NCBI GenBank assembly: GCA_036768485.1
Contig: JAVLUZ010000150.1
Coordinates: forward strand, 1,750,164-1,814,163
Direction: 5' to 3'
Origin: Mermis nigrescens
Taxonomy: Eukaryota > Nematoda > Enoplea > Mermithida > Mermithidae
DNA length: 64,000 nt
Shown here: in pieces, positions 1-64,000 of the stretch
Layout of the letters: every line of letters begins with the position of its first letter
Numbering within the stretch: the stretch's first letter is position 1
The notes under the pieces: generated by a model
What the model saw: the letters and a program-made list of their open reading frames with translations, nothing else
What the model was told of the DNA's origin: nothing
Databases searched by the model: none
Made by a program: the position numbers and the translations under genes

Positions 1-5
1 ATTCG

Positions 6-1380
6 ATGACTGGTTTTGCATTGCAAACCATTCATTTTGACGCTTGGAACGTGCAACTGGTTTTAAATCAAATAAAAGGCTCTTTTTCTATTGGTCAAAA
101 TGGACTCTGTCATTTTTTCTTGAAAAAACCTTCAAATTATCTTGCTGAGCCTTTATCTAGTATTTTTAATGTTTCATTTTTGACTAGCACTATCCCCAAT
201 TTATGGAAATTGGCAAATGTAACCCCAGTCTTTAAAAAAGGTGATGCAGCTTTAGTGAGAAATTACAGGCCGATTTCTATTTGCTGCTCATCAAGTAAAA
301 TCATGGAAAATTTGATAAATTCAAGAATTGTCGATTTTCTCACTACAAACAGACTCTTATCTCCTTCTCAGTTTGGTTTTCTGAAATCTAAATCTTGTGA
401 ATTCCAACTACTTAAATGTAAACACAGTTGGACGGTATCTTTGAGTAATAGAACTCCAGTCGATGTTGCTTACATTGACTTTTCTGAAGCTTTTGATAAA
501 ATTCCCTTTTCTAAGCTTTTATATAAGCTCTCTAAATATGGAATAAAAGGTCTACTTTTTAGTTGGCTCAAATCCTTTTTACATGGTCGATTTCGGCGTG
601 TTTGTATTAACGGAGTTTTTTCTGACTTCTTGCCTGTTGGCAGTGGTGTCCCCCAAGGTAGTTGTATTAGCCCTACTTTATTCTTAATCTATGTAAAATT
701 TACTTCTTTGCCGATGATGTCAAAATCTTTGGTCCATCTTCTGATAATCATTTAATACAAAAAGATCTGAACAATATTTATATTTGGTCTATAAATTGGC
801 AACTTCCTGTTGCTTCGGAAAAATGTGCAGTTTTACATTTGGTAAAAATAATCCAAAAAAGCTTTATTCTTTGAATAATATAAATATTCTAAATGATGTT
901 AGTTCCGTTCGTGATGTGGGTGTTTATATTTCACACAATCTCAATTGTAAGGAACATTTAAATCACATAATTAAAAAAGCTGTTTCTCGTTGTTTTCTAA
1001 TACACAAAGCTTTTCTTTCTCGTGATAAAGATATTTTAGTTAGGGCCTATACTACTTATGGAAGACCTATGCTTGAGTATGCTGTTTCTTTATGGAATCC
1101 ATATTATGCAAATGATCGTCTTGAAAATGTTCAGCGTAAATTTACTAAACGTCTTTTTGGTTTTAATAGCAATTTATCCTACCTCGAACGCCTAAAGCTT
1201 CTTAACCTGCCTTCTTTAGAACTTCGTCATCTTCACATATATCTATGTCTCATGTATCAAATTATTAATGGTTTATCCTGTATTTATGTAAATGAATTTT
1301 TCATTTTTAGTCAAGGCACTACCAGATCAGTTAACAACAGTCGTAAACTTACGTTACCACTTGTCCGTTCCAATGCTCAC
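6..1380 (+). pseudogene. Non-LTR retrotransposon (CR1/Jockey-type LINE) reverse transcriptase, broken
   Basis: Reverse transcriptase domain of a LINE ORF2, running in from the left window edge. Visible motifs are NYRPISI, the palm block AYIDFSEAFDKIP, and SGVPQGS followed by SPTLF. The catalytic FADD box lies in a different frame at 704-718, so a small deletion or frameshift occurred near 690. A third frame (784-1380) carries the thumb and C-terminal part (RAYTTYGRPMLEYA, then LWNPYY), as in CR1/Jockey proteins. The frame order 0, 2, 1 shows at least two indels. The reading frame is then interrupted at 1380 by a hAT-like insertion and resumes at 3182. No endonuclease domain is in the window. 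Family call is from motifs; CR1 versus Jockey is not resolved. Confidence 0.88.
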
Positions 1381-3173
1381 CAGTGTTGTCAGGTCCCAAA
1401 ATTCAGATTCTCCTGCACAGAGATAAAATTGGGGAAAAATTCTCCTGCAATTCTCCTGAAAATATTTTGATTCTCCTGAAAATTCTCCTGGCACATATTT
1501 TGCAGGAAAGGTTGTACAGCAGATCTACAATTGTATGTACACATGCATATCAAGCATGCTCAAGCCAATTTACCTTGGTTCACCCAACTTTTTTATTCTG
1601 ATCTCTTGCCTGTTATCTTCATTATTCGAAAAAAAAGTTTCTGTGCTTAAAACAGTGACCGCCAATTTTCAGTTGCACTTACATCATCAAAAATTTCTGA
1701 AAAGAGCCCTGTTTGCAATGTCTTTTGAAAAATGAATAATACTTTATTACTAATTGTATGTACTTCAGTAGCAAGCAAATCCTTACGTTTTGAAATATAT
1801 CAAAAAAATTTTTATAGGCGCTTTGCAAACGTCTATGACACTGATAAAAACAATTAGACGGTGTGTAAAGCTATGTATTTCTGCACTTTGTGATATTAAG
1901 TGAATAAATAAATGAATGAATGAATGATTTACTACGGAAGCACGAAACTTATTTGGATATAGTTATAACTTAACACTTAGGTCTTAAGCACCATTTTTTC
2001 CCAGCGATTTGGTTGACATTATAGATTGAACCCAAATTTTTTTTCCACTTTTTTCCGACTTTTTTTCCACATTTTTTGGGAGGTCTAAAAACGTTCAAAA
2101 TAGAGCGCCTGTGTTGAAAAATCAGTGTTTTTAAGTGGAAAATTTTATGTACACATGCAATAGCGGTGTTTGATGCACTTTTTGTAAGAAAATTTAGCGC
2201 TCTACAAGAATATCACGATCAGTGTACGTTATTTATCTTGAAACTTGAATTTCCTTCCTTCAGTAAAGCATTTTAGCCAATTCTGAAGTCGTTTTTGACA
2301 ATTAAAACTATAATTTATCAAATGGCGCGGAAGCTGCCAGAAAATTTTGAAATTTTAGCTCTCTTAATCATTTTTAGCATTTCAAAAACTGTGCAGAAGG
2401 TAAGGATTTTCAATCGTAGTGGAGTTCTAGGACCAGATTATCGATAAAAATGCTGCAATTAGGGCCCGCGCGGCTTAAACATCACTAACAACTCAGAATT
2501 AAATCAATTCGACGCAAAGCGCCGAAAAATTTTTGTAGTTTCACCTCTCTGAAACGCATTTTTGCATTACAAAAACTAACCGAATCCGTGCAGAAGATAA
2601 GGATTTTCAATTGTAGTGAAGTTCTAGACCAGATTATCGATAAAAATGGCGCGGCGCAGCTTAAGGATTACTAATAAGTAAGAATTTAATCAATTCGGCG
2701 CGGAGCATCGAAAAAATTTTGAAGTTTTAACTCTCTAAAACGCATTTTTAACATTACAAAAATTTTCCACAAATGCCAACCAAGCCTAAAAATGTTTTCC
2801 ATTTCCAAAAATTTTTGGTTGACAAATAGACCAAAAAGTGGGAAAAAAAACGTTGGTCTTAACTATGAACGACATAAATTCTTAATGTGAAAGAACTAAG
2901 TATAAAATTATATACAACTGACTAACTACGGTAAGTACAGTAAGAAGGTTAATGTATGATAATCATTATAACTTGCTGTTTAAGTTTTTGAAAATTCTCC
3001 TGAATTCTCCTGAATTTTCAGGATTCCACTGAATTCTCCTGACATTTTAAAATTCTCCTGCATTCTCCTGCATGTTTACAACTTCTCCTGAAAAGCCCAT
3101 TCTCCTGCTCCTGCTCCTGAAAATTTTAGATTCTCCTGAATTCAGGAGAATTCTCCTGCACCAGGCAACCCTG
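1381..3173. mobile_element. hAT-like non-autonomous element inserted in the LINE
   Basis: The ends are imperfect terminal inverted repeats: CAGTGTTGTCAGGT on the left and, read on the other strand, CAGGGTTGCCTGGT on the right (11 of 14 identical). The flanks are ATGCTCAC (1373-1380) and ATGCTAAC (3174-3181), a 7/8 match to an 8-bp TSD, the length typical of hAT transposons. Removing the segment brings together two parts of one LINE ORF, which independently supports the boundaries. Inside the ends are many copies of TTCTCCTGAA (about 1400-1495 and 2990-3165). No transposase frame is visible, so it would depend on an enzyme supplied elsewhere. Confidence 0.8.
2320..2765. repeat. Tandem repeat, about 190-200 bp period, two to three copies
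   Basis: GTGCAGAAGGTAAGGATTTT at 2392 recurs as GTGCAGAAGATAAGGATTTT near 2591, followed in both by a near-identical GATTATCGATAAAAATG block. A third partial copy of the AACTCTCTAAAACGCATTTT segment starts near 2717. It lies wholly within the hAT-like element. Confidence 0.75.
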
Positions 3174-3181
3174 ATGCTAAC

Positions 3182-3420
3182 CTCAACGATTTTTCGCAGA
3201 GATACCGAAAAATCTGGAACTCCTAACCTAATCAAATAGTCTCTACTCATAAAATCCATTTGTTCAAAAAGAGCTCCTAAACATTGATTTTACAAATTTA
3301 TTGTTGGGGCATACCTGAGTTGTATCACTTCCGTGATCTTTGTATGTCCTTTGTTCAGTCACTATTTTATCATGTATTTGCGTTTTATCAAATTTCGTGT
3401 ATTTTTCTGACAATAAACAC
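3182..3420 (+). pseudogene. LINE ORF2 C-terminal end and 3' tail
   Basis: Continues the LINE frame that stops at 1380. The translation includes DFSQRYRKIWNS and then KIHLFKK, matching the usual C-terminal tail of CR1/Jockey ORF2 (a W-N-S-L-P block followed by an F-K block), with a stop in the block. AATAAA near 3411 could be the 3' processing signal. The right edge of the element is not sharply defined. Confidence 0.6.
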
Positions 3421-4101
3421 TTTTCTTGTCTAAAATCGATCGTTATTGCGAGCGACTGCCACATATATGTTTGTATCTCTCTTCAATGCTCAGACATTAC
3501 CAGGTTTTAATCAAAAAATGCACTGGCTCTCAAAAAAATATTAGGAAATACGGATGCAATATCAAGCTCGTAACCATTTTTCTATAAAATTTAATTGCAC
3601 ACTTGCAAGTATGTTTAGAAATGATCGAATATAGATTTTGATAAAATATTCATACACTGCTTTGTAATTGACACAAGGACATATATGTGACTGTAATTTT
3701 ACCCAGCTACTCTATAGCATCCACTTCCTCTTCATCACAATCTGCTCAAATTCTGCTGACATGGAATCGCAAAGCTGCAGTGCATTAGTCTATTTGAAAA
3801 AATGGCACCGTGAAGATAAAAAACCCAAAAAAACCAAAAAACCAGAACGCAATGACTTTTGCACCCAAGAAACCCACAAAAAACCATAAAAAAAGCCCAG
3901 ATTCGAAAAACCCAGCCCTTGCCAACACTGGTGTAAATAATAAGACGAGGGAATGGAATATCCATTGTCAGTGAAAAGATCGAAAATAGGAAATTTTTAA
4001 TTTTCCGTTTTTCCGGCGATTTTCCTTCTTGGCCTTGGATGCGTATGTTCAATGAAAGATATCAAAATATCCACGACACACATGGGCACAGGGGTGGGCA
4101 C
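3421..4101. other. No gene seen; A-rich tract and possible hAT terminus
   Basis: No convincing coding sequence. An A/C-rich tract lies at about 3818-3905. CAACACTG at about 3923-3930, read in reverse as CAGTGTTGGCAAGG, looks like a hAT terminus similar to that at 1381, but I could not find its partner or a TSD. Confidence 0.4.
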
Positions 4102-4379
4102 CACACCTGGGCGTGGGGGGTTTGGGGGGGGGTATGCACCCCCCCCAGAAACCGAAATACCTCCCCCCAGAAATCAAAATACCCCCCCCCCCAGAATTCA
4201 ATTTTTGAAAATTTTTTTCGTTTTTTTCGCAATTTTTTGATGCCAATGGATAGTGCTTGATGAGAAACGTCGAAAAATGGTGTTTTTATCGCCATACCAC
4301 CATTTTTAAGGCCATTTTTCGATCTTCGAAAAAATCTTGCACACCCCCCCCCCCAGCATTTTCTTGCTGCCCACGTATG
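4102..4379 (+). mobile_element. MITE-1 copy (hAT-type, 278 bp)
   Basis: Starts CACACCTGGGCGTGG and ends CCCACGTATG, giving short imperfect inverted ends of the form CA...TGGGC. It is flanked by a perfect 8-bp direct repeat GTGGGCAC (4094-4101 and 4380-4387). The body carries C-tracts before AGAAAT or AGAATT, and the block GAGAAACGTCGAAAAATGG that is diagnostic of the family. Open frames on both strands arise from low-complexity sequence and are not genes. Confidence 0.92.
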
Positions 4380-5716
4380 GTGGGCACTGGACTGGATACA
4401 GTGGATCGGTAAACGGCTATGCATGCACACATAGGCATAGCTGTGCACAGTACCACCAAGCATTGGGTGTATACCTTACAGTGAATCAATAGACAATTTA
4501 TTTGTACTAACAGTAAAACTTTCATTTCTTTTGAGCAATATTTATACCAATAACAAATAAACTGCTCGTCCGCCCTCCACAATCGTCCTTGTAAAATCAT
4601 TTTTTACGCAAGTTTTCCGAGATGTTCCTGAACATCAGGACAAACCTCAAGTCCTGTAGGTTTGCTTTACGTCACAACGTGCTCAAATTCCAAATGGTCC
4701 ATTTGTACCTGCTAGTTTGTGACTGTAATATTTTTTCACTGTTTAAACGGCATCTTCAATTATGTTCGCATGGCGGCTGAATAATTTGACTTCTTGATGT
4801 TTGAAGTGCTTTGCTTAGCATGCAGCGTGTCTAGCAAACTGTGATAGCAATCTAAACCCTAAAATATTCTGCTACAGTAATCAGCCGTAAAGCAAAAATG
4901 GGCCGTCCGAAATGGAACAGACTATAGTCAACAAAATGATTTGGCCGTCTAATCCATCTAAGAGCCGGTTTAGATTGCTCGCTCAACCAGATCTTTCTTA
5001 TGTACATGCAGCGCTAGCAACAGCGCGAGCTGCTTGCGGAATTGAACAACTGACGAAACACTTGTCATATAGTGCATAACAGTCATAATGTAAGATGTTA
5101 ATAAACGGTTATTTGAAAGGCATAAATCATTGAAGCTAAGCTAACATATGCATTTATTGTATGCTCTTTTGTTAAAACATTTTCGTAACATTTGAGTAAG
5201 CGTAAAATATTATATATACGTAAATTTTGCACTATTACATGTATGCATATCTACATTCAAACATGCAAGTATTGCAAATTATTTCCGCCGCATATAACGA
5301 TCGTCGAAGTAGTGTAACATAAATAATTATATATGTAAATCTGAACACAGTAAGTTTTGGAGGCGTGCCCAACTGACGAATAAGGATCGGCGATAGCGAA
5401 TGGATAGAACTGTGGATAGTAGACGCGGCAAGTGAAGAGGAGGAGCGAGGAGATTGAGTGAAGAAACGGCGAGGAGAAAGGGAGAGTTGTGTGAAAATCG
5501 TGCTGCATCCGTTCGTTTTTGATTGTATAATTTTTGCCCCTGCACATTAAAAAGTTCGAGTTAGCTTGTCAATACATATACGCAGGCAGGAAGGGTTGCC
5601 ACAGTCCCAGCGACTGAATGAAACTGAATTAGCTAATCAGCTAAAGCTTACGGACTTTAATAAGCTGTTTTTCGTGTTTATATAATTTACGGGGCAGATT
5701 TGTAATCGTAAACGAC
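4380..5716. other. No gene seen; possible 5' LTR or leader of the following gag element
   Basis: AT-rich sequence without a convincing ORF. TTTTGGAGGCGTGCCCAAC at about 5354 resembles a tRNA primer-binding site, which would put a 5' LTR end just upstream. No second LTR copy is in the window to test this. Confidence 0.3.
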
Positions 5717-5777
5717 ATGGCGAGCGCGCCCATTGATGAATCAGATGGACTTTCCGTGGCAAAATCACAAAGCAACA
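5717..5777 (+). CDS. Candidate short first coding exon upstream of gag
   Basis: ATG in a good context (GACATGG) starts a 20-codon frame beginning MASAPIDESDGL, directly followed by a strong splice donor (CA|GTAAGT at 5778). Unspliced, the frame ends seven codons later. A plausible acceptor (ATTTCAAAAAG) lies near 5970, just before coding-like sequence that leads into gag. Either the gag starts with a spliced exon, which is unusual for a Gypsy-type element, or this is chance. Transcript evidence would decide. Confidence 0.3.
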
Positions 5778-6037
5778 GTAAGTTTCTTGTTCGCATTTAA
5801 GCACAACATCGCATACATACATACATAGCACAAATTAAAATAACATTTTTCGCATTTAACTAGACATACATATATATATGTACACGCAAGTTAGAGGATC
5901 GTATCAATAAAAGTTATAATCGGCATTTTGCAAATCAAAAATTGGCAAAATTCGACAGAAGAAAATTTCAAAAAGTTCAGAATCACTTTCGGACCAGTTT
6001 AAGCGTATTGAATTTGAATCTATAGCAGAAATTTTAA

Positions 6038-7564
6038 AACATTCGCGTACAAGCATGCCACACACTGATCGTAACAGCAAGTGAACTTGAACGTATAATT
6101 ACAGATACTTTGCATACAGTAATCGGAGATCAACTAAGAGACGTTCAAGCAAATAACTCTCTCTTAGATGATCTCAGAGCTTCGAATTTGAGAAACAATA
6201 TAGGTTTAGCTATCCGCCCTCCAAGACCTTTTTCAGGAGGGGTAGGAGAGAATTTCACGGACTGGTTGCATAAATTTGAGCAGTATTTATCGTTGCAAGG
6301 TTTTAGAGACAACGATTCACATTTAAAGCTAGCATGTCTCAAATCATTTTTGAGCGGCACAGCTCTCGCCACTTTCGAAGATTTAAAATATCTTCAAAAT
6401 CCGCCTAACACATATGATGCATGTAAAACATTACTTAAAACGCATTTTCCTGATAATCGTGACAGTGATGTCCAGCAGCAATCGCTTATGGAACGTAAGC
6501 AAAAACGTTCCGAATCTGTATCTGAATTTTTGTCTGAACTGAGACGGTTAGCACGCCTTGCATATCCTGATTTAGATCAAAGAGCAAAAGACACTATAAT
6601 TAAGCCTTTGTTTTTACGCGGCATGTTAGGTGACGTTCGCGAAGCTATTAAGTTTCGGGAATTCGCTAATTTAAATGAGGCACTCAAAGCTGCAACATAC
6701 ATTGAATCACAGATTTTGAGAGATGAGATGTCTCAATCGCATTTTTCTACGCATCCCAAAAGCGAATCTGTTTTTCACGTTTCGTCACATTCGAATATCG
6801 AAAATTCAATCGAAAAATTGGCTAAGCAAGTTGAGTTACTAACATCTATCACATTGAATAAGGCAGAAACGAAAAGTGATAGCGTAGGATTTTCACAGCA
6901 TAGTGTACCTTATTTTAACACGAATTCGCGTAATAACAGACAGTTTAGTGCAGCTCATACGCCAAGCAAAAGTTTTTGTCAGATTTGTAATCGTAATAAT
7001 CACACTACACGTGACTGTAGGGCAAAGTGTCGATATTGTGCACAAACAGGGCACAAATCAGACTCTTGCCGGCGGAAACCGCCAGAAATTTTTTGCTATA
7101 AGTGCAATCAATCAGGCCATACAGTACAAATGTGCCGCAATCAGCAAACATTTACTCAAAACACACGTTCACACAATAACAGTCAAAGAGGTGGTAGAGT
7201 AAACAGTGTAGATGCAGATGATCTGCATTTAGAAATGCAGAATGAATCAGTACGTAATTCACACATTGTTGCACAAATTAATTCTACAGACGACGCAGTT
7301 CCGAAGAATAATCCGAACAGCGATTACGTTCTTACGGTAGATTTTTCGGATATATCTGAGCAAAGCACGGATAGCTATGATTCGACTTTCGACCAAGATT
7401 CGCCGCGATCCCGCGTCTCAGTCCGACTCGGACCGAGATTATCGTCGGTTGACGAATCATTACGACGGAGTTACATCGCCATCTCCCTCTCCAACAGCAA
7501 CGATTCGTCAGAGTCCCGTCGTCACGCCACCTATTCCGTCGGCGCCAATCCAATGCCGAAGTGA
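6038..7564 (+). CDS. Gag polyprotein of a truncated Ty3/Gypsy-type LTR element
   Basis: The frame is open from 6038; it is counted here from a TTG at 6110 because no ATG opens it, giving 484 residues. Residues 35-205 form a typical retrotransposon Gag capsid region, beginning PPRPFSGGVGENFTDW and running through a long helical stretch. Three CCHC zinc knuckles follow (C-x2-C-x4-H-x4-C) at residues 290-303, 307-320 and 329-342, then a Ser/Asp-rich tail. These proteins build the capsid and bind the element's RNA. The N terminus is unclear: coding-like sequence just upstream (5970-6090) is in another frame. No pol follows, because the next element begins at 7844. The frame itself is intact. Confidence 0.85.
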   Translation, partial: NIRVQACHTLIVTASELERIITDTLHTVIGDQLRDVQANNSLLDDLRASNLRNNIGLAIRPPRPFSGGVGENFTDWLHKFEQYLSLQGFRDNDSHLKLACLKSFLSGTALATFEDLKYLQNPPNTYDACKTLLKTHFPDNRDSDVQQQSLMERKQKRSESVSEFLSELRRLARLAYPDLDQRAKDTIIKPLFLRGMLGDVREAIKFREFANLNEALKAATYIESQILRDEMSQSHFSTHPKSESVFHVSSHSNIENSIEKLAKQVELLTSITLNKAETKSDSVGFSQHSVPYFNTNSRNNRQFSAAHTPSKSFCQICNRNNHTTRDCRAKCRYCAQTGHKSDSCRRKPPEIFCYKCNQSGHTVQMCRNQQTFTQNTRSHNNSQRGGRVNSVDADDLHLEMQNESVRNSHIVAQINSTDDAVPKNNPNSDYVLTVDFSDISEQSTDSYDSTFDQDSPRSRVSVRLGPRLSSVDESLRRSYIAISLSNSNDSSESRRHATYSVGANPMPK

Positions 7565-7843
7565 CGCCCTTCTTGCGTTACCTCCAGACCCGAGCCTCAA
7601 ACCGCCATTGTTTCTGAGCAGCTGCGTCCCTGGGCGCCTATCCCGCGGCAAAATATTACTCCCGACGCCCTCACATTCTCCACAATCGTTTTTTCCCAAG
7701 CCAAAAACGTTGAACAATCGCCTGGGTAAGGAACATGTCAAGTTTTCCTTACATAATTCGTTTACTCTTTGCATGCTCATGTTTGCAATCCTCATTTCGT
7801 ATGCAAAAACATATCAAGTCTGCCAAAAATATAGGGTGGTCAT
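7377..7843 (+). CDS. Overlapping Pro-rich ORF with hydrophobic segment, truncated by the LTR
   Basis: A second frame overlaps the gag 3' end and runs past it until the LTR of the next element begins at 7844. It is rich in Ser/Pro, then has a hydrophobic stretch FTLCMLMFAILISYA followed by a cysteine, resembling a secretory signal. That arrangement (overlapping the gag 3' end, then a signal-like segment) parallels the envelope-like gene after gag in the element at 7844-19158. Too little remains to prove it is an envelope N terminus; it may be a chance overlap. Confidence 0.35.
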
Positions 7844-8040
7844 TGTAAGAATTGGGACGATGATATAACGTTGCGACGTCGTGTGATATAGTAAACTTTC
7901 ATGTAGTGTTAGGTACATAGTTTAAGTACTCCGCCCTTTATGTAACGTATACGAATTTAGATTGACACACCTACCAGCTAAGCTATATAAGCATACTTCT
8001 CTCTATTAAAATGGTTAGTCTCCATCTTACGGTACTTACA
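7844..8040 (+). repeat. 5' LTR
   Basis: Begins TGTAAGAATTGGGACG and ends GGTACTTACA, so its ends are short inverted repeats (TGTAAG/CTTACA). Compared with the 3' LTR it shows one substitution and three short indels (2, 1 and 1 bp). It holds TATATAA at 7984-7990 and ATTAAA at 8005-8010. Confidence 0.95.
7984..7990 (+). promoter_or_regulatory. TATA box of the 5' LTR promoter
   Basis: TATATAA within the LTR, repeated as TATATAAAA at 19098-19106 in the 3' LTR. The position is consistent with a pol II start just downstream; the start site itself is inferred. Confidence 0.6.
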
Positions 8041-8043
8041 AAA

Positions 8044-8061
8044 TGGGGTGCAACAGTCTGG
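8044..8061 (+). promoter_or_regulatory. Putative primer-binding site
   Basis: TGGGGTGCAACAG begins three bases after the 5' LTR. It starts with TGG, as expected for pairing to a tRNA 3' CCA end. I did not identify the tRNA. Confidence 0.45.
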
Positions 8062-8249
8062 AAAGAACCGCTCTCGCAGTATACTGTACTTTATTGGCTA
8101 ACCCTGCGAGCCCCATAGTTGTGCTATATTTATTTTGAGACGAGAATTTCGAAGCTACAATTTTTATTATGTAGCTAGCCCCCGATAGCAGACGTTAGAC
8201 TTTGGACTGTCAGTCTGGAAGCTGAGAGTTGTTCCAGCTTCTTTCCCCC

Positions 8250-8444
8250 ATGTGTGCGATGTGCACAAAATTTTGCTGCTGTTTATGTTGTTTACCACTT
8301 TTGGTGGTCTGTCTGCTGATTTTGTTAATAAGTATCTGTCTGGGTTTCAGCTTTTTGGGATTAGTTTCCGCAGCTGCTAAAATAATTGCTAAAATCGTGA
8401 ATCTTCTGTATTCCGTGCTAGCTTCATTAGTGAAAAAGGAGTAA
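8250..8444 (+). CDS. Small hydrophobic leader ORF
   Basis: About 65 residues from the ATG at 8250 (an upstream non-ATG start at 8229 extends it). A Cys-rich start (TKFCCCLCCLP) is followed by a long hydrophobic stretch LLVVCLLILLISICLGFSFL and a Lys-terminated helix-like tail, so the product would be membrane-embedded. It lies in the leader shortly after the 5' LTR. Could be a small membrane protein or chance; no family recognised. Confidence 0.3.
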   Translation: MCAMCTKFCCCLCCLPLLVVCLLILLISICLGFSFLGLVSAAAKIIAKIVNLLYSVLASLVKKE

Positions 8445-8447
8445 ACA

Positions 8448-9307
8448 TGTTGTTTTGGTTTTGGGGAACCAAATGGCATTTGTACTTTACGCGGAAGACG
8501 TATTGCGGTACTGTATTTGATGTTTGTCAGCTTCTTGTTTGCTTCCTTCTAGCATGTATAGAGTATGCAAGTTTTAATTATCTGAGAGACAGCTGTAGGG
8601 CAACCTCAGGACAAATATGGTTAATGGGTGATAGTGCAATTTTGGATTGAAAAGGGCTGCTAATGAGAAATTTGATAGTGTCCAGACAGTCCCGAAAAAT
8701 AATTATTTTTGCTGACCCACAGAAAATAATAAGCTTGCGGCTTGATTGGGGCCCAAATTTGCACTACGACTCATTAGAATGAGCTTAATACTGCCCGGCC
8801 AGATATTACTAAGACGTGTTTACATCTAATGCTCGAGCAAAATGATGATGAACTGGCCCATTATCGGAAAAAGTTGCTTCTATGAGTAGTGCAAATGTAC
8901 ATGTAGGTTATAGGTTAAGCGTTAGCGCGGTAAAGAAGCGCGTGTATAGAATGTACACATATTATTAATATTACTCTTTTGTAGCTGCAATATAGCTAAC
9001 CGTGTAAGCTGGAACAGCCGCAATGCATATTACGTTTATAATATGTTTCGGGTCGGGTTGCCTGATCGGAATATTGGCGAGGATAAAAAGCTCAACGTTG
9101 AGTTAATGTCATCCAGTGACATTACAGTAACCCAACCGACCCAGCTAACCGCGTGCTAACCTATTGTAAGCGTTAGGGCAGCGCCGCTCGTTTTTCTTGC
9201 GTCTCGTTATTATCGTTTGTTAATCAATCCACAGTCAGTTCGTTTCTCCGAAAAAAAACCTCACCGTTTTCTCACAATCATTTTTCTCTACAATTTCCGT
9301 ATGCATC
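8448..9307. other. Leader sequence, no convincing gene
   Basis: A short Cys/Trp-rich frame starts at 8447, but nothing marks it as a gene. The 9180-9300 part is pyrimidine-rich and precedes the leader ORF. Confidence 0.4.
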
Positions 9308-10015
9308 ATGGATTCCGCCCAACATCAACTCGCTTTGGATCGGCTCACCACCTATATTTCGACCCTGCGTCAGCGTTACACCACTTGGACCGGCCAAGGT
9401 TTTGAGGAGTCCGTTTTTCGTCACAATATCGTTACACCAATCGGCAAATTCGTCACCGAATCCGCCCGAGACCAAATGTTCACCTACGGTTGGGCTATCA
9501 GCGACCAACCGCAGGAGTATTTTGACAGCTATATTTGGAATACCCTCATCGAGGATGGAATACCCGTCCACTGGGCCGTAACCAGTCTGTACGGCATGTT
9601 TACGCCCAGCGCCCAGGTACAGTGGAGTTCATTTGACGAAGACGCCCTCGTATTCATCATCGACGAGGCCCACGTCAAGGCTTGAACCAACGACGATTCC
9701 GACGTCCTGGAAATCGAGTCAACTATCGACCTCAGCAACGAGTCCAACAACGACGAGGATCCCAACGATCATGGCGACCATTTTGGTGAAGCGGAATGCA
9801 ACGGAAACAACGACCAAGGAAAAGGTAAAATTCGAAGCATTGGGAGCCATGAAGACGCCCCATTTTTGGCAACCACTGCGTTGGAAAACGCCAAAAAAAT
9901 GGAGGGCGAAAATCTCGATTGGTCAAAGTTGGCCACTTGGGATCGTTTCGCTCGGTTTTCGCCCATTTCCGACACCGATTCTTACGATGGGCTGTTTCCG
10001 AATCCGGAAGCCTAG
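9308..10015 (+). pseudogene. Leader ORF upstream of gag, 235 codons with one in-frame TGA
   Basis: ATG in strong context (ATCATGGATT) opens a 125-codon frame starting MDSAQHQLALDRLTTY. A single TGA (9683-9685) interrupts it, and the same frame runs on for about 109 codons to TAG at 10013-10015. The first part is mixed and rich in aromatics; the second is strongly acidic (many Asp, Glu, Asn), then ends WDRFARFSPISDTDSYDG. Local GC is higher than the surroundings, as in coding DNA. I recognise no family. It lies between the 5' LTR and gag, where Gypsy-type elements normally have no gene. The TGA may be a decay mutation or a readthrough site. An inserted cellular gene copy is an alternative. Confidence 0.55.
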
Positions 10016-11720
10016 TCAACGCTGACAGCGAAATCGGATTGTATATGCAAATAATCGGAATTATGGCGCTCTCTAATCGTGAGAAATACCAAGTTTCCGT
10101 TTTCAATCACGCTTAAAGCTTATTTCGCTCTTCCTTTAAACTTTTTCTTTGATAATGTAAGACAACGCGGTTACGGCGTTTAAAATCGTAAATGACATAG
10201 ACTTTTCGCTTTTTTTATACCGAAACCTTTCATTTTAACGTTTACTTCGCTTATTTGAACTTTTTCTTTGATAATTCAAAGTGAGATTATATAAATGCGA
10301 AGCATATGGCGATTTCCTACTACGAATAAAATATTTAGATTTGACTTATTGCATGTCTGACCGCGTCTATATCCAAGTTATACTTCAAATTATTGGTTCT
10401 ACCCTTAATCAGGGTTTTCAAAAAGAAAAATATATGCTGAGCGCTTAAAATTAGATATAAAAAGTACGCAATTTTTGTATCTAATTGCAGTTTCAAAGCA
10501 TATTTGACTTTAATTAAGTTTGCAGAATTTCTTCGCTATTTAACTATGCGAATTTCGAATTTAGCAACATCTAGTTCGAATTATATTGCTAAATTTTCGT
10601 TTTATGCAATGTTAAAAATTCTGCACCGCCACACACATCTAATTTTATGTTTTGCATGTCTGGCAAGCGAAATCCGACGTTTTTGCGATTACATATTGTG
10701 CATAAAAGAAATCGTGGATTTCTTAATTTTATGCCTGGAATTCTAGCTAAAAGCAGAAAAATAAATTGAAACTGATTAGCGATAAAAATGATTAACGATG
10801 ATTAACAAACATTTTAAAATTAAAATTCTAATTAGAGAGCATCTTGAAATTGAATTCGATATGACGATTCAATTAATTTATAGCACAATATAAAGTCTTT
10901 GCGAGCGAACTTCGTCTACGCGCTTCATAGTTGTCCCTAGCTAATTTATTAAGCTTGAATATTAGCGCGTCCTGTTTTTATTAGCTAAGCCGGTAAAGCA
11001 ACTATGTGTCCAGCAGCATTTTACATGGATAAAGCGTATTTATATACGTCTATTTTTGGGGGACAATATCAAAAATGATCACCGAGTTTTAAAAACCAAA
11101 AGAAATAGTTTTTGGTTGTTTTGCAACCCTATTTTTGCAGCTGTCGGATTATAGAGAGAAATATTCTGTCAACAGATTTTCATGAAAAATATTATATTCT
11201 CATGACAGATAGTTTGCAGTTTAACTATAACTGCTCAACGTTTGAACATTTTCTTTATTTTCGTCCACGATACTGATTTTCGAAATTACAAGGGAAAGCG
11301 TTCTCCAAAATTGTTCAATCAGTAATAAAGTTGAATTTTTGTGCACTGCCTGCCACCCTGTTGCCCTACCCTCACTATGCTGTCTCAGGTTATGCATACT
11401 CGTTTATAAAGAACTAATTGTTCTTTCTTTTAGCTGACATTTACCGCTTAATCAATTTTAACATATTGATTGATCGGTTATTTATGCGTAAAAACCAACA
11501 AGTGCTAAATATATAGCTTATTCATGCGAATTCAAGCTCAACATACGCATAATACTATGAGGCGTACATGAAATAATTCGTTTTTCCCACATATCTTGAA
11601 CACAATTTGAAAGTTATTATTTCCAAAACCTAAATTTCTGAGCTACAAATTTTGCAACTTGAAAATTTCATTAAAATTATCAACAATAAACCAAAGGATA
11701 AAATAAAATTATTCGGTTAA
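10016..11720. other. AT-rich leader, no gene seen
   Basis: Long AT-rich segment between the leader ORF and gag. An 80-codon frame at 10504-10746 has no recognisable features. ACTTTTTCTTTGATAAT occurs twice (about 10140 and 10259), hinting at a degenerate local duplication. Confidence 0.4.
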
Positions 11721-13094
11721 ATGCCAAAAAGAGGCTCTAGTACCAGTAGCATACGTAATACAAATTCTATGGAACGTATGCGGCAGCAGTTTGACAAACT
11801 GCAAATAACTGTGCGCCAGCAGCAAAGCCAACTAGACGATATCCAACCTTCATCCACCCCAGCACATACTTCAAGCTTAGGGACCGCCGGGGGAACCGAA
11901 TTTTTCTTTGGGCGGTCAGATGAAAACTTTGATATCTGGACTGACCGTTTTGGTCGTATTGCACTTGCTAATGGGTGGGATGAAAGAAAAAAACGATTAT
12001 TGCTACCTACTTTTCTACGTGGTTTTGCTGAAGTTGCTTATTCAACCATCCCTGATGCAACGCAAACAGACTTAACCTACGCCCAACTTGTAGATATTTT
12101 ACGCAAACGTTTTGTTTCAACCGACAATTCGGAAATCAAAGCGTTGCAGCTACACAGTAGACGTCAGGGACCAAGAGAATCAGTTACTCGATACGCCTTG
12201 GACTTGCAACAATTAGCAATTCAGGCGTACCCAAACATAGCCGCAGACACACTTGACGCTCTAACTCGCAGATTTTTCATTGATGGTTTAAATCATACAC
12301 TTTGGCGTTTTGTTTCAGATAAAAAACCATCTACTTTTCATGAAGCCGAAATGTATGCTCGGCAAGCCGAGATGCAACAAGATCTCAAAACTCAATGACG
12401 CCCAGATGGCAGTTTATACGCTATAGAAAGGAGGGGAGCAACCCCAGGTTCCAGGACAGTGGAAAAAGGAACACCGAGGGAGGTGGAAACCCCAAGGGCC
12501 GCGACCCCCACCTGCCATCTGGACAGCAAAACCTCAGAGCCGATGTTTTTCGTGTGGCCAATTGGGCCATTTTCAGCGTAACTGTCCGAAGTTACGTCAC
12601 CAAAATTGGCAACCCCGGGGCATGACACCCCGAGCGGGAGTACAAAAAGGTAGTAATTCTAACATAGCTCGTGTAAATAATTCATTTTATCAGCAGCCTC
12701 AAGTAAATCGTCCAAAAGTCGCCAGAGTCGACCGATTTGACGTGTAAATAATCGCTTTTCGGCTGTGAGGCGCGTAAATGCAGTAAATGAGCGCCCAAGC
12801 CAGGGGATGGAGCCCCAGGTTGATACTCCCGATGAAAATGAGTGGTATGAGGTGGATGATGACGAGAGTAGGAGCGATTGGCGACCACAGCGCCCTCGTG
12901 TGGTTTGCCTTGTGGATAAGGGACCCACGAAAGCGGGTGACGTTTCATCCAATGCCGATATTATTTGCGCTGTGCAGAGTAGAGGTAAGCAGCCCGGAGG
13001 TAAGCAGGTCAGAATTCTATGGGCTCCCTCTTCTGGCGCCCAAAGCAAGCTGGACGAGCTTTCTTGCTTTGTTGTTTCATTCTGGATACTATAA
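11721..13094 (+). pseudogene. Gag of the 7844-19158 element, broken
   Basis: Starts MPKRGSSTSSIRN. Residues about 60-225 form a Ty3-type Gag capsid region (FFFGRSDENFDIWTDRF, then VDILRKRFV). The frame ends at TGA 12396-12398. Gag-like sequence continues in another frame, where a TAG (12424-12426) also occurs before one CCHC zinc knuckle, CFSCGQLGHFQRNC (12544-12585). It shifts again near 12744 into an acidic C-terminal region (ENEWYEVDDDE) that ends at 13094. So there are two frameshifts and one internal stop. The 3' part overlaps the envelope-like frame. A conventional Gag role is inferred from the knuckle and capsid region. Confidence 0.85.
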
Positions 13095-14960
13095 GTGCGC
13101 CTTATTTTTGATTTTGTGCTCTGTGTGGGCGATGTACAATTTTACTTTTCCAGGATCTGCTGCTTTTCAGCTTTGTGAACCGCAGATCACAGGTGCATAT
13201 TTTTCCTTACCTAAGAATATGTCGTGTCGTATCCCCATTGAAGGTAAGGTTACACATTTTTATGCAAAGTTATGGACTCCTAATCTTGCAGCCCATTTGA
13301 CCCGCGCATATAAATGTGTTGCTAATACACACACAATTTGTACTAATACAGGCTTTTTAGGGTCACGAGGTATTGTTCGGGATTCCCATGGCTCGGATCC
13401 CATTTCAAAACATCGCTGTGAATGAATGATAAAGTCAGAATATTACCGTGGTCATTGATTATATAACGTAAAACCTCGTTTATGGCGAACTAATGTAACT
13501 TTAACTGTTACTTATCGTTATTGTTGTAAGGACGTGTGTGAAACAGCTGAAAATGCTTTAATACGAGAGGGACAAGTAGCTACTTATGACGGTGTACATA
13601 TACTTTCTAATTTGGGAGATGTTTCAGCGTGTAAACCGGAATCTGGTCAGTGTGTTTTGGATGATTCCATAATTATCTGGGAACCAACTGATATCAAAGC
13701 ACCCTGTCCCTTTTCTACGAATGGCCACAATTTATTACTAGTTCAACATTTGGGACCTTATTACGTCATAGAGGAACTCCAGGAGGCATTTACAATGGTT
13801 CGTCACAGACCCCCGCCTAAAAACAGTTGTTTACCCCCTTTTATACTTTATATGGATCAGGGTATATTTTTACAACTGTTTGATGCTGCAGGTTTTCAGA
13901 TAGCCCAGCCACACGAGCAGCCACCCATATCGCCGCGAAATACACGGGAAGATGTGACACCAGAGACTATTGAAGTACCCTAGATGTTTGTCGAACTGAA
14001 CAATCGACTTCAATTTTTGGAAGCATCGATCAGAAATTGGGAATCGACACGGTTTAATCAAATCTGGACCCAGATTTGTCGTCTGGCCGATGCTCAACTT
14101 CAAATCGTTCGTCAGTTGTTACGCCTGGATCCAACGCTAGCTGCACGTTTGTGGCTGCGCCGACAGGATGTGGCGGCTCGTATGGCTGGGGAGGTTCTTT
14201 TAGTCTGGCCCTGTGTTCAGCTTAAACCAGATGTAATTTTTGGAATTATCGTGTGGCCGATAATTGTTATGCCATGTTACCTATTGTTGTAAATGAGTCT
14301 GTATACTTTAATTTATCAGGTTCTGAAGATGTTGTTACACAGGCACCTAAGATGCCATGTTTCGATCTGCCAGTAGGCGTTCATTACGAGAACGCTACCC
14401 ACCAGTGGATAAGCCCCCGAGGCGTTGTAGACGTCAAACCGCTGTTGCAACGCCTCAACATGTCACTAGCTACCCAAAGCCCGGTCGTTTTTGATGCACC
14501 CTTGCTACTTAAGGAAATTGGTCGACATCCACCGTTCCAAACTTTGTTGGAGTTGACCACACTCGAAACCTGGCGCCTGCAACGACAGATGCAACAATTG
14601 GTCAAATTTACTTCTACGTTGCACATCGACCCCGCTCAATTCCGCCAGACCCTACGCGACATTGGCGATGGAGTAAAGGATATTAATGGTCTGACAGTTT
14701 CACATTTGCAGACCGCGGTAAGTGGCTTATTTTCAGGAACTGGACACGTTTTATCCCCTTTTGGTGGCGGACTTATGCATAATATCACTAATGCGTTGTT
14801 TTGGGCTATTTTTACTATCTTTGTGATTTATCTAGGCTTTTTAGCAATTCGATATGGTTGGTGCTGCGTGTGGTGCCAATGGGGTTGTGGTTCTGTGGCA
14901 CTGCTTTGCCAATGGATCACATCCTTGTGCCCCGTGCATGCGGGCAAACTGGCCAGCTAA
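13060..14960 (+). pseudogene. Envelope-like glycoprotein gene (class III, gB-like pattern), broken
   Basis: A signal-like hydrophobic stretch (CALFLILCSVWAMYNF, about 13096) opens a Cys-rich ectodomain. A distinctive block at about 14128-14217 (LDPTLAAR, RRQDVAARMAGEV, then a Val-rich strand ending in Cys) follows the pattern of glycoprotein B-like class III fusion proteins, the group from which the envelopes of Ascaris Tas and chuvirus-derived elements come. The last frame (14253-14960) has five N-glycosylation sequons, a Gly-rich membrane-proximal segment, a transmembrane span ALFWAIFTIFVIYLGF (residues 181-196) and a Cys-rich tail. Breaks: TGA 13423-13425, TGA 13456-13458, TAG 13981-13983 and a frameshift near 14245. 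It lies between gag and pol, not after integrase. The start codon is unclear; a spliced mRNA is likely. The gB assignment is by pattern only. Confidence 0.72.
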
Positions 14961-14980
14961 CGCGTCTTTCATGGCAGGCT

Positions 14981-15391
14981 ATGACTAGACACCAGCAGCG
15001 GCAGCAAGCGCCAGCTGTTCTTTATCACCGAGCCCGCAGCCGCACGCCTATCTACGCTGTTCATTCCCCAGGAGTATTACGTGTTTGCCGCCCCCATGTT
15101 TATGTGCACTTTTCGACCGGCCATTGGATTGTAGCCTTGATCGATGGTGGAGCAACCCTGACGATCATGGACCATGCTGCTTATCAGCAGCTTGGAATGG
15201 ACAAACCGCTCAAACCATCGACCCGTCAATCTGCTGCGTCAGTCACTGGACATGCGATTCCGTCACTTGGCGAGTTTACAGCAAACGTTCGAATAGGCAT
15301 CCAAAAATTGTCAGTAACATTTCTTATTATGCATAACAGCCCTTACTCTATTTTAATTGGTTATGACACAATTGTTAAACTTTGTGGTTAA
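14981..15391 (+). pseudogene. Pol: retropepsin-like aspartic protease
   Basis: Pol is open in this frame across the envelope 3' end; the first sensible ATG is 14981. The protease motif reads ALIDGGATLTIMD with the active-site triad at 15143-15151. The usual D-T/S-G is D-G-G here, one base change from D-S-G, which should abolish or weaken activity. A downstream hydrophobic-Gly motif (SILIGYD) fits the second half of the fold. The frame ends at TAA 15389-15391; the same frame then continues into RT, so this is an internal stop. The protease would cut Gag and Pol. Confidence 0.85.
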
Positions 15392-17270
15392 AATCCGCGT
15401 ATAATAATTGACCACGAGCAGCAGTACATAAAATTCGGTCAAAACCAACCAGTTTCACTAATTTCATGTAACGAATTATTAGCAGATGCAAAAACTGAGG
15501 AAAAACAAACTATTTATGCTACAGTTCGAGAAACTGTTTTAATTCCGCCTGTTTCGATTTACTCGTTACCTATTGTAGCTGATGTATCTCAGCTGAACGA
15601 AGATTGGATTAACATTGCAAAATGCAACGATTTATCATCTTTGTACGTACCTAATGTGCGTTTACACTTAAACAAATGCAATTTACCTGCAATACCTATC
15701 ATAAATTACACAAAGCAGCCTGTTCGTTTATATAAAGACACAAAAATTGCAGCTGTCTCCGTTTTTCCTACCCCACACTCGAATTTAAAAAGGGAGGGAA
15801 ACAATAATGACGAGTTTACACTTTTTTGCGAAATGATCCAACAGAAAACGGCACATATTTCAGACCCTTTTGTACAAAACCAGTTTAATGCGTTTTTACA
15901 AGTTAATGCAGGTGTTTTTGGCATGGGTCGACCCTTGGGTAGAACGTCGATTGTTCAACATGGAATCGATACTGGTGATCACCGACCAATTTCCCAGCCA
16001 CCTTATCGAGTGCCATATGCCAAACGTCAAATTGTGGAAGAGCATGTGAATCGCATGCTCGATGCTGGGATCATTCGCCCATCTCAAAGTCCGTGGGCAG
16101 CCCCAATAGTGTTGGTGGACAAGAAAGATGGCACAAAGCGTTTTTGTGTGGACTACCGTAAGTTAAATGAGTGTACAGTTAAGCACGCTTATCCTCTTCC
16201 TTTAATTGATGATATTTTTAGCCAGCTGCGTGGATCAACTATTTTTAGTACCCTAGACTTGGAGCAAGGATATCACCAAGTTGAGGTAGCTGAAAGTGAT
16301 AAATGTAAAACCGCGTTTAACTCTTTTCTAGGTTTATTCGAGTTCAATGTTATGCCTTTCGGGCTGACTAATGGCCCAGCGACTTTTCAGCGGACCATGG
16401 AGCAAGTCCTGCGTGATTTGAAGTGGCGTCGCTGCTTCGTATATCTGGACGACATCCTGGTCTGTGGAACCGAACCAAAGTCGCACATTGTACAATTGCA
16501 GCAAGTTTTCGATCGCCTAACCCAAGCCGGTTTAACCCTGAAGCTAAAGAAATGCGAATTTGGCCTAACTGAGGTCAACTATTTGGGACACGTTATAGAT
16601 AGAAAAGGACTTCGTGTCAACCCTGCTAAGGTTGACGCGCTGGTCAAAATGCCAGCGCCTAAATCTGTCTCAGAAGTTCGTAGCTTCTTGGGCTTATCTA
16701 ATTATTATAGACGTTTTATAGATCATTTTGCAGATAAAACGTTCTTTTTAAATAAGTTACTGCGTAAAGGTGTTGCATTTAACTGGACTAAAGAATGTCA
16801 GCAAAGTTTTCAAAATGTTAAAGATGATTTAGCTCGAGCTGTAACTTTAGTATTTCCCGACTTTTTGCAGCCGTTTTTGGTTCAAACAGATGCCAGTGGA
16901 ACCGGGATTGGAGGTGTGCTGGCCCAAGCAGTCAATGGTCAAGAGCAACCAATCGCCTTTGTTTCACGTTCACTGAACAAAGCCGAACGCAACTACTCCA
17001 CAATTGAAAAAGAAGCCTTGGCCATTGTTTGGACAATTAAGCAATTTCTGCCCCTACTTGTATGGACACCGCTTCACGCTGCTTACGGACCACGCCCCAA
17101 TACGTCTGTTGAAGATCCATGATGCTTCACCTTCCCGATTAGTCAGGTGGGTTCTTTCCTTGCAGGAGTATGATTACAATATAGTTTTTAGGAAAGGCCG
17201 AGAAAATGCTAATGCTGACGCTCTGTCTCGTTTGGCGATCAACTCTTCAATGGAAACGCCAGAAGAAGTT
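15392..17270 (+). pseudogene. Pol: reverse transcriptase and RNase H
   Basis: After the TAA the frame continues through a linker into a complete Gypsy-type RT: SPWAAPIVLVDKKDG, FCVDYRKLN, STLDLEQGYHQ, MPFGLTNGPATFQ and the catalytic YLDD (16442-16453). RNase H follows with TDASGTGIGGVLAQ and the EKEALAIVW segment. A one-base insertion near 17047 shifts the frame; the RNase H tail, including LLTDHAPI and NANADALSR, is read in the next frame. RT copies element RNA into DNA and RNase H removes the RNA strand. All catalytic residues I can see are present; the stop and the frameshift disable the full polyprotein. Confidence 0.93.
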
Positions 17271-18723
17271 GATTCTGTGGAGCTAAACCGGAATGGAGCC
17301 AAAAACCCGGTTGAAATTATGCATACAAACACTGTACCTATGTGTATGACTAATGTATCTAAGTTTTGTGCCAGTGTACATAAAAATGATGTTTGTGCAT
17401 TGCAACTGCCATATAATTTACGTTTAATGCAAAGACGTGATGTGTTTTTGGGTCCAGTATTTCGTTTACTACAAAATCGTAGATTTTTAAGGAATATAAC
17501 CCCTGACCAATGGAACCTGGTGGACGATTTTGTATTGGACAATGGGATGCTGAAGTACCAAAACAACCCCAACCGGGAGCCCGTTTTGGCCATCCCACGC
17601 CGCCTGGTTCCAGTGGTATTGCGCGCCTTGCATAATGATGCAACGTCTGGGACATTTGGCGTTTTGTCGGACATGGGAAAAGGCCCGGGAACGCTACTTT
17701 TGGCCAGGACAACGCGCCGATGTTTGGAAACATTGCCGCGAATGCCTCCCATGTCAACGCCGCCGACCCGTAACTCAGCATCTGCCAGTGCAGCCCCTTT
17801 GCCCGATTCCTGTGGCGGCTGCATTGGAACACTGGGTCATGGATACGATGGGACCACTCCCCCAAACTGTATGTGGGTGTACTAATATTCTAGTTTTTAT
17901 AGATCGAACGACCAAATGGGCAGAAACTGTGGCCGTTCGTGACATAAGAGCAACCACAGTTGCTGCACACTTTGTGGAGCGCATTGTTTTGCGTTTTGGC
18001 GCCCCCAAAGTTGTGCAGTCCGACCGTGGCACTGGTTTTGTGGCCGCCGTCTTCCAGGAGGTCTGCCGACTATATGAGGTTCGTCACATAACGTCAACCC
18101 CATATTGTCCGCAGACGAATGGCCTGGTGGAACGTTTCAATCGGACCCTCCAAACCATGCTGGCCACGTGTATCCAAGAGCGCGAAGATCAATGGGACCA
18201 AAGCCTGCCCAGCGTCACCTTCGCCTACAACACCACTTGGCAGTCTAGCACCAGATATTCGCCTTTTTATCTGGTCTATGGTCGCCAAGCAAAGCTTCCA
18301 CTTGACCAAGCATTGGAAGCTGATGGTGTCCTGGGTGATGGACCACAACCCCCGTTGATCCAGGAGATCCATCGTAACCTTCGCTTGGCCCGCCTATTGG
18401 CCACCGAAGCCGCTCGAAACGCTCAACAACAGCAAAAACGTCAATATGATCGACGAAATAGAGTGGAAAATGACCAACCGGAATATCGAGTTGGTCAATT
18501 AGTTCTGATGCGTAACGCTCGAGCAACGTCGAAATTCCATCAACGTTGGCTAGGACCATATCGATTGCAACGTCTTAGCACGCCGAATGCCATCATCCGT
18601 GAACTCGGCGCCCGTCGACGACTCCGAACGGTACATTTGAACCAACTTCGACCGTTCAAAGGCGAGCGACGCGAAATGCTTGATGATGCCGACACTCTTA
18701 GTGAAGGCAGCATTGAGTATTAG
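17271..18723 (+). pseudogene. Pol: integrase
   Basis: An N-terminal HHCC zinc-binding region ends in CRECLPC (about 17736). A one-base insertion near 17651 moves it into the frame of the catalytic core. The core has D at 17842-17844 (WVMDTMG), D at 18022-18024 (QSDRGTGF) and E at 18130-18132 (VERFNRT), with exactly 35 residues between the last two, the D,D-35-E signature. The C terminus has the Gypsy GPY/F-like segment RWLGPYRLQRL and ends at TAG 18721-18723. It inserts the cDNA into the genome. Nothing follows it before the 3' LTR: there is no env in the usual place. Confidence 0.93.
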
Positions 18724-18945
18724 CCTATCAACTTTGTAAGACCGGAGATTGTAACCCAAAAACGCCGCCCGGATTGTCCGACAACCAGGTACCGCCCAGT
18801 TCTGTGCTAATTTATAATTGCCGCCCGGAAAATAACGTTTTAGACCAAAATACGCTTCAACCCATATTTTGATGTTTTCACATACCGGCGAAAATCAGCC
18901 GATTGCTCTTTGTTAAGGATTCTTTACCCATGAACGTTCCTTCTT

Positions 18946-18957
18946 AAAAGGGGAGAA
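18946..18957 (+). promoter_or_regulatory. Polypurine tract
   Basis: AAAAGGGGAGAA immediately before the 3' LTR, the expected plus-strand primer. Confidence 0.85.
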
Positions 18958-19158
18958 TGTAAGAATTGGGACGATGATATAACGTTGCGACGTCGTGTGA
19001 TATAGTAAACTTTCATGTAGTGTTAGGTACATAGTTTAAGTACTCCGCCCTTTATGTAACGTATACGAATTTAGATTGACACACCTACCAGCTAACCTAT
19101 ATAAAAGCATACTTCTCTCTATTAAAATGGTTAGCTCTCCATCTTACCGGTACTTACA
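18958..19158 (+). repeat. 3' LTR
   Basis: Same sequence as 7844-8040 apart from one substitution and 4 bp of indels. It ends CCGGTACTTACA and abuts the minisatellite with no recognisable TSD. Confidence 0.95.
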
Positions 19159-20210
19159 TGTACATGGTGTGCACAGCACACTGTGCAAGCGGAGTGAGCA
19201 CATATATAGTGCATGAAGCATACCTTGTGAGGAAAGCAAGCACACACATGGTGCGCAAAGCACACTCTGCCAGCAAAGCGAGCACAGACATGATGCACAA
19301 AGCGCACCAAATGAGCAAAGCAAGCATGTACAGGGTGTGTGAAGCGCACATTGCATTTGCAAGCAAAGCAAGCACTAAGATGGTGCACAAAGCACACCAT
19401 GTGAGCTGAGCGAGCGCGCATATGGTGTGCAGAGTGCACCATGCAAGCATAGTGAGTAGAGCAAGTGCATATGTGGTGGGCGAAGTGCACCATGCGAGCA
19501 TAGCTAGCAAGTATATGGTGCACAAAGCGCACATTGTGAGCAAAGCAAGCACTTAGATGGTGCACAAAGCACACCATGCGAGCGGAGTGAGCTCGCATAT
19601 GGTGCGCAGAGCGCACCATGCAAGCATAGTGAGTAGAATGAGCGCATATATGGTGCGCAAAGTGCACCATGCAAGCATAGCAAGCGAGTATATGCTGCGC
19701 TAAGCGCACCATGCAAGCAGAGCAAGCATTTATATTGTGCGCAAAGTGCACCATGCAAGCATAGCGAGTATGTACATGTTTTACAAAGCACACCTTGCAA
19801 GCAGAGTGAGCGCGTATATGGTGTGCAAAGTGCACAATGTGAGCAGAGCAGGTGCGTATAGCTCTGCAGAGTGCACCGTGCAAGCAAAGTGGCGTGTATA
19901 TGGTGCGCAAAGCGCACCATGGGAGCAGAGCGAGCACATACATGGTGCACAAAGTGCACCATGCGAGTGAAGCAAGCGCTTACAAGGTGCGCACAGCACA
20001 CATTGCAAGCAAAGCAAGCGCTTAGATGTTCCGCAAAGCACACCATGCGAGTAGAGCAAGTGCGTATATGGTGCGCAGAGTGCACCATGCGAGCATAGTA
20101 AGTGGAGCGTGCGAGTATATGGTGTGTGAAGTGCGCCATGTAAGCATAGTGAGTGAGTATATGGTGTGCAAAGCGCACCATGCTATTGGAGCTAGCCTGT
20201 CGAGCTCATA
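19159..20210. repeat. 42-bp minisatellite, about 25 units
   Basis: Units look like ATGGTGCGCAAAGTGCACC followed by ATGCGAGCAAAGCAAGCGC and a short variable end, period 42 bp with some shorter or longer units. Each has an inverted repeat (GGTGCGC...GCGCACC), so a single strand could form a hairpin per unit. Since 42 is divisible by three, long repetitive frames appear on both strands; these are not genes. Confidence 0.92.
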
Positions 20211-20487
20211 TAATTGCAAATAATTGCACCATTGAGTAAGGCAGCTGGAATCAGTACAAAGCGCGGTGCAGCTGCGCTTTTTTATTTCCCTCAAAGCATG
20301 TGTGATTCCTAACAACACAACACGTTTTCTTATTTTGTTTATAAATTTCTGAATTTTCATCCAATTTTGACAAAAATTTTTGGTTTTGTAGATAATTTTA
20401 CAGCCTTCTCTGTGAGCGAAGCAAACAAACCAGAGGTTAGCGCAGCTGACTTTTAAACTGTATTTTAGGTTAGTAGGTACCAAAATT
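20211..20487. other. No gene seen
   Basis: Unique-looking sequence between the minisatellite and the segmental duplication. Confidence 0.4.
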
Positions 20488-21121
20488 GTACTTTTCTCCT
20501 ACTTACTATGCCCGATTTTTCTTTGGACCTTGTTTTCGGGTGGCTGAGTAGATGGTTGTCTGTGTTTTTTTATCATCGCCTAAGCCCATTAGTTTTTATC
20601 CTTTTATTCTATCTCCCAACCGTCCCTACTCTTCAAAGTAAAGGTCACAATTGAATGAAAATTTAAAATTTTCTTCAAAAGTGCTGGAAATAGAAAAAAA
20701 TAAAACTGTGGAATACCGTTGTTTTAACGCTATTTGAGCATTTATATAACTTTTTGAGGTCTTAACCTCGAAAAAAGCACAATTTTTGACCCCCGCACCA
20801 CTAGATCGGCCATGCTATGCATCTGTGCCTATGAATGTCTTGTCAAGGACTTTGTTTCAACAACGGGACCAGAATGTCCTTTTCTTGGAATTTTATATAC
20901 TTTGAAGAAAAAATGAAAAGCAAAACGTATGACTTAGCATATTTTCGCATTACGTAGCAATTCAATAAATCAGAAGCACAAACGAACAATGTCCTAAATT
21001 TATGAGAAGCAAAACAATTCTGAATGACCAAAACATGGTAAGGTGTTATTTTTTTAAAATTCCTCTTCTTAAATAGACTGCGATAAAAACAAATATTTTG
21101 AATGAATTTTTGGGTGCTAGC

Positions 21122-21380
21122 CACACATGGGCGTGGGTGGGGGGGGGGTTCGGGGGGGGGAGTATGCACCTCACCAGAAGTTGAAATACCCCCCCCCAGA
21201 AATTAAAATACACCCCCCCAGAATTCAACTTTTGAAATGTTTTTTTTGCTTTTTTAGCGATTTTTTAATGCCATTGGATAGCGATCGATGAGAAACGTCG
21301 AAAAATGGTGTTTTTACGCCATACGACCACTTTTAAGACCATTTTTTAAATCCCCCAGAATTTCGGTGCTGCCACCTATG
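21122..21380 (+). mobile_element. MITE-1 copy in duplication A
   Basis: Starts CACACATGGGCGTGG and ends GCCACCTATG. The left flank GTGCTAGC is not repeated on the right. The equivalent place in copy B (59358-59365) has GTGCTAGC without the MITE, so it inserted in A after the duplication and a right-side deletion followed. Confidence 0.82.
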
Positions 21381-21404
21381 CTCTTGACTTCTAGACCTGC
21401 TCAA

Positions 21405-21585
21405 AAGTCACGAAGTTTCGGCGCTTCGCGCCATATACAGATTTTGGACTGTATTTTGTATAATAAAAGTAATTGTTTTCATTGTTTCTCGAAATTGTTT
21501 TATGTGTTTGCGTTCTAGAAAGAACGAGCTTTGTCCGAAACGTCAAAAATCAGTGTTTTTGACGTGATATATTGTTTTTTAGCCC
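21405..21585 (+). repeat. Dispersed block with the palindrome GGCGCTTCGCGCC
   Basis: A roughly 180-bp non-coding block (TTCGGCGCTTCGCGCCAT, then TAGAAAGAACGAG and a run around AAACGTCAAAAA) recurs at about 24225-24405, 24775-24960, 59845-60010, 62745-62900 and 63575-63750, with a partial match near 27975. Function unknown. Confidence 0.6.
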
Positions 21586-22230
21586 AACAAAGGCATTGTT
21601 TAGGACTGACCCAGCCAGAATTTTCATGCTGTTTATGTATGCTAGGCGCATTTGAGTTAAAGAATTTTAATGAGTAAGACTAGGATTATCCAAATGCTCA
21701 TGTAGAGAGGGGGTTTGCCGGTCTCGAAATAAAGATCAAAAATGAATAGAAATTTAAGTTTTTAGCGAAAGAGCTCGTAATTGGTCAGAAACTGTAGATT
21801 AGTGTGTTTTAGAAAATGTTGTTTAGCATTACGTTAGTACTTGAGACTATTCCGGCTCGAAAAGCTCCCTGACTGACAATCCAGAAGCAGGGCACAAACT
21901 ATGCGTGTAAATGGGTTAATTTGCATTTCGAATTTTTTATCATGAAAGTACAAATTTAAGAGGCGTTTTAGCACTAATAAATTCGATAGAAAAAATCACA
22001 AAATATAAATCTGTTGACCGTAAATAAACCAAAAAAATTCATCGATCAATACAACGGAAATGCGATCGACCACAGTTCTTCGGACATGATTCTTCTGACT
22101 CTCAAAATCAACGTTGCTATTTATCTACAATATAAACACTAATTTCAGGCATAATATGTTCGGAAAACTCAAAGCTTATACGAAATGTCCGAAAACAAAC
22201 AAATTAAAAAACACATTTCTAAAATAATCG

Positions 22231-22415
22231 CTAGCCATTAGCTCGTATTTTTGACCATAACTTATGCATCGTTTCGTTTATCCAATCAAATCGTGTCGGA
22301 AGAAATTCATACACATTTTCTTGAATTCCACGTACGGTACGATACTTGACTATAACAGCAATTATCGAATATCTACCGTCGTTTTGAAGACAAAAAACTG
22401 GACCACCAGAGTCAC
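22231..22415 (-). CDS. Serine protease last exon (Ser active site)
   Basis: Starts after the acceptor TTGTTTAG and encodes GDSGGPVFCLQNDGRYS through a C-terminal helix WINETMHKLWSK, then a stop. The reading that gives GDSGGP needs one nucleotide carried from the previous exon, but exon 25694-25543 ends in phase 0. Confidence 0.85.
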
Positions 22416-25400
22416 CTAAACAATAAATAAAAAGTTGAAACAAAAAACAACGCAGAACGACGATCAGGCTATAAATGGTGTTCTAAAATAATTGTAATTA
22501 CTACATGTTGAATCGTGCATTTAAGTAAAACGGAGGTAGTTCATGATCCTAGAAAAATAATCTAAATGACATGTTGATCACAATGATCAACTACTTTTAC
22601 AATTGATTTTCTGAATTCAACGTACGCTAATGAACAAGCTGGTATAAGGAAGAAAAGTCAGTCTGCTTAACTATCCTGATTATGATATTCTTAAACCGCG
22701 AAAATGGGCAGATTAATTGCGCAAGATGTGCGAAGAAGAATGGTACATTCAGTTGAAAATGTGAATGGGGTGGATTCAGGTTTTCCTGACAGGGAGCGGA
22801 ACCCCAAATTTTCCTAATAGTGTCAAAATTTGTCCGAAAAATCCCTCCATACTGCTTGAAATGACGGTTTTTCTGCCGTCGTTTGATAGACATAATCGTT
22901 TGTGATTCGAGAAAAGTTGGAAATTTCCGAAAATCTAGCGCGAAATTCTTGCGAAAACCGCCACAAAGCGCTAAAACAATACTCAAGAAATAATTGTTAA
23001 AACTTATAAATCCTTGTTTTGTACATAAACTACTCTTTTGACGTACAATTAAGGATTTCAGAGCGTCAAGAACATCAGTAAATGTCATTAGTAAGTACTA
23101 TCCTGCGCGAAGCGCTGAAAAAGCTTAAAAAATCACAAAAAATGGCCAGACTCATAAAAAATGCGCATTTCATTTGCGCCGAATATTTTTTGAAGACGGA
23201 GGACCCCTAAATCCGTAACTGACTGCAAAAAGAACGATAGTCAAACATAAAAGGTCAATACTGATTGATTCTCCGGCTCGCATAAATCAAAACGGAAGAC
23301 ATACAATTAAAAAATTTTAACAAACATACATGCTTTTTGGACGTAGTACTTATTTTATACAAATCAAGAACTAACACTAGCATTATTAAGGTCATCTTTG
23401 CAGAGGTTAAAAATACACCTAAGCAGCGGATTGCATTCTTTCCATGCTATTTTCATTCGTAGATGCACTAAGCAGGGTTTGCCGAAACCCGGATTTTTTT
23501 CTTTAGGAAGTGAGCGGCAATTTAAAGCTCAATATAATGCATTGAGTTTACGACGTATCTGCACAATTCTGATCGATCTCAATTAAGCTGATGTCTGTTC
23601 ATCCAGCAGTACTTACCGTATTGTTAACTAACGGGCAAAATATAACAAGATCGCAAACATTAAATGTTAAAATTATCTTTAAGAATTTTTCCCGGGTGAA
23701 ATTTTGTTGGAAAATTACTGACATTCAAACCAATCAGCATAAATCCACATTTCAAATGACAGGCGAAAGATTAATTGGAATTTTATCATACGTTTTCTTG
23801 AATGGGACTTTGAGGAGGGGTTTGATTCCTGCAGAATGGCAGCTGACCCCGCAAAATGGCCGCGACCACACATGGGCGTGGGGGGGTTTGGGGGGTATGC
23901 ATCCCCCAGAAGTTGAAATACCCCCCAGAAATCAAAATACCCCCCCCCCCAGAAATTTTTTTCTGCTTTTTCAGCAATTTTTTGATGCCATTGTATAGTG
24001 CTTGATGAGAAACGTCGAAAAATGGTGTTTTTCTCGCCATATGACCACTTTTAAGACCATTTTTTTGACCTTTGAAAATTTTTTCACCCCCCCCCTCCAG
24101 AAATTTTTCCACCCCCCCCCTTCCAGAATTTCGGTGCTGCCCACCTATGGCCGCGACCCCCAGAATTATGAATTTTGTTTTAAATTGCGAAAAGTGTGCC
24201 TTGTTATGCGATTTTAGCTCATTTTTGGCTCAAAACTCAAATTTTCGGCGCTATACATATTTTTGACTATATTTTGTCCGACGAACTCGACTTTTTCAAA
24301 TTTTTACGAAAATTCTTCAGGTTCTTATGTTCTAGAAAGAACGAGCATTGTCCGTAACGTCAAAAAGCGTGTTTTTTCTTACGTTACCCATCGTCTTTAG
24401 CCTAAAACGAAACTGTTTAGAAATTGTGGGCCTCATTCTCCAGACTTCCAGTGCTGTAGGTGAATGATTATTATCCCTGTCAATCTTAATGAACATTCAT
24501 AGCTTATATTTTCCTTTAAAAGATTTGTTAAGCAGGATAAATCATTTTAAATTTTCAAGCGGAGGAAGATCCAGGATATTCTCAAGAGAGTTTACCTAGT
24601 TTTTTAAACGACCAAAAATTTCATCAAAAATAATGATAGTACAAGCTTAGATGATCTTTGAGGGTTAGGGGTTTCTACCTTCTTTAATCCTAACAAAATT
24701 CTCGTTTTCGAAAAAATCTCCGATAAGTCCGTAGATAAGGTGATGTTTTAAGCGTTTTTAGCTACCTATTTGCTTCAAAGTGTCAAATATTCGGCGCTTC
24801 GCGCCATACACTTATGTTTGACTATATATTGTGTTCATTTTGTTTGAGTTTTCTTGATTTTTTTGGAATTTTTTATGTTTATATGCTCTAGAAAAATAGC
24901 ACATCGCCAGAAACGCTTAAAAACGGTATTTTTGACGCGTACCCACCATTTTTGAGCTCAAAGAAGGGACTTCAAAATGTCACTGATTGAGTTCCCATGC
25001 TATGCATGTCTGAATATGGGATGGTATTTTTCGTCTTTTGCGATGTCTAATTGCACTTGAAAACGTTTCTGGTTTAGCTTAATAATGTCCAAATATTTTG
25101 TGCAGGAGCTTGCGCTGTCGAAATCGCAAATAAATATTATTTTCTTAGGAAAAACAGGTGCCAAACGCAATCAAAAAATGTAAAAAAAAATTTGGATGGA
25201 CGCAGTTGAGGCCACCTTATGCTACAAAAATTGACTGAAAAGTTAGCGGTGAGAAGCACCATAAATTCATAGAATGTTTGCTAAAAAATTGAAATAAAAT
25301 CAAGTTAAAATGATAATTTTGCTCCAGAAACCGTTTAACAAAAAACAACACCTTGTTAATTTTGAAAAAATATATTTTAGAAATTTATTAGTGACAAATT

Positions 25401-28400
25401 CAAAATAATGAATTCGAATTACAGTGAATAGAAGCAGCACTTTCAGATCATTTTCCATTTCTTCAACAAGATATAAGATATTTTACGAAAAATTTACTGA
25501 CCCTGCTTGTATTGAAGGGGCTTCAGATTAGAAAGTACTCACTATGCCAGATCCAGCTTTCAAACCAGGACAATAACCTAGCGCCACGTTTTTCCTATTC
25601 AGTTGTTTCATAGCATCGACGTCCGTGAACCTATTACGAATTACCCTGGTATCTATACATCGAGGAACGCCCTCCGGGATGTATCTTGCCTCAACTACAA
25701 AAAATAAATGAAACAAAAATTTGATCGATGAAACCACACAGCTGTTAACATGTGCAGTTTACGAGAGACAATTAACGCAAACCAGCGGTGGATCTATGAT
25801 TTTCCTTACGGAGGGGCAGTAATCATGCCTGGGCGTGGGGGTTTGGGTGCGTGTGCACTCCCAGGAACCAAAATACCCCCACAATTTAATTTTTGATTTT
25901 TCCTGTTTTTGTCCGCAATGTTTTGATGCCAATGGATAGTGCTCGATAGGAAACGTTGAAAAATGGTGTTTTTTCCGCCTTACCCTTATTTTTAAGGTCA
26001 TTACCTTCGAAAAAATCTTGCACCCCTCCAGAACTTTGGTGCCCCCCAAATATGGCAGTATCCCAATTTTTCCAAAGCGCTCACAAAATAGGTCCAAAAA
26101 TTAGCCATATACGAGCGCGTTTTTCAGCGTTTAACGTTGTCTAATTCCATTTAAAATCGCTTTTTGCGCAACATATTTTCGAAAAATTTAAAATTGTCGG
26201 CAATTTATTTCGAAAAAAATAACTTCGATCTAAGCGATAACTCAGCGAGATGCACCGGAAAATTTGTAAAATTTAGGCGAAGGACACTAAGAAGCTTATT
26301 TTATGACTAGATTTCCTGTATTCGCAGCATTTGACGCGAAACCTGAAAGTATTAAAAAGTTATAGTCGAAAATAGGATAAATCTATGCTGAAATAGTTGC
26401 TTCTGCTCTTGAAATTGGTTTGAAACTAGTGTTGTAAAAGATAAGGATTTTTTGCAAGATAAAAGATAAAGATATAGTTGGAATTTCAAAATCTAAAATA
26501 TAAAGATAAAGATAAAGATAAGGATAAAAAATTAAGAAAGATAAAGATAAAGATAATTTGCAAGATAAAGGAACCAAAAAGATAAAGATAAAGATAAAGT
26601 GTAATTATGGTCGCCTGGACCTATAGGCTGTTTCATTTAACTTTGTAGTTTTCGAAAAAGTTTGAAGCGGTTACAAAAGTGTTTTAAACTAATACAATAA
26701 ATATGACATATTACAGTATGTTGAGTCATATAGAGACGTATGCTTGTTTTGAGGCGCATTACTGCATCAAAAGTTTAAATCGCATTTTTAGCCTGATTCT
26801 TGTGGAAAATTTCAGAAGAAAACCCCAAAGTTAGATGAAACAGAGGAGAATGTTGTATGTGAAGTGCACTAAACCAGAGTTGGTGGTGCAAAGCAGCCAA
26901 CTGAATGCCTAACTTTTACACCTGAGGTCAAAGAGGTAATAGGCATGAAGCACACGTAAATGTAGGTTTGGGGGTTTACCTGCGATATCTAACTGACCCA
27001 CCTAATACTACTACTGGCCAGCCACGCAACTGGCCGCCCTATTTTGGTGGGGAATCAACACCAATTTTGGGGGACTAGGCCTAAAATGGCCAAAAATAGC
27101 ACAAAATAACGTTTAAAAAGTCCTATCTACTGAATTTTGAGGGTTCCGGCCGGACCCTTCCATTCCCCTCCCAGAGCTATGTGCCTGCTACTCGCTGATA
27201 GCAAGTCATTTCTTTCTTTTCACAAGCATCAAAACGAAAACGGAAACAATGGGTAAAATCCGGAAATGGAAACGATGTGTAAAAGCCGGAAACGGAGGTG
27301 GAAACGATCCAAATCACCGGAACCGGGGTTTCCCAAGTAGGGCCCATCAGGATGAACACCACACCTTGGCGTGGGGAGGGGGTTGGGGGGATTTGCACCC
27401 CCCCCCTAGAAACCAGAATACCCTCCCCCAGAAATCGAAATAACCCCCAGCATAAAATTTTTGCAATTTTTTTCGTTTTTTTCAATTTTTTGGTGCCAAT
27501 GGATAGTGCTTGATGAGAAATGTCGAAAAATGGTGTTTTTATCACCATACCACCATTTTAGGGCCATTTTTTGACCTTCAAAAAATCTTGCTCCCCCTAG
27601 AATTTTCTTGCTGCCCACGTATGATGAACACCCCAAACCCCGTTTCCGGCTGAATTTCACCCACTTAAGGGGGATTTAGTGGTCGGGAAGTGGGTACCCC
27701 ATTATTCATATGAGAAGCTGACCCCGGTTCCGTTGAAAGTTTCTCCGACCTAAGGGTAGTCCAAAGTGCCGTAAACGGGGTTCCAAAAGAAGGGCACATC
27801 AGGGTCGAAACCCTCAACCCCGTTTCCGGCAAAACCTTACGCATGGAAACAGCGTTTTTTGTATTCGGAAAAGATTTTTCCCGATGTACAAAATCTTTCC
27901 GGGACCGTCTTTGTACATGTGCAACGATTTTTGGGAAGTCAAAAATTTAAAAAAGGTCTAGAATTCGAAAAAATTTTCGGCACTTCGCGCCTAAATGAGT
28001 AATTGTTGGTTCTATATATCTTTATAATTGTCGCGCCCTTTTAAGACGATTCTTGGTGATTTTTGCCTTTAGAGACCCAGAAATTAGCTGAAATACACTA
28101 CCAAAAGTCGAACAACTCTGTTTTTACAACACTAAAATTGCCACTGTACCACATTTTAGTACACAAAAATTTGCATGTACGATATGTACAAAGACTTTTA
28201 GGGACCATCTTTGTACATGTACAAACTTACCTTGTACAAAAAAACGCTCCATGGAATGGGGGTTTAGGGGCTTGGAAACAGGGTACCCCATTATCCACAT
28301 ATGTAGCTGACCCCTGCTCCGTTGGAGGTTTCTCCGCCCTGGGGGCAGTCCAAAGTGCCGGAATCGGGGTTCCGTAAGCAGGGCTCAGCAGGGTCAACAC

Positions 28401-31400
28401 CCCCAACCCCGTTTTGGCAAAATTTTACCAATAGAATGGGGGCTTAGGGACTAGGAAATTTAGTAGCTCATTATTCATACACGTAGCTCACCCCACTTCC
28501 ATCGGGTGTTTCTCTGCTCTGAGGGTAGTCCAAAGTAGCGGAACCGGGGTTCCCCAAGTAGGAACCCTCAGGGTCAACACCCGCAACCCCGTTTCCGGCA
28601 AAGTTTTACCAATGGAAGGGGGTTTAGGGGCGCGGAAATGGAGTACCTCATTATTCATTTATGTAGCTGACCCCGGTTCCGTCGTGGGTTTCTTCGCACC
28701 TGGGGTTGGTCCAAAGTGGCGCAACCGGGGTTCCCAAAGTAGGACCTATTAATGTAAACCCCCAACCCCGTTTCCGGCTAAATTTCTTCCACCAAAGGGA
28801 GTTTAGGAACTCAGAAACGGGGTATTCCATTATTCATTTGAGAGACCCCGTTTCCGTCAGGGGTTTCTCCGCCCTGGAAGAAGTCCAAAGTCCTGGAACA
28901 GGGGTCGCAAGTAGGGCCCATCAGGGTCATCAACACCTCAACCCCTGTTCCGAAAATTTTTCATTTACTGAAGGAGGGTTTAGGGGCTCGGAAATGGGGT
29001 AGATCATAATTCAAATGTATAGCTAAACCCTGTTCCGTTGGGGGTTTCGTCGCTCTGGGGGCAGTCCAAAGTGCCGTAGCCGGGTTCACCAAGTAGGACC
29101 TATTAATTTGAACACCCTCAACCCTGTTTCCGGCAAAATTTCTCCCAATCAAGGGGGGTTTAGGGGCTCGAAAACGGGGTACCCATTATTCATATATGTA
29201 CATGGGTAAAATTTTGCCTGGAAACGGGGTTGGGGGTGTTGACCTTAATGGGTCCTACTTGCGAATATCCAGTTCCGCCACTTTGGACCACTCCAAGGGC
29301 AGAGAAACCCCCAAATGAACAGGGGTCAGATACATATATGAATAATGAGCTACTAAGTTTCCTAGTCCCTAAACACCCATTCTATGGGTAACATTTTGCC
29401 AAAAACGGGGTTGGGGGTCTTGAACCTGATGGGCCCTACTTACGGAACCCCGGTTCCGGCACTTTAGACTACCCCCGGGGCGGAGAAACCACCGACGGAG
29501 CCGGGGTCAGCTACATATATGAATCATGGGGTACCCTGTTTCCAAGCCCCTAAACCCCTCTTCAGTGGGAGAAAATTGGCTGGAAATGAGGTTGGGGTTT
29601 TCACCCTGATGGGCTTAACGTGGGGAACCCCGCTTCCAGCACTTTGGACCACCCCAGGGCGGAGAAACCCCCAACGCAACCGGGGTCAGCTTCACATATA
29701 AATAATGGGGTACCTGTTCCCGAGCCCCTAAACTTTCCTTCAGTGGGTGAAATTCAGCCGGAAACGGGGTTAGGGGTGTTGACCCTGATGGACCCTACTT
29801 GGGGAACCGCGGTACCGGCACTTTGGACCACCCCCAGGGCGGTGAAACCACCGATGGAACCGGGGTCAGCTTCACATATGAATAATGGGGTACCCCGTTT
29901 CCGAGCCCCTTCCCATTCAGTGTGAGAAAATTTACCGAAAACGAGGTTGGGGTATTGAAATTAATAGCTCCTACTTGGGGAACCCTGGTCCTCCACTTTG
30001 GACCACTCCCAGGGTGATGTGATACCGCGTTTCCAAGCCCCTAGACCCCCCAGAATGGGAGAAATTTTGCTGGAAACGAAGTTGGGGTCGTTCACATTGA
30101 TAGGTCCTACTTAGGGAACCCCAGTTCCGCCACTTTAGGCCACCCTAGGGCAAAGAAACCCCCGACGAAACCGGGTTCAGCTTCAGAATTGTATTATGGG
30201 GTACCCCATTTCGGAGCCCCTAACCTCCACTTCCGTGGGTGAAATTTTGCCGGAAACGGGGTTGGGTGTGTTGACCCTGATGGGCTCTACTTGGGGAACT
30301 CCCTTTCCGGCACTTTAGATTACCCTCAGAGCGGGAAACCCCCAACGGAACTGTGTGCGAAATATTATAACTACGTTTCCATTTCCGTATTTTGCCCATC
30401 GTTTCTGCTTCCATTTCCGTTTCCGGATTTTACCCACACCCTCGATATACGGGCATTAGGTTGGGCCGCACTTCGTAGGGTTTGAACAATCGTTTTCTTT
30501 TCTTTTCTTGTATTACAGTAAAACTTGAATCCGTCTAAATGTATTTCACGGATTACGTGCTAACTTATGAACATACTTTATCTTTTTTAGCAAGATAAAT
30601 TCCTGTCAAAAAGATAAAGATAAAGATAAAGATAGCCTGTGATTTTCCTAAAAGATAAAGATAAAGATAAAGATAAAATAAAGAAATCGTCAAGATAAAG
30701 ATAAAGATATCTTTATCTTTATCTTCAACTTGCTAAAAAGATAAAGATAAAGATATCTTTTACAACACTATTTGAAACCTATCCCATGAGCAAAAAATTA
30801 TTTTCAGGTCGCCAATAAAGTACAGAAACCTAATATTGTCGATCCATTACACATGTCATACTACTTTGTATATGATGAAAAAATTTACGATCTATGGCTC
30901 CAAAGCCACACATGTGACATATTTCATCAAACTCGGTGTTGGGATCGACATCACTTCTCGATAAGCATAAAGGAGCGACATACTGATTGAATGTAATCCT
31001 GCTTGAAAATTCGACTAACGCCATGTCGTTCTTGTTAGGACAATGTCCACGGAGCGGCTTCAACTTTCTTATTTCAACCCTTACAGCATGTGGTGTCAGG
31101 AAACGCATATCCGGTCGCCCAAACCAAACTTCGAGATCACTGATTAAAGCAATGATTTATACTTTTATTACTCTCGCTCGCCCAATATTGATGTTCTTCC
31201 ATGGTGTACAATTTTTGTGGATATCATATCATTTACATTTGTATGGAAGTTGACCAGAAAATGTGGAATAACATAGTTTTTATGCTATTTTAGCAATTCT
31301 ACCAGCTTTTGTGATGATTTTTGTCCGAAAAAGCTCCGCGACGGGTGCACCTTTGGTAAAAACTTCAGAATGAAAATATATAAATTTTCTGGGGAAAATA

Positions 31401-34400
31401 TGCCAAAATGAAGGTCTAAAACGTTTATAATCAAATAATTTCTACAAGTGTAAAAAACTGATTACAAACAGTATGCTACCGCAGTTTTTACGCCATGTTA
31501 GCATTTTGCTAGTTTGAGGTCATTTACTCTCAAAAAAGCTCCCGACCTTCCAGACCAGCTTTCCTTTGCATTTGCTAATTTTTGCGACTCAGAAAGGTTC
31601 TGAGATTTGGTGGGCAGGGAAAATAAAACTATCGTGGACATCACTAATTTTTTTGCTGAAGTTGGTTTTTCTTTATTGATCCTTAAATGGTTTATCAAGA
31701 TGGCATGCAAAATTTCCCCAGCGATATCTGTATGATCTATAGCAAATGAGCATTGCTAATCCATTACTCATGTCATATATCCATGATATATCATGTAAAA
31801 GTTATGACTATGAGCAATGTATACGTAAAGTAAGGTTGCTGTAGCTCATAAGAAAATGACTGGGGGAATTTCCGCACAAATTCCATTCATCATTTCCTTT
31901 CCTTTCGTGTCATTAGTAAAAATCATACTATACGGCTTTGAAATTTTAAGGGAAGTCAGTCGCTAAATTTTTTAAAATGTATATTAAGGCTATAGACGAT
32001 GGGTTTACGTCAAAAACTCAATTTTTTATGTTTTAGACAATTCAAATTTCTTCGAAAATTATAACATTAAAAAATTCGTGTAAATTAGACAAAATTTAGT
32101 AAAAAAATTAGTAAACGACGCGAAGAGATGAAAATTTAATACTTTCGACTCGGTTAAAACTCACACATTTTGCGATTTTTCGGGAACTCAGCAATCCTTG
32201 GGGTCGCAGTTGCTTCCATTTTGCGGGTTAGGTGGGGGTCAGTAGCCATCCAGGGGAGCCTAAAAACCAAGCTTCGTCAGGAACATGTACAAATGACAAC
32301 GACAGCTTTTTTCGTAAGGATTTACGACTCCTCGAAATTCAGCTCTAAAAATTTAAACTTTCGATAGCAGAAATGCTCATTTAAGATTGTCTGTATAAGA
32401 TTTTTTTCTCCCGGAAATTAAAATAAGTACAAAAATTAAAGATGAAAAAACAATTTTTGACAAGTCAAAAATTTCTGCTTTTTATGCCTATCATATCTGC
32501 GTTTAGTAATTTTAGATTCAGTAAAGGCCCTCGGGGCAATGCGGACCAAAAATTGCTGAAAAAATAAGCGTGATTGTTGGCAACGATATAGTGTGATTAA
32601 ATGATATAAAATAAAAGCGTACGATGTCCTAACGAATTCGTATATGTAGAAACAATGAGCAGCAGTGATTCCAAACCATGTAGATGTATCAAGATCACTC
32701 ATTGCGATCAGGGATACGCCACAATGACGGACATCACCGTAGTACATTACGCCAAACCAGGGTATGGAGTATGGCGCAGCGCTTGCCGCTTGATCGCCGA
32801 TAATTCGTTTTAGCTTCGGTTGATTTTGGGATGTAGCAACTGGAGACAATCCTACGCCACAGCCACGATATGGACCACTGCTTATCGCTCTTTCAAACTC
32901 AATAGCTAGATATGAAAATATCTTAATTTCTTAAGTTAAAATTTTCGATTTTTAAAATTGACAAATACTTTTTTGTTGGCTATTATACCTATTTTGCAAC
33001 CATTTTGGTTCAAAAAGCTTTCGAAAAATCTCGAAAGTTACGACATTTTCGTGCGAAACGAAAAAATTATTAAAATTTTTTTTGAATCCTGCCCGGAAAA
33101 TTCGTGATATTTAGGCAGAAGCACGTTTGGAAGCTTGATTTACTGCACGATTTCCTGTTTTGTTGCATTTGACGCGAAACGTCGAAAAGTTATGCTTGAA
33201 AATAGAAGAAAACCAAACTTAAATAGATGTTTATACTGTTTTAATTGTTTTGAAACCTATTTCATGAACAGAAAATGCTTTCTAGATCGTTCAGAAAATA
33301 AATAAATTTCATTGATTAGTAACATCCAGCGAGAAGCGCCAAAAATAATTTGAGAAATTATGGTCGCTGACGCCCGAAAATCATTGTAAATTACATATCC
33401 ATTCTTTATCTCGCCACAATAGCGGGAAGGGGTCGCCCCTTCGCCCCTGCCCTCCTTTAAATCCGCTCTGACCAGAAACGATTTTGGATAAAGTTTCCAC
33501 GTCAGAAAGTGGTACATACTCTGCACGTAATAAATTAATTTTTGATATTTTTTGGACTGCTGCGGAAATTTGGGAGTCACTTGCAGAGATCCTGATACCA
33601 CCACTGGTCACAAAAGAACGATTTGGCTTTGTGTAAGACAAAACCACTTAGCACATTGCTTAAAGCAGCTGCTTCTAAGTCTATTTGAAAACAATTAAAT
33701 TTCCTTCACTTCCCTTCTTATATTTTATCGCAGTTTTTCCTTTTTCGAATCAAATGACCGCTTAAAATAAAAAATAGAGCTGTGATAATTTCAGAAGCAT
33801 CAAGATCGCGACATCATGAAAACATCAAGAATAAAAAATTGAATCGGGAACCCCCACCCCCCTTCACCCGCAGATTAGACTAGATCCCAGAATTTAATTT
33901 TTGATGCTTTTTTTGGCGATTTCGTCCCATTTAGTCCTCCGAAATTTCGTTGCTGCCCATTTATTGCAATAGACACCTCGACTTCTTAGACAATCAGATG
34001 CAGAATATTGGGGGAGGGAGTCTGGAAGATAAAGCATCTTTGAAAAAATCAGTAAGAATTAAACTAGGAATGCAATGAGTAAGAAACTCAACAGATTTAA
34101 AATAATAGCAAAGTCTGCACTTACAAGCAATTCGTCATGAATCATAAGAAAAGTAAGTATCTACTGCTGAAACTTACGATGCTTGCATAATAGCACTGTA
34201 TAATATGTGCTTTTGAACATAAAGTGGGCCAGCTTGCCCTCGTTAGCCAACGCAGTGTCATGTAGAAGGCACAGATCAGCATCGGCCAGATGAGTGACTG
34301 AATGACAAGATTGATACTTGTAGCATATAAACCAACAGTGAATTGAACACCGTATGCCTTCAAAGCGAGCGACAATGTCAAAAGGATTAAAGCCAATGCT

Positions 34401-35272
34401 GGTGCGAATTTCGCAGCCGTAATCCGAAATTGCCAAATTTTCAGCGCGATCGAATAATTCTCCTAATGACGACGCAAGCTAAGTAGAAAACAAATTGCAA
34501 AACACGACTTTTAAAATAGGTAATGAGATATTGGCAAGCTTAATAATAATACGTGAGTTTCGTAAAACGTCTTGAAGAGGTATTCTACTGAAATAAGATT
34601 TTTAGGCTCTTTGCAGCGAAAGTACTGCTTAGATCATTTTCTGGATGTAAAACGATGTTATAACGACTTTTTCACAGCACGTGCGTCATCCACCTAATTT
34701 GATAATGCTCTTAAACCCTGATACAGATTTTTCGTACCAAACACCATCTTTTGTTAACTGGAGTGCTTCGATTTTGAAATCGCTTTTTCGAGACGTTTGA
34801 ATAGTATGCCAGAGAAAAGAATTCGCATAACATCTTTGCAGGGTAGTCTGTTCACTAAAGAAAGTCTGATGTGCATCAGAATTTGAGTTTTCGTCATCAT
34901 CCATATTGACTTTTAAGAAAATTAACAAGATATTTAGTGGCAGTCGCATAGGCAAGAGCAAAATTCTGGGGTCCGATGAGGTTAAATTGCCAAAAATCAC
35001 ATCGAAAATTCAATTCTCTGGGATTTCCGATTTTTGGGGTTCTTCCAGATTCTGGGCGCCCAGACCCCATACCTATGTATGCTTGTGCGTGTACAAAACA
35101 AATGCATGATTATACGAGTAAATAATCAAAATACATATCTCTAATGAAGTTTTGATCAAAATTTTAATTATTTAAAACTTACCGATGTATAGACTGAAGA
35201 AACGACAAAGAGTAGAGTGACTGAGCGTCGATTCCTCATTATGTTTCTTTTAGCCTCGATACCAGACAACAT
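22231..35272 (-). CDS. Trypsin-like (S1) serine protease gene, seven exons
   Basis: Exons on the minus strand: 35272-35183, 34478-34178, 33646-33473, 32905-32623, 31139 to about 30860, 25694-25543 and 22415-22231. Junction phases agree (0, 1, 1, 2, 1, 0) until the last exon. The product has a signal peptide, a Cys-rich N-terminal region, an activation site KR|IIGD, then His in ITAAHCF, Asp in KNDMALVEF and Ser in GDSGGP. A secreted S1 endopeptidase zymogen is expected. Odd: the last exon needs one more base at its acceptor to keep GDSGGP in frame; the duplicated exon at 60416-60607 has that base. So this copy is a pseudogene, has a sequence error, or uses another acceptor. The 5.2-kb intron 25695-30852 holds the hAT/satellite insertion. 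Confidence 0.82.
23867..24149 (+). mobile_element. MITE-1 copy with perfect TSD, absent from duplication B
   Basis: CACACATGGGCGTGG to CCCACCTATG, flanked by GCCGCGAC (23859-23866 and 24150-24157). Copy B keeps the unoccupied site GCCGCGAC once, at 62653-62660, followed by the same downstream sequence. Confidence 0.95.
25543..25694 (-). CDS. Serine protease exon before the active-site serine
   Basis: Acceptor TTTTTTGTAG and donor ATA|GTGAGT. Encodes EARYIPEGVPRCIDTR through GYCPGLKAGSGI, the segment just upstream of GDSGGP in S1 proteases. 152 nt; enters in phase 1 and leaves in phase 0. Confidence 0.85.
25824..26054 (+). mobile_element. MITE-1 copy, shortened
   Basis: CATGCCTGGGCGTGG to CCAAATATG. 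Flanks GCAGTAAT and GCAGTATC match at 6 of 8 positions. The body is shortened between the C-tracts. Confidence 0.75.
27019..27187 (-). mobile_element. MITE-3 copy (hAT-type, 169 bp)
   Basis: Starts CAGCCACGCAACTGGCC and ends ATGTGCCTG, a diverged, inverted copy of the element at 41090-41256. Flanks CTACTGGC and CTACTCGC match at 7 of 8 positions. Confidence 0.75.
27360..27623 (+). mobile_element. MITE-1 copy inserted in a satellite unit
   Basis: CACACCTTGGCGTGG to CCCACGTATG with a perfect TSD ATGAACAC (27352-27359 and 27624-27631). It splits a 179-bp satellite unit, so it is younger than the array. Confidence 0.93.
27852..28247. mobile_element. 396-bp TIR-like insertion in the satellite array
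   Basis: Ends GCGTTTTTTGTA and TACAAAAAAACGC are inverted copies. Inside, GGGACCGTCTTTGTACATG and GGGACCATCTTTGTACATG form a direct repeat. No clear TSD, so the class is unknown. Confidence 0.5.
29201..30350 (-). repeat. 179-bp satellite array, right arm (inverted)
   Basis: The same satellite unit in reverse orientation, marked by CCGGAAACGGGGTT, CCACTTTGGACCA and GAATAATGGGGTACC. The switch point is near 29200. Arms of over 1 kb facing each other could form a long hairpin. Confidence 0.87.
30853..31139 (-). CDS. Serine protease exon with catalytic Asp
   Basis: Acceptor TTTAATCAG. Encodes LEVWFGRPDMRF, then NKNDMALVEFSSR (the catalytic Asp region) and APLCLS. Three donors in the same phase (after 30865, 30862 or 30853) are possible, so the end is approximate. 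Confidence 0.83.
31140..32622. other. Protease intron, nothing else recognised
   Basis: AT-rich sequence without a supported gene or element. Confidence 0.4.
32623..32905 (-). CDS. Serine protease exon with activation site and catalytic His
   Basis: Acceptor ATATCTAG and donor TC|GTACGC. Encodes a pro-region Cys, the cleavage site KLKR|IIGDQ, the CGVSLI strand and GITAAHCF with the catalytic His. 283 nt, phase 1 to phase 2. Confidence 0.88.
33473..33646 (-). CDS. Serine protease upstream exon
   Basis: Acceptor TGTGCTAAG and donor G|GTCAGA; 174 nt keeping phase 1 on both sides. Encodes KPNRSFVTSGGIRISASD and continues to DVETLSKIVS. No domain recognised. Confidence 0.65.
33845..33970 (+). 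repeat. Degenerate MITE-1 fragment
   Basis: Retains the C-tracts, CAGAATTTAATTTTTGATGC and CGTTGCTGCCCAT of the family; ends and TSD are lost. Confidence 0.45.
34178..34478 (-). CDS. Serine protease exon with Cys-rich region
   Basis: Acceptor TTCTACTTAG and donor C|GTAAGT. 301 nt in the frame starting LASSLGELFDRAENLA. Contains several Cys (GCEIRTSIGF, then CSIHCWFICYKYQSC), a spacing reminiscent of PAN/apple domains, though this is tentative. A hydrophobic frame on the same strand has a stop inside the exon and was not chosen. Confidence 0.65.
35183..35272 (-). CDS. Serine protease first coding exon (signal peptide)
   Basis: ATG at 35239 (an in-frame upstream ATG is at 35272). Encodes MRNRRSVTLLFVVSSVYTS, a classic signal peptide, and ends in phase 0 at donor TCG|GTAAGT, which fits the next exon at 34478. 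Confidence 0.7.
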
Positions 35273-35550
35273 TCGATTCTTAAAGGCGTATGATATCTTG
35301 AAATTGATTCAGCTTATTGAACATTCACAATTTCAAATATAAAATCTCGAATCAATGCGACAGATATAGAAGTAAGACAAATGTAGATGCTGCACACCCT
35401 GCCTTAGTTTATTGCTTCAATTCCTGGACTGCAAATAATACGGACAGCATACAATTTTTATACCATATTTCAGTACACTTTTATTTACTCATACGAACCG
35501 ACAGTTGTAGATTTGAGGGATCTACAATCTAATATCTACCCACATTTATC

Positions 35551-35805
35551 TTGATGAACAAACTAATAAGTATGGGTGCATATTGCTGCACGATGCATAC
35601 ATGTTCGATGTTATACCAGATAGATAGAATTAAACTAGCAGAGAAAAACACTCCGATTAACAGAAAAAGACCAATATACTTGGGATTGTGGATTATCAAG
35701 GACGTAAAACGAGGGGACAACGAAAAAGGTACCTATGTGTATGCCGAAAGTCGCAAAATCTGCTTAAAATCAGACTTTCTCTATGCAACGCAAAACATCG
35801 AGGTA
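35551..35805 (+). CDS. Unidentified candidate exon, divergent to the protease gene
   Basis: A plus-strand frame starts MMNKLISMGAYCCTMHT and runs to a good donor (GAG|GTATGT near 35803). No family recognised. Its 3' end is repeated in inverted orientation at 36310-36372. Confidence 0.3.
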
Positions 35806-36309
35806 TGTTCTGCGGCCAGCAGATTGAAATAGGCTATTGAACCAAAAAAACGATTGGAAAAGCAGCAAATTAGCTAAGCAGCTATGGGTAATTAGATGGA
35901 GTAAACTAGGAGCGACTTTGTTAGCCAATTCAATAAAATATCATACATCGATGCATTCAAGACCATCAAAGAAATTGTTGGTTTAAAGCAGAAGTAAACG
36001 CGTAGGCTTACGTGAAACAGATTACATTTAGGTACACTTATATGCTCGCAAGTATGTATATGCACTAATCAATTGACGCCAGGTTTGCTTGCTGCAATGC
36101 TCATGACATTAAAATAAAATATCTTTAAATACAATTGTAGTTAGTTTTCTACAAATCCCGATACGAAGCAAGTCAGCGCTGCAACCTGCAAGTAATATAC
36201 AAAAAGTAAACCTGCTAGATTATAATTATAAACTCTTGTGTATAAACATAATCTAAAATCACTGGAAATTATTAAAATAAAGTAACACTTTTTCAGAGAC
36301 CGCATAATA

Positions 36310-36372
36310 TACTTCGATTTTTTTGCATTGCTTATAGAGAAAGTCTGATTTTAGCAGATTTTGTGGCTTTAT
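36310..36372 (-). repeat. Inverted copy of the 35745-35805 segment
   Basis: Read on the minus strand it has AAATCTGCTAAAATCAGACT and TTTCTCTATAAGCAATGC, matching 35745-35805 closely. This makes an inverted repeat with a loop of about 500 bp. Confidence 0.65.
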
Positions 36373-36499
36373 GCATAAACATAAGTGGTAAGGAGACCGC
36401 CCTCACAGGTCTTTTGGATGCGCCACACGTTATAACATAGGATATTTCTACCTCTCTTTTCTACTTGACGGCGCCATGCGGGTCACCGCCTTTGGCTAC

Positions 36500-36683
36500 C
36501 CCCGCTTTTCCATGGGGGGAATTTCCCAGGGGGAATTTTTTAAAGTCTTCAAGGAGTAGTAAGGCAGGGGTCATTAGGTAGCAACGCTATAACATAGCCT
36601 GTGTTATAGCATAAGTGGAGGTGGCGTGGCCTGAATTTCCCAGGGGGAAATTTCCCCAGGGGAAAATTTCCCAGGGGAAAATT
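36500..36683. repeat. CCCAGGGGAAAATTT short repeats
   Basis: Repeats of a near-palindromic unit such as TTTCCCAGGGGAAAA at 36515-36540 and 36629-36683. TATAACATAG/CTGTGTTATA inverted segments nearby (36430 and 36592-36612) hint at a small TIR element without clear ends. Confidence 0.6.
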
Positions 36684-37110
36684 CAAAGGGCTGTAACTGA
36701 ACAACCAATGGCCGCATTAAGCTCAAATTTTAGGGGTATGATAAATACCCCATTAGCAAACTATTACAAAAATTTTGAGGAACAACCTATAGTATACCAG
36801 CATCAGTTTGAACTTTCGCGTATAGGGGCGTAAGTAAAGAATCAGTGGTCGGATTGGACTGGAATTATAGGGTTATCTTATGTATACGTTATATATGATA
36901 TGCACGAAATTTTAGCGCGCAACCTACAGTCTATCAATTTCGCTTAACACTTTCTCATATAGTACTGTATCTCAAGAAGCAACGATAGGATAAGGCTCAC
37001 ATTTTAGAGTATCTTAGGTATGCTTAGGTATACTATGTACAAAATTTTAGTGTGCAACTTACAGTATGCCGATTTTAGTTTACACTGCTTTTCATATGAT
37101 TGCGTCATAC
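36684..37110. repeat. Degenerate tandem repeat, about 136-bp period
   Basis: ACAAAAATTTTGAGGAACAAC (36769), ACGAAATTTTAGCGCGCAAC (36904) and ACAAAATTTTAGTGTGCAAC (37040) start equivalent blocks, each followed by an ACAGT- or ATAGT-type stretch and a CATATAGT or CATATGAT motif. Confidence 0.6.
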
Positions 37111-37553
37111 GGATGGATGTAAAGTAATATATCGTTCGATGCTTGGCAGGCTGTTGAGCCGGACGAGTTTTTTCCTGGAGGAATTCTTAAAAGTCTGGAC
37201 TGTAAAGCAATACGTAAAGTGTAAAGTGCATATTTTTTGTTTACACTGCATGAGTTTTAAGCCGTTTGAGGATCAATTTTGTCAAAATTTTGAGGATGAA
37301 CATGCATAATAAATTGAGCCTATTCGCCCGAGGGTCACTAGTGTTACTTAACACTGTATGATTTTTGCCGATTCAGGAAGCAAAGGATGGATTGTGCTAA
37401 AATTTAGAGGATTACTATGCAAAGGAAGTCGAGTCTGTCCGTGAGAGCCGGAAACGATGCGTTGATCGGCCAATAAGAGCTTGAATATTAATAATATTAA
37501 AAATGAAATAAATGTAATGCAAAAAACATTATTCGCGCAACAAGGTAATTGTT

Positions 37554-38003
37554 AGCGGGATTGATGAGCATTGGCAAGCGGATTTGGCTGATCAACAATC
37601 GTTAGCCGACCACAATGATACTTTTAAGTACCTACCCGATTGTGTAGACATCTTTTCAAATTACGCATGGTCTGTTCCTTTTAAATCAAAGACGGGTAAA
37701 GAAATTATCAAATCTTTCCGAAAAAGTTTCAAATCTTTGAGGCGTAAAGCCTATAAACTGATTACGGATCAGGTAACTGAGTTTACAAACAGAGAATTTC
37801 AGCAATTTTTGAAATCTTAATTCATTGACTTTTTCACGACTAAAAGCGAAATGAACATTGGTATTGTCGAGCGGTTTTATCACAAAAACAATATCTACAA
37901 ATATATTAATATTTTGCCTGACTTGATAGAAAACTATAATCATTCTTATCATAGAACCATTAATACATCCCTCGCTAACATTACCTACAAAAACGAGAGT
38001 TAA
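37554..38003 (+). pseudogene. Maverick/Polinton-type integrase, one stop
   Basis: The frame reads HWQADLADQ, then FKYLPDCVDIFSNYAW, KSKTGKEIIKSF, LITDQVTEF, EFQQFLK, a TAA (37818-37820), and in the same frame IDFFTT, NIGIVERFYHK and ENYNHSYHRTI. This matches the retroviral-like integrase core of Maverick/Polinton elements, with acidic residues in QADL, ITDQ and IVERF. The internal stop disables it. It belongs to a large DNA transposon/virus-like lineage that inserts via this integrase. Polymerase and capsid genes are not seen in the window. Confidence 0.8.
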
Positions 38004-38199
38004 AATTTAAATAGAGCATTCAAGATTGATAAACCGAATGTTGCTTTTGAATTTAACATTGTAATAAAGTTATTATAAGTAAAGTGAACGCAAATTCGAA
38101 AAAGGGCTGGCCCAACTGGACCGAAGAATATTTCATTGTTAAAGAGAGGTTTGTTCGTACACCACACGTTAATAATCTCGAAGATCAAATGGGTGAAAA

Positions 38200-38383
38200 A
38201 TTTTTTGGGTGTTTTCTACGAAAGCGAGCTGCAGAAAATTAGTGCAAAATCAGATGATTCATTTGTGATTGAAAAAAATAATAAAAATTCGTAAAAAAAG
38301 GCAATAAAACTGATTATTTCGTGCACTGGAGGGGTTACCCGCCCAAGTTTGACTCATGGGTGTCCAACCTGATTAAAGTATAA
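38200..38383 (+). pseudogene. Integrase C-terminal chromodomain-like region, copy 1
   Basis: YFVHWRGYPPKFDSWV followed by a stop at 38381-38383 matches the aromatic cage and W-x-G-Y core of chromodomains. The upstream part (VFYESELQKI) is separated by a frameshift. A Maverick integrase often carries such a tail. Confidence 0.7.
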
Positions 38384-38391
38384 ATAATAAG

Positions 38392-38730
38392 TTAAAACTT
38401 AAGATCAAAAATGGAGTCTATCGGTCAGTGTTTCTCAATCATATTCTACATCGTTTATCACAATACACATACTTGTCTACAGATGTTATTGGGGATTACT
38501 TTTGGCCAAAAATGAGCAACCAGTATAGGCAAACATTGCTCTAATTTGATGATCATGCTATTTTAAGCTTATCAAAGTTTATCAGAAAACGCCTGAAAAA
38601 GAGCGATATTTGCCTGCTGTTAAACCTGTGGGAATTTTTAAGCCCTGAGGCTAGGTTTTACTTTACGAACCTCCACACAAAAATCATTGATGAACAAATA
38701 ACTTCATCCATGTCATCAGTATTGATCTGA
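38392..38730 (+). pseudogene. Unidentified ORF after the chromodomain, copy 1 (broken)
   Basis: Same sequence as the ORF at 39823-40083 but with a stop near 38543. The two lie about 1431 bp apart, showing a tandem duplication. Function unknown. Confidence 0.55.
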
Positions 38731-38739
38731 AAATTTGCA

Positions 38740-39030
38740 AATTTAGGAATATTTCTTGTGAAGTTTCAACAATTTTTTGTAAAGTTTGGAATATTTTTTG
38801 CAAAATTTGGAATATTTATCATAAAGTTCGGAATATATTTTGTGAAGTTTGGAAAATCTTTTGTAGAATTTGGAATAAATTTTACAAGCCTCAGCATGGC
38901 ACTTTTGCAGAGTTTGAATTTTTATTTGTTGACTTCAGAATATTTTTTGTAAAGTTCAGAACATTTTTTGTAAAGTTTGGAATATTTTTGCAAAGTTTGA
39001 AATTTTTTGTAAAGTTTGGAATAATATGTA
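38740..39030. repeat. AT-rich minisatellite, copy 1
   Basis: Repeats of AAGTTTGGAATATTTTTTGT with variable spacing. The same array follows the second ORF copy at 40160-40425. Confidence 0.75.
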
Positions 39031-39116
39031 TCTAATCTGCATTTCTCAAGCATTGTTGAAACTATTTTGTATGCCCTGTGCAACTCAATCTCTTGTTTTG
39101 CACCTATGAGAATTAA

Positions 39117-39600
39117 TTACCCGCTTGTGAAAAATATAAAGGTTACATTGCGAAATTTGTGCACAAATCCAAGGAACTGTTCTACTTCATACATGCATTT
39201 TATTTTCACCAGGTCATAAAATTTGCAAAGATTAACGGAAAAACCTAAATTTGCCGAACTTGCAAACATATGAGGTATCACCTTTAAATCATCACTTTCA
39301 GCATATAATGTATCTACAGCTGCTTTTATAGCACTTTCACCATCTTTCACTGTTTAAGCTCCAACACATACAATTTTAACCGATTTGAAAATCAGTAATG
39401 TTGCCTGAGGTAATGGAAATACAATTCCTGGAAATCACTAATAATTGTATTGTGCAGTATTTGGTAATTTCTGGTAGACTTCTCTGAGATTAAGTATATT
39501 CAGTAGTGCTGTAGTCACTAAAATATTTTGTATAGTTATCATTTTCTCTAAATACTTCCAGATAAACTTGTATTTATACCTAAAACCATTATGCTTCGAT
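39117..39600 (-). pseudogene. TATA-binding-protein-like frame, copy 1
   Basis: On the minus strand the frame has the end of the first TBP repeat (ESAIKAAVDTL) and the second repeat, ANLGFSVNLCKFYDLV followed by EVEQFLGFV and TFIFFTSG. In TBP these correspond to the region after the S-G-K-x-V-x-T-G-A-K block and the second strand set ending in L-I-F-x-S-G. The upstream part is broken by stops and frameshifts. It shares a duplicated segment with copy 2. Confidence 0.6.
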
Positions 39601-39700
39601 ATCCATTTACCTGCCTTGTTTCAGGACCAACGAAGTCAGGCATGCTTTATTCTTAATTAATCGCATGACAAATGTTGTTTTGTTGATTGAAAACATGTTG

Positions 39701-39814
39701 ATGGAGAAATACATAAAAATTCGTAAAAAAAACAAGAAAACTGATTTTTTGATGCGCTGGAGGGGCTACCCGCCCAAGTTTGATTCATGTGTGTCCAACT
39801 CGATTAAAGTATAA
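39701..39814 (+). pseudogene. Chromodomain-like region, copy 2
   Basis: 38 codons with KKTDFLMRWRGYPPKFDS, nearly the same as copy 1. It lies at the start of the second tandem copy. Confidence 0.65.
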
Positions 39815-39822
39815 ATAATAAA

Positions 39823-40083
39823 TTGAAACTTAGGATCAAAAATGGAGTCTATTGGTCAGTGTTTTTCAATCATATTCTACATCGTTTTTTATCACAATGT
39901 ACATACTTGTCTAATGATGTTATTAGGGATTATGTTTGGTCAAAAGTTAGCACCCAGTATAGGCAAACATTGCTCAAATTTGCTGATCATGCTATTTTGA
40001 GCATCTCAATGTTTATCAGAAAACACCTGAAAATGAGCAATATTTGCCTGCTGTTCAACCTGTGGGATATTTTTAAGCCCTGA
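39823..40083 (+). CDS. Unidentified ORF after the chromodomain, copy 2
   Basis: 86 codons in an open frame, with SVFFNHILHRFLSQCTYL, TQYRQTLLKFADHAI and SNICLLFNLWDIFKP. It sits nine bases after the chromodomain stop. Possibly a separate Maverick gene or a captured cellular fragment; no match recognised. Confidence 0.45.
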   Translation: MKLRIKNGVYWSVFFNHILHRFLSQCTYLSNDVIRDYVWSKVSTQYRQTLLKFADHAILSISMFIRKHLKMSNICLLFNLWDIFKP

Positions 40084-40159
40084 GGCAAGGTTTTATTTTA
40101 CGAACTTCCACACAAAAATCCTTGATGAACAGATAACTTCATCCATGTCATCAGTATTG

Positions 40160-40425
40160 ATCTTAAAATTTGCAAAGTTTGGAATATTTCTTGTGATGTT
40201 TCAACAATTTTTTGTGAAGTTTAGAATATTTTCTGTAAAATTTGGAAATTTTTTTGCAAAATTTGGAATTAATTTTACAAGCTTGAGCAAAGTACTTTTC
40301 CAAAGTTTGGAATATTTTTTGTAAACTTTGAAATATTTTTTGTAAAGTTCAGAATATTTTTTGCAAAGTTTAGATTATTTTCGTAAAGTTTGAAATTTTT
40401 TTGTAAAGTTTAGAATAATTTGTAT
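40160..40425. repeat. AT-rich minisatellite, copy 2
   Basis: Same AAGTTTGGAATATTTTTTG units as 38740-39030. Confidence 0.75.
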
Positions 40426-40553
40426 CTAATCTGCATTTCTCAAGCATTGTTGAAACTATTTTATATGCCCTGTGCAACTCAATCTCTTGCTTTGCACCCA
40501 AGAGAATTAATTATCAGCTTGTAAAAAATATAAACGTTACATTGCAGAAATTT

Positions 40554-40998
40554 TTACACTAATCCAAGAAATTGTTCTTCTTCAAACATGCATTTTCTTT
40601 TCACCAGGTCATAAAATTTGCAAAGCTCAATGCAAACCCCTAAATTTGCTGAACCTGCAAATATATGAGGTACCACCTTCAAATCATAACCTTCAGCATT
40701 TAATGCATCCACAACTGCTTTTATGTCACTTTCACCAGCTTTCACTGTTTTGGCTCCTACACATACAATTTTAACCGACTTGAAAATCAGTAATGTTGCC
40801 TGGGATAATCGAAAATACAATTTCTGGAAATCTCAAGTAATTGTATTGTGCAGTATTTAGTAGTTTCTGGTAGACTTCTTTAAGGTTAAGTATATTTGGT
40901 ACTGCTAAAGTCAGTAAAATATTTTGTATAGTTAATATTTTCTCTAAGTACTTCCTGATAAACTTATATTTGTACCTAAAACCATGATGTTTCAACAT
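40554..40998 (-). pseudogene. TATA-binding-protein-like frame, copy 2 (best preserved)
   Basis: Two overlapping minus-strand frames together cover most of a TBP core. The first (40998-40771) has TIQNILLTLAV, NLKEVYQKLLNTAQYN and RFPEIVF, like the start of TBP repeat 1. The second (40820-40554) has LLIFKSVKIVCVGAKT (the L-I-F-x-S-G-K-x-V-C-T-G-A-K region), VVDALNAEGYDLKV, then repeat 2 with SANLGVCIELCKFY and EEEQFLGLV. One frameshift near 40800 separates them. TBP binds TATA DNA for transcription initiation; some large DNA viruses encode one. Origin (host pseudogene or element-borne gene) is unresolved. Confidence 0.68.
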
Positions 40999-41089
40999 CG
41001 TTTTACCTGCCTAGTTTCAGAACCAACAAAGTCAGGCAAAACAACATTTGTCATGCAATTAATTGAGAATAAAGCATGCCTGACTTTGT

Positions 41090-41256
41090 CAGGCACGTAG
41101 CTGTGGGGAGGGGGACTGGGGGGTCCGGACCCCCCAAAATTCAGAAAAAACCGGAAAATAGGACTTTTTACACGTTATTTTGTGCTATTTTTGGCTTAGA
41201 CCCACCCCAAATTGGTGTTGGTCCCCCCCAAAATAGGAGGGCCAGCTACGTGCCTG
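41090..41256 (+). mobile_element. MITE-3 copy (hAT-type, 167 bp, perfect ends)
   Basis: Starts CAGGCACGTAGCTG and ends CAGCTACGTGCCTG, a perfect 14-bp inverted repeat, flanked by the perfect 8-bp TSD GACTTTGT (41082-41089 and 41257-41264). It sits at the turning point of a larger inverted repeat. Confidence 0.95.
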
Positions 41257-41265
41257 GACTTTGTT

Positions 41266-41590
41266 GGTTCTGAAACAAGGCAGGTAAAAGGATGTTGTTA
41301 CATCATGCTTTTAGGTATAAATATGCGTTTATCATGAAGTACCTAGATATAATAGTAACTAACTATCCATAATATTTCATTGACTACAGCACTAACCAAT
41401 AAAGCTTAACCTCGAAGAAGCCTACCAGAAATTACTAAATATTGCACAATACAATTACTCGAGATTTCAGGAATTGTATTTCAACTTCCTCAGGCAACAT
41501 TACTGATTTTCGAATCGGTTAAAATTGTATGTGTTAGAGCCAAAACAGCGAAAGATGGTGAAAGTGCTATAAAAGCAGCTGTATACGGAA
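41266..41590 (+). pseudogene. TBP-like frame, copy 3 (inverted, decayed)
   Basis: Reverse-complement counterpart of 40700-41030, with AAACAAGGCAGGTAAAAGG and ATCGGTTAAAATTGTATGTG. Only fragments of the frame survive. It ends at the boundary with the Gypsy-type element. Confidence 0.6.
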
Positions 41591-42730
41591 AGCCATAAGG
41601 GTCAATTGAAAAATGTTGCTAATATGCACACTTACAACCCAACTTCCGAAACGGCAGAAATTATTTGCAGTGACTGCTTTGTCATATTGCGATTTTTGCT
41701 GTTTTCGTGCTTGAGCTAAATTTTTAGACGCGATTACATGCAAATCTTGCAGTGTCAGCTTTAAATCAATGACATCTTTTTCCGCAATAGGTGGTAGATT
41801 CGGATTTATAGTTAAATCATTTATGAGTAGTATATCGTGAGGAAACGCGGGTTCGCGGCCATATAGCATTTCAAATGGTGAGATATTTGTTGAAGCTTGC
41901 GGAGTCGCGCAATACGCAAACAACGCAAATGGCAAATATTGCTCCCAATCATACTCATTTCTTGCGCTCAATTTGGATAAACCATCAATTAAAGTTCGAT
42001 TATAACGTTCAACAAGACCATCACACTGGGATGATATGGGGTCGTGAAAATTTTTGGACGTTTAATAATTTACAAACTTCCAAAATTAAGGCGGATGTGA
42101 AATTTGAACCCTGATCAGTTAAAAATCGTTTGGGAACTCCATAACGTGGTATTATTTCTGGCAACAAAAGATTAGCGATGGTTGTTGCTTTAATGTCAGA
42201 ATCGGCAAAAGCTTCTACATATTTAGTAAAGTAATCCATGAATACTACGACTTGGTCATTACAGGAGGATGATTGCGGCATATGCAAACAATAACACGCA
42301 ATAAGTTTGAAAGGCAAGGAAACCTCGATTGGTTGCAATGGGACAGATGTAGAATGCAATGCGACCTTGCGTTGCAAGCAAACATCACAATTTTTACACC
42401 ACGCGATCACATCATTTTCCATGCGCGGCCACCAATAACGCATTTGGATGGCGGGTAAGATTTTACGCAATGAAAAATGTGCTCCAAAAATTGAGTCATG
42501 AAATTCGGTTAAAATGAAAGCGACGTAATGATTTTGGGATTACTAGCTGATGCACGATGGTAGGCGAACGCTTAGGTTGGAAACAACAAAAAAGGATATC
42601 GTTTACGAGAAAAAATTTGTCACAATATTTTTTCGTTGTTAAATCGTTTAACGCGATGCAAATTTTATGTATTTCCTTGTCAGCGCGTTGCTCTGCGAGT
42701 AATTGCACAGGCGTTAGCATTTCAGCTTTT
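41590..42730 (-). pseudogene. Gypsy-2 integrase, broken and truncated
   Basis: HHCC region with WCKNCDVCLQRK; catalytic core with MDYFTKYVEAF and LTDQGSNF. The first core Asp region is changed (IACYCLHMPQ). A frameshift near 42000 separates the core from the later part (LSARNEYDWEQYLPFALFAY, PFEMLYGREP). N-terminal part at 42720-42496. Confidence 0.85.
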
Positions 42731-42952
42731 TCTGCATCTGTAAGTTGAATGCATTTGCGAAAAGTAGGAGGTTTATTATTTGTCGGATCAATAGGTGCAT
42801 TAGGATTATTAGCTGGTAAATTAGGAGTATTATCGCGCAGTTGGTCAGGCGGGACTGATTTGTCCTCGGATTCAGAATCTTCCGTGTCTAAATTTGCAAT
42901 ATTTACGATATTCTTGCGCTCGAGTTTATATTTTTGTTCAGCATGATCGTAT

Positions 42953-43234
42953 TTAGGGTGTCATGATAAAAGATCCGCTGTCGCAGTTATATGCACCAGG
43001 AACATACACGATCTCATATTCATATTCCTGTAATTTGAGACCCCAGCTGTGTAGCCGGCTCAATGGGTCTTTTACGTTTACAAGCCAAGTTAAAGCTTGG
43101 TGATCGGTCTTGACAATGAATTTTTTACCATATAGATAGTGTCGATAATGCTTGATGGCCCACACCACTGCTAGTGCTTCTTTTTCCGAAGTAGCATAAT
43201 TACATTTGGCAGAATTTAGCACGCCAGCTAGCAT
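42953..43234 (-). pseudogene. Gypsy-2 RNase H
   Basis: EKEALAVVWAIKHYRHYLYG and KTDHQALTWL are standard RNase H features, read in a different frame from RT. The end (PGAYNCDSG) replaces the usual N-x-x-A-D-x-L-S-R motif. The first Asp (TTDASNYALGTIL) is in the RT frame upstream. Confidence 0.85.
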
Positions 43235-44162
43235 AGCTAAGAATAAAGCGATTTTTTGACGGTAGATGTTTTTGAGTTAAAATAGTACCTAACGCGTAAT
43301 TACTTGCGTCAGTTGTTAAGATGAATTGGTGCACTTTGTCGAATTTAGGCAATTGCAAAATAGGAGGTGAAGTAAATGATTTTTTGAGAAACTCAAAAGC
43401 AGTTTGGTGTTCGGCCGTCCAGCAAAATTTGACATCTTTGCAAAGAAGATGGAATAATGGTTTAGCGATTTTAGCGAGATCTTTAACAAAGTTTTTAAAC
43501 CATTGGACTAAGCCAAGGAGTTTTTGCAAGGATTCAATGGTTTTAGGTACGGGAAATACGACTAAATCTGCGACTTTAGACATATCAGGAGCAATGCCCA
43601 GCAAACTTATGCTATGGCCGAGAAATTTTACTTCGGCATGAGCGAGATGGCATTTATCAGGTTTAACCCGTAAGTTCGTGTTTTGAAGTGCGATGAAAAC
43701 ATTTTCGAGATCTTTTGAATGTTCTTTAAACGTGTGCAAAAAAATGATTATATCATTAATATAAACAAGGCACAATTTCCAGTTGAGACCTGTGAGAACT
43801 AGCTCCATTAGCCTCTGGAAATCTGTGGGCGCATTTTTTAAACCAAAAGGTAAGACTTCAAATTCATAATGGCCAACAGGGCATATAAACGCAGTTTTTT
43901 CGCGAGGTTCATTATCGAGTGGGATTTGCCAATATCCAGATTTTAGATCTAAGGTGCTAAAATATGTGGCTGAGCCTAGTGTATCGAAATAATCATCGAG
44001 TTGAGGAAGCGGATATACTTGCGTTTTAGTTACATCGTTTAATCGGCAATAGTCTATGACAGGACGACTAGCCCATGGACTGGTCGTGGGTCGAATGATT
44101 TTATCAGCAAGCATTTCATTGATTATTTTTTTGCATAGAATTTCGTCGAGAATGTTTGACAC
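43200..44162 (-). pseudogene. Gypsy-2 reverse transcriptase with YIND active site
   Basis: Contains TYFSTLDLKSGYWQIPL, LPFGLKNAPTDFQRLM and KFLGHSIS. The catalytic box is LVYINDIII (residues 134-137) instead of Y-I/L-D-D: the first Asp is Asn, which should inactivate polymerisation. A deletion also removes the stretch between SPWAS and the DYCRLN motif, normally about 15 residues. Confidence 0.9.
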
Positions 44163-45679
44163 GATACGGTTTTTCCCACAATGGGCGGATTATCCCCGGT
44201 ATCAATATGATGTTTAACCAAGGTGGTACGTCCGAGAGGCTCATTTTTTAAAGCAAAAATGGAATCATATTTTAGACAAAGTTCGCAAATTTGTTGTTGT
44301 TGTCTAGAATCAATGGCGGAGCCGTTTAATGCTTTATCTATTGATGATAAAAGTTCCGGTGTCCTATCATCTAAATTTGCGACATGAGACACAACTTCAA
44401 CGTCAGAGGTTAAAGAACCTATAATATCGCCAGAATCGATGCGAACTGGCGCTTTAGAGATGTTACACGACGCGAACAGGAAAAATGGGTTGCGAGCAAT
44501 GCATCGACTATAGAAGGAGCAACGAAAAAGTGATGTTTTTTCCATGAAATCGGAATTTGGTTCAAATAAAGCGATATCAAAATCGCAAGAAGCATGACTT
44601 ATATATCCTGGAGTTATTAGTTCGTGTTGAGGTTGTATAATTATTGGTTCAGGCAGCGAAACATGAACACACACAACACCAGAAGTGGTCGTGTTGGCTT
44701 TTGCACAAAATCGAGTTTTTTCAGATGGTGATAATAATTTAACTTTTATGCCATTTAGAAAAGCACAACGCTCAATAGGATTAACCCACATTAATGCGGA
44801 TTCACAAAAGTCAAATCCTAAGAGGATATCTTCCGGCAAATGGTCAATGATAGATACTATTGTAGGAATAGAATGTTCAGCGATAGTGATAGTCATTTTT
44901 ACTTTATATCGCACAACTGCGGTGATTTCGCCTACGCCATGAACAACTTGCGAGATTTGTTTAGGCGGTAAATTAAAACCAAGGCGTAAAAATGCAGATG
45001 TGGTCATCATGGTGACCTGTGAACCCGTGTCTATGAGAGCAGGAACATCTACGCCATGAATATTAACGAGCATAGAGGGCAAATTTGTCCCAGCATGATT
45101 TACGATCGGAATGTTAGGATTGATGGTTTTAATTGGAGGCGGATTTATTTTTTCATAGATTGCGAGACGATGCTGTAAGCGCTTGTACTCTTTGAGAAAT
45201 TCTTGTGACGCGAATAAATTAGAACGCGCGCTAGTTTCTAGCCCTTTTGCAGTAACCGTGTTTACATCATTAGGAGATGTAAGGGTTGGCTGCGGTGGGG
45301 GCGAATTTATGGTGGGTTGGCAATCTGCTGCATACGTAACGTAGGGGCAATTAGGACCATTATTGGTGCGATAGTTCGAATTATAATATGTTCCGCGTTG
45401 TTCGGTAGGAAACTGAACATAAGGCAGCGTTTTGTCGTGACTGATTTGAATAGCGATTATTGTAACGCGAATTTTGATAATTGGCACGCGAATTTTGTTG
45501 GTATTTGTTATGATTTTGTCAAAAATTCGAACGTGCTTGCCTCGAATCAAAGCGATTATCATTATTTGCATAATTTGATGAGCGATTTTGGCTAGGGTTA
45601 CAAAATCGAGATTGAGAATAATGTCGGTTTTGCGAATTTGAACGCGACGGCGAGCGATGTTGCTGCAAAAAGAACGCAA
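44123..45679 (-). pseudogene. Gypsy-2 protease and linker
   Basis: 518-codon frame. The aspartic protease motif ALIDTGSQVTMM is at residues 215-226 with an intact D-T-G; EDILLGFDF is the second motif. The C terminus runs to the start of RT (GRTTLVKHHIDTGDNPPI). The first 85 residues are probably an out-of-frame shadow of the gag tail. Confidence 0.85.
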
Positions 45680-47905
45680 CTGGCTGCAATTGTAGAGCCA
45701 TAGAATTGTTTCTATTACGGTCAGAATAATTATATATTAGATGATTGTTGTCGCAAACGCGTAAAACATTCTTTGTAGATATGACCTGTGCGTTTGCAAA
45801 AGGTGCAATACTTACGAGAGGAATTTTCGGGTTTCTCAGCGCGCAATGAACGATAAAACGTTTTCTGGCGCGAGCAATTGGGCTCATTTTGGTTAGACGC
45901 GCGAAATGTATCTTTGGGTATTGCGCCTCCTGTGGGGGCTGGCTGTTACCAATACATATGGCGTTATCGCTTTTTTATTTGCGTATTCATTATTAGCAAA
46001 CTCAGCATTTAATGCGTTATCTAAAAATTCAGCCAGCGATGCTTTTGGCGTGCGATGATACGCTTCTTTTGATATCTCAGGTAATAGGCCTTTTTTCAAT
46101 TGATGACAAAGCAAATGATTGAAATGATGAGAGTCAACTTCAAGATGGGGTTGCGCTTTTATCAATTCTTCACGAATCGAAAGATAATATGCTTTAACCG
46201 ATTTGTTAGGCTGCTGTTTATGTTCTAAAAAACGATCAAAAAGCGTTTTGGTGTCCAAAGGACAAAATTCCGCTATTAACGCATGTTTCGATTTCATATA
46301 AGATTGTTTTATTTCAGCAGGTAACGAACGGAATAGACGCGAAGCATAGGGATCTAAAAATGATGACATAAATTTGACGCGAACCGATTTATCGATATTG
46401 TAAGTTTCAGCGAGCGATTCAAACTCTGCAAAAAATGCTCGTATATCCGTTTTATCCGCATTGAAAAAATTTTTTATTTGCGATGGCAATTTGCATTTGT
46501 TGCATGAAAGGTCCATAATTTAGAGTATCAGCAAGATGCGACTTGCTATGTGAAGAACCGGATGAGGAATCCGAATTATGACAATGACGATGGCGACGCG
46601 ATTTACTTTTGTGATGCAAATGACGACTACGCGAGCGATCATAGCTACTCGAACTTTCGTCAGAAAATTTTACATGACGTCTCCTTCTGGATGACTTAGG
46701 TAATGGCGCCGATATCATTTTGCGGATTATTAGGTTCGCTATTTATGCCAGACAAGTTAATTTCTTGTGGTGGCATTTCTATATTTGAGGAATGCAAAAT
46801 AGAATTATTTGGCGGTATTTCAATATTCGCAGGATTTGGTACAAAATTATTAGGTGGTATTTTGGCGTTCGCCGGAAAATATTGCAGCGGCGGAGGATGT
46901 AACAGCGGCTGCGAAGTCGAATTTAATGCATTAGGCACAAAAGAAGGTGCATTACAATTTAACGACAGCAACGGCCTAGATAATGACATCTGCAAAATTG
47001 GTGCCGACGGCTGCAAAATCGCGGTTAAATGTTCCAAATAACCCAAATTTTGAGATGGTTGTGAAACCGTATTTAAAGGGTTATGAGATAATTCGGCTGA
47101 TAAAGGTGCGCGATTCGAAAAATTAGGCGCAAAATTTTCCGAAACAATTTCAGAGGGCGACCGAGAATTTAATCTACGGCTGGCTAGATGGCAACATAGA
47201 AGATGCGCGTTGCACATTTTCTGAGCAATTAGAATGCTGCGCATTAAATTCAGAAAAATTTTCGCTATTGATAGAGTGGTTTTTGCGCTGTGACGGATTA
47301 ATTTTAATGCGATTAGAAACCGATTGTGGCTTAAGTAGATTACTTAATTCCACTTGCAGTTTACGCATTTCATCCGAATTTTCTTTCTTATCTTGATTTA
47401 CGCACGAAGAAAGGTTAGAAAATTGCCTGATGAATAGTCTGCAGCGCCTCGAAAATAAGTTCATTAGTAACGCCAGGTTTGGTGCGATTATTATTGGCAT
47501 TTAGGCTTGGGCTATTATTACGCTCTACATCGGAGACTTGCATTGCATGGCTCAGAACCAGTTTCCTGGTTATTTGACGTATTAAGGGTGCGATGTATTA
47601 TCGATGATCGTCTCATTAGGTGAATTATCGCCAACAGGGTTAGCAAAATTATTAATGATCAATCGCGCATTACCAATTATATACTCATCGTCAGAATGTG
47701 AAACACGCGAAGCATGTAACGACGGGGGTAATTTATCATTATTTGCAGCATTATTTGCACTATTATTCGACATTCGACTATTGGAATTGACAGGTACGGT
47801 ATTTAATTGGCGAGTTAAATGAGATGGCATTGAAGGTTTTTTCGTTTTCCCGGAGGTGTTCGTAAAGTTTTCTTCCCAGCCATTTTTGGGTATCAAAACG
47901 TCCAA
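45500..47905 (-). pseudogene. Gypsy-2 gag, in several frames
   Basis: Segments: 47905-47582 (Asn/Ser-rich), 47500-47174, 47244-46696 (Pro-rich), 46718-46452 (Arg/Ser/His-rich) and 46516-45893, the capsid part, with FFAEFESLAETYN and LEHKQQPNKSVKAYYLS. A CCHC knuckle YCTFCKRTGHIYKEC lies near 45760-45815 in another frame. The frame changes show decay. Confidence 0.75.
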
Positions 47906-47910
47906 AAATA

Positions 47911-48412
47911 TAGCTTTGGGTAAGAAAAATTTGAGTAAGTCGAAATTTTGCGAAAAATAAATTTTTCGAATTTAACCTTTTTTCGTTTCAAAAACAGGTT
48001 TTTCACGTTTATAGTACTCGCTTACGCTTGGGTAAGATGTACTTAGCGTGAGATGAACGATTATACATAGGACTAAGCCTAAGCAGCAAATAGCGTGCAA
48101 GCTTAGAAAAAACGTAGGCAAAAAACCTAGGTGGCAAAAAATATCGTTGAGGGAGAAAAATGATGAATCGTCGCCTGAGGGTCGACGTTTATAGAAAAAT
48201 AAGAGCGTCCTTGATGTCTTTGTCGCCAGAAGGGCCGACGGAAATAGAAAAATATTAGCGAATTTGCCACGATACACAAAAATTTGCCACGGACGCTTAC
48301 TTAAATGTGCACTGCCACGAACGCGGTCGATACAACAACAGAGGTGAATGAAACGTTACACATGTTTAGATAGCCAAAAATAATGATTTTTGGATAGAAA
48401 AATAAATTTTAA
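47911..48412. other. Leader region of Gypsy-2; no gene
   Basis: A 101-codon minus-strand frame at 48277-47972 has no recognisable features; it may be leader or LTR. No partner LTR was found. Confidence 0.35.
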
Positions 48413-48886
48413 GATGACTGATCAGGTCGGTTGTAGCTAGCAACCTCGAAGGGGGACTATCCAGTGTAAATGTAGGTGGCCCTGTATCTACTAGAGCAGA
48501 TACGGGCACGGCCTAACATTTGCCTTTGGGACTTACTTAGATACCTAAGCTGCTCTTAGCGCTGGTCAGATTCGCGTAATCGCAGGGCAACTTCGAATCT
48601 GTTGACCCTTGTAGACCTACGGCTTTGATTCCCTCGGTCCTAATATTGCTGACCAAAACCTCACGGGCAATCTCAGCAGCTACGCCCTAATTCCTAAATG
48701 TACCTACCTAAAATCCCGGAATACTCATGAGGTCAGTTGACCTATCTCAACCCAACTCAAGTTGATGAATTAACTTATTTTCAAGTCCAGATAATCGCCG
48801 TCTTGAAATGTTTTTGGTTCCTAATGTGTAGTAGCACTTTGAAATTTGAAAACAACAACCAATGAGCTCTCAACTGATCAGTCATC
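48413..48886. mobile_element. 474-bp element with 13-bp inverted ends
   Basis: GATGACTGATCAG at 48413-48425 is repeated in inverse at 48874-48886 (CTGATCAGTCATC). The inner part is GC-richer than its surroundings. ACTTCGAATCTGTTGAC near 48590 vaguely resembles a pol III B box. TSD not evident; class unknown. Confidence 0.6.
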
Positions 48887-50484
48887 ATAAATTATTAAAT
48901 ATAGTTTTTAGCTAATTTTTGGGTTGATGAAAGAATATAGAATTTTGACGAAAGAAATAGATCAAAAAGTATTTACCCTTTCAACTCCACAAAAATCCAA
49001 GATAGTCTTTGTCGATGGCAGCCGGCCTACCTCACCCTCGATATAATAAATCCCTGGGTGGGTTTTCTAATTTTATTGACAGAATGTACAGCCACGGCTA
49101 CAAGCCGGGAAACGCAAATATGACTAAAAGCTAAAACACACACAAACGACTAAATCGTCAAACACCAACTAACTATCCCGTCACGGGATGATTACAGTAA
49201 AACGAGATTAAGATAACAAATTATCATTAAGCTAAAATTACTTTTTAATAAATAGAATGTTCTAGAATTTTACAAGCGGTAACGTAGGTAAGACAATTGC
49301 TATTAGCATATACATAATTCTATTTTACCGGACAAGTATCTAATTGATTTTGTAATGAAAAATAGGGATTTAATTGAGAACTGAAGGCATAACCTCGAAC
49401 TCACACATTGCAAGGATGGCTGCTCGAAAATGGTTATGTTACATGTAACTGTCGTAGTTACAAAATTGATACAGTATATTGAATTTCCATTCGGCTATAA
49501 AATCCGGATTGAATTCGATTTATAGTAGAATAATTTTACATAGGAAAAATTACGCATCTCGCTGAGAAAATGCGACAGCCGGTAAAAAAGGACAAATATA
49601 GCTTACAAAAACCCGGTCATAGCACAAAAAATAGCTGAGGGTCAATTTACGCCATACGCCTTGTCTAATGTGTAGTCTCGTGCTTTTATTTCTAGACTAC
49701 GGGTATAGCCTTTTTAATAACTTATTTTATATATTTTTATTTACTTATCCGGATCTGATCGACAGCTGCTGATTTGATGAAAAAACTAGTAAATACACAT
49801 TGCTGCACCGGGATTTAACTAAACAATGCGTACACGTGTGAAGAGATATCACACAGAAAAATAAAATAAAAAACTTTCTAAAGAAAAATCAGGTACAGCT
49901 TTAAAATAAAAGTCAAGATTACTTCACACAGAGCTAAAAATCGTATCATATAAATCCCTACTTATCCACAGCTTTTTCAAGACTGACATCATTTTCAGTG
50001 CACAACAATACTTCTTTGAGTTGATCTAAAGCAGTACAAGGAACCTGACCCTCAGACATATCTCATTTAAAAAGCATAAAATTCTCTAGCAATATTCCGT
50101 ACAAAATTTTTAGTAAATAGCTTAAAACCAAGAAGAATTATGAAAGAAAACGTCTTAAACTACAGTAATTTTTCTAATATGGCTGCCTCCATGGCTAAAA
50201 ATCAAAAAGCGAATTCTTAATCAAACCAGACGAGTGAGTAATCATTTGAAAGCTCTTTTTAAGCTCTTTTCGAATTGAACTCGAACGTTCAAAAATATAC
50301 AATATGTAGCGTGTAATAAGAATAGCTTATGTGGCAGCCATATTGGACAAATTTTAAAATGCGTTAGAAGAGTAAACAGCAAGCTTAGAATAAAAACGAA
50401 AAAAATTAACACTACAGAGGATGCTAAAACGCAATTATATTGCAATTTTTTAGCATAATATCACAAGTAAGTGAAAAATGCGGC
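48887..50484. other. No gene or repeat recognised
   Basis: AT-rich sequence; only short meaningless frames. Confidence 0.4.
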
Positions 50485-50488
50485 TCTG

Positions 50489-50755
50489 TGACAACTCGAC
50501 GCATGACAACTGGCCTTAAGACAACTGGACGCGGACTTCTCGACACTAAGACAAATCGACGCAAGACAACTAGACACAAAGACAAGTCGACGCAAAGCCA
50601 GCTCACCTCAAGACAACTCGCCTCTAGACAACTCGTTTCAAGATAACTCGACGCAGACAACTCGATGCAGACAACTCTACTCAAGACAACTCGACGTAGA
50701 CAACTCAATGCAGACAACTCGACGTAGACAACTCGACACAGACAACTCATGCAAC
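50489..50755 (+). repeat. GACAACTCGACG minisatellite, forward
   Basis: Repeats of AGACAACTCGACGC with 13-17 bp spacing. The same motif in reverse orientation occupies 54776-55068. Confidence 0.9.
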
Positions 50756-52105
50756 ACTATTCTTAGCTAGGTAGGTTACCTATACCTTCCTACGTAGTTA
50801 TGTGCAATATGCACGACATGTAGTGATCGATTTGGATTTACAAGTGGATGAGTTTGCTGTTTCGTTTATGTACTGTAGCAGAACAATTACTAGAGGAATG
50901 GCTAGCAACAAATGACGTGGCGGTGGGCGCGATCATCTCTCTTTTCCTAATTTTGTTGTCGTCTTGTCTTTTCCATTCTTCTGCAGCGCTTCATCTGCGA
51001 TCAGGTTTGAATTTCAGTTGTGTTGAAGGTTTTGGCTACATTAAGATAATTTTATTTTTCGCATGTTTTCTAATCCTAAAACGTTAAAAGGAGGTCAAGT
51101 CTTTTATACCTACATTAACTACCTACCTACCTATTTCAGGAAACGACAAAATTAATTTATCGTTAGATACATCAAATTGTTAAAATCTAAATCCGGTGAA
51201 TCAATTTTGAATTATAAGTACGTACCTACCAAATGTGTTCATCTAGTCTTTCAAAAAACTAAGTTTAATCGATTCTACATCTTTCTGACTCAAGAATTTC
51301 GCTTTTACGTCTTAAAAAATTTTTGTCACTTTTTTCTCTGAGTTTCCAGAAAATTTGTAAGTAGGCCTGGACCTAATTTTTCAAAATTTGATGTAGACAA
51401 TGCTTAATAAGCACATGACACATGTTTACTTTCAGACTCAATGGCAAACACGCCTGTCGAGTCGACTCACAGAGACTAGAGAGGCAGGGCAAAGTTAGCT
51501 CATGCAGGATATCCGTATGTTAAGGTATGCTAGCTTTTAATTGCAATTCTATCCTCTTTAACTTCCTAAATTACATTTTGGGCTAAACTGTTGGGAGTGA
51601 ACCCCCCCACCCAAGATCATGTATGCTTGTGACCATTTTTAGGGAAAATTTAGAGAAATTTAAACATTAAGCAATTTTTAGATTTTCAAATTTTGGAAAA
51701 TCCTGAATCCGCGCCAGCATATTAGGGTCTGTGGCAGCAGGGAGAGTCTTGCAGATTCTGACAAGTGAAACCTATTATGCAAGAAAGTTATAAAAATTTA
51801 TTAAATGCATATTTTAGCAAAATTGAGTGTTTCCAATTTTGAAAATAAGGCTAATTTTACCCCATATGTAAGTTTGGAGCTGCCCAATATCCATGTATGG
51901 TTCATCCCGCCCATCTGCCTCAAGCCCACGCGTGCGCCTAGGGGAATTTTCTTCAAAAATGTTTCAAATGACAAGAAACTGTGTAGTAGAATAGTTCTAA
52001 CGCTATTTTAGCATTTATGACGAAGAATAGTACTAAAAACAGCTAAAAATAGCATTCTGGTAGGTCTGCAGGGGCATTGTCCTCGGTGGTGCAAGTCACC
52101 CAACC
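50756..52105. other. No supported gene
   Basis: A 79-codon frame at 50848-51087 (MSLLFRLCTVAEQLLEEWL, then a hydrophobic stretch) is unrecognised and uncertain. Otherwise AT-rich. Confidence 0.35.
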
Positions 52106-52399
52106 CACACCTGGGCGTGGAGGGGTTTGGGGGGTATGCACCCCCCAGAAATTAAAATACCCCCCCCCAGAAATCAAAATACCCCTCCCCCCAGAAATCA
52201 AAATACCCCCCCCGGAATTCAATTTTTGAAAATGTTTTTTAGTTTTTTCGCAATTTTTTGGTGCCAATGGATAGTGCTTGATGAGAAACGTCGAAAAATG
52301 GTGTTTTTATTGCCATACCACCATTTTTAAGACCATTTTTCGACCTTCAAAAATCTTGCACACACCCCCCCCCCAGAATTTTCTTGCTGCCCACGTATG
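52106..52399 (+). mobile_element. MITE-1 copy (294 bp)
   Basis: CACACCTGGGCGTGG to CCCACGTATG; flanks ACCCAACC and CCCCAACC (7/8). Has an extra C-tract repeat relative to other copies. Confidence 0.88.
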
Positions 52400-52484
52400 C
52401 CCCAACCCCTACGCCCATGTGTGCTAACAACCCCATCCACCTATGCTTTGTCATGCTTGCTAAGGCTGAAAAATATTTGTTTTG

Positions 52485-52720
52485 AGGGAACAGTAGGTCT
52501 GCAGCATCCCAGAGTATACCGCCTTGTTGATGCTCTGCGGACTGAACAGTCGCTTATGGAGACGCGTCGCGCTAGAATAGACGCTGGTGAAGTGGTGCCC
52601 CTGTATCAGAAGAGGGTTTACCGGCAGGCAAACGATCGTCTGCAAGCATTAATCACTGATTATGACAACAGAGCTCGGCTGAATTTTTTGCGCGGCTGTT
52701 CGTATAATTACGAATTTTAG
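52485..52720 (+). pseudogene. MULE-type transposase C-terminal fragment
   Basis: Frame ends VGLQHPRVYRLVDALRTEQ, QANDRLQALITDYDNRARL, NFLRGCSYNYEF. The HP-x-V/I-W/Y-x-x-hydrophobic, EQ and FLRG blocks match the C-terminal end of MULE-domain (often FLYWCH-linked) transposase proteins found in invertebrates. Only the last 80 or so residues are present and the catalytic core is absent. Confidence 0.6.
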
Positions 52721-52858
52721 TTTACGTGACTTTTTATCTTTTTATTCGTATTTTTTACGACTTATGTGACATTTGCTTTACCAAGTCTTTCATCGCTTGC
52801 ATTTTGTTGTTGTTTTTTTAGACTGTGATGCTTTTTGCTGGACAGTTCTTGTTATGAC

Positions 52859-53145
52859 CATAGGTGGGCAGCACCGAAATTCTGGGGGGTGAAAAAATTT
52901 GTGGGGAGGGGTGATAGGTGGTTTTCAAAGGTCAAAAAATGGTCTTAAAAGTGGTTGTATGGCGACAAAAACACCATTTTTCGACGTTTCCCATCAAGCA
53001 CTATCCAATGGCATCAAAAAATTGCTAAAAAAGCAAAAAAAATTTTTCTGGAGGGGGTTATTTTGATTTCTGGGGGGGGTATTTCAACTCTCTGGGGGGT
53101 GCATACCCCCCAACCCCCCCCAAACCCTCCCCACGCCCATGTGTG
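52859..53145 (-). mobile_element. MITE-1 copy, inverted (287 bp)
   Basis: CATAGGTGGGCAGC to CGCCCATGTGTG with perfect TSD GTTATGAC (52851-52858 and 53146-53153). Confidence 0.94.
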
Positions 53146-53248
53146 GTTATGACTCGACTTTTTTTGACAGATCTCTTTTTTACTTTTTTGAATCTCATGT
53201 GTTATTTAACAATAAACTTACTCTACGACATAGGATATGCATTGACAA

Positions 53249-53520
53249 TTATATCTGGGCATTGGAGTGGGGGGTTAGGAAAGTTTGCACCTCCGAGAAT
53301 ACCTTATACCCAACGTCATAATGAAAATACCCTGCAATATACCCAAAATGAACGTTTTGAAAATTCTTTTTTGCTTTTTACGATTTTTTTGATGCCAGTG
53401 GGTAGCGCTCGACAGGAAACGTTAAAAAATAGTTTTTTTGCTATTGCATCATTTTAAAAAGACAATTTTACCTTTAAAGTATTCTGCACCCGCAGAATTT
53501 TGGTGCTGTCCGTGCGCCTG
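53249..53520 (+). mobile_element. Degenerate MITE-1 copy
   Basis: Recognisable by GGCATTGGAGTGGGGGGTT, GATGCCAGTGGGTAGCGCTCG and GGTGCTGTCCGTG. No TSD found. Confidence 0.6.
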
Positions 53521-53599
53521 TCATGACAATTAGATTTATTAGCAGAGCATTCATTGGGTTGCGTCAGTCAGCTGGTGCCGAGTGTTGTTCTAGGGGGAT

Positions 53600-54480
53600 T
53601 GGTAAAATCCTGAAATGGAAACGATGGGTATAATCCGGAAACAAAAACGATGGGTTTCCGAGTCATGAACCCTTCTTAAGCGGGAGATATTTTAAACGGC
53701 CTTTGGTACGTCCATCTTGATGGGGTCTGCTCGGGAAACCCTGGTTTAGACAATTTGGACCACCCTACAGGATGGAGAAGCTCCCATCGAAACTCGTGGT
53801 TAGCTTAACATTGTAAATAATGAATACCCCGTTTTAGAGCCCTTGAGCCCTCCTAAAGCAGGAGATGCTTTGCCAGAAACGAGGTTAGATATCTCTATCT
53901 TGATGGGATCTGCCCTCTTGGAAAACCCAGGTTCCGGCGGTCTGGACCATAGATGCAGAGCATGGCCGATCTGGGGGTCAGTCGGTCTGGGGGTCAAAAA
54001 TTGAGCTTTTTCGGGCCAAAATGAGCTCAAAAACGTGCATAAACGCTAAAATAGCGTTAAAATTACGTTATTACACAGTTTCTAGTCAATTTGAAGCACT
54101 TTTTTCATCCGTTTTTGGCCTTCATTTTCGCGACAAAATTTTCAATTTTCCCATTCTGGGAGGTCAGGACCCCCCACGTGCATGTCTGATCTGAACCACC
54201 CCCAGCGTAAAGGAACCCCCGACGGAACCTCTGATATAGTGAGTAATGGGGTATATGTACCTCGTTTTCAGGCTGCTGAATCCTGCGGCAGACATTTCGC
54301 TGGAAACTTGCTTGGGTAACCTTTATAGGGGCTGCTCGGGAAACCCTGGTCCCAGCACTTTGGACCACCCCAGGGCAGAGAAACCCCCGACAAAACCAGT
54401 GTTAGCTTCATTTTGTTAAACCCGTTTCGGACCCCCCGATCCCAGCTTAGTGGGTTCTATTTTGCAAAAATAGGGGTTAG
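53600..54480 (-). repeat. 179-bp satellite, second locus
   Basis: Same satellite as 27300-30350 in the right-arm orientation: GACAATTTGGACCACCC, GAATACCCCGTTTTAGAGCCC and CAGCACTTTGGACCACCCC. More diverged, and split by a MITE-2 copy. Confidence 0.8.
53949..54189 (-). mobile_element. MITE-2 copy (hAT-type, 241 bp)
   Basis: ATAGATGCAGAGCATGGCC to GCACGTGCATGTCTGA. Flanks TCTGGACC and TCTGAACC match at 7 of 8. Its partner is at 57954-58225 in the opposite orientation. Confidence 0.75.
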
Positions 54481-54775
54481 GGATATTCTCGACATCTTTC
54501 CTTTTCCGCTTTTTACTGATCGTTTCCGTTTCAACCTCTGTTTCCGGATTTCACTTTTTCCCGTTGTTTGTAACTTTTTGAGCACTTTAGGTCTATTGTA
54601 TACATATATCCTCATGCTCAGTGGAAGATTGACGGTAGGGCAGTTGGTCCTGAAAGGGCATTAGCCTAAGATCGTTGGAAAAAATTGCGTTTTTTACCAA
54701 TAAGTGTCTAAAAATGGTTAAAAATGCGTCTAAATGGGATTTTTTAATAGAAAACATGAAATTGCTTGATGCGCA

Positions 54776-55068
54776 GGATTGTCTGCGGCGAGTTATCTGA
54801 GGCGAGTTGTCTATCTGCGTCGAGTTATCTCGAGGCAAGTTGTCTGCGTTGAGTTGTCTGCGTCGAGTTATACGAATGCGAGTTGTCTTGAAGCCAGTTG
54901 TCTGCGTCGAGTTATCTTGAGGTGAGTTGTCCTACGGCGAGTTGTCTGCGTTGAGTTGTCTTTGAGTCGAGTTGTCTTGGGTCGAGTTATCCTTGCGTCG
55001 AGTAGTCTTCGAGTCGAGAAGTCTGAGTCCAGTTGTCTCGAGTCGAGAAGTCTGAGTCCACTTGTCCG
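54776..55068 (-). repeat. GAGTTGTC minisatellite (reverse of 50489-50755)
   Basis: Repeats of GCGTCGAGTTGTCT with 13-18 bp spacing; the two arrays form an inverted pair 4 kb apart. Confidence 0.9.
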
Positions 55069-56130
55069 GTCACCGAAAAATGCAACCATGTTGAAATTCA
55101 AGCCATTTTTGCAATGTAGTTTACGGTAGCTATGAAAAATTGTACGGTTTTTTGGCAAAATAATATTATTTTCTTTGTTTTGCACTTGAAAACTTTCTCT
55201 TTTTTGAATTCGGTCAGGTGGTTCTTGAGATTAACTCAAAAAACTATTATCTGCACACTTTAGCTTCATTAGTGGTTTTGTGGAATTTGATATTATATTA
55301 TATTTACTAATCAATAGATTACTGTAGAAGCAACTGTTTGAAACAAAATATATATCATTCAAAAGAAAATTCAATCTTCTTTCTTATAGATGCTCCTGTA
55401 TTTCACCATGATAAAGCCGTGTAGGCTGCATTTCAAAATGTAATAAGTTTTTGAAAATCGGTGAAAACCCTGTGAGATAAGATAATGAGGTGATCAAATT
55501 AAGGTAAATGTTTAGAAAAGCGGAAACATTGTCTTTGCTTGACAGATATGCTTGGAACTTTCGACGCTTTTTTATTAATTCTACGTTTCTTTCGAATTTC
55601 CTCTACAAGTTTAATCATTAAGCGTCATAGTCTAGTTTTGAGAAGATATTAATTAAGCCGTATTCATCATTAATGGCATGAAAATTTAGTTTAGTTGGCA
55701 AACAACAATACCGGAATAAATACAATGCAACCCAATCACTAATTGCCTTTCAAACCTCAATAAATACCTCACTCAAGAATTCATTGCTCAGTGTTAAACA
55801 CGAATTTTGCTTCTAAATCAAGCTTAACGTCCGTATAGATAAATGCAGCTTGATTGGAAATACTCGAAAATCCATTTAACTTTTGGTTGACTTTTTCAGA
55901 AAAACAATTCAGCCTTATTTTGATGAGTTTTTGACAGAAGCTGTTTTTTCTGAATTGATTTTGCGATCCAACTCTTTTGACTGTATTTACTCGACTTGCA
56001 ATATTATGCTATAAGAATAGTCAAAAGACGAACCTTTTCAAAAATTATGTTAATTGTTTAATTGTTTTACATTTTATTTGTGCTCGTTGTTTCAACTACG
56101 GTCACGAATACGAGTGACCGAAATCCCAAA
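55069..56130. other. No gene seen
   Basis: AT-rich, no supported feature. Confidence 0.4.
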
Positions 56131-56425
56131 CACAAGTGGGCGTGTGGGAAGGGGGTTTGGGGGAATATGCGACACCTCAGAAGTTGAAATACCCCCCCAA
56201 TCAAACCCCCACAGAAATCAAAATACCCTTCCCCAAGAATTAAAATTTGTTGCTTTTTTGCGATTTTTTGATGCCATTGGATAGTGCTCGATGAGAAACG
56301 TCGAAAAATGGTGTTTTTTCGCCTTACGACCACTTTAAAGACCATTTTTTCGAACTTTTGAAAATTTTTCACCTCTCCAGAAATTTTATCACCCCTCCCC
56401 AGATTTTCGGTGCTGCCCACCTATG
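56131..56425 (+). mobile_element. MITE-1 copy (295 bp)
   Basis: CACAAGTGGGCGTG to CCCACCTATG; flanks ATCCCAAA and GTCCCGAA (6/8). Confidence 0.82.
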
Positions 56426-56484
56426 GTCCCGAACCCATATCAGCCTGATTTTTGTGGATTTAGTCCGGTGTTGTTAGTTGCAAC

Positions 56485-56650
56485 CACACATGGGTAGCAA
56501 GAAACTTCTGGGGGGATTAAATCACTAAAAATCGCCTAAAATTGACCAAAAATGTTACTAAAAATAGAATTCTGGGGATCCACTGTAATCTGCGGTATTT
56601 TTCAACTTCTGGGGGTATATGCCGCCCAACTCATCCCACGCCCATGTTTG
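56485..56650 (-). mobile_element. Short MITE-1 relative (166 bp), inverted
   Basis: CACACATGGGTAGCAAG to ACGCCCATGTTTG with perfect TSD GTTGCAAC (56477-56484 and 56651-56658). The middle of the family is missing, so an internally deleted form. Confidence 0.88.
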
Positions 56651-56853
56651 GTTGCAACCCGATCCAAACGAATTTTTGTGCCAGTTGGGCGCAGTTCTTT
56701 GGCCAACTACGAATTCTGGGTGCCACCAAACACCCTCCGAGCCCAAATTATAGACATTAAAAACAAATTCCAAAAAATGACTATAATTTTATTTTTCTGC
56801 TCAAAATTCCTCCGCTTATTATTGCTCCATTTCGCTACCTATAACTTATTCTA

Positions 56854-57403
56854 TAGGGTGTCACGAAATGGTAGCCTCTCCCAAAATCAACTCTAGGGTA
56901 TAATACAAAAAAGTTGTGAGTACCACCTTGTAGAGCATTCAGTGCTGCTTCTGATAGTTGAAAGGAAGATACACGTTGCAAAAAAGAAAATTGCACAAGT
57001 AGTTCTGAAAAAGTTTTATCTTGGTGACATTGTAATGGATCGAGTGAGAAAGCTAATGCACATGGAATCAGAAATCGGTCGCTTTTCTGCAGAAACAGTA
57101 TCAAAGAATTTACATATGGTGTTAAATGAAGTAAAATATGACACACAATTGTCCGGAAATCTGTTATTTTGAATGGCTGAGCATTTGAGGAAGGTCGGAG
57201 AAGCTGAGGACGATCAAATCGACTTAATCGTAAAATACAAAAAACTGAGATATTTTTTGTATCTGATCAATAAACATTTAACCTGTGCACATTGCGTTTT
57301 GAAGAAATAAGTATTCGACACAGAATTGAATACAATATGACATTTCCATGTTGTTTATGATCCTTGGAAGTCGTTTTCTGGAGGGGCCTATCGTGACACC
57401 CTG
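56854..57403 (+). mobile_element. Mariner-like TIR element (550 bp) with a coding-like core
   Basis: TAGGGTGTCACGAAATGG on the left and, in reverse, CAGGGTGTCACGATAGG on the right, flanked by TA (56852-56853 and 57404-57405), as in Tc1/mariner. Inside, a plus-strand frame from 56942 (VERKIHVAKKKIAQVVLKKF, FSAETVSKNLHMVLNEVKYD) has one TGA at 57170 and runs on to about 57310. It is not a recognisable transposase. Confidence 0.7.
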
Positions 57404-57953
57404 TATGTACAAATGAAGAGAATCCCACATATGCTTACTTCTCGCCATTAAACACATATCGGAAAGACCATACATACTTTGTACTTACCATACGTTAAGA
57501 AAATATTCTATTATTACTTGAAATTACATTTATACTTATATTTACCCCATACTGATATTTTTTACCTTATTCAAAATTGTTTATCTGCTCTAATTTTTCT
57601 TTTTTCTCTACTCACTTTTCGTCATCCAGAAATGTAAACAAATATTACCCACCTAATCCTATACTTTTCATTTCTAATTTCTTTTTCACTTTCAGTGTGA
57701 GGAGCATCCCTTTTCCAGACGGATTCGCACCACTCTTTTCATGCCGCCTCAGGGCTTATGTCAAACCTATCCCAAAGAAACTTTGAAAAATTTTTCTCTT
57801 CATTCAAAAATATTATCTCACGGAGGGGACAGTGTAACGTACGCGACTGCTTTTCACCGTCATTTTGGTTTCGTCACGATGGTTGGAACACCGTTTTGCC
57901 AAGGTCTTACCTATTCGGATCAGCCTGCCTTAAACGTCCAGATGGCTGGCACC
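57404..57953. other. No supported gene
   Basis: Pyrimidine-rich sequence at 57560-57720; overlapping frames at 57741-58043 have no recognisable content. Confidence 0.35.
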
Positions 57954-58225
57954 CAGACATGCACGTTAAGGGGAATAGTTAGGGGTCTAGACTCCCCAGA
58001 ATGGAAAAATGGAAAATTTTCCAGAGTAACTGAGGCAAAATGAAGGCATTAAATGGATTAAAATTTAAAATTTTCCTCAAAAGTGCTTTAAATTGATTGA
58101 AACTGTGTAATACGTAGTTTTAACTAGCGCTTATTCCAGTTTTGAGGTCATTTTGTTCCAAAAGAGCTTAATTCTAGACCCTTAGATCGGCTGACCCCCT
58201 GATCGGTCAGGCTGTGCATCTATCT
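57954..58225 (+). mobile_element. MITE-2 copy (hAT-type, 272 bp)
   Basis: CAGACATGCACGTTAAGG to GGCTGTGCATCTATCT; flanks CTGGCACC and CTGACACC match at 7 of 8. Confidence 0.75.
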
Positions 58226-58346
58226 CTGACACCCAGACACCACTACATTTTCGTACATACCTACCGTATTCTTATTTTGTATTATCCCTTTACAATTATT
58301 CGATGACGTTATTGATTTTCACTTTTGTATCTACTTTGATGAGCTT

Positions 58347-58616
58347 TTATCTACGAGGCCTAATAGTATTTGACTCGTCACTCGAGAACGCTTTTTGCAC
58401 ATATTGTAATAATCTTAGCGGAAGTTGTATGTCTAGTCCTTTCCTGTACTTGGCCTGTGCTCTGATCATACATAGTTGATCCGTTTCTTGAAAGAGCGTT
58501 TCCATTCTTGCGTATATAAATGGCACTCTAGAGCACTGCGTTGTCTTTACCTTTACGAATGTTCTATATTTCTTATCTTTGATACGAAAAAGCTCTGAAA
58601 TTCGAACAGGAAACAA
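58347..58616 (-). CDS. Unidentified ORF, 89 codons
   Basis: MFPVRISELFRIKDKKYRTF, then SRVPFIYARMETLFQETDQ and LQYVQKAF, in a minus-strand frame with mixed composition. It could be an exon, but no splice sites are compelling and no family is recognised. Confidence 0.25.
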   Translation of the reverse strand: MFPVRISELFRIKDKKYRTFVKVKTTQCSRVPFIYARMETLFQETDQLCMIRAQAKYRKGLDIQLPLRLLQYVQKAFSSDESNTIRPRR

Positions 58617-59574
58617 ACTTGCCGGATAGATATGAGCATCGGATGTATAACTTCAAAGTCTGTTGTTTTACGGCCCTCTATTTAAAATAGTTTTCGGCCT
58701 ATGAGTCTCCCTTTTCTTATTGGAACCTTTGAATTTTATTGTGTTTTAAGTGAGTAATGGTACTTTTCTCTTTCCTACTATGCCCGATTTTTCTTTGAAC
58801 CTTGTTTTTATGCGGCTGAGTAAATAGCTGTCTGTATTTTTTCTCATCGTTTACGCCCATTCGTTTTTGCCTTTTAATTTCTTCTCCTAAACTTTTCAAA
58901 AGTGAAGGTCAAAATTGAATGAAACTTTAAAATTTCCTTTGAAAATGCTTGAAATAGAAAGAAACTGTGGAATAATGTTGTTTTAACGCTATTTTAGCAT
59001 TTTATAACTTTTTGGGGTTTTACCACGAAAAAGTTCAATTTTTGACCGCCTGCACCAAACCCAAGCAGATCGGTTTTTCCCTCTTATATCGGCCATGCTG
59101 TACATCTATTCCTATGAGTCTCTTGTCAAAGACTTTGTTTCGACGACTAGATCAGAGTGTCATTTTAGAATTTTATTTGCTTTGAAGAAAAAATGCAAGC
59201 AAAATGTATGATTTAGCATATTTTCGTAAAAAGTAGCATTTCAATAAATCAGAAGCATAAACGGACAATAGCCCAAGTCCATGAGAAGTAAAACAATTCT
59301 CGATAACCAAGAAATGGTAATAGACCAAAAAAACAAATATTTTGAATGAATTTTTGGGTGCTAGCTTATTTGACCACGGTTTTCTGGCGCTTATGAAGTC
59401 CAACACTAGCGTCTTATCAGACATTTCTGAGCGTAAAAACTAAAAATAGTTTAAAAATATACGTCTAAATTTTCTGGTCTAGCGTTTCTGCAGCCGCCGA
59501 TGTTGCCATTTTTCGTAGGACCTACGACACAAATCTCATTCTGATAAACAAATTATTGTTGCGTGGTCACCGCA

Positions 59575-59775
59575 TCCTCCTGACAATACGTGGGCATATA
59601 GGGAAGGGTGTGGGGAGTTAGAAGGCCGAACACCCCTCAAAAGCCTAAATACCTCCCAGAATTCAATGTTTGAAATTTTTTTGTTTTTTCTCCCTTCGCA
59701 GAATTTTTGGATGCCAACTGACCTAGCGCTCGGCAAAGATCGGTGGAAAAATCTGCTGTACTCTCCCCCACCCCC
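59575..59775 (+). mobile_element. Degenerate MITE-1 copy in duplication B
   Basis: ACGTGGGCATATAGGGAAGG, then CCCAGAATTCAATGTTTG and GATGCCAACTGACCTAGCGC. Right end and TSD are not recognisable; copy A lacks it. Confidence 0.5.
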
Positions 59776-60415
59776 GAATTGTTAAATTGTAAAACGTGTG
59801 CTATGTTAAGCGTTTTAGCTCATTTTTTGCTCAAAAGTCTCGAATTTTCGCGCTTCGCGCCATGTGCGCATTTTTGCCTGTATTTTATTTAATTAAATTA
59901 TTTTTTTCCATTTTTTCAAGAAATTGTTTTATATTTTTGCGTTTTAGAAAGAACGAGCATAGTCCGAAACGTCAAAAACCAATGTTTTTGACGTGATATA
60001 TTGTTTTTTAGCCCAACAGAGGCATTGTTTGAAAATTTTTAAGGACTGACCCACCCATAATTTTCAGACGCAGGGTACAAACTATGCCTGTAAATTGGTT
60101 GATTTACATTTCAAATTTTGATCATGAAAGTACCGCTGTAATAGGGGTTTTAGCACTACTAAATTCGATGGAACAAAATCACAAAGTATAAATCTGTCGA
60201 CTATAAATAAACCAAAAAATGCATCGATCAATACAACGCAAATGCGATAGGAATTTTAAATCGGCCACAGTTCTTCGGACATGATTCTTCTGACGTTCAA
60301 AATCAACGTTGCTTATCCACAATATAAACACAAATTTCAGGCATAACTTATTCAGAAAACAAAAAGCTTATACAAAACGTCCAAAAACAGACTAATTAAA
60401 AAACCTATTTTCGAA

Positions 60416-60607
60416 TCAATCGTAGCCATCAGCTCGTATTTTTGACCAAAACTTATGCATCGTTTCGTTTATCCAATTAAGTCGCGTCGGAACAAATTCA
60501 TACACATTTTCTTGAACTCCACGTATGACACGATACATGACTATAACAGCAATTATCGAATATCTACCGTCGTTTTGAAGACAAAAGACTGGACCACCAG
60601 AGTCACC
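60416..60607 (-). CDS. Serine protease last exon, duplicated copy
   Basis: Encodes GDSGGPVFCLQNDGRYS and FVPTRLNWINETMHKFW up to a TGA at 60416-60418, close to the exon at 22231-22415. The acceptor reads TTTAG|GGTGAC, one G more than copy A, so it starts in phase 0 and fits a phase-0 upstream exon. Its upstream exons would lie beyond the window, so whether this gene is complete is unknown. Confidence 0.8.
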   Translation of the reverse strand, partial: GDSGGPVFCLQNDGRYSIIAVIVMYRVIRGVQENVYEFVPTRLNWINETMHKFWSKIRADGYD

Positions 60608-60829
60608 CTAAACACAATAAATGGAAAAATAAAATGAAACAAAAAACAACGCTCAACGACGATCAAGCTGTAGATAGTGTTCTAAAATAATTGTAGGTAC
60701 TACACGTTCAAATCGTGCATTTAAGTAAAAAGTACGTTGTTCGTGATCTTACAAAAATTGTCTATATGATATGTTGACCACAAGGATCAACTACTTTTAC
60801 AATTGATTTTCTGCATATCAAGTGTAGCG

Positions 60830-61430
60830 GTGGCTTCATTTATTTGGGTCTTTCAAAACATTGATGCAGTTTCGCTATTGATTTTGATTAACATTGATTC
60901 TGTTTAATGGTTTGAATGACTTGCATAGCCTAATAGTTACATTTATTAGGTAGACGCCGGTTTTCGGGCGTCACTTGTTTCTATGTAAATTTATCGATAT
61001 CATTTTTTGTCGCTATTAGATGTTCCTTCATTTATGGGTCAGTTTGAAACATTAGTAGATTTCCGACGAGCGTTCTGGGCCGAATAAGGGTTAGCGTGGG
61101 TTTGCCCGGTTCATTTGCTGTACGTATAATATTCTGTGTTTTTTACTAATTGTATTATTGGTTTTGCGTTGAATAATACTTAGCAGTCGACGGTGTTAGC
61201 GCACACATCTTGCAAGCAGGCGGGAATCCGCTGAGGGTCATTCACCACTCCCTTAGCCATTTAGTGTAAACTAATTTATCTGCAGCATTTGTCACGGCTA
61301 ATTATTTCGGCGTAATTAATTTAATTAGTTGTGTTACAAAAGTATGAAAAGTCAAGTAAGAAATAACGTTTTTGATGTCTATAATGTAGCCTTAGCTGAA
61401 TTTTGGAACAAAAGTAAATTCAAAACTGAA
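60830..61430. other. Block present only in duplication B
   Basis: About 590 bp absent from copy A, between GATTTTCTG (60810) and GTCTGCTGAATTATCCTG (61438). A plus-strand frame at 61329-61529 (NNVFDVYNVALAEFWNKSK) spans its end and the duplicated part; not recognised. Ends are not resolved. Confidence 0.5.
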
Positions 61431-62944
61431 ATTGTAAGTCTGCTGAATTATCCTGATTATGATATTCTTGAACCGCAAAAATGCGCACATTCATTGCACA
61501 AGATGTGCGAAGAAGAATGGCACATTTAGTTGAATTTGTGAATGGGGTGGATTGAGGTTTTTCTGACAGGGAGCGGAACCCCAAATTTTCCTAATAGTGT
61601 CAAAATTTGTCCAAAAGTCCCTCCATGCTGACTTGAAATAGCGGTTTTTCTGCCGTCTTTTGATGGACAGAATCGTTTGTAATTCGAAAAAGTTAAAAAT
61701 TTCCGAAAATCTACCTGCAAAATTATTAGGAAAATCGGCACAAAGTACTGAAAAAATACTCGAGAAATAATTGTAAAAACTAACAAATCCTTGCTCTGTA
61801 CATAAACTAATCTTTTGACGTAAAAATAAGGTCTTTAGAGCGCCAAGAACGTCAGAAAATGTCTTTAGTAAGTACTACCCGGAGCGAAGCGCCGGAAAAT
61901 CTTGAAAAATCACAAAAAATGGCCAGACTCATCAAAAAATACGCATTTCTATTGCGTCGACTATTTTTTGACGACGGGGGGGAAGGCCGCCCCCTCTAAA
62001 TCCGCCATTGACTGCAAAAAGAACGATAGTCAAACATAAAAGGCCAATACTGATTGATTCTCGGGCTCGAATAAATTAAAACGGAGAAGACTATGCAATT
62101 AAAATATTTTAACATGCATGCTTTTTGGGTTCGTAATATATGTTTTATACAAATCAAAAACTAACGCTAGAAATATTAAGATCATCTCTGCAGAGGTTTA
62201 AAAACACACCTGAGCAGCGGATTACATTCTTTCCATTCTATTTTCATCGTAGATGCACTAAGGAGGGTTTGCCAGAGGTTGAAACCCGGATTTTCTTGTT
62301 AGGAAGAGCGGCAATTTAAAGCTCAATTTAATGCATTGGGTTTACTACGTATTTGCACAATTCTGATCGATCTTAAAAGAGCTAATGCCTGTTCCTCCCG
62401 CGGTACTTACCATATTAATTAACGGACAAAATATGTCAAGATCGCATACATTAAATGTTAAAATTATGTTTAAGAATTGTTTCCCTAATGTGAAATTTTG
62501 TTGGATAATTACTCACATTCAGACCAGTCAGCATAAATCCACATTTCAAATGACAGTTGAAAGATTAATTGTAATCTTATACGTTTTCTTGGAGAAGGGG
62601 ACTTTGGGGAGCGGTTTGACTCCGGCAGAATGGCAGCTGACCCCGCAAAATGGCCGCGACTCCCCCAGAATTATAAGTTTTCCTTTCAAATTGCAAAAAA
62701 TGTGCCTTGTTAAGCGTTTTTAGCTGATTTTTGGCTTAAAACTCACAATTTTCGGCACTATATATATATTTTTTGACTATATTTTGTTCGATTTACTCGA
62801 CTTTTTCGAATTTATACAAAAATTTTTTATGTTCTTATGTTTTAGAAAGAACGAGCATTGTCCGTAAGGTCAAAAAAGGTGTTTTTGACGTATACCCATC
62901 GCTTTTAGCCCAAATAGACACTTTTTAGAAATTGTGAGCCTGAC

Positions 62945-63221
62945 CATACATGGGCAGCAAGAAAATTCTGGGGGGAAGGGGCAAGATTTTTCAAAGGTCA
63001 GAAAAATGGCCTTAAAAATGGTATTATGGCGAAGAAAACACCAGTTTTTAGACGTTTCTCATCGAGCACTATCCATTGTCATCAAAAAATTGCGAAAAAA
63101 ACAAACAAAATTTTCAAAAATTGAATTCTTGGGGGGATATTTTGGTTTCTGGCGGGGGTATATTGGTTTCTTTGGTTTCTCGGGGGGTGCATACCGCCAA
63201 AGCCATTCACGCCCAGGTTTG
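62945..63221 (-). mobile_element. MITE-1 copy, inverted, absent from duplication A
   Basis: CATACATGGGCAGC to CACGCCCAGGTTTG; flanks AGCCTGAC and GGCCTGAC (7/8). The equivalent site in copy A (about 24428-24435) is unoccupied. Confidence 0.92.
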
Positions 63222-64000
63222 GGCCTGACCCTCCAGAGTTCCCGTGCTGTAGGTGTATGATTCTTATTTTTGTCAATCGTATTATACATTCATAGCTTTT
63301 ATTTTCCTTTAAAAGATTTTTTAAGCAGAATAAATCATTTTAAATCCAAAAGTGAAGAAAGATACAGGATATCAAAGAGAGTTTATCCTGGTTGTTTAAC
63401 CAACCAAAAATTTCACCAAAAATAATGCTAGTTCAAGCTTAGATGATCTTTGGGGGTTGGGGGTTTCTACCTTCTCCATTCCTTTCAGAATTCTCGATTT
63501 TCCAAAAGTCTCCAAAAAGTTCGTAGAAAAGGTGTTGTTTAAAGCGTTTTTAGCTACCTATTTGCTTAAAAGTGTCAAATTTTCGGCGCTTGACGCCTAT
63601 ATACTCATGTTTGACTATATTGTGTTTAATTCGTCCGAGTTTTCTAGATTTTTTCGGAATTTTTTATGTTTATATGCTCTAGAAAAATAGCATATCGCCA
63701 GAAACGCTTAAAAACGGTTGTTTTTGACGCGTACCCACCATTTTTGAGCTCAAAGAAGGCACTTAAAAATGTCACTCACTGAATTCTTACGCTGTGCATG
63801 TCTGAGTACAAGACGGTGTTTTCGTCTTTTGCGATGTCTAATTTCACTTAAAAAGATTCCTGGTTTAGCTTAACAATGTCCAAATATTTTATGCAGGAGC
63901 TGGCGCTGTCGAAATCGCAAATAAATATTATTTTCTCAGGAAAACCCGGTGCTAAGCGCCATTGAGAAATGTAAAAAAATTAGGATGAACGCAATTGAGG

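What the first reader, a model, noticed from the sequence alone, without database searches (positions are those of the whole stretch)
11721..18723. LTR element with an envelope-like gene between gag and pol
The order read directly is gag (11721-13094), envelope-like gene with signal segment, sequons and C-terminal transmembrane span (13060-14960), then protease-RT-RNase H-integrase (14981-18723). Nothing lies between integrase and the 3' LTR, where retroviruses and errantiviruses keep env. There is only one LTR pair, so a nested second element does not explain it. From memory I know no Ty3/Gypsy lineage with this order, but I cannot search. The envelope shows the block pattern of glycoprotein B-like class III fusogens.
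Basis: partly seen in the sequence, partly recalled or inferred. Interest (0 to 1): 0.88.

Follow-up and report, generated by a model that had tools for sequence, protein, structure and literature searches.

The report
Retroelement with envelope between gag and pol
This invertebrate genome carries a family of virus-like jumping elements whose membrane-fusion envelope gene sits inside the main reading frame, between the shell gene and the copying enzymes; that layout has one published precedent, in flatworms, and suggests that all parts may be made as one protein chain.

Summary
The reading holds. The window has a Ty3/Gypsy-type LTR element (LTRs 7844-8040, 18958-19158) ordered gag, envelope glycoprotein, protease, RT, RNase H, integrase; only a polypurine tract and LTR follow. 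This copy is decayed over several frames. The order is no local rearrangement: of the 76 best RT loci scored in this genome (window copy included), 63 have the envelope upstream on the same strand, none downstream; in 15 of the 63, envelope and RT report the same open frame. One subfamily has gag-envelope-protease in one frame and RT in the -1 frame, with an A-run in the overlap. [quoted passage not shown] The envelope passes Pfam Monjiviricetes_fusion (kin of bornavirus G and herpes gB) in 4 of 4 open-frame relatives and is under purifying selection like RT. The claim that no such lineage is known is wrong: planarian Burro giants have env in frame between gag and pol (PMC6431247). This is a compact version in a host whose mitochondrial code is not the flatworm one. 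Best reading: one Gag-Env-Pol chain threaded through the membrane; its translation is inferred. No fold model; host phylum unknown.

The parts
7844..8040 (+). 5' LTR, TGTAAG...CTTACA
   Evidence: blastn self-match to 18958-19158; ends and identity
8044..8061 (+). candidate primer binding site (starts TGG, 3 nt after the LTR)
   Evidence: read in sequence; tRNA not identified
8250..8444 (+). leader ORF 1, 64 aa, Cys-rich hydrophobic; possible accessory gene
   Evidence: no Pfam match; identical in the C91 copy; genome search for it did not complete
9308..9685 (+). leader ORF 2, 125 aa; same frame continues open 9686-10012 after the stop
   Evidence: longest M-ORF of the leader on the + strand, reached in 5 of 300 two-base-block shuffles; no Pfam match; no relative in the other fetched loci except the C91 twin
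11721..13094 (+). gag: capsid (Retrotrans_gag), CCHC knuckle; in three frame segments 11721-12398, 12427-12747, 12741-13094
13060..14960 (+). envelope glycoprotein: signal/hydrophobic segment, Cys-rich ectodomain, C-terminal transmembrane span; in four segments (frame 1 to 14292, then frame 0)
   Evidence: PF24664 5.3e-6, PF00606 2.9e-5 on 13984-14289; relatives
14792..15391 (+). protease segment (protease match about 15116-15376); overlaps the envelope C-terminus in another frame
   Evidence: PF13975 1.4e-5 (26 bits, cut-off 28.2), PF09668 1.1e-4
15392..17122 (+). reverse transcriptase and start of RNase H
16977..17885 (+). rest of RNase H and linker, other frame
17554..18723 (+). integrase (H2C2 zinc-binding, rve core, C-terminal region)
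18946..18957 (+). polypurine tract next to the 3' LTR
   Evidence: read in sequence
18958..19158 (+). 3' LTR

Best explanation
A decayed copy of a Ty3/Gypsy-type endogenous retrovirus lineage that captured a fusion glycoprotein of the Monjiviricetes type (bornavirus/chuvirus-like, with the gB pattern; class III by sequence) and keeps it in frame between gag and protease. Shown: order, family matches, shared open frames in relatives, purifying selection. Inferred: the genomic RNA is translated as one Gag-Env-Pro-Pol chain. Gag is made in the cytosol; an internal signal segment then inserts the chain into the ER; the ectodomain goes into the lumen, where signal peptidase and furin-like enzymes cut it; the C-terminal span stops transfer; protease, RT and integrase follow back in the cytosol, where the protease frees Gag and enzymes. 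In one subfamily a -1 frameshift after protease would lower RT output. Env would be carried on particles and give cell-to-cell or host-to-host spread.
For: Of 76 RT loci (window copy included) 63 have the envelope upstream, 0 downstream; 15 of the 63 report the same open-frame length for envelope and RT, 1507-2302 aa. Unaltered frames run through gag, envelope and protease in L037, L043, L044 and L045. The envelopes of these four exceed PF24664's cut-off (44.2, 43.7, 39.2, 48.9 bits against 27); 20 invariant Cys, an N-terminal hydrophobic segment in 3 of 4 by my threshold, a C-terminal span in 4 of 4, a KQKR/KTRR/KTKR site at the same place in 3 of 4. P0121: PF24664, protease (below cut-off), RT, RNase H and integrase in one 1838-aa chain from another assembly. 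Subfamily with frames 1386/1066 aa: in L043 RT is -1 to gag-env-protease, with A AAA AAA in the right phase in the overlap. dN/dS of envelope 0.07-0.18 (11 C-half pairs) and 0.08-0.22 (4 N-half pairs), RT 0.07-0.17 (15 pairs). No shared donor/acceptor pair round the envelope: seven stretches scanned, of which four span it.
Against: No transcript, ribosome or peptide data. A 1:1:1 output of Gag, Env and Pol would be unusual for a particle-forming element. In 48 of 63 loci envelope and RT do not report one frame, through decay or a frame change. The sequence after the slippery stretch folds no better than shuffles (z 0.23). Two structure predictions failed (mean pLDDT 33.6 and 36.3), so class III rests on sequence profiles. 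A Met near the signal in most envelopes read (by eye) and strong donor-like sites in gag of single copies (L045, L035) leave spliced or internally started Env open.
Confidence: 0.6

Rival explanations
1. Same element, but env is a retained in-frame intron or is made from its own spliced message: splicing gives Gag-Pol from one RNA and Env from another, and the long frame is only kept open for unspliced RNA.
For: Retroviruses make Env from spliced RNA, and Cer1 uses conventional splice sites (PMC10309623, passages seen). Some copies have strong donors in gag (L045, L035: CAGGTAAGT). Three of four envelopes have an acceptor-like stretch at the same place just before the C-terminal span.
Against: L037 and L044 have no donor above 3.2 bits in the scanned frame; the acceptor-like stretch is what the conserved (F)SSLTGG-type peptide encodes and is not among L045's six best acceptors. 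The C81 subfamily's -1 overlap lies after protease, not at an env border. The scan used generic splice-site weights from memory, not this host's.
Confidence: 0.25
2. A local rearrangement or nested insertion put a stray envelope between gag and pol in this copy.
For: This copy is broken, its flanks carry no target-site duplication, and another Gypsy gag lies just upstream.
Against: Same order in 63 of 76 RT loci and envelope joined to pol in a protein from another assembly.
Confidence: 0.02
3. The inserted region is a non-envelope membrane protein that only resembles a fusogen by composition.
For: Structure prediction gave no usable model; two of four window pieces match nothing at E 1; a search with one isolated envelope found nothing.
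Against: PF24664 above its curated cut-off in 4 of 4 open-frame relatives and in P0121; BDV_G above cut-off in 1 of 4 and P0121, exactly at it in one more. The profile of the four finds herpes gB in 31 of 32 PDB hits up to E 10, best E 1.4e-3.
Confidence: 0.05
4. The envelope lost its entry role and now serves only intracellular assembly, for instance tethering Gag to membranes.
For: The window element and its C91 twin, both with broken gag and env, sit at different sites with near-identical LTRs, so copies can spread without their own Env (complementation assumed).
Against: Envelope keeps Cys, sequons and, in 3 of 4, a furin-like site, and is under purifying selection about as strong as RT.
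Confidence: 0.15

Closest known systems
Burro giant Gypsy-like elements of planarians (GYPSM1; PMC6431247, section 7 read)
   Same: env in frame between gag and protease; env hits fusion glycoproteins of arthropod and fish mononegaviruses; Gypsy-type pol
   Different: Burro exceeds 30 kb with a 4873-5140 aa polyprotein carrying BCL2, ankyrin, BIR, Ubi/SUMO-like and dUTPase parts; here the longest unmasked frame listed is 2302 aa, LTRs are 0.2 kb and Pfam finds no such domains in the pieces scanned. The host reads AAA as Lys and ATA as Met in COX1, unlike the flatworm code. Burro sequences were not at hand, so homology of the two envelopes is untested.
Errantivirus / Drosophila gypsy (Metaviridae)
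   Same: Ty3/Gypsy pol plus a captured viral fusogen
   Different: The ICTV profile places env downstream of integrase (PMC7879559, passages); here it is upstream of protease. That the fusogen family differs (baculovirus F-like there) is recalled, and for planarian/gypsy Env is mentioned in PMC6431247.
Anakin, BEL/Pao elements of mosquitoes with a chuvirus glycoprotein (PMC7642597, passages)
   Same: LTR element with a glycoprotein of negative-strand RNA virus origin
   Different: BEL/Pao, not Ty3/Gypsy; the phrase 'between gag' does not occur in its main text, and its exact gene order was not looked up.
Herpesvirus glycoprotein B
   Same: The profile of four envelopes aligns about 130 residues to gB (E 1.4e-3)
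   Different: Below PF00606's curated cut-off; no fold evidence.
Foamy virus Gag-Env pairing (recalled; PMC7828637 seen as search listing only)
   Same: Gag and the Env leader work together at membranes (recalled)
   Different: There the genes are separate; here they share a frame.

Membership tests
Metaviridae (Ty3/Gypsy) | pol order PR-RT-RNase H-IN with Gypsy-type RT | tested here: met
   order and Pfam; RT relatives. No tree with named reference clades was made
Metaviridae (Ty3/Gypsy) | TG...CA LTR pair with PBS and polypurine tract | tested here: met
   priming tRNA not identified
Metaviridae (Ty3/Gypsy) | short target-site duplication | tested here: not met
   0 of 2 copies, window and C91; other copies not looked at
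Errantivirus-type layout | env downstream of integrase | tested here: not met
   definition from PMC7879559
Burro | env in frame between gag and pol | tested here: met
   met in relatives (15 of 63), not in the broken window copy
Burro | giant polyprotein with BCL2, ankyrin, dUTPase and other domains | tested here: not met
   no such Pfam match in the pieces scanned; longest unmasked frame listed 2302 aa
Burro | sequence kinship of pol and env with Burro | not testable with these tools
   no Burro sequence was found in what I searched
Monjiviricetes_fusion PF24664 | score above curated cut-off | tested here: met
   4 of 4 open-frame envelopes and P0121; the window piece itself is below (25.1 against 27)
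Glycoprotein_B PF00606 | score above curated cut-off | tested here: not met
   24.1 against 43 in the window piece; 13.3 and 13.9 in two relatives
Class III fusogen | class III fold | tested here: inconclusive
   models of pLDDT 33.6 and 36.3; no fold search run
Anakin (BEL/Pao) | BEL/Pao pol | tested here: not met
   PR-RT-RNase H-IN matches the Gypsy-type Pfam models RVT_1, RT_RNaseH, RT_RNaseH_2, rve; that these separate Gypsy from BEL is recalled

The most novel reading that the evidence does not exclude
A diversified lineage of compact Ty3-type retroviruses, found outside flatworms, makes Gag, a class III envelope, protease and polymerase as a single polyprotein that threads through the ER membrane, so that capsid, fusogen and enzymes are delivered in one chain; one branch adds a -1 frameshift after protease to cut polymerase output.
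Probability: 0.45. Interest if true: 0.8.

Novelty: new variant of a known kind. Interest (0 to 1): 0.6.

Why it matters
The ICTV profile of Metaviridae places env after integrase. A lineage with env inside the gag-pol frame raises a clear question: how can one chain hold cytosolic Gag, a luminal ectodomain and cytosolic enzymes, and how is their ratio set? The only precedent I found is a short passage about one giant flatworm family. Here 63 loci with the order, several uninterrupted frames, a frameshift branch and a protein from another assembly make the layout look like a stable strategy that can be tested.

Tried and rejected
Rejected: local rearrangement; nested element (the only long off-array self-match of 10400-20500 in the window is the LTR pair); env-less sister lineage as the explanation of copies without env. 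Of the 13 RT loci without the env2 match, five were looked at: L015 and L027 do carry the envelope C-half, L009 and L010 are truncations (99.7% identical to env-bearing L012 up to one point), L014 is masked; eight were not examined, so an env-less branch among them is not excluded.

Led nowhere: isolated-envelope protein search (no hit at E 0.001 among the 8000 candidates scored); viral contig scans; two structure predictions, so no fold search was run; folding after the slippery stretch; phage-protein library; Rfam and tRNA scans of the window (0 matches); PDB comparison of COX1 did not name a phylum. Whether the leader ORFs recur in diverged copies stayed open because the genome search did not complete.

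Rows dropped: one of 77 RT matches (second piece of one locus); 5 of 155 envelope matches were not listed; in the RT tree, rows with stops, short rows and identical rows; in dN/dS, pairs with pS outside 0.03-0.70.
Full report
What is in the window. Pfam on separate pieces puts gag at 11721-13094, an envelope at 13060-14960, protease at 14792-15391, RT/RNase H at 15392-17885 and integrase at 17554-18723. A self-comparison found the LTR pair, 7844-8040 and 18958-19158, differing by one mismatch and four gap positions, with TG...CA ends, a TGG three bases after the 5' LTR and a purine run before the 3' LTR. Neither this copy nor the C91 copy shows a target-site duplication. The leader of 3.7 kb has two ORFs with no Pfam match.

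State of this copy. Gag lies in three frame segments, the envelope in four (frame 1 with stops, then frame 0), RT-RNase H-integrase in three. A second copy at G000:C91 is 99.7% identical over 7.5 kb and lies at another site. It has the same gag and envelope segments up to the equivalent of 14292; beyond that its last envelope segment and protease share a frame, and its RT frame is 965 aa. Two broken copies with near-identical LTRs imply help from intact relatives (inference).

The order is lineage-wide among the closest loci. The RT piece gave 77 matches in the 524-Mb genome (76 loci, window copy included; 76 of 4266 first-look candidates were scored, so this is the best-scoring part), and an envelope piece gave 155 (150 listed). 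Pairing them: 63 of 76 RT loci have the envelope upstream on the same strand (60 at 1.4-2.2 kb, 3 at 5.1-5.9 kb), none downstream, 13 unpaired. Of loci L001-L030 (L001 is the window copy), 27 carry envelope C-half pieces; L009, L010 and L014 do not. L009 and L010 are truncated and L014 is masked; eight unpaired loci were not examined.

One reading frame. In 15 of the 63 the two matches report the same open-frame length, 1507-2302 aa; I take equal length as the same frame. Unaltered frames from L037, L043, L044 and L045 show it directly for gag-envelope-protease: capsid, CCHC, linker, signal segment, ectodomain, span, Cys-rich tail, protease. In another subfamily seven loci report a 1386-aa envelope frame and a 1066-aa RT frame; in the one read (L043), RT is in the -1 frame, with an A7 run in -1 phase inside the overlap but no better-than-chance RNA fold after it.

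What the envelope is. Four open-frame envelopes (the other three 46-57% identical to the first) all pass PF24664 Monjiviricetes_fusion; BDV_G is passed by one (28.2 against 27), met exactly by another (27) and missed by two. Their profile finds herpes gB in 31 of 32 PDB hits up to E 10, best E 1.4e-3; these are one family, so not independent. A single envelope found no gB in the PDB. Twenty Cys columns are invariant; a KQKR/KTRR/KTKR site lies at the same place in 3 of 4. Structure prediction failed twice, so the class III assignment is by sequence only.

A record from another assembly. A region-limited search with the L043 frame gave one hit among 5965 candidates: P0121, 1838 aa, 51% identical over 91% of the region, E 1e-204, with PF24664, BDV_G, RT, RNase H and integrase above cut-off and protease below it, in one chain on a 5752-base contig. 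In the RT tree a clade of 20 distinct loci of this genome, P0121 and P0002 has support 0.999; P0121 as nearest sister only 0.664.

Selection. Among pairs not saturated, envelope dN/dS is 0.07-0.18 (C half, 11 pairs) and 0.08-0.22 (N half, 4 pairs, of which two repeat because L036 and L045 are nearly alike); RT 0.07-0.17 (15 pairs). For L017 and L025 against L027 the envelope dS is 0.51-0.63 while RT dS is 1.6-1.8, which suggests exchange of the envelope region between subfamilies.

Host. A COX1 frame in the assembly has AAA where Lys is expected (PTGIKIF), ATA where Met is expected (GMPRRY) and TGA for Trp (that these sites are invariant is recalled). This fits the invertebrate mitochondrial code and not the flatworm one; the Ser reading of its 34 AGR codons was assumed, not tested. 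I could not name the phylum.

Known or new. ICTV's profile puts env downstream of integrase (PMC7879559, passages). Anakin is a BEL/Pao element with a chuvirus glycoprotein (PMC7642597, passages). Bdelloid elements were checked by passages: their env-like ORF is an ORF3 downstream of pol (PMC5408684). Burro of planarians has env in frame between gag and pol (PMC6431247, section 7 read). Ten full-text searches showed me no other case in the titles and abstract starts listed (3 to 15 rows each, none) or in the passages opened; of the seven papers that hold the phrase 'between gag and pol', four were not opened. Subscription papers and most preprints are not held. So I know of the layout once in print; the compact form, the non-flatworm host, the many loci, the frameshift branch and the named glycoprotein family are what is added.

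Mechanism. The topology of one threaded chain follows from the order of signal, ectodomain, span and protease and is inferred. A shared splice-donor/acceptor pair was not found (seven stretches scanned, four of them spanning the envelope; generic weights from memory), which weakens but does not exclude the splicing rival.

Noticed in passing
window 6038-7564 (+): Another Gypsy-type gag (Retrotrans_gag, CCHC) ends 280 nt before the 5' LTR; no pol of it was noticed on the far side of the element, which fits rearranged flanks.
   Followed up: partly
window 43200-46519 (-): A further Gypsy-type element (gag 45893-46519, RT 43200-44189); an envelope was not searched for there.
   Followed up: partly
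window 19162-20183: Degenerate 42/84-bp tandem array begins right after the 3' LTR.
   Followed up: no
window 8250-8444 and 9308-10012 (+): Leader ORFs between 5' LTR and gag: a 64-aa Cys-rich hydrophobic one and a 125-aa one whose frame stays open for 109 aa after its stop; possible accessory genes.
   Followed up: partly
window 7844 and 19158; L031:517, L032:628: No target-site duplication in either of two near-identical copies at different sites.
   Followed up: partly
L017, L025, L027: Envelope is much less diverged than RT between these copies: likely exchange of the envelope region among subfamilies.
   Followed up: partly
L046 (G000:C61:36162539-36163888): COX1 frame open under the invertebrate mitochondrial code inside a 48.8-Mb contig: nuclear copy or assembly join.
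   Followed up: partly
window 748-1470 (+): A 240-aa open frame that looks like the end of a LINE-type reverse transcriptase by eye; no Pfam match at E 0.01.
   Followed up: no
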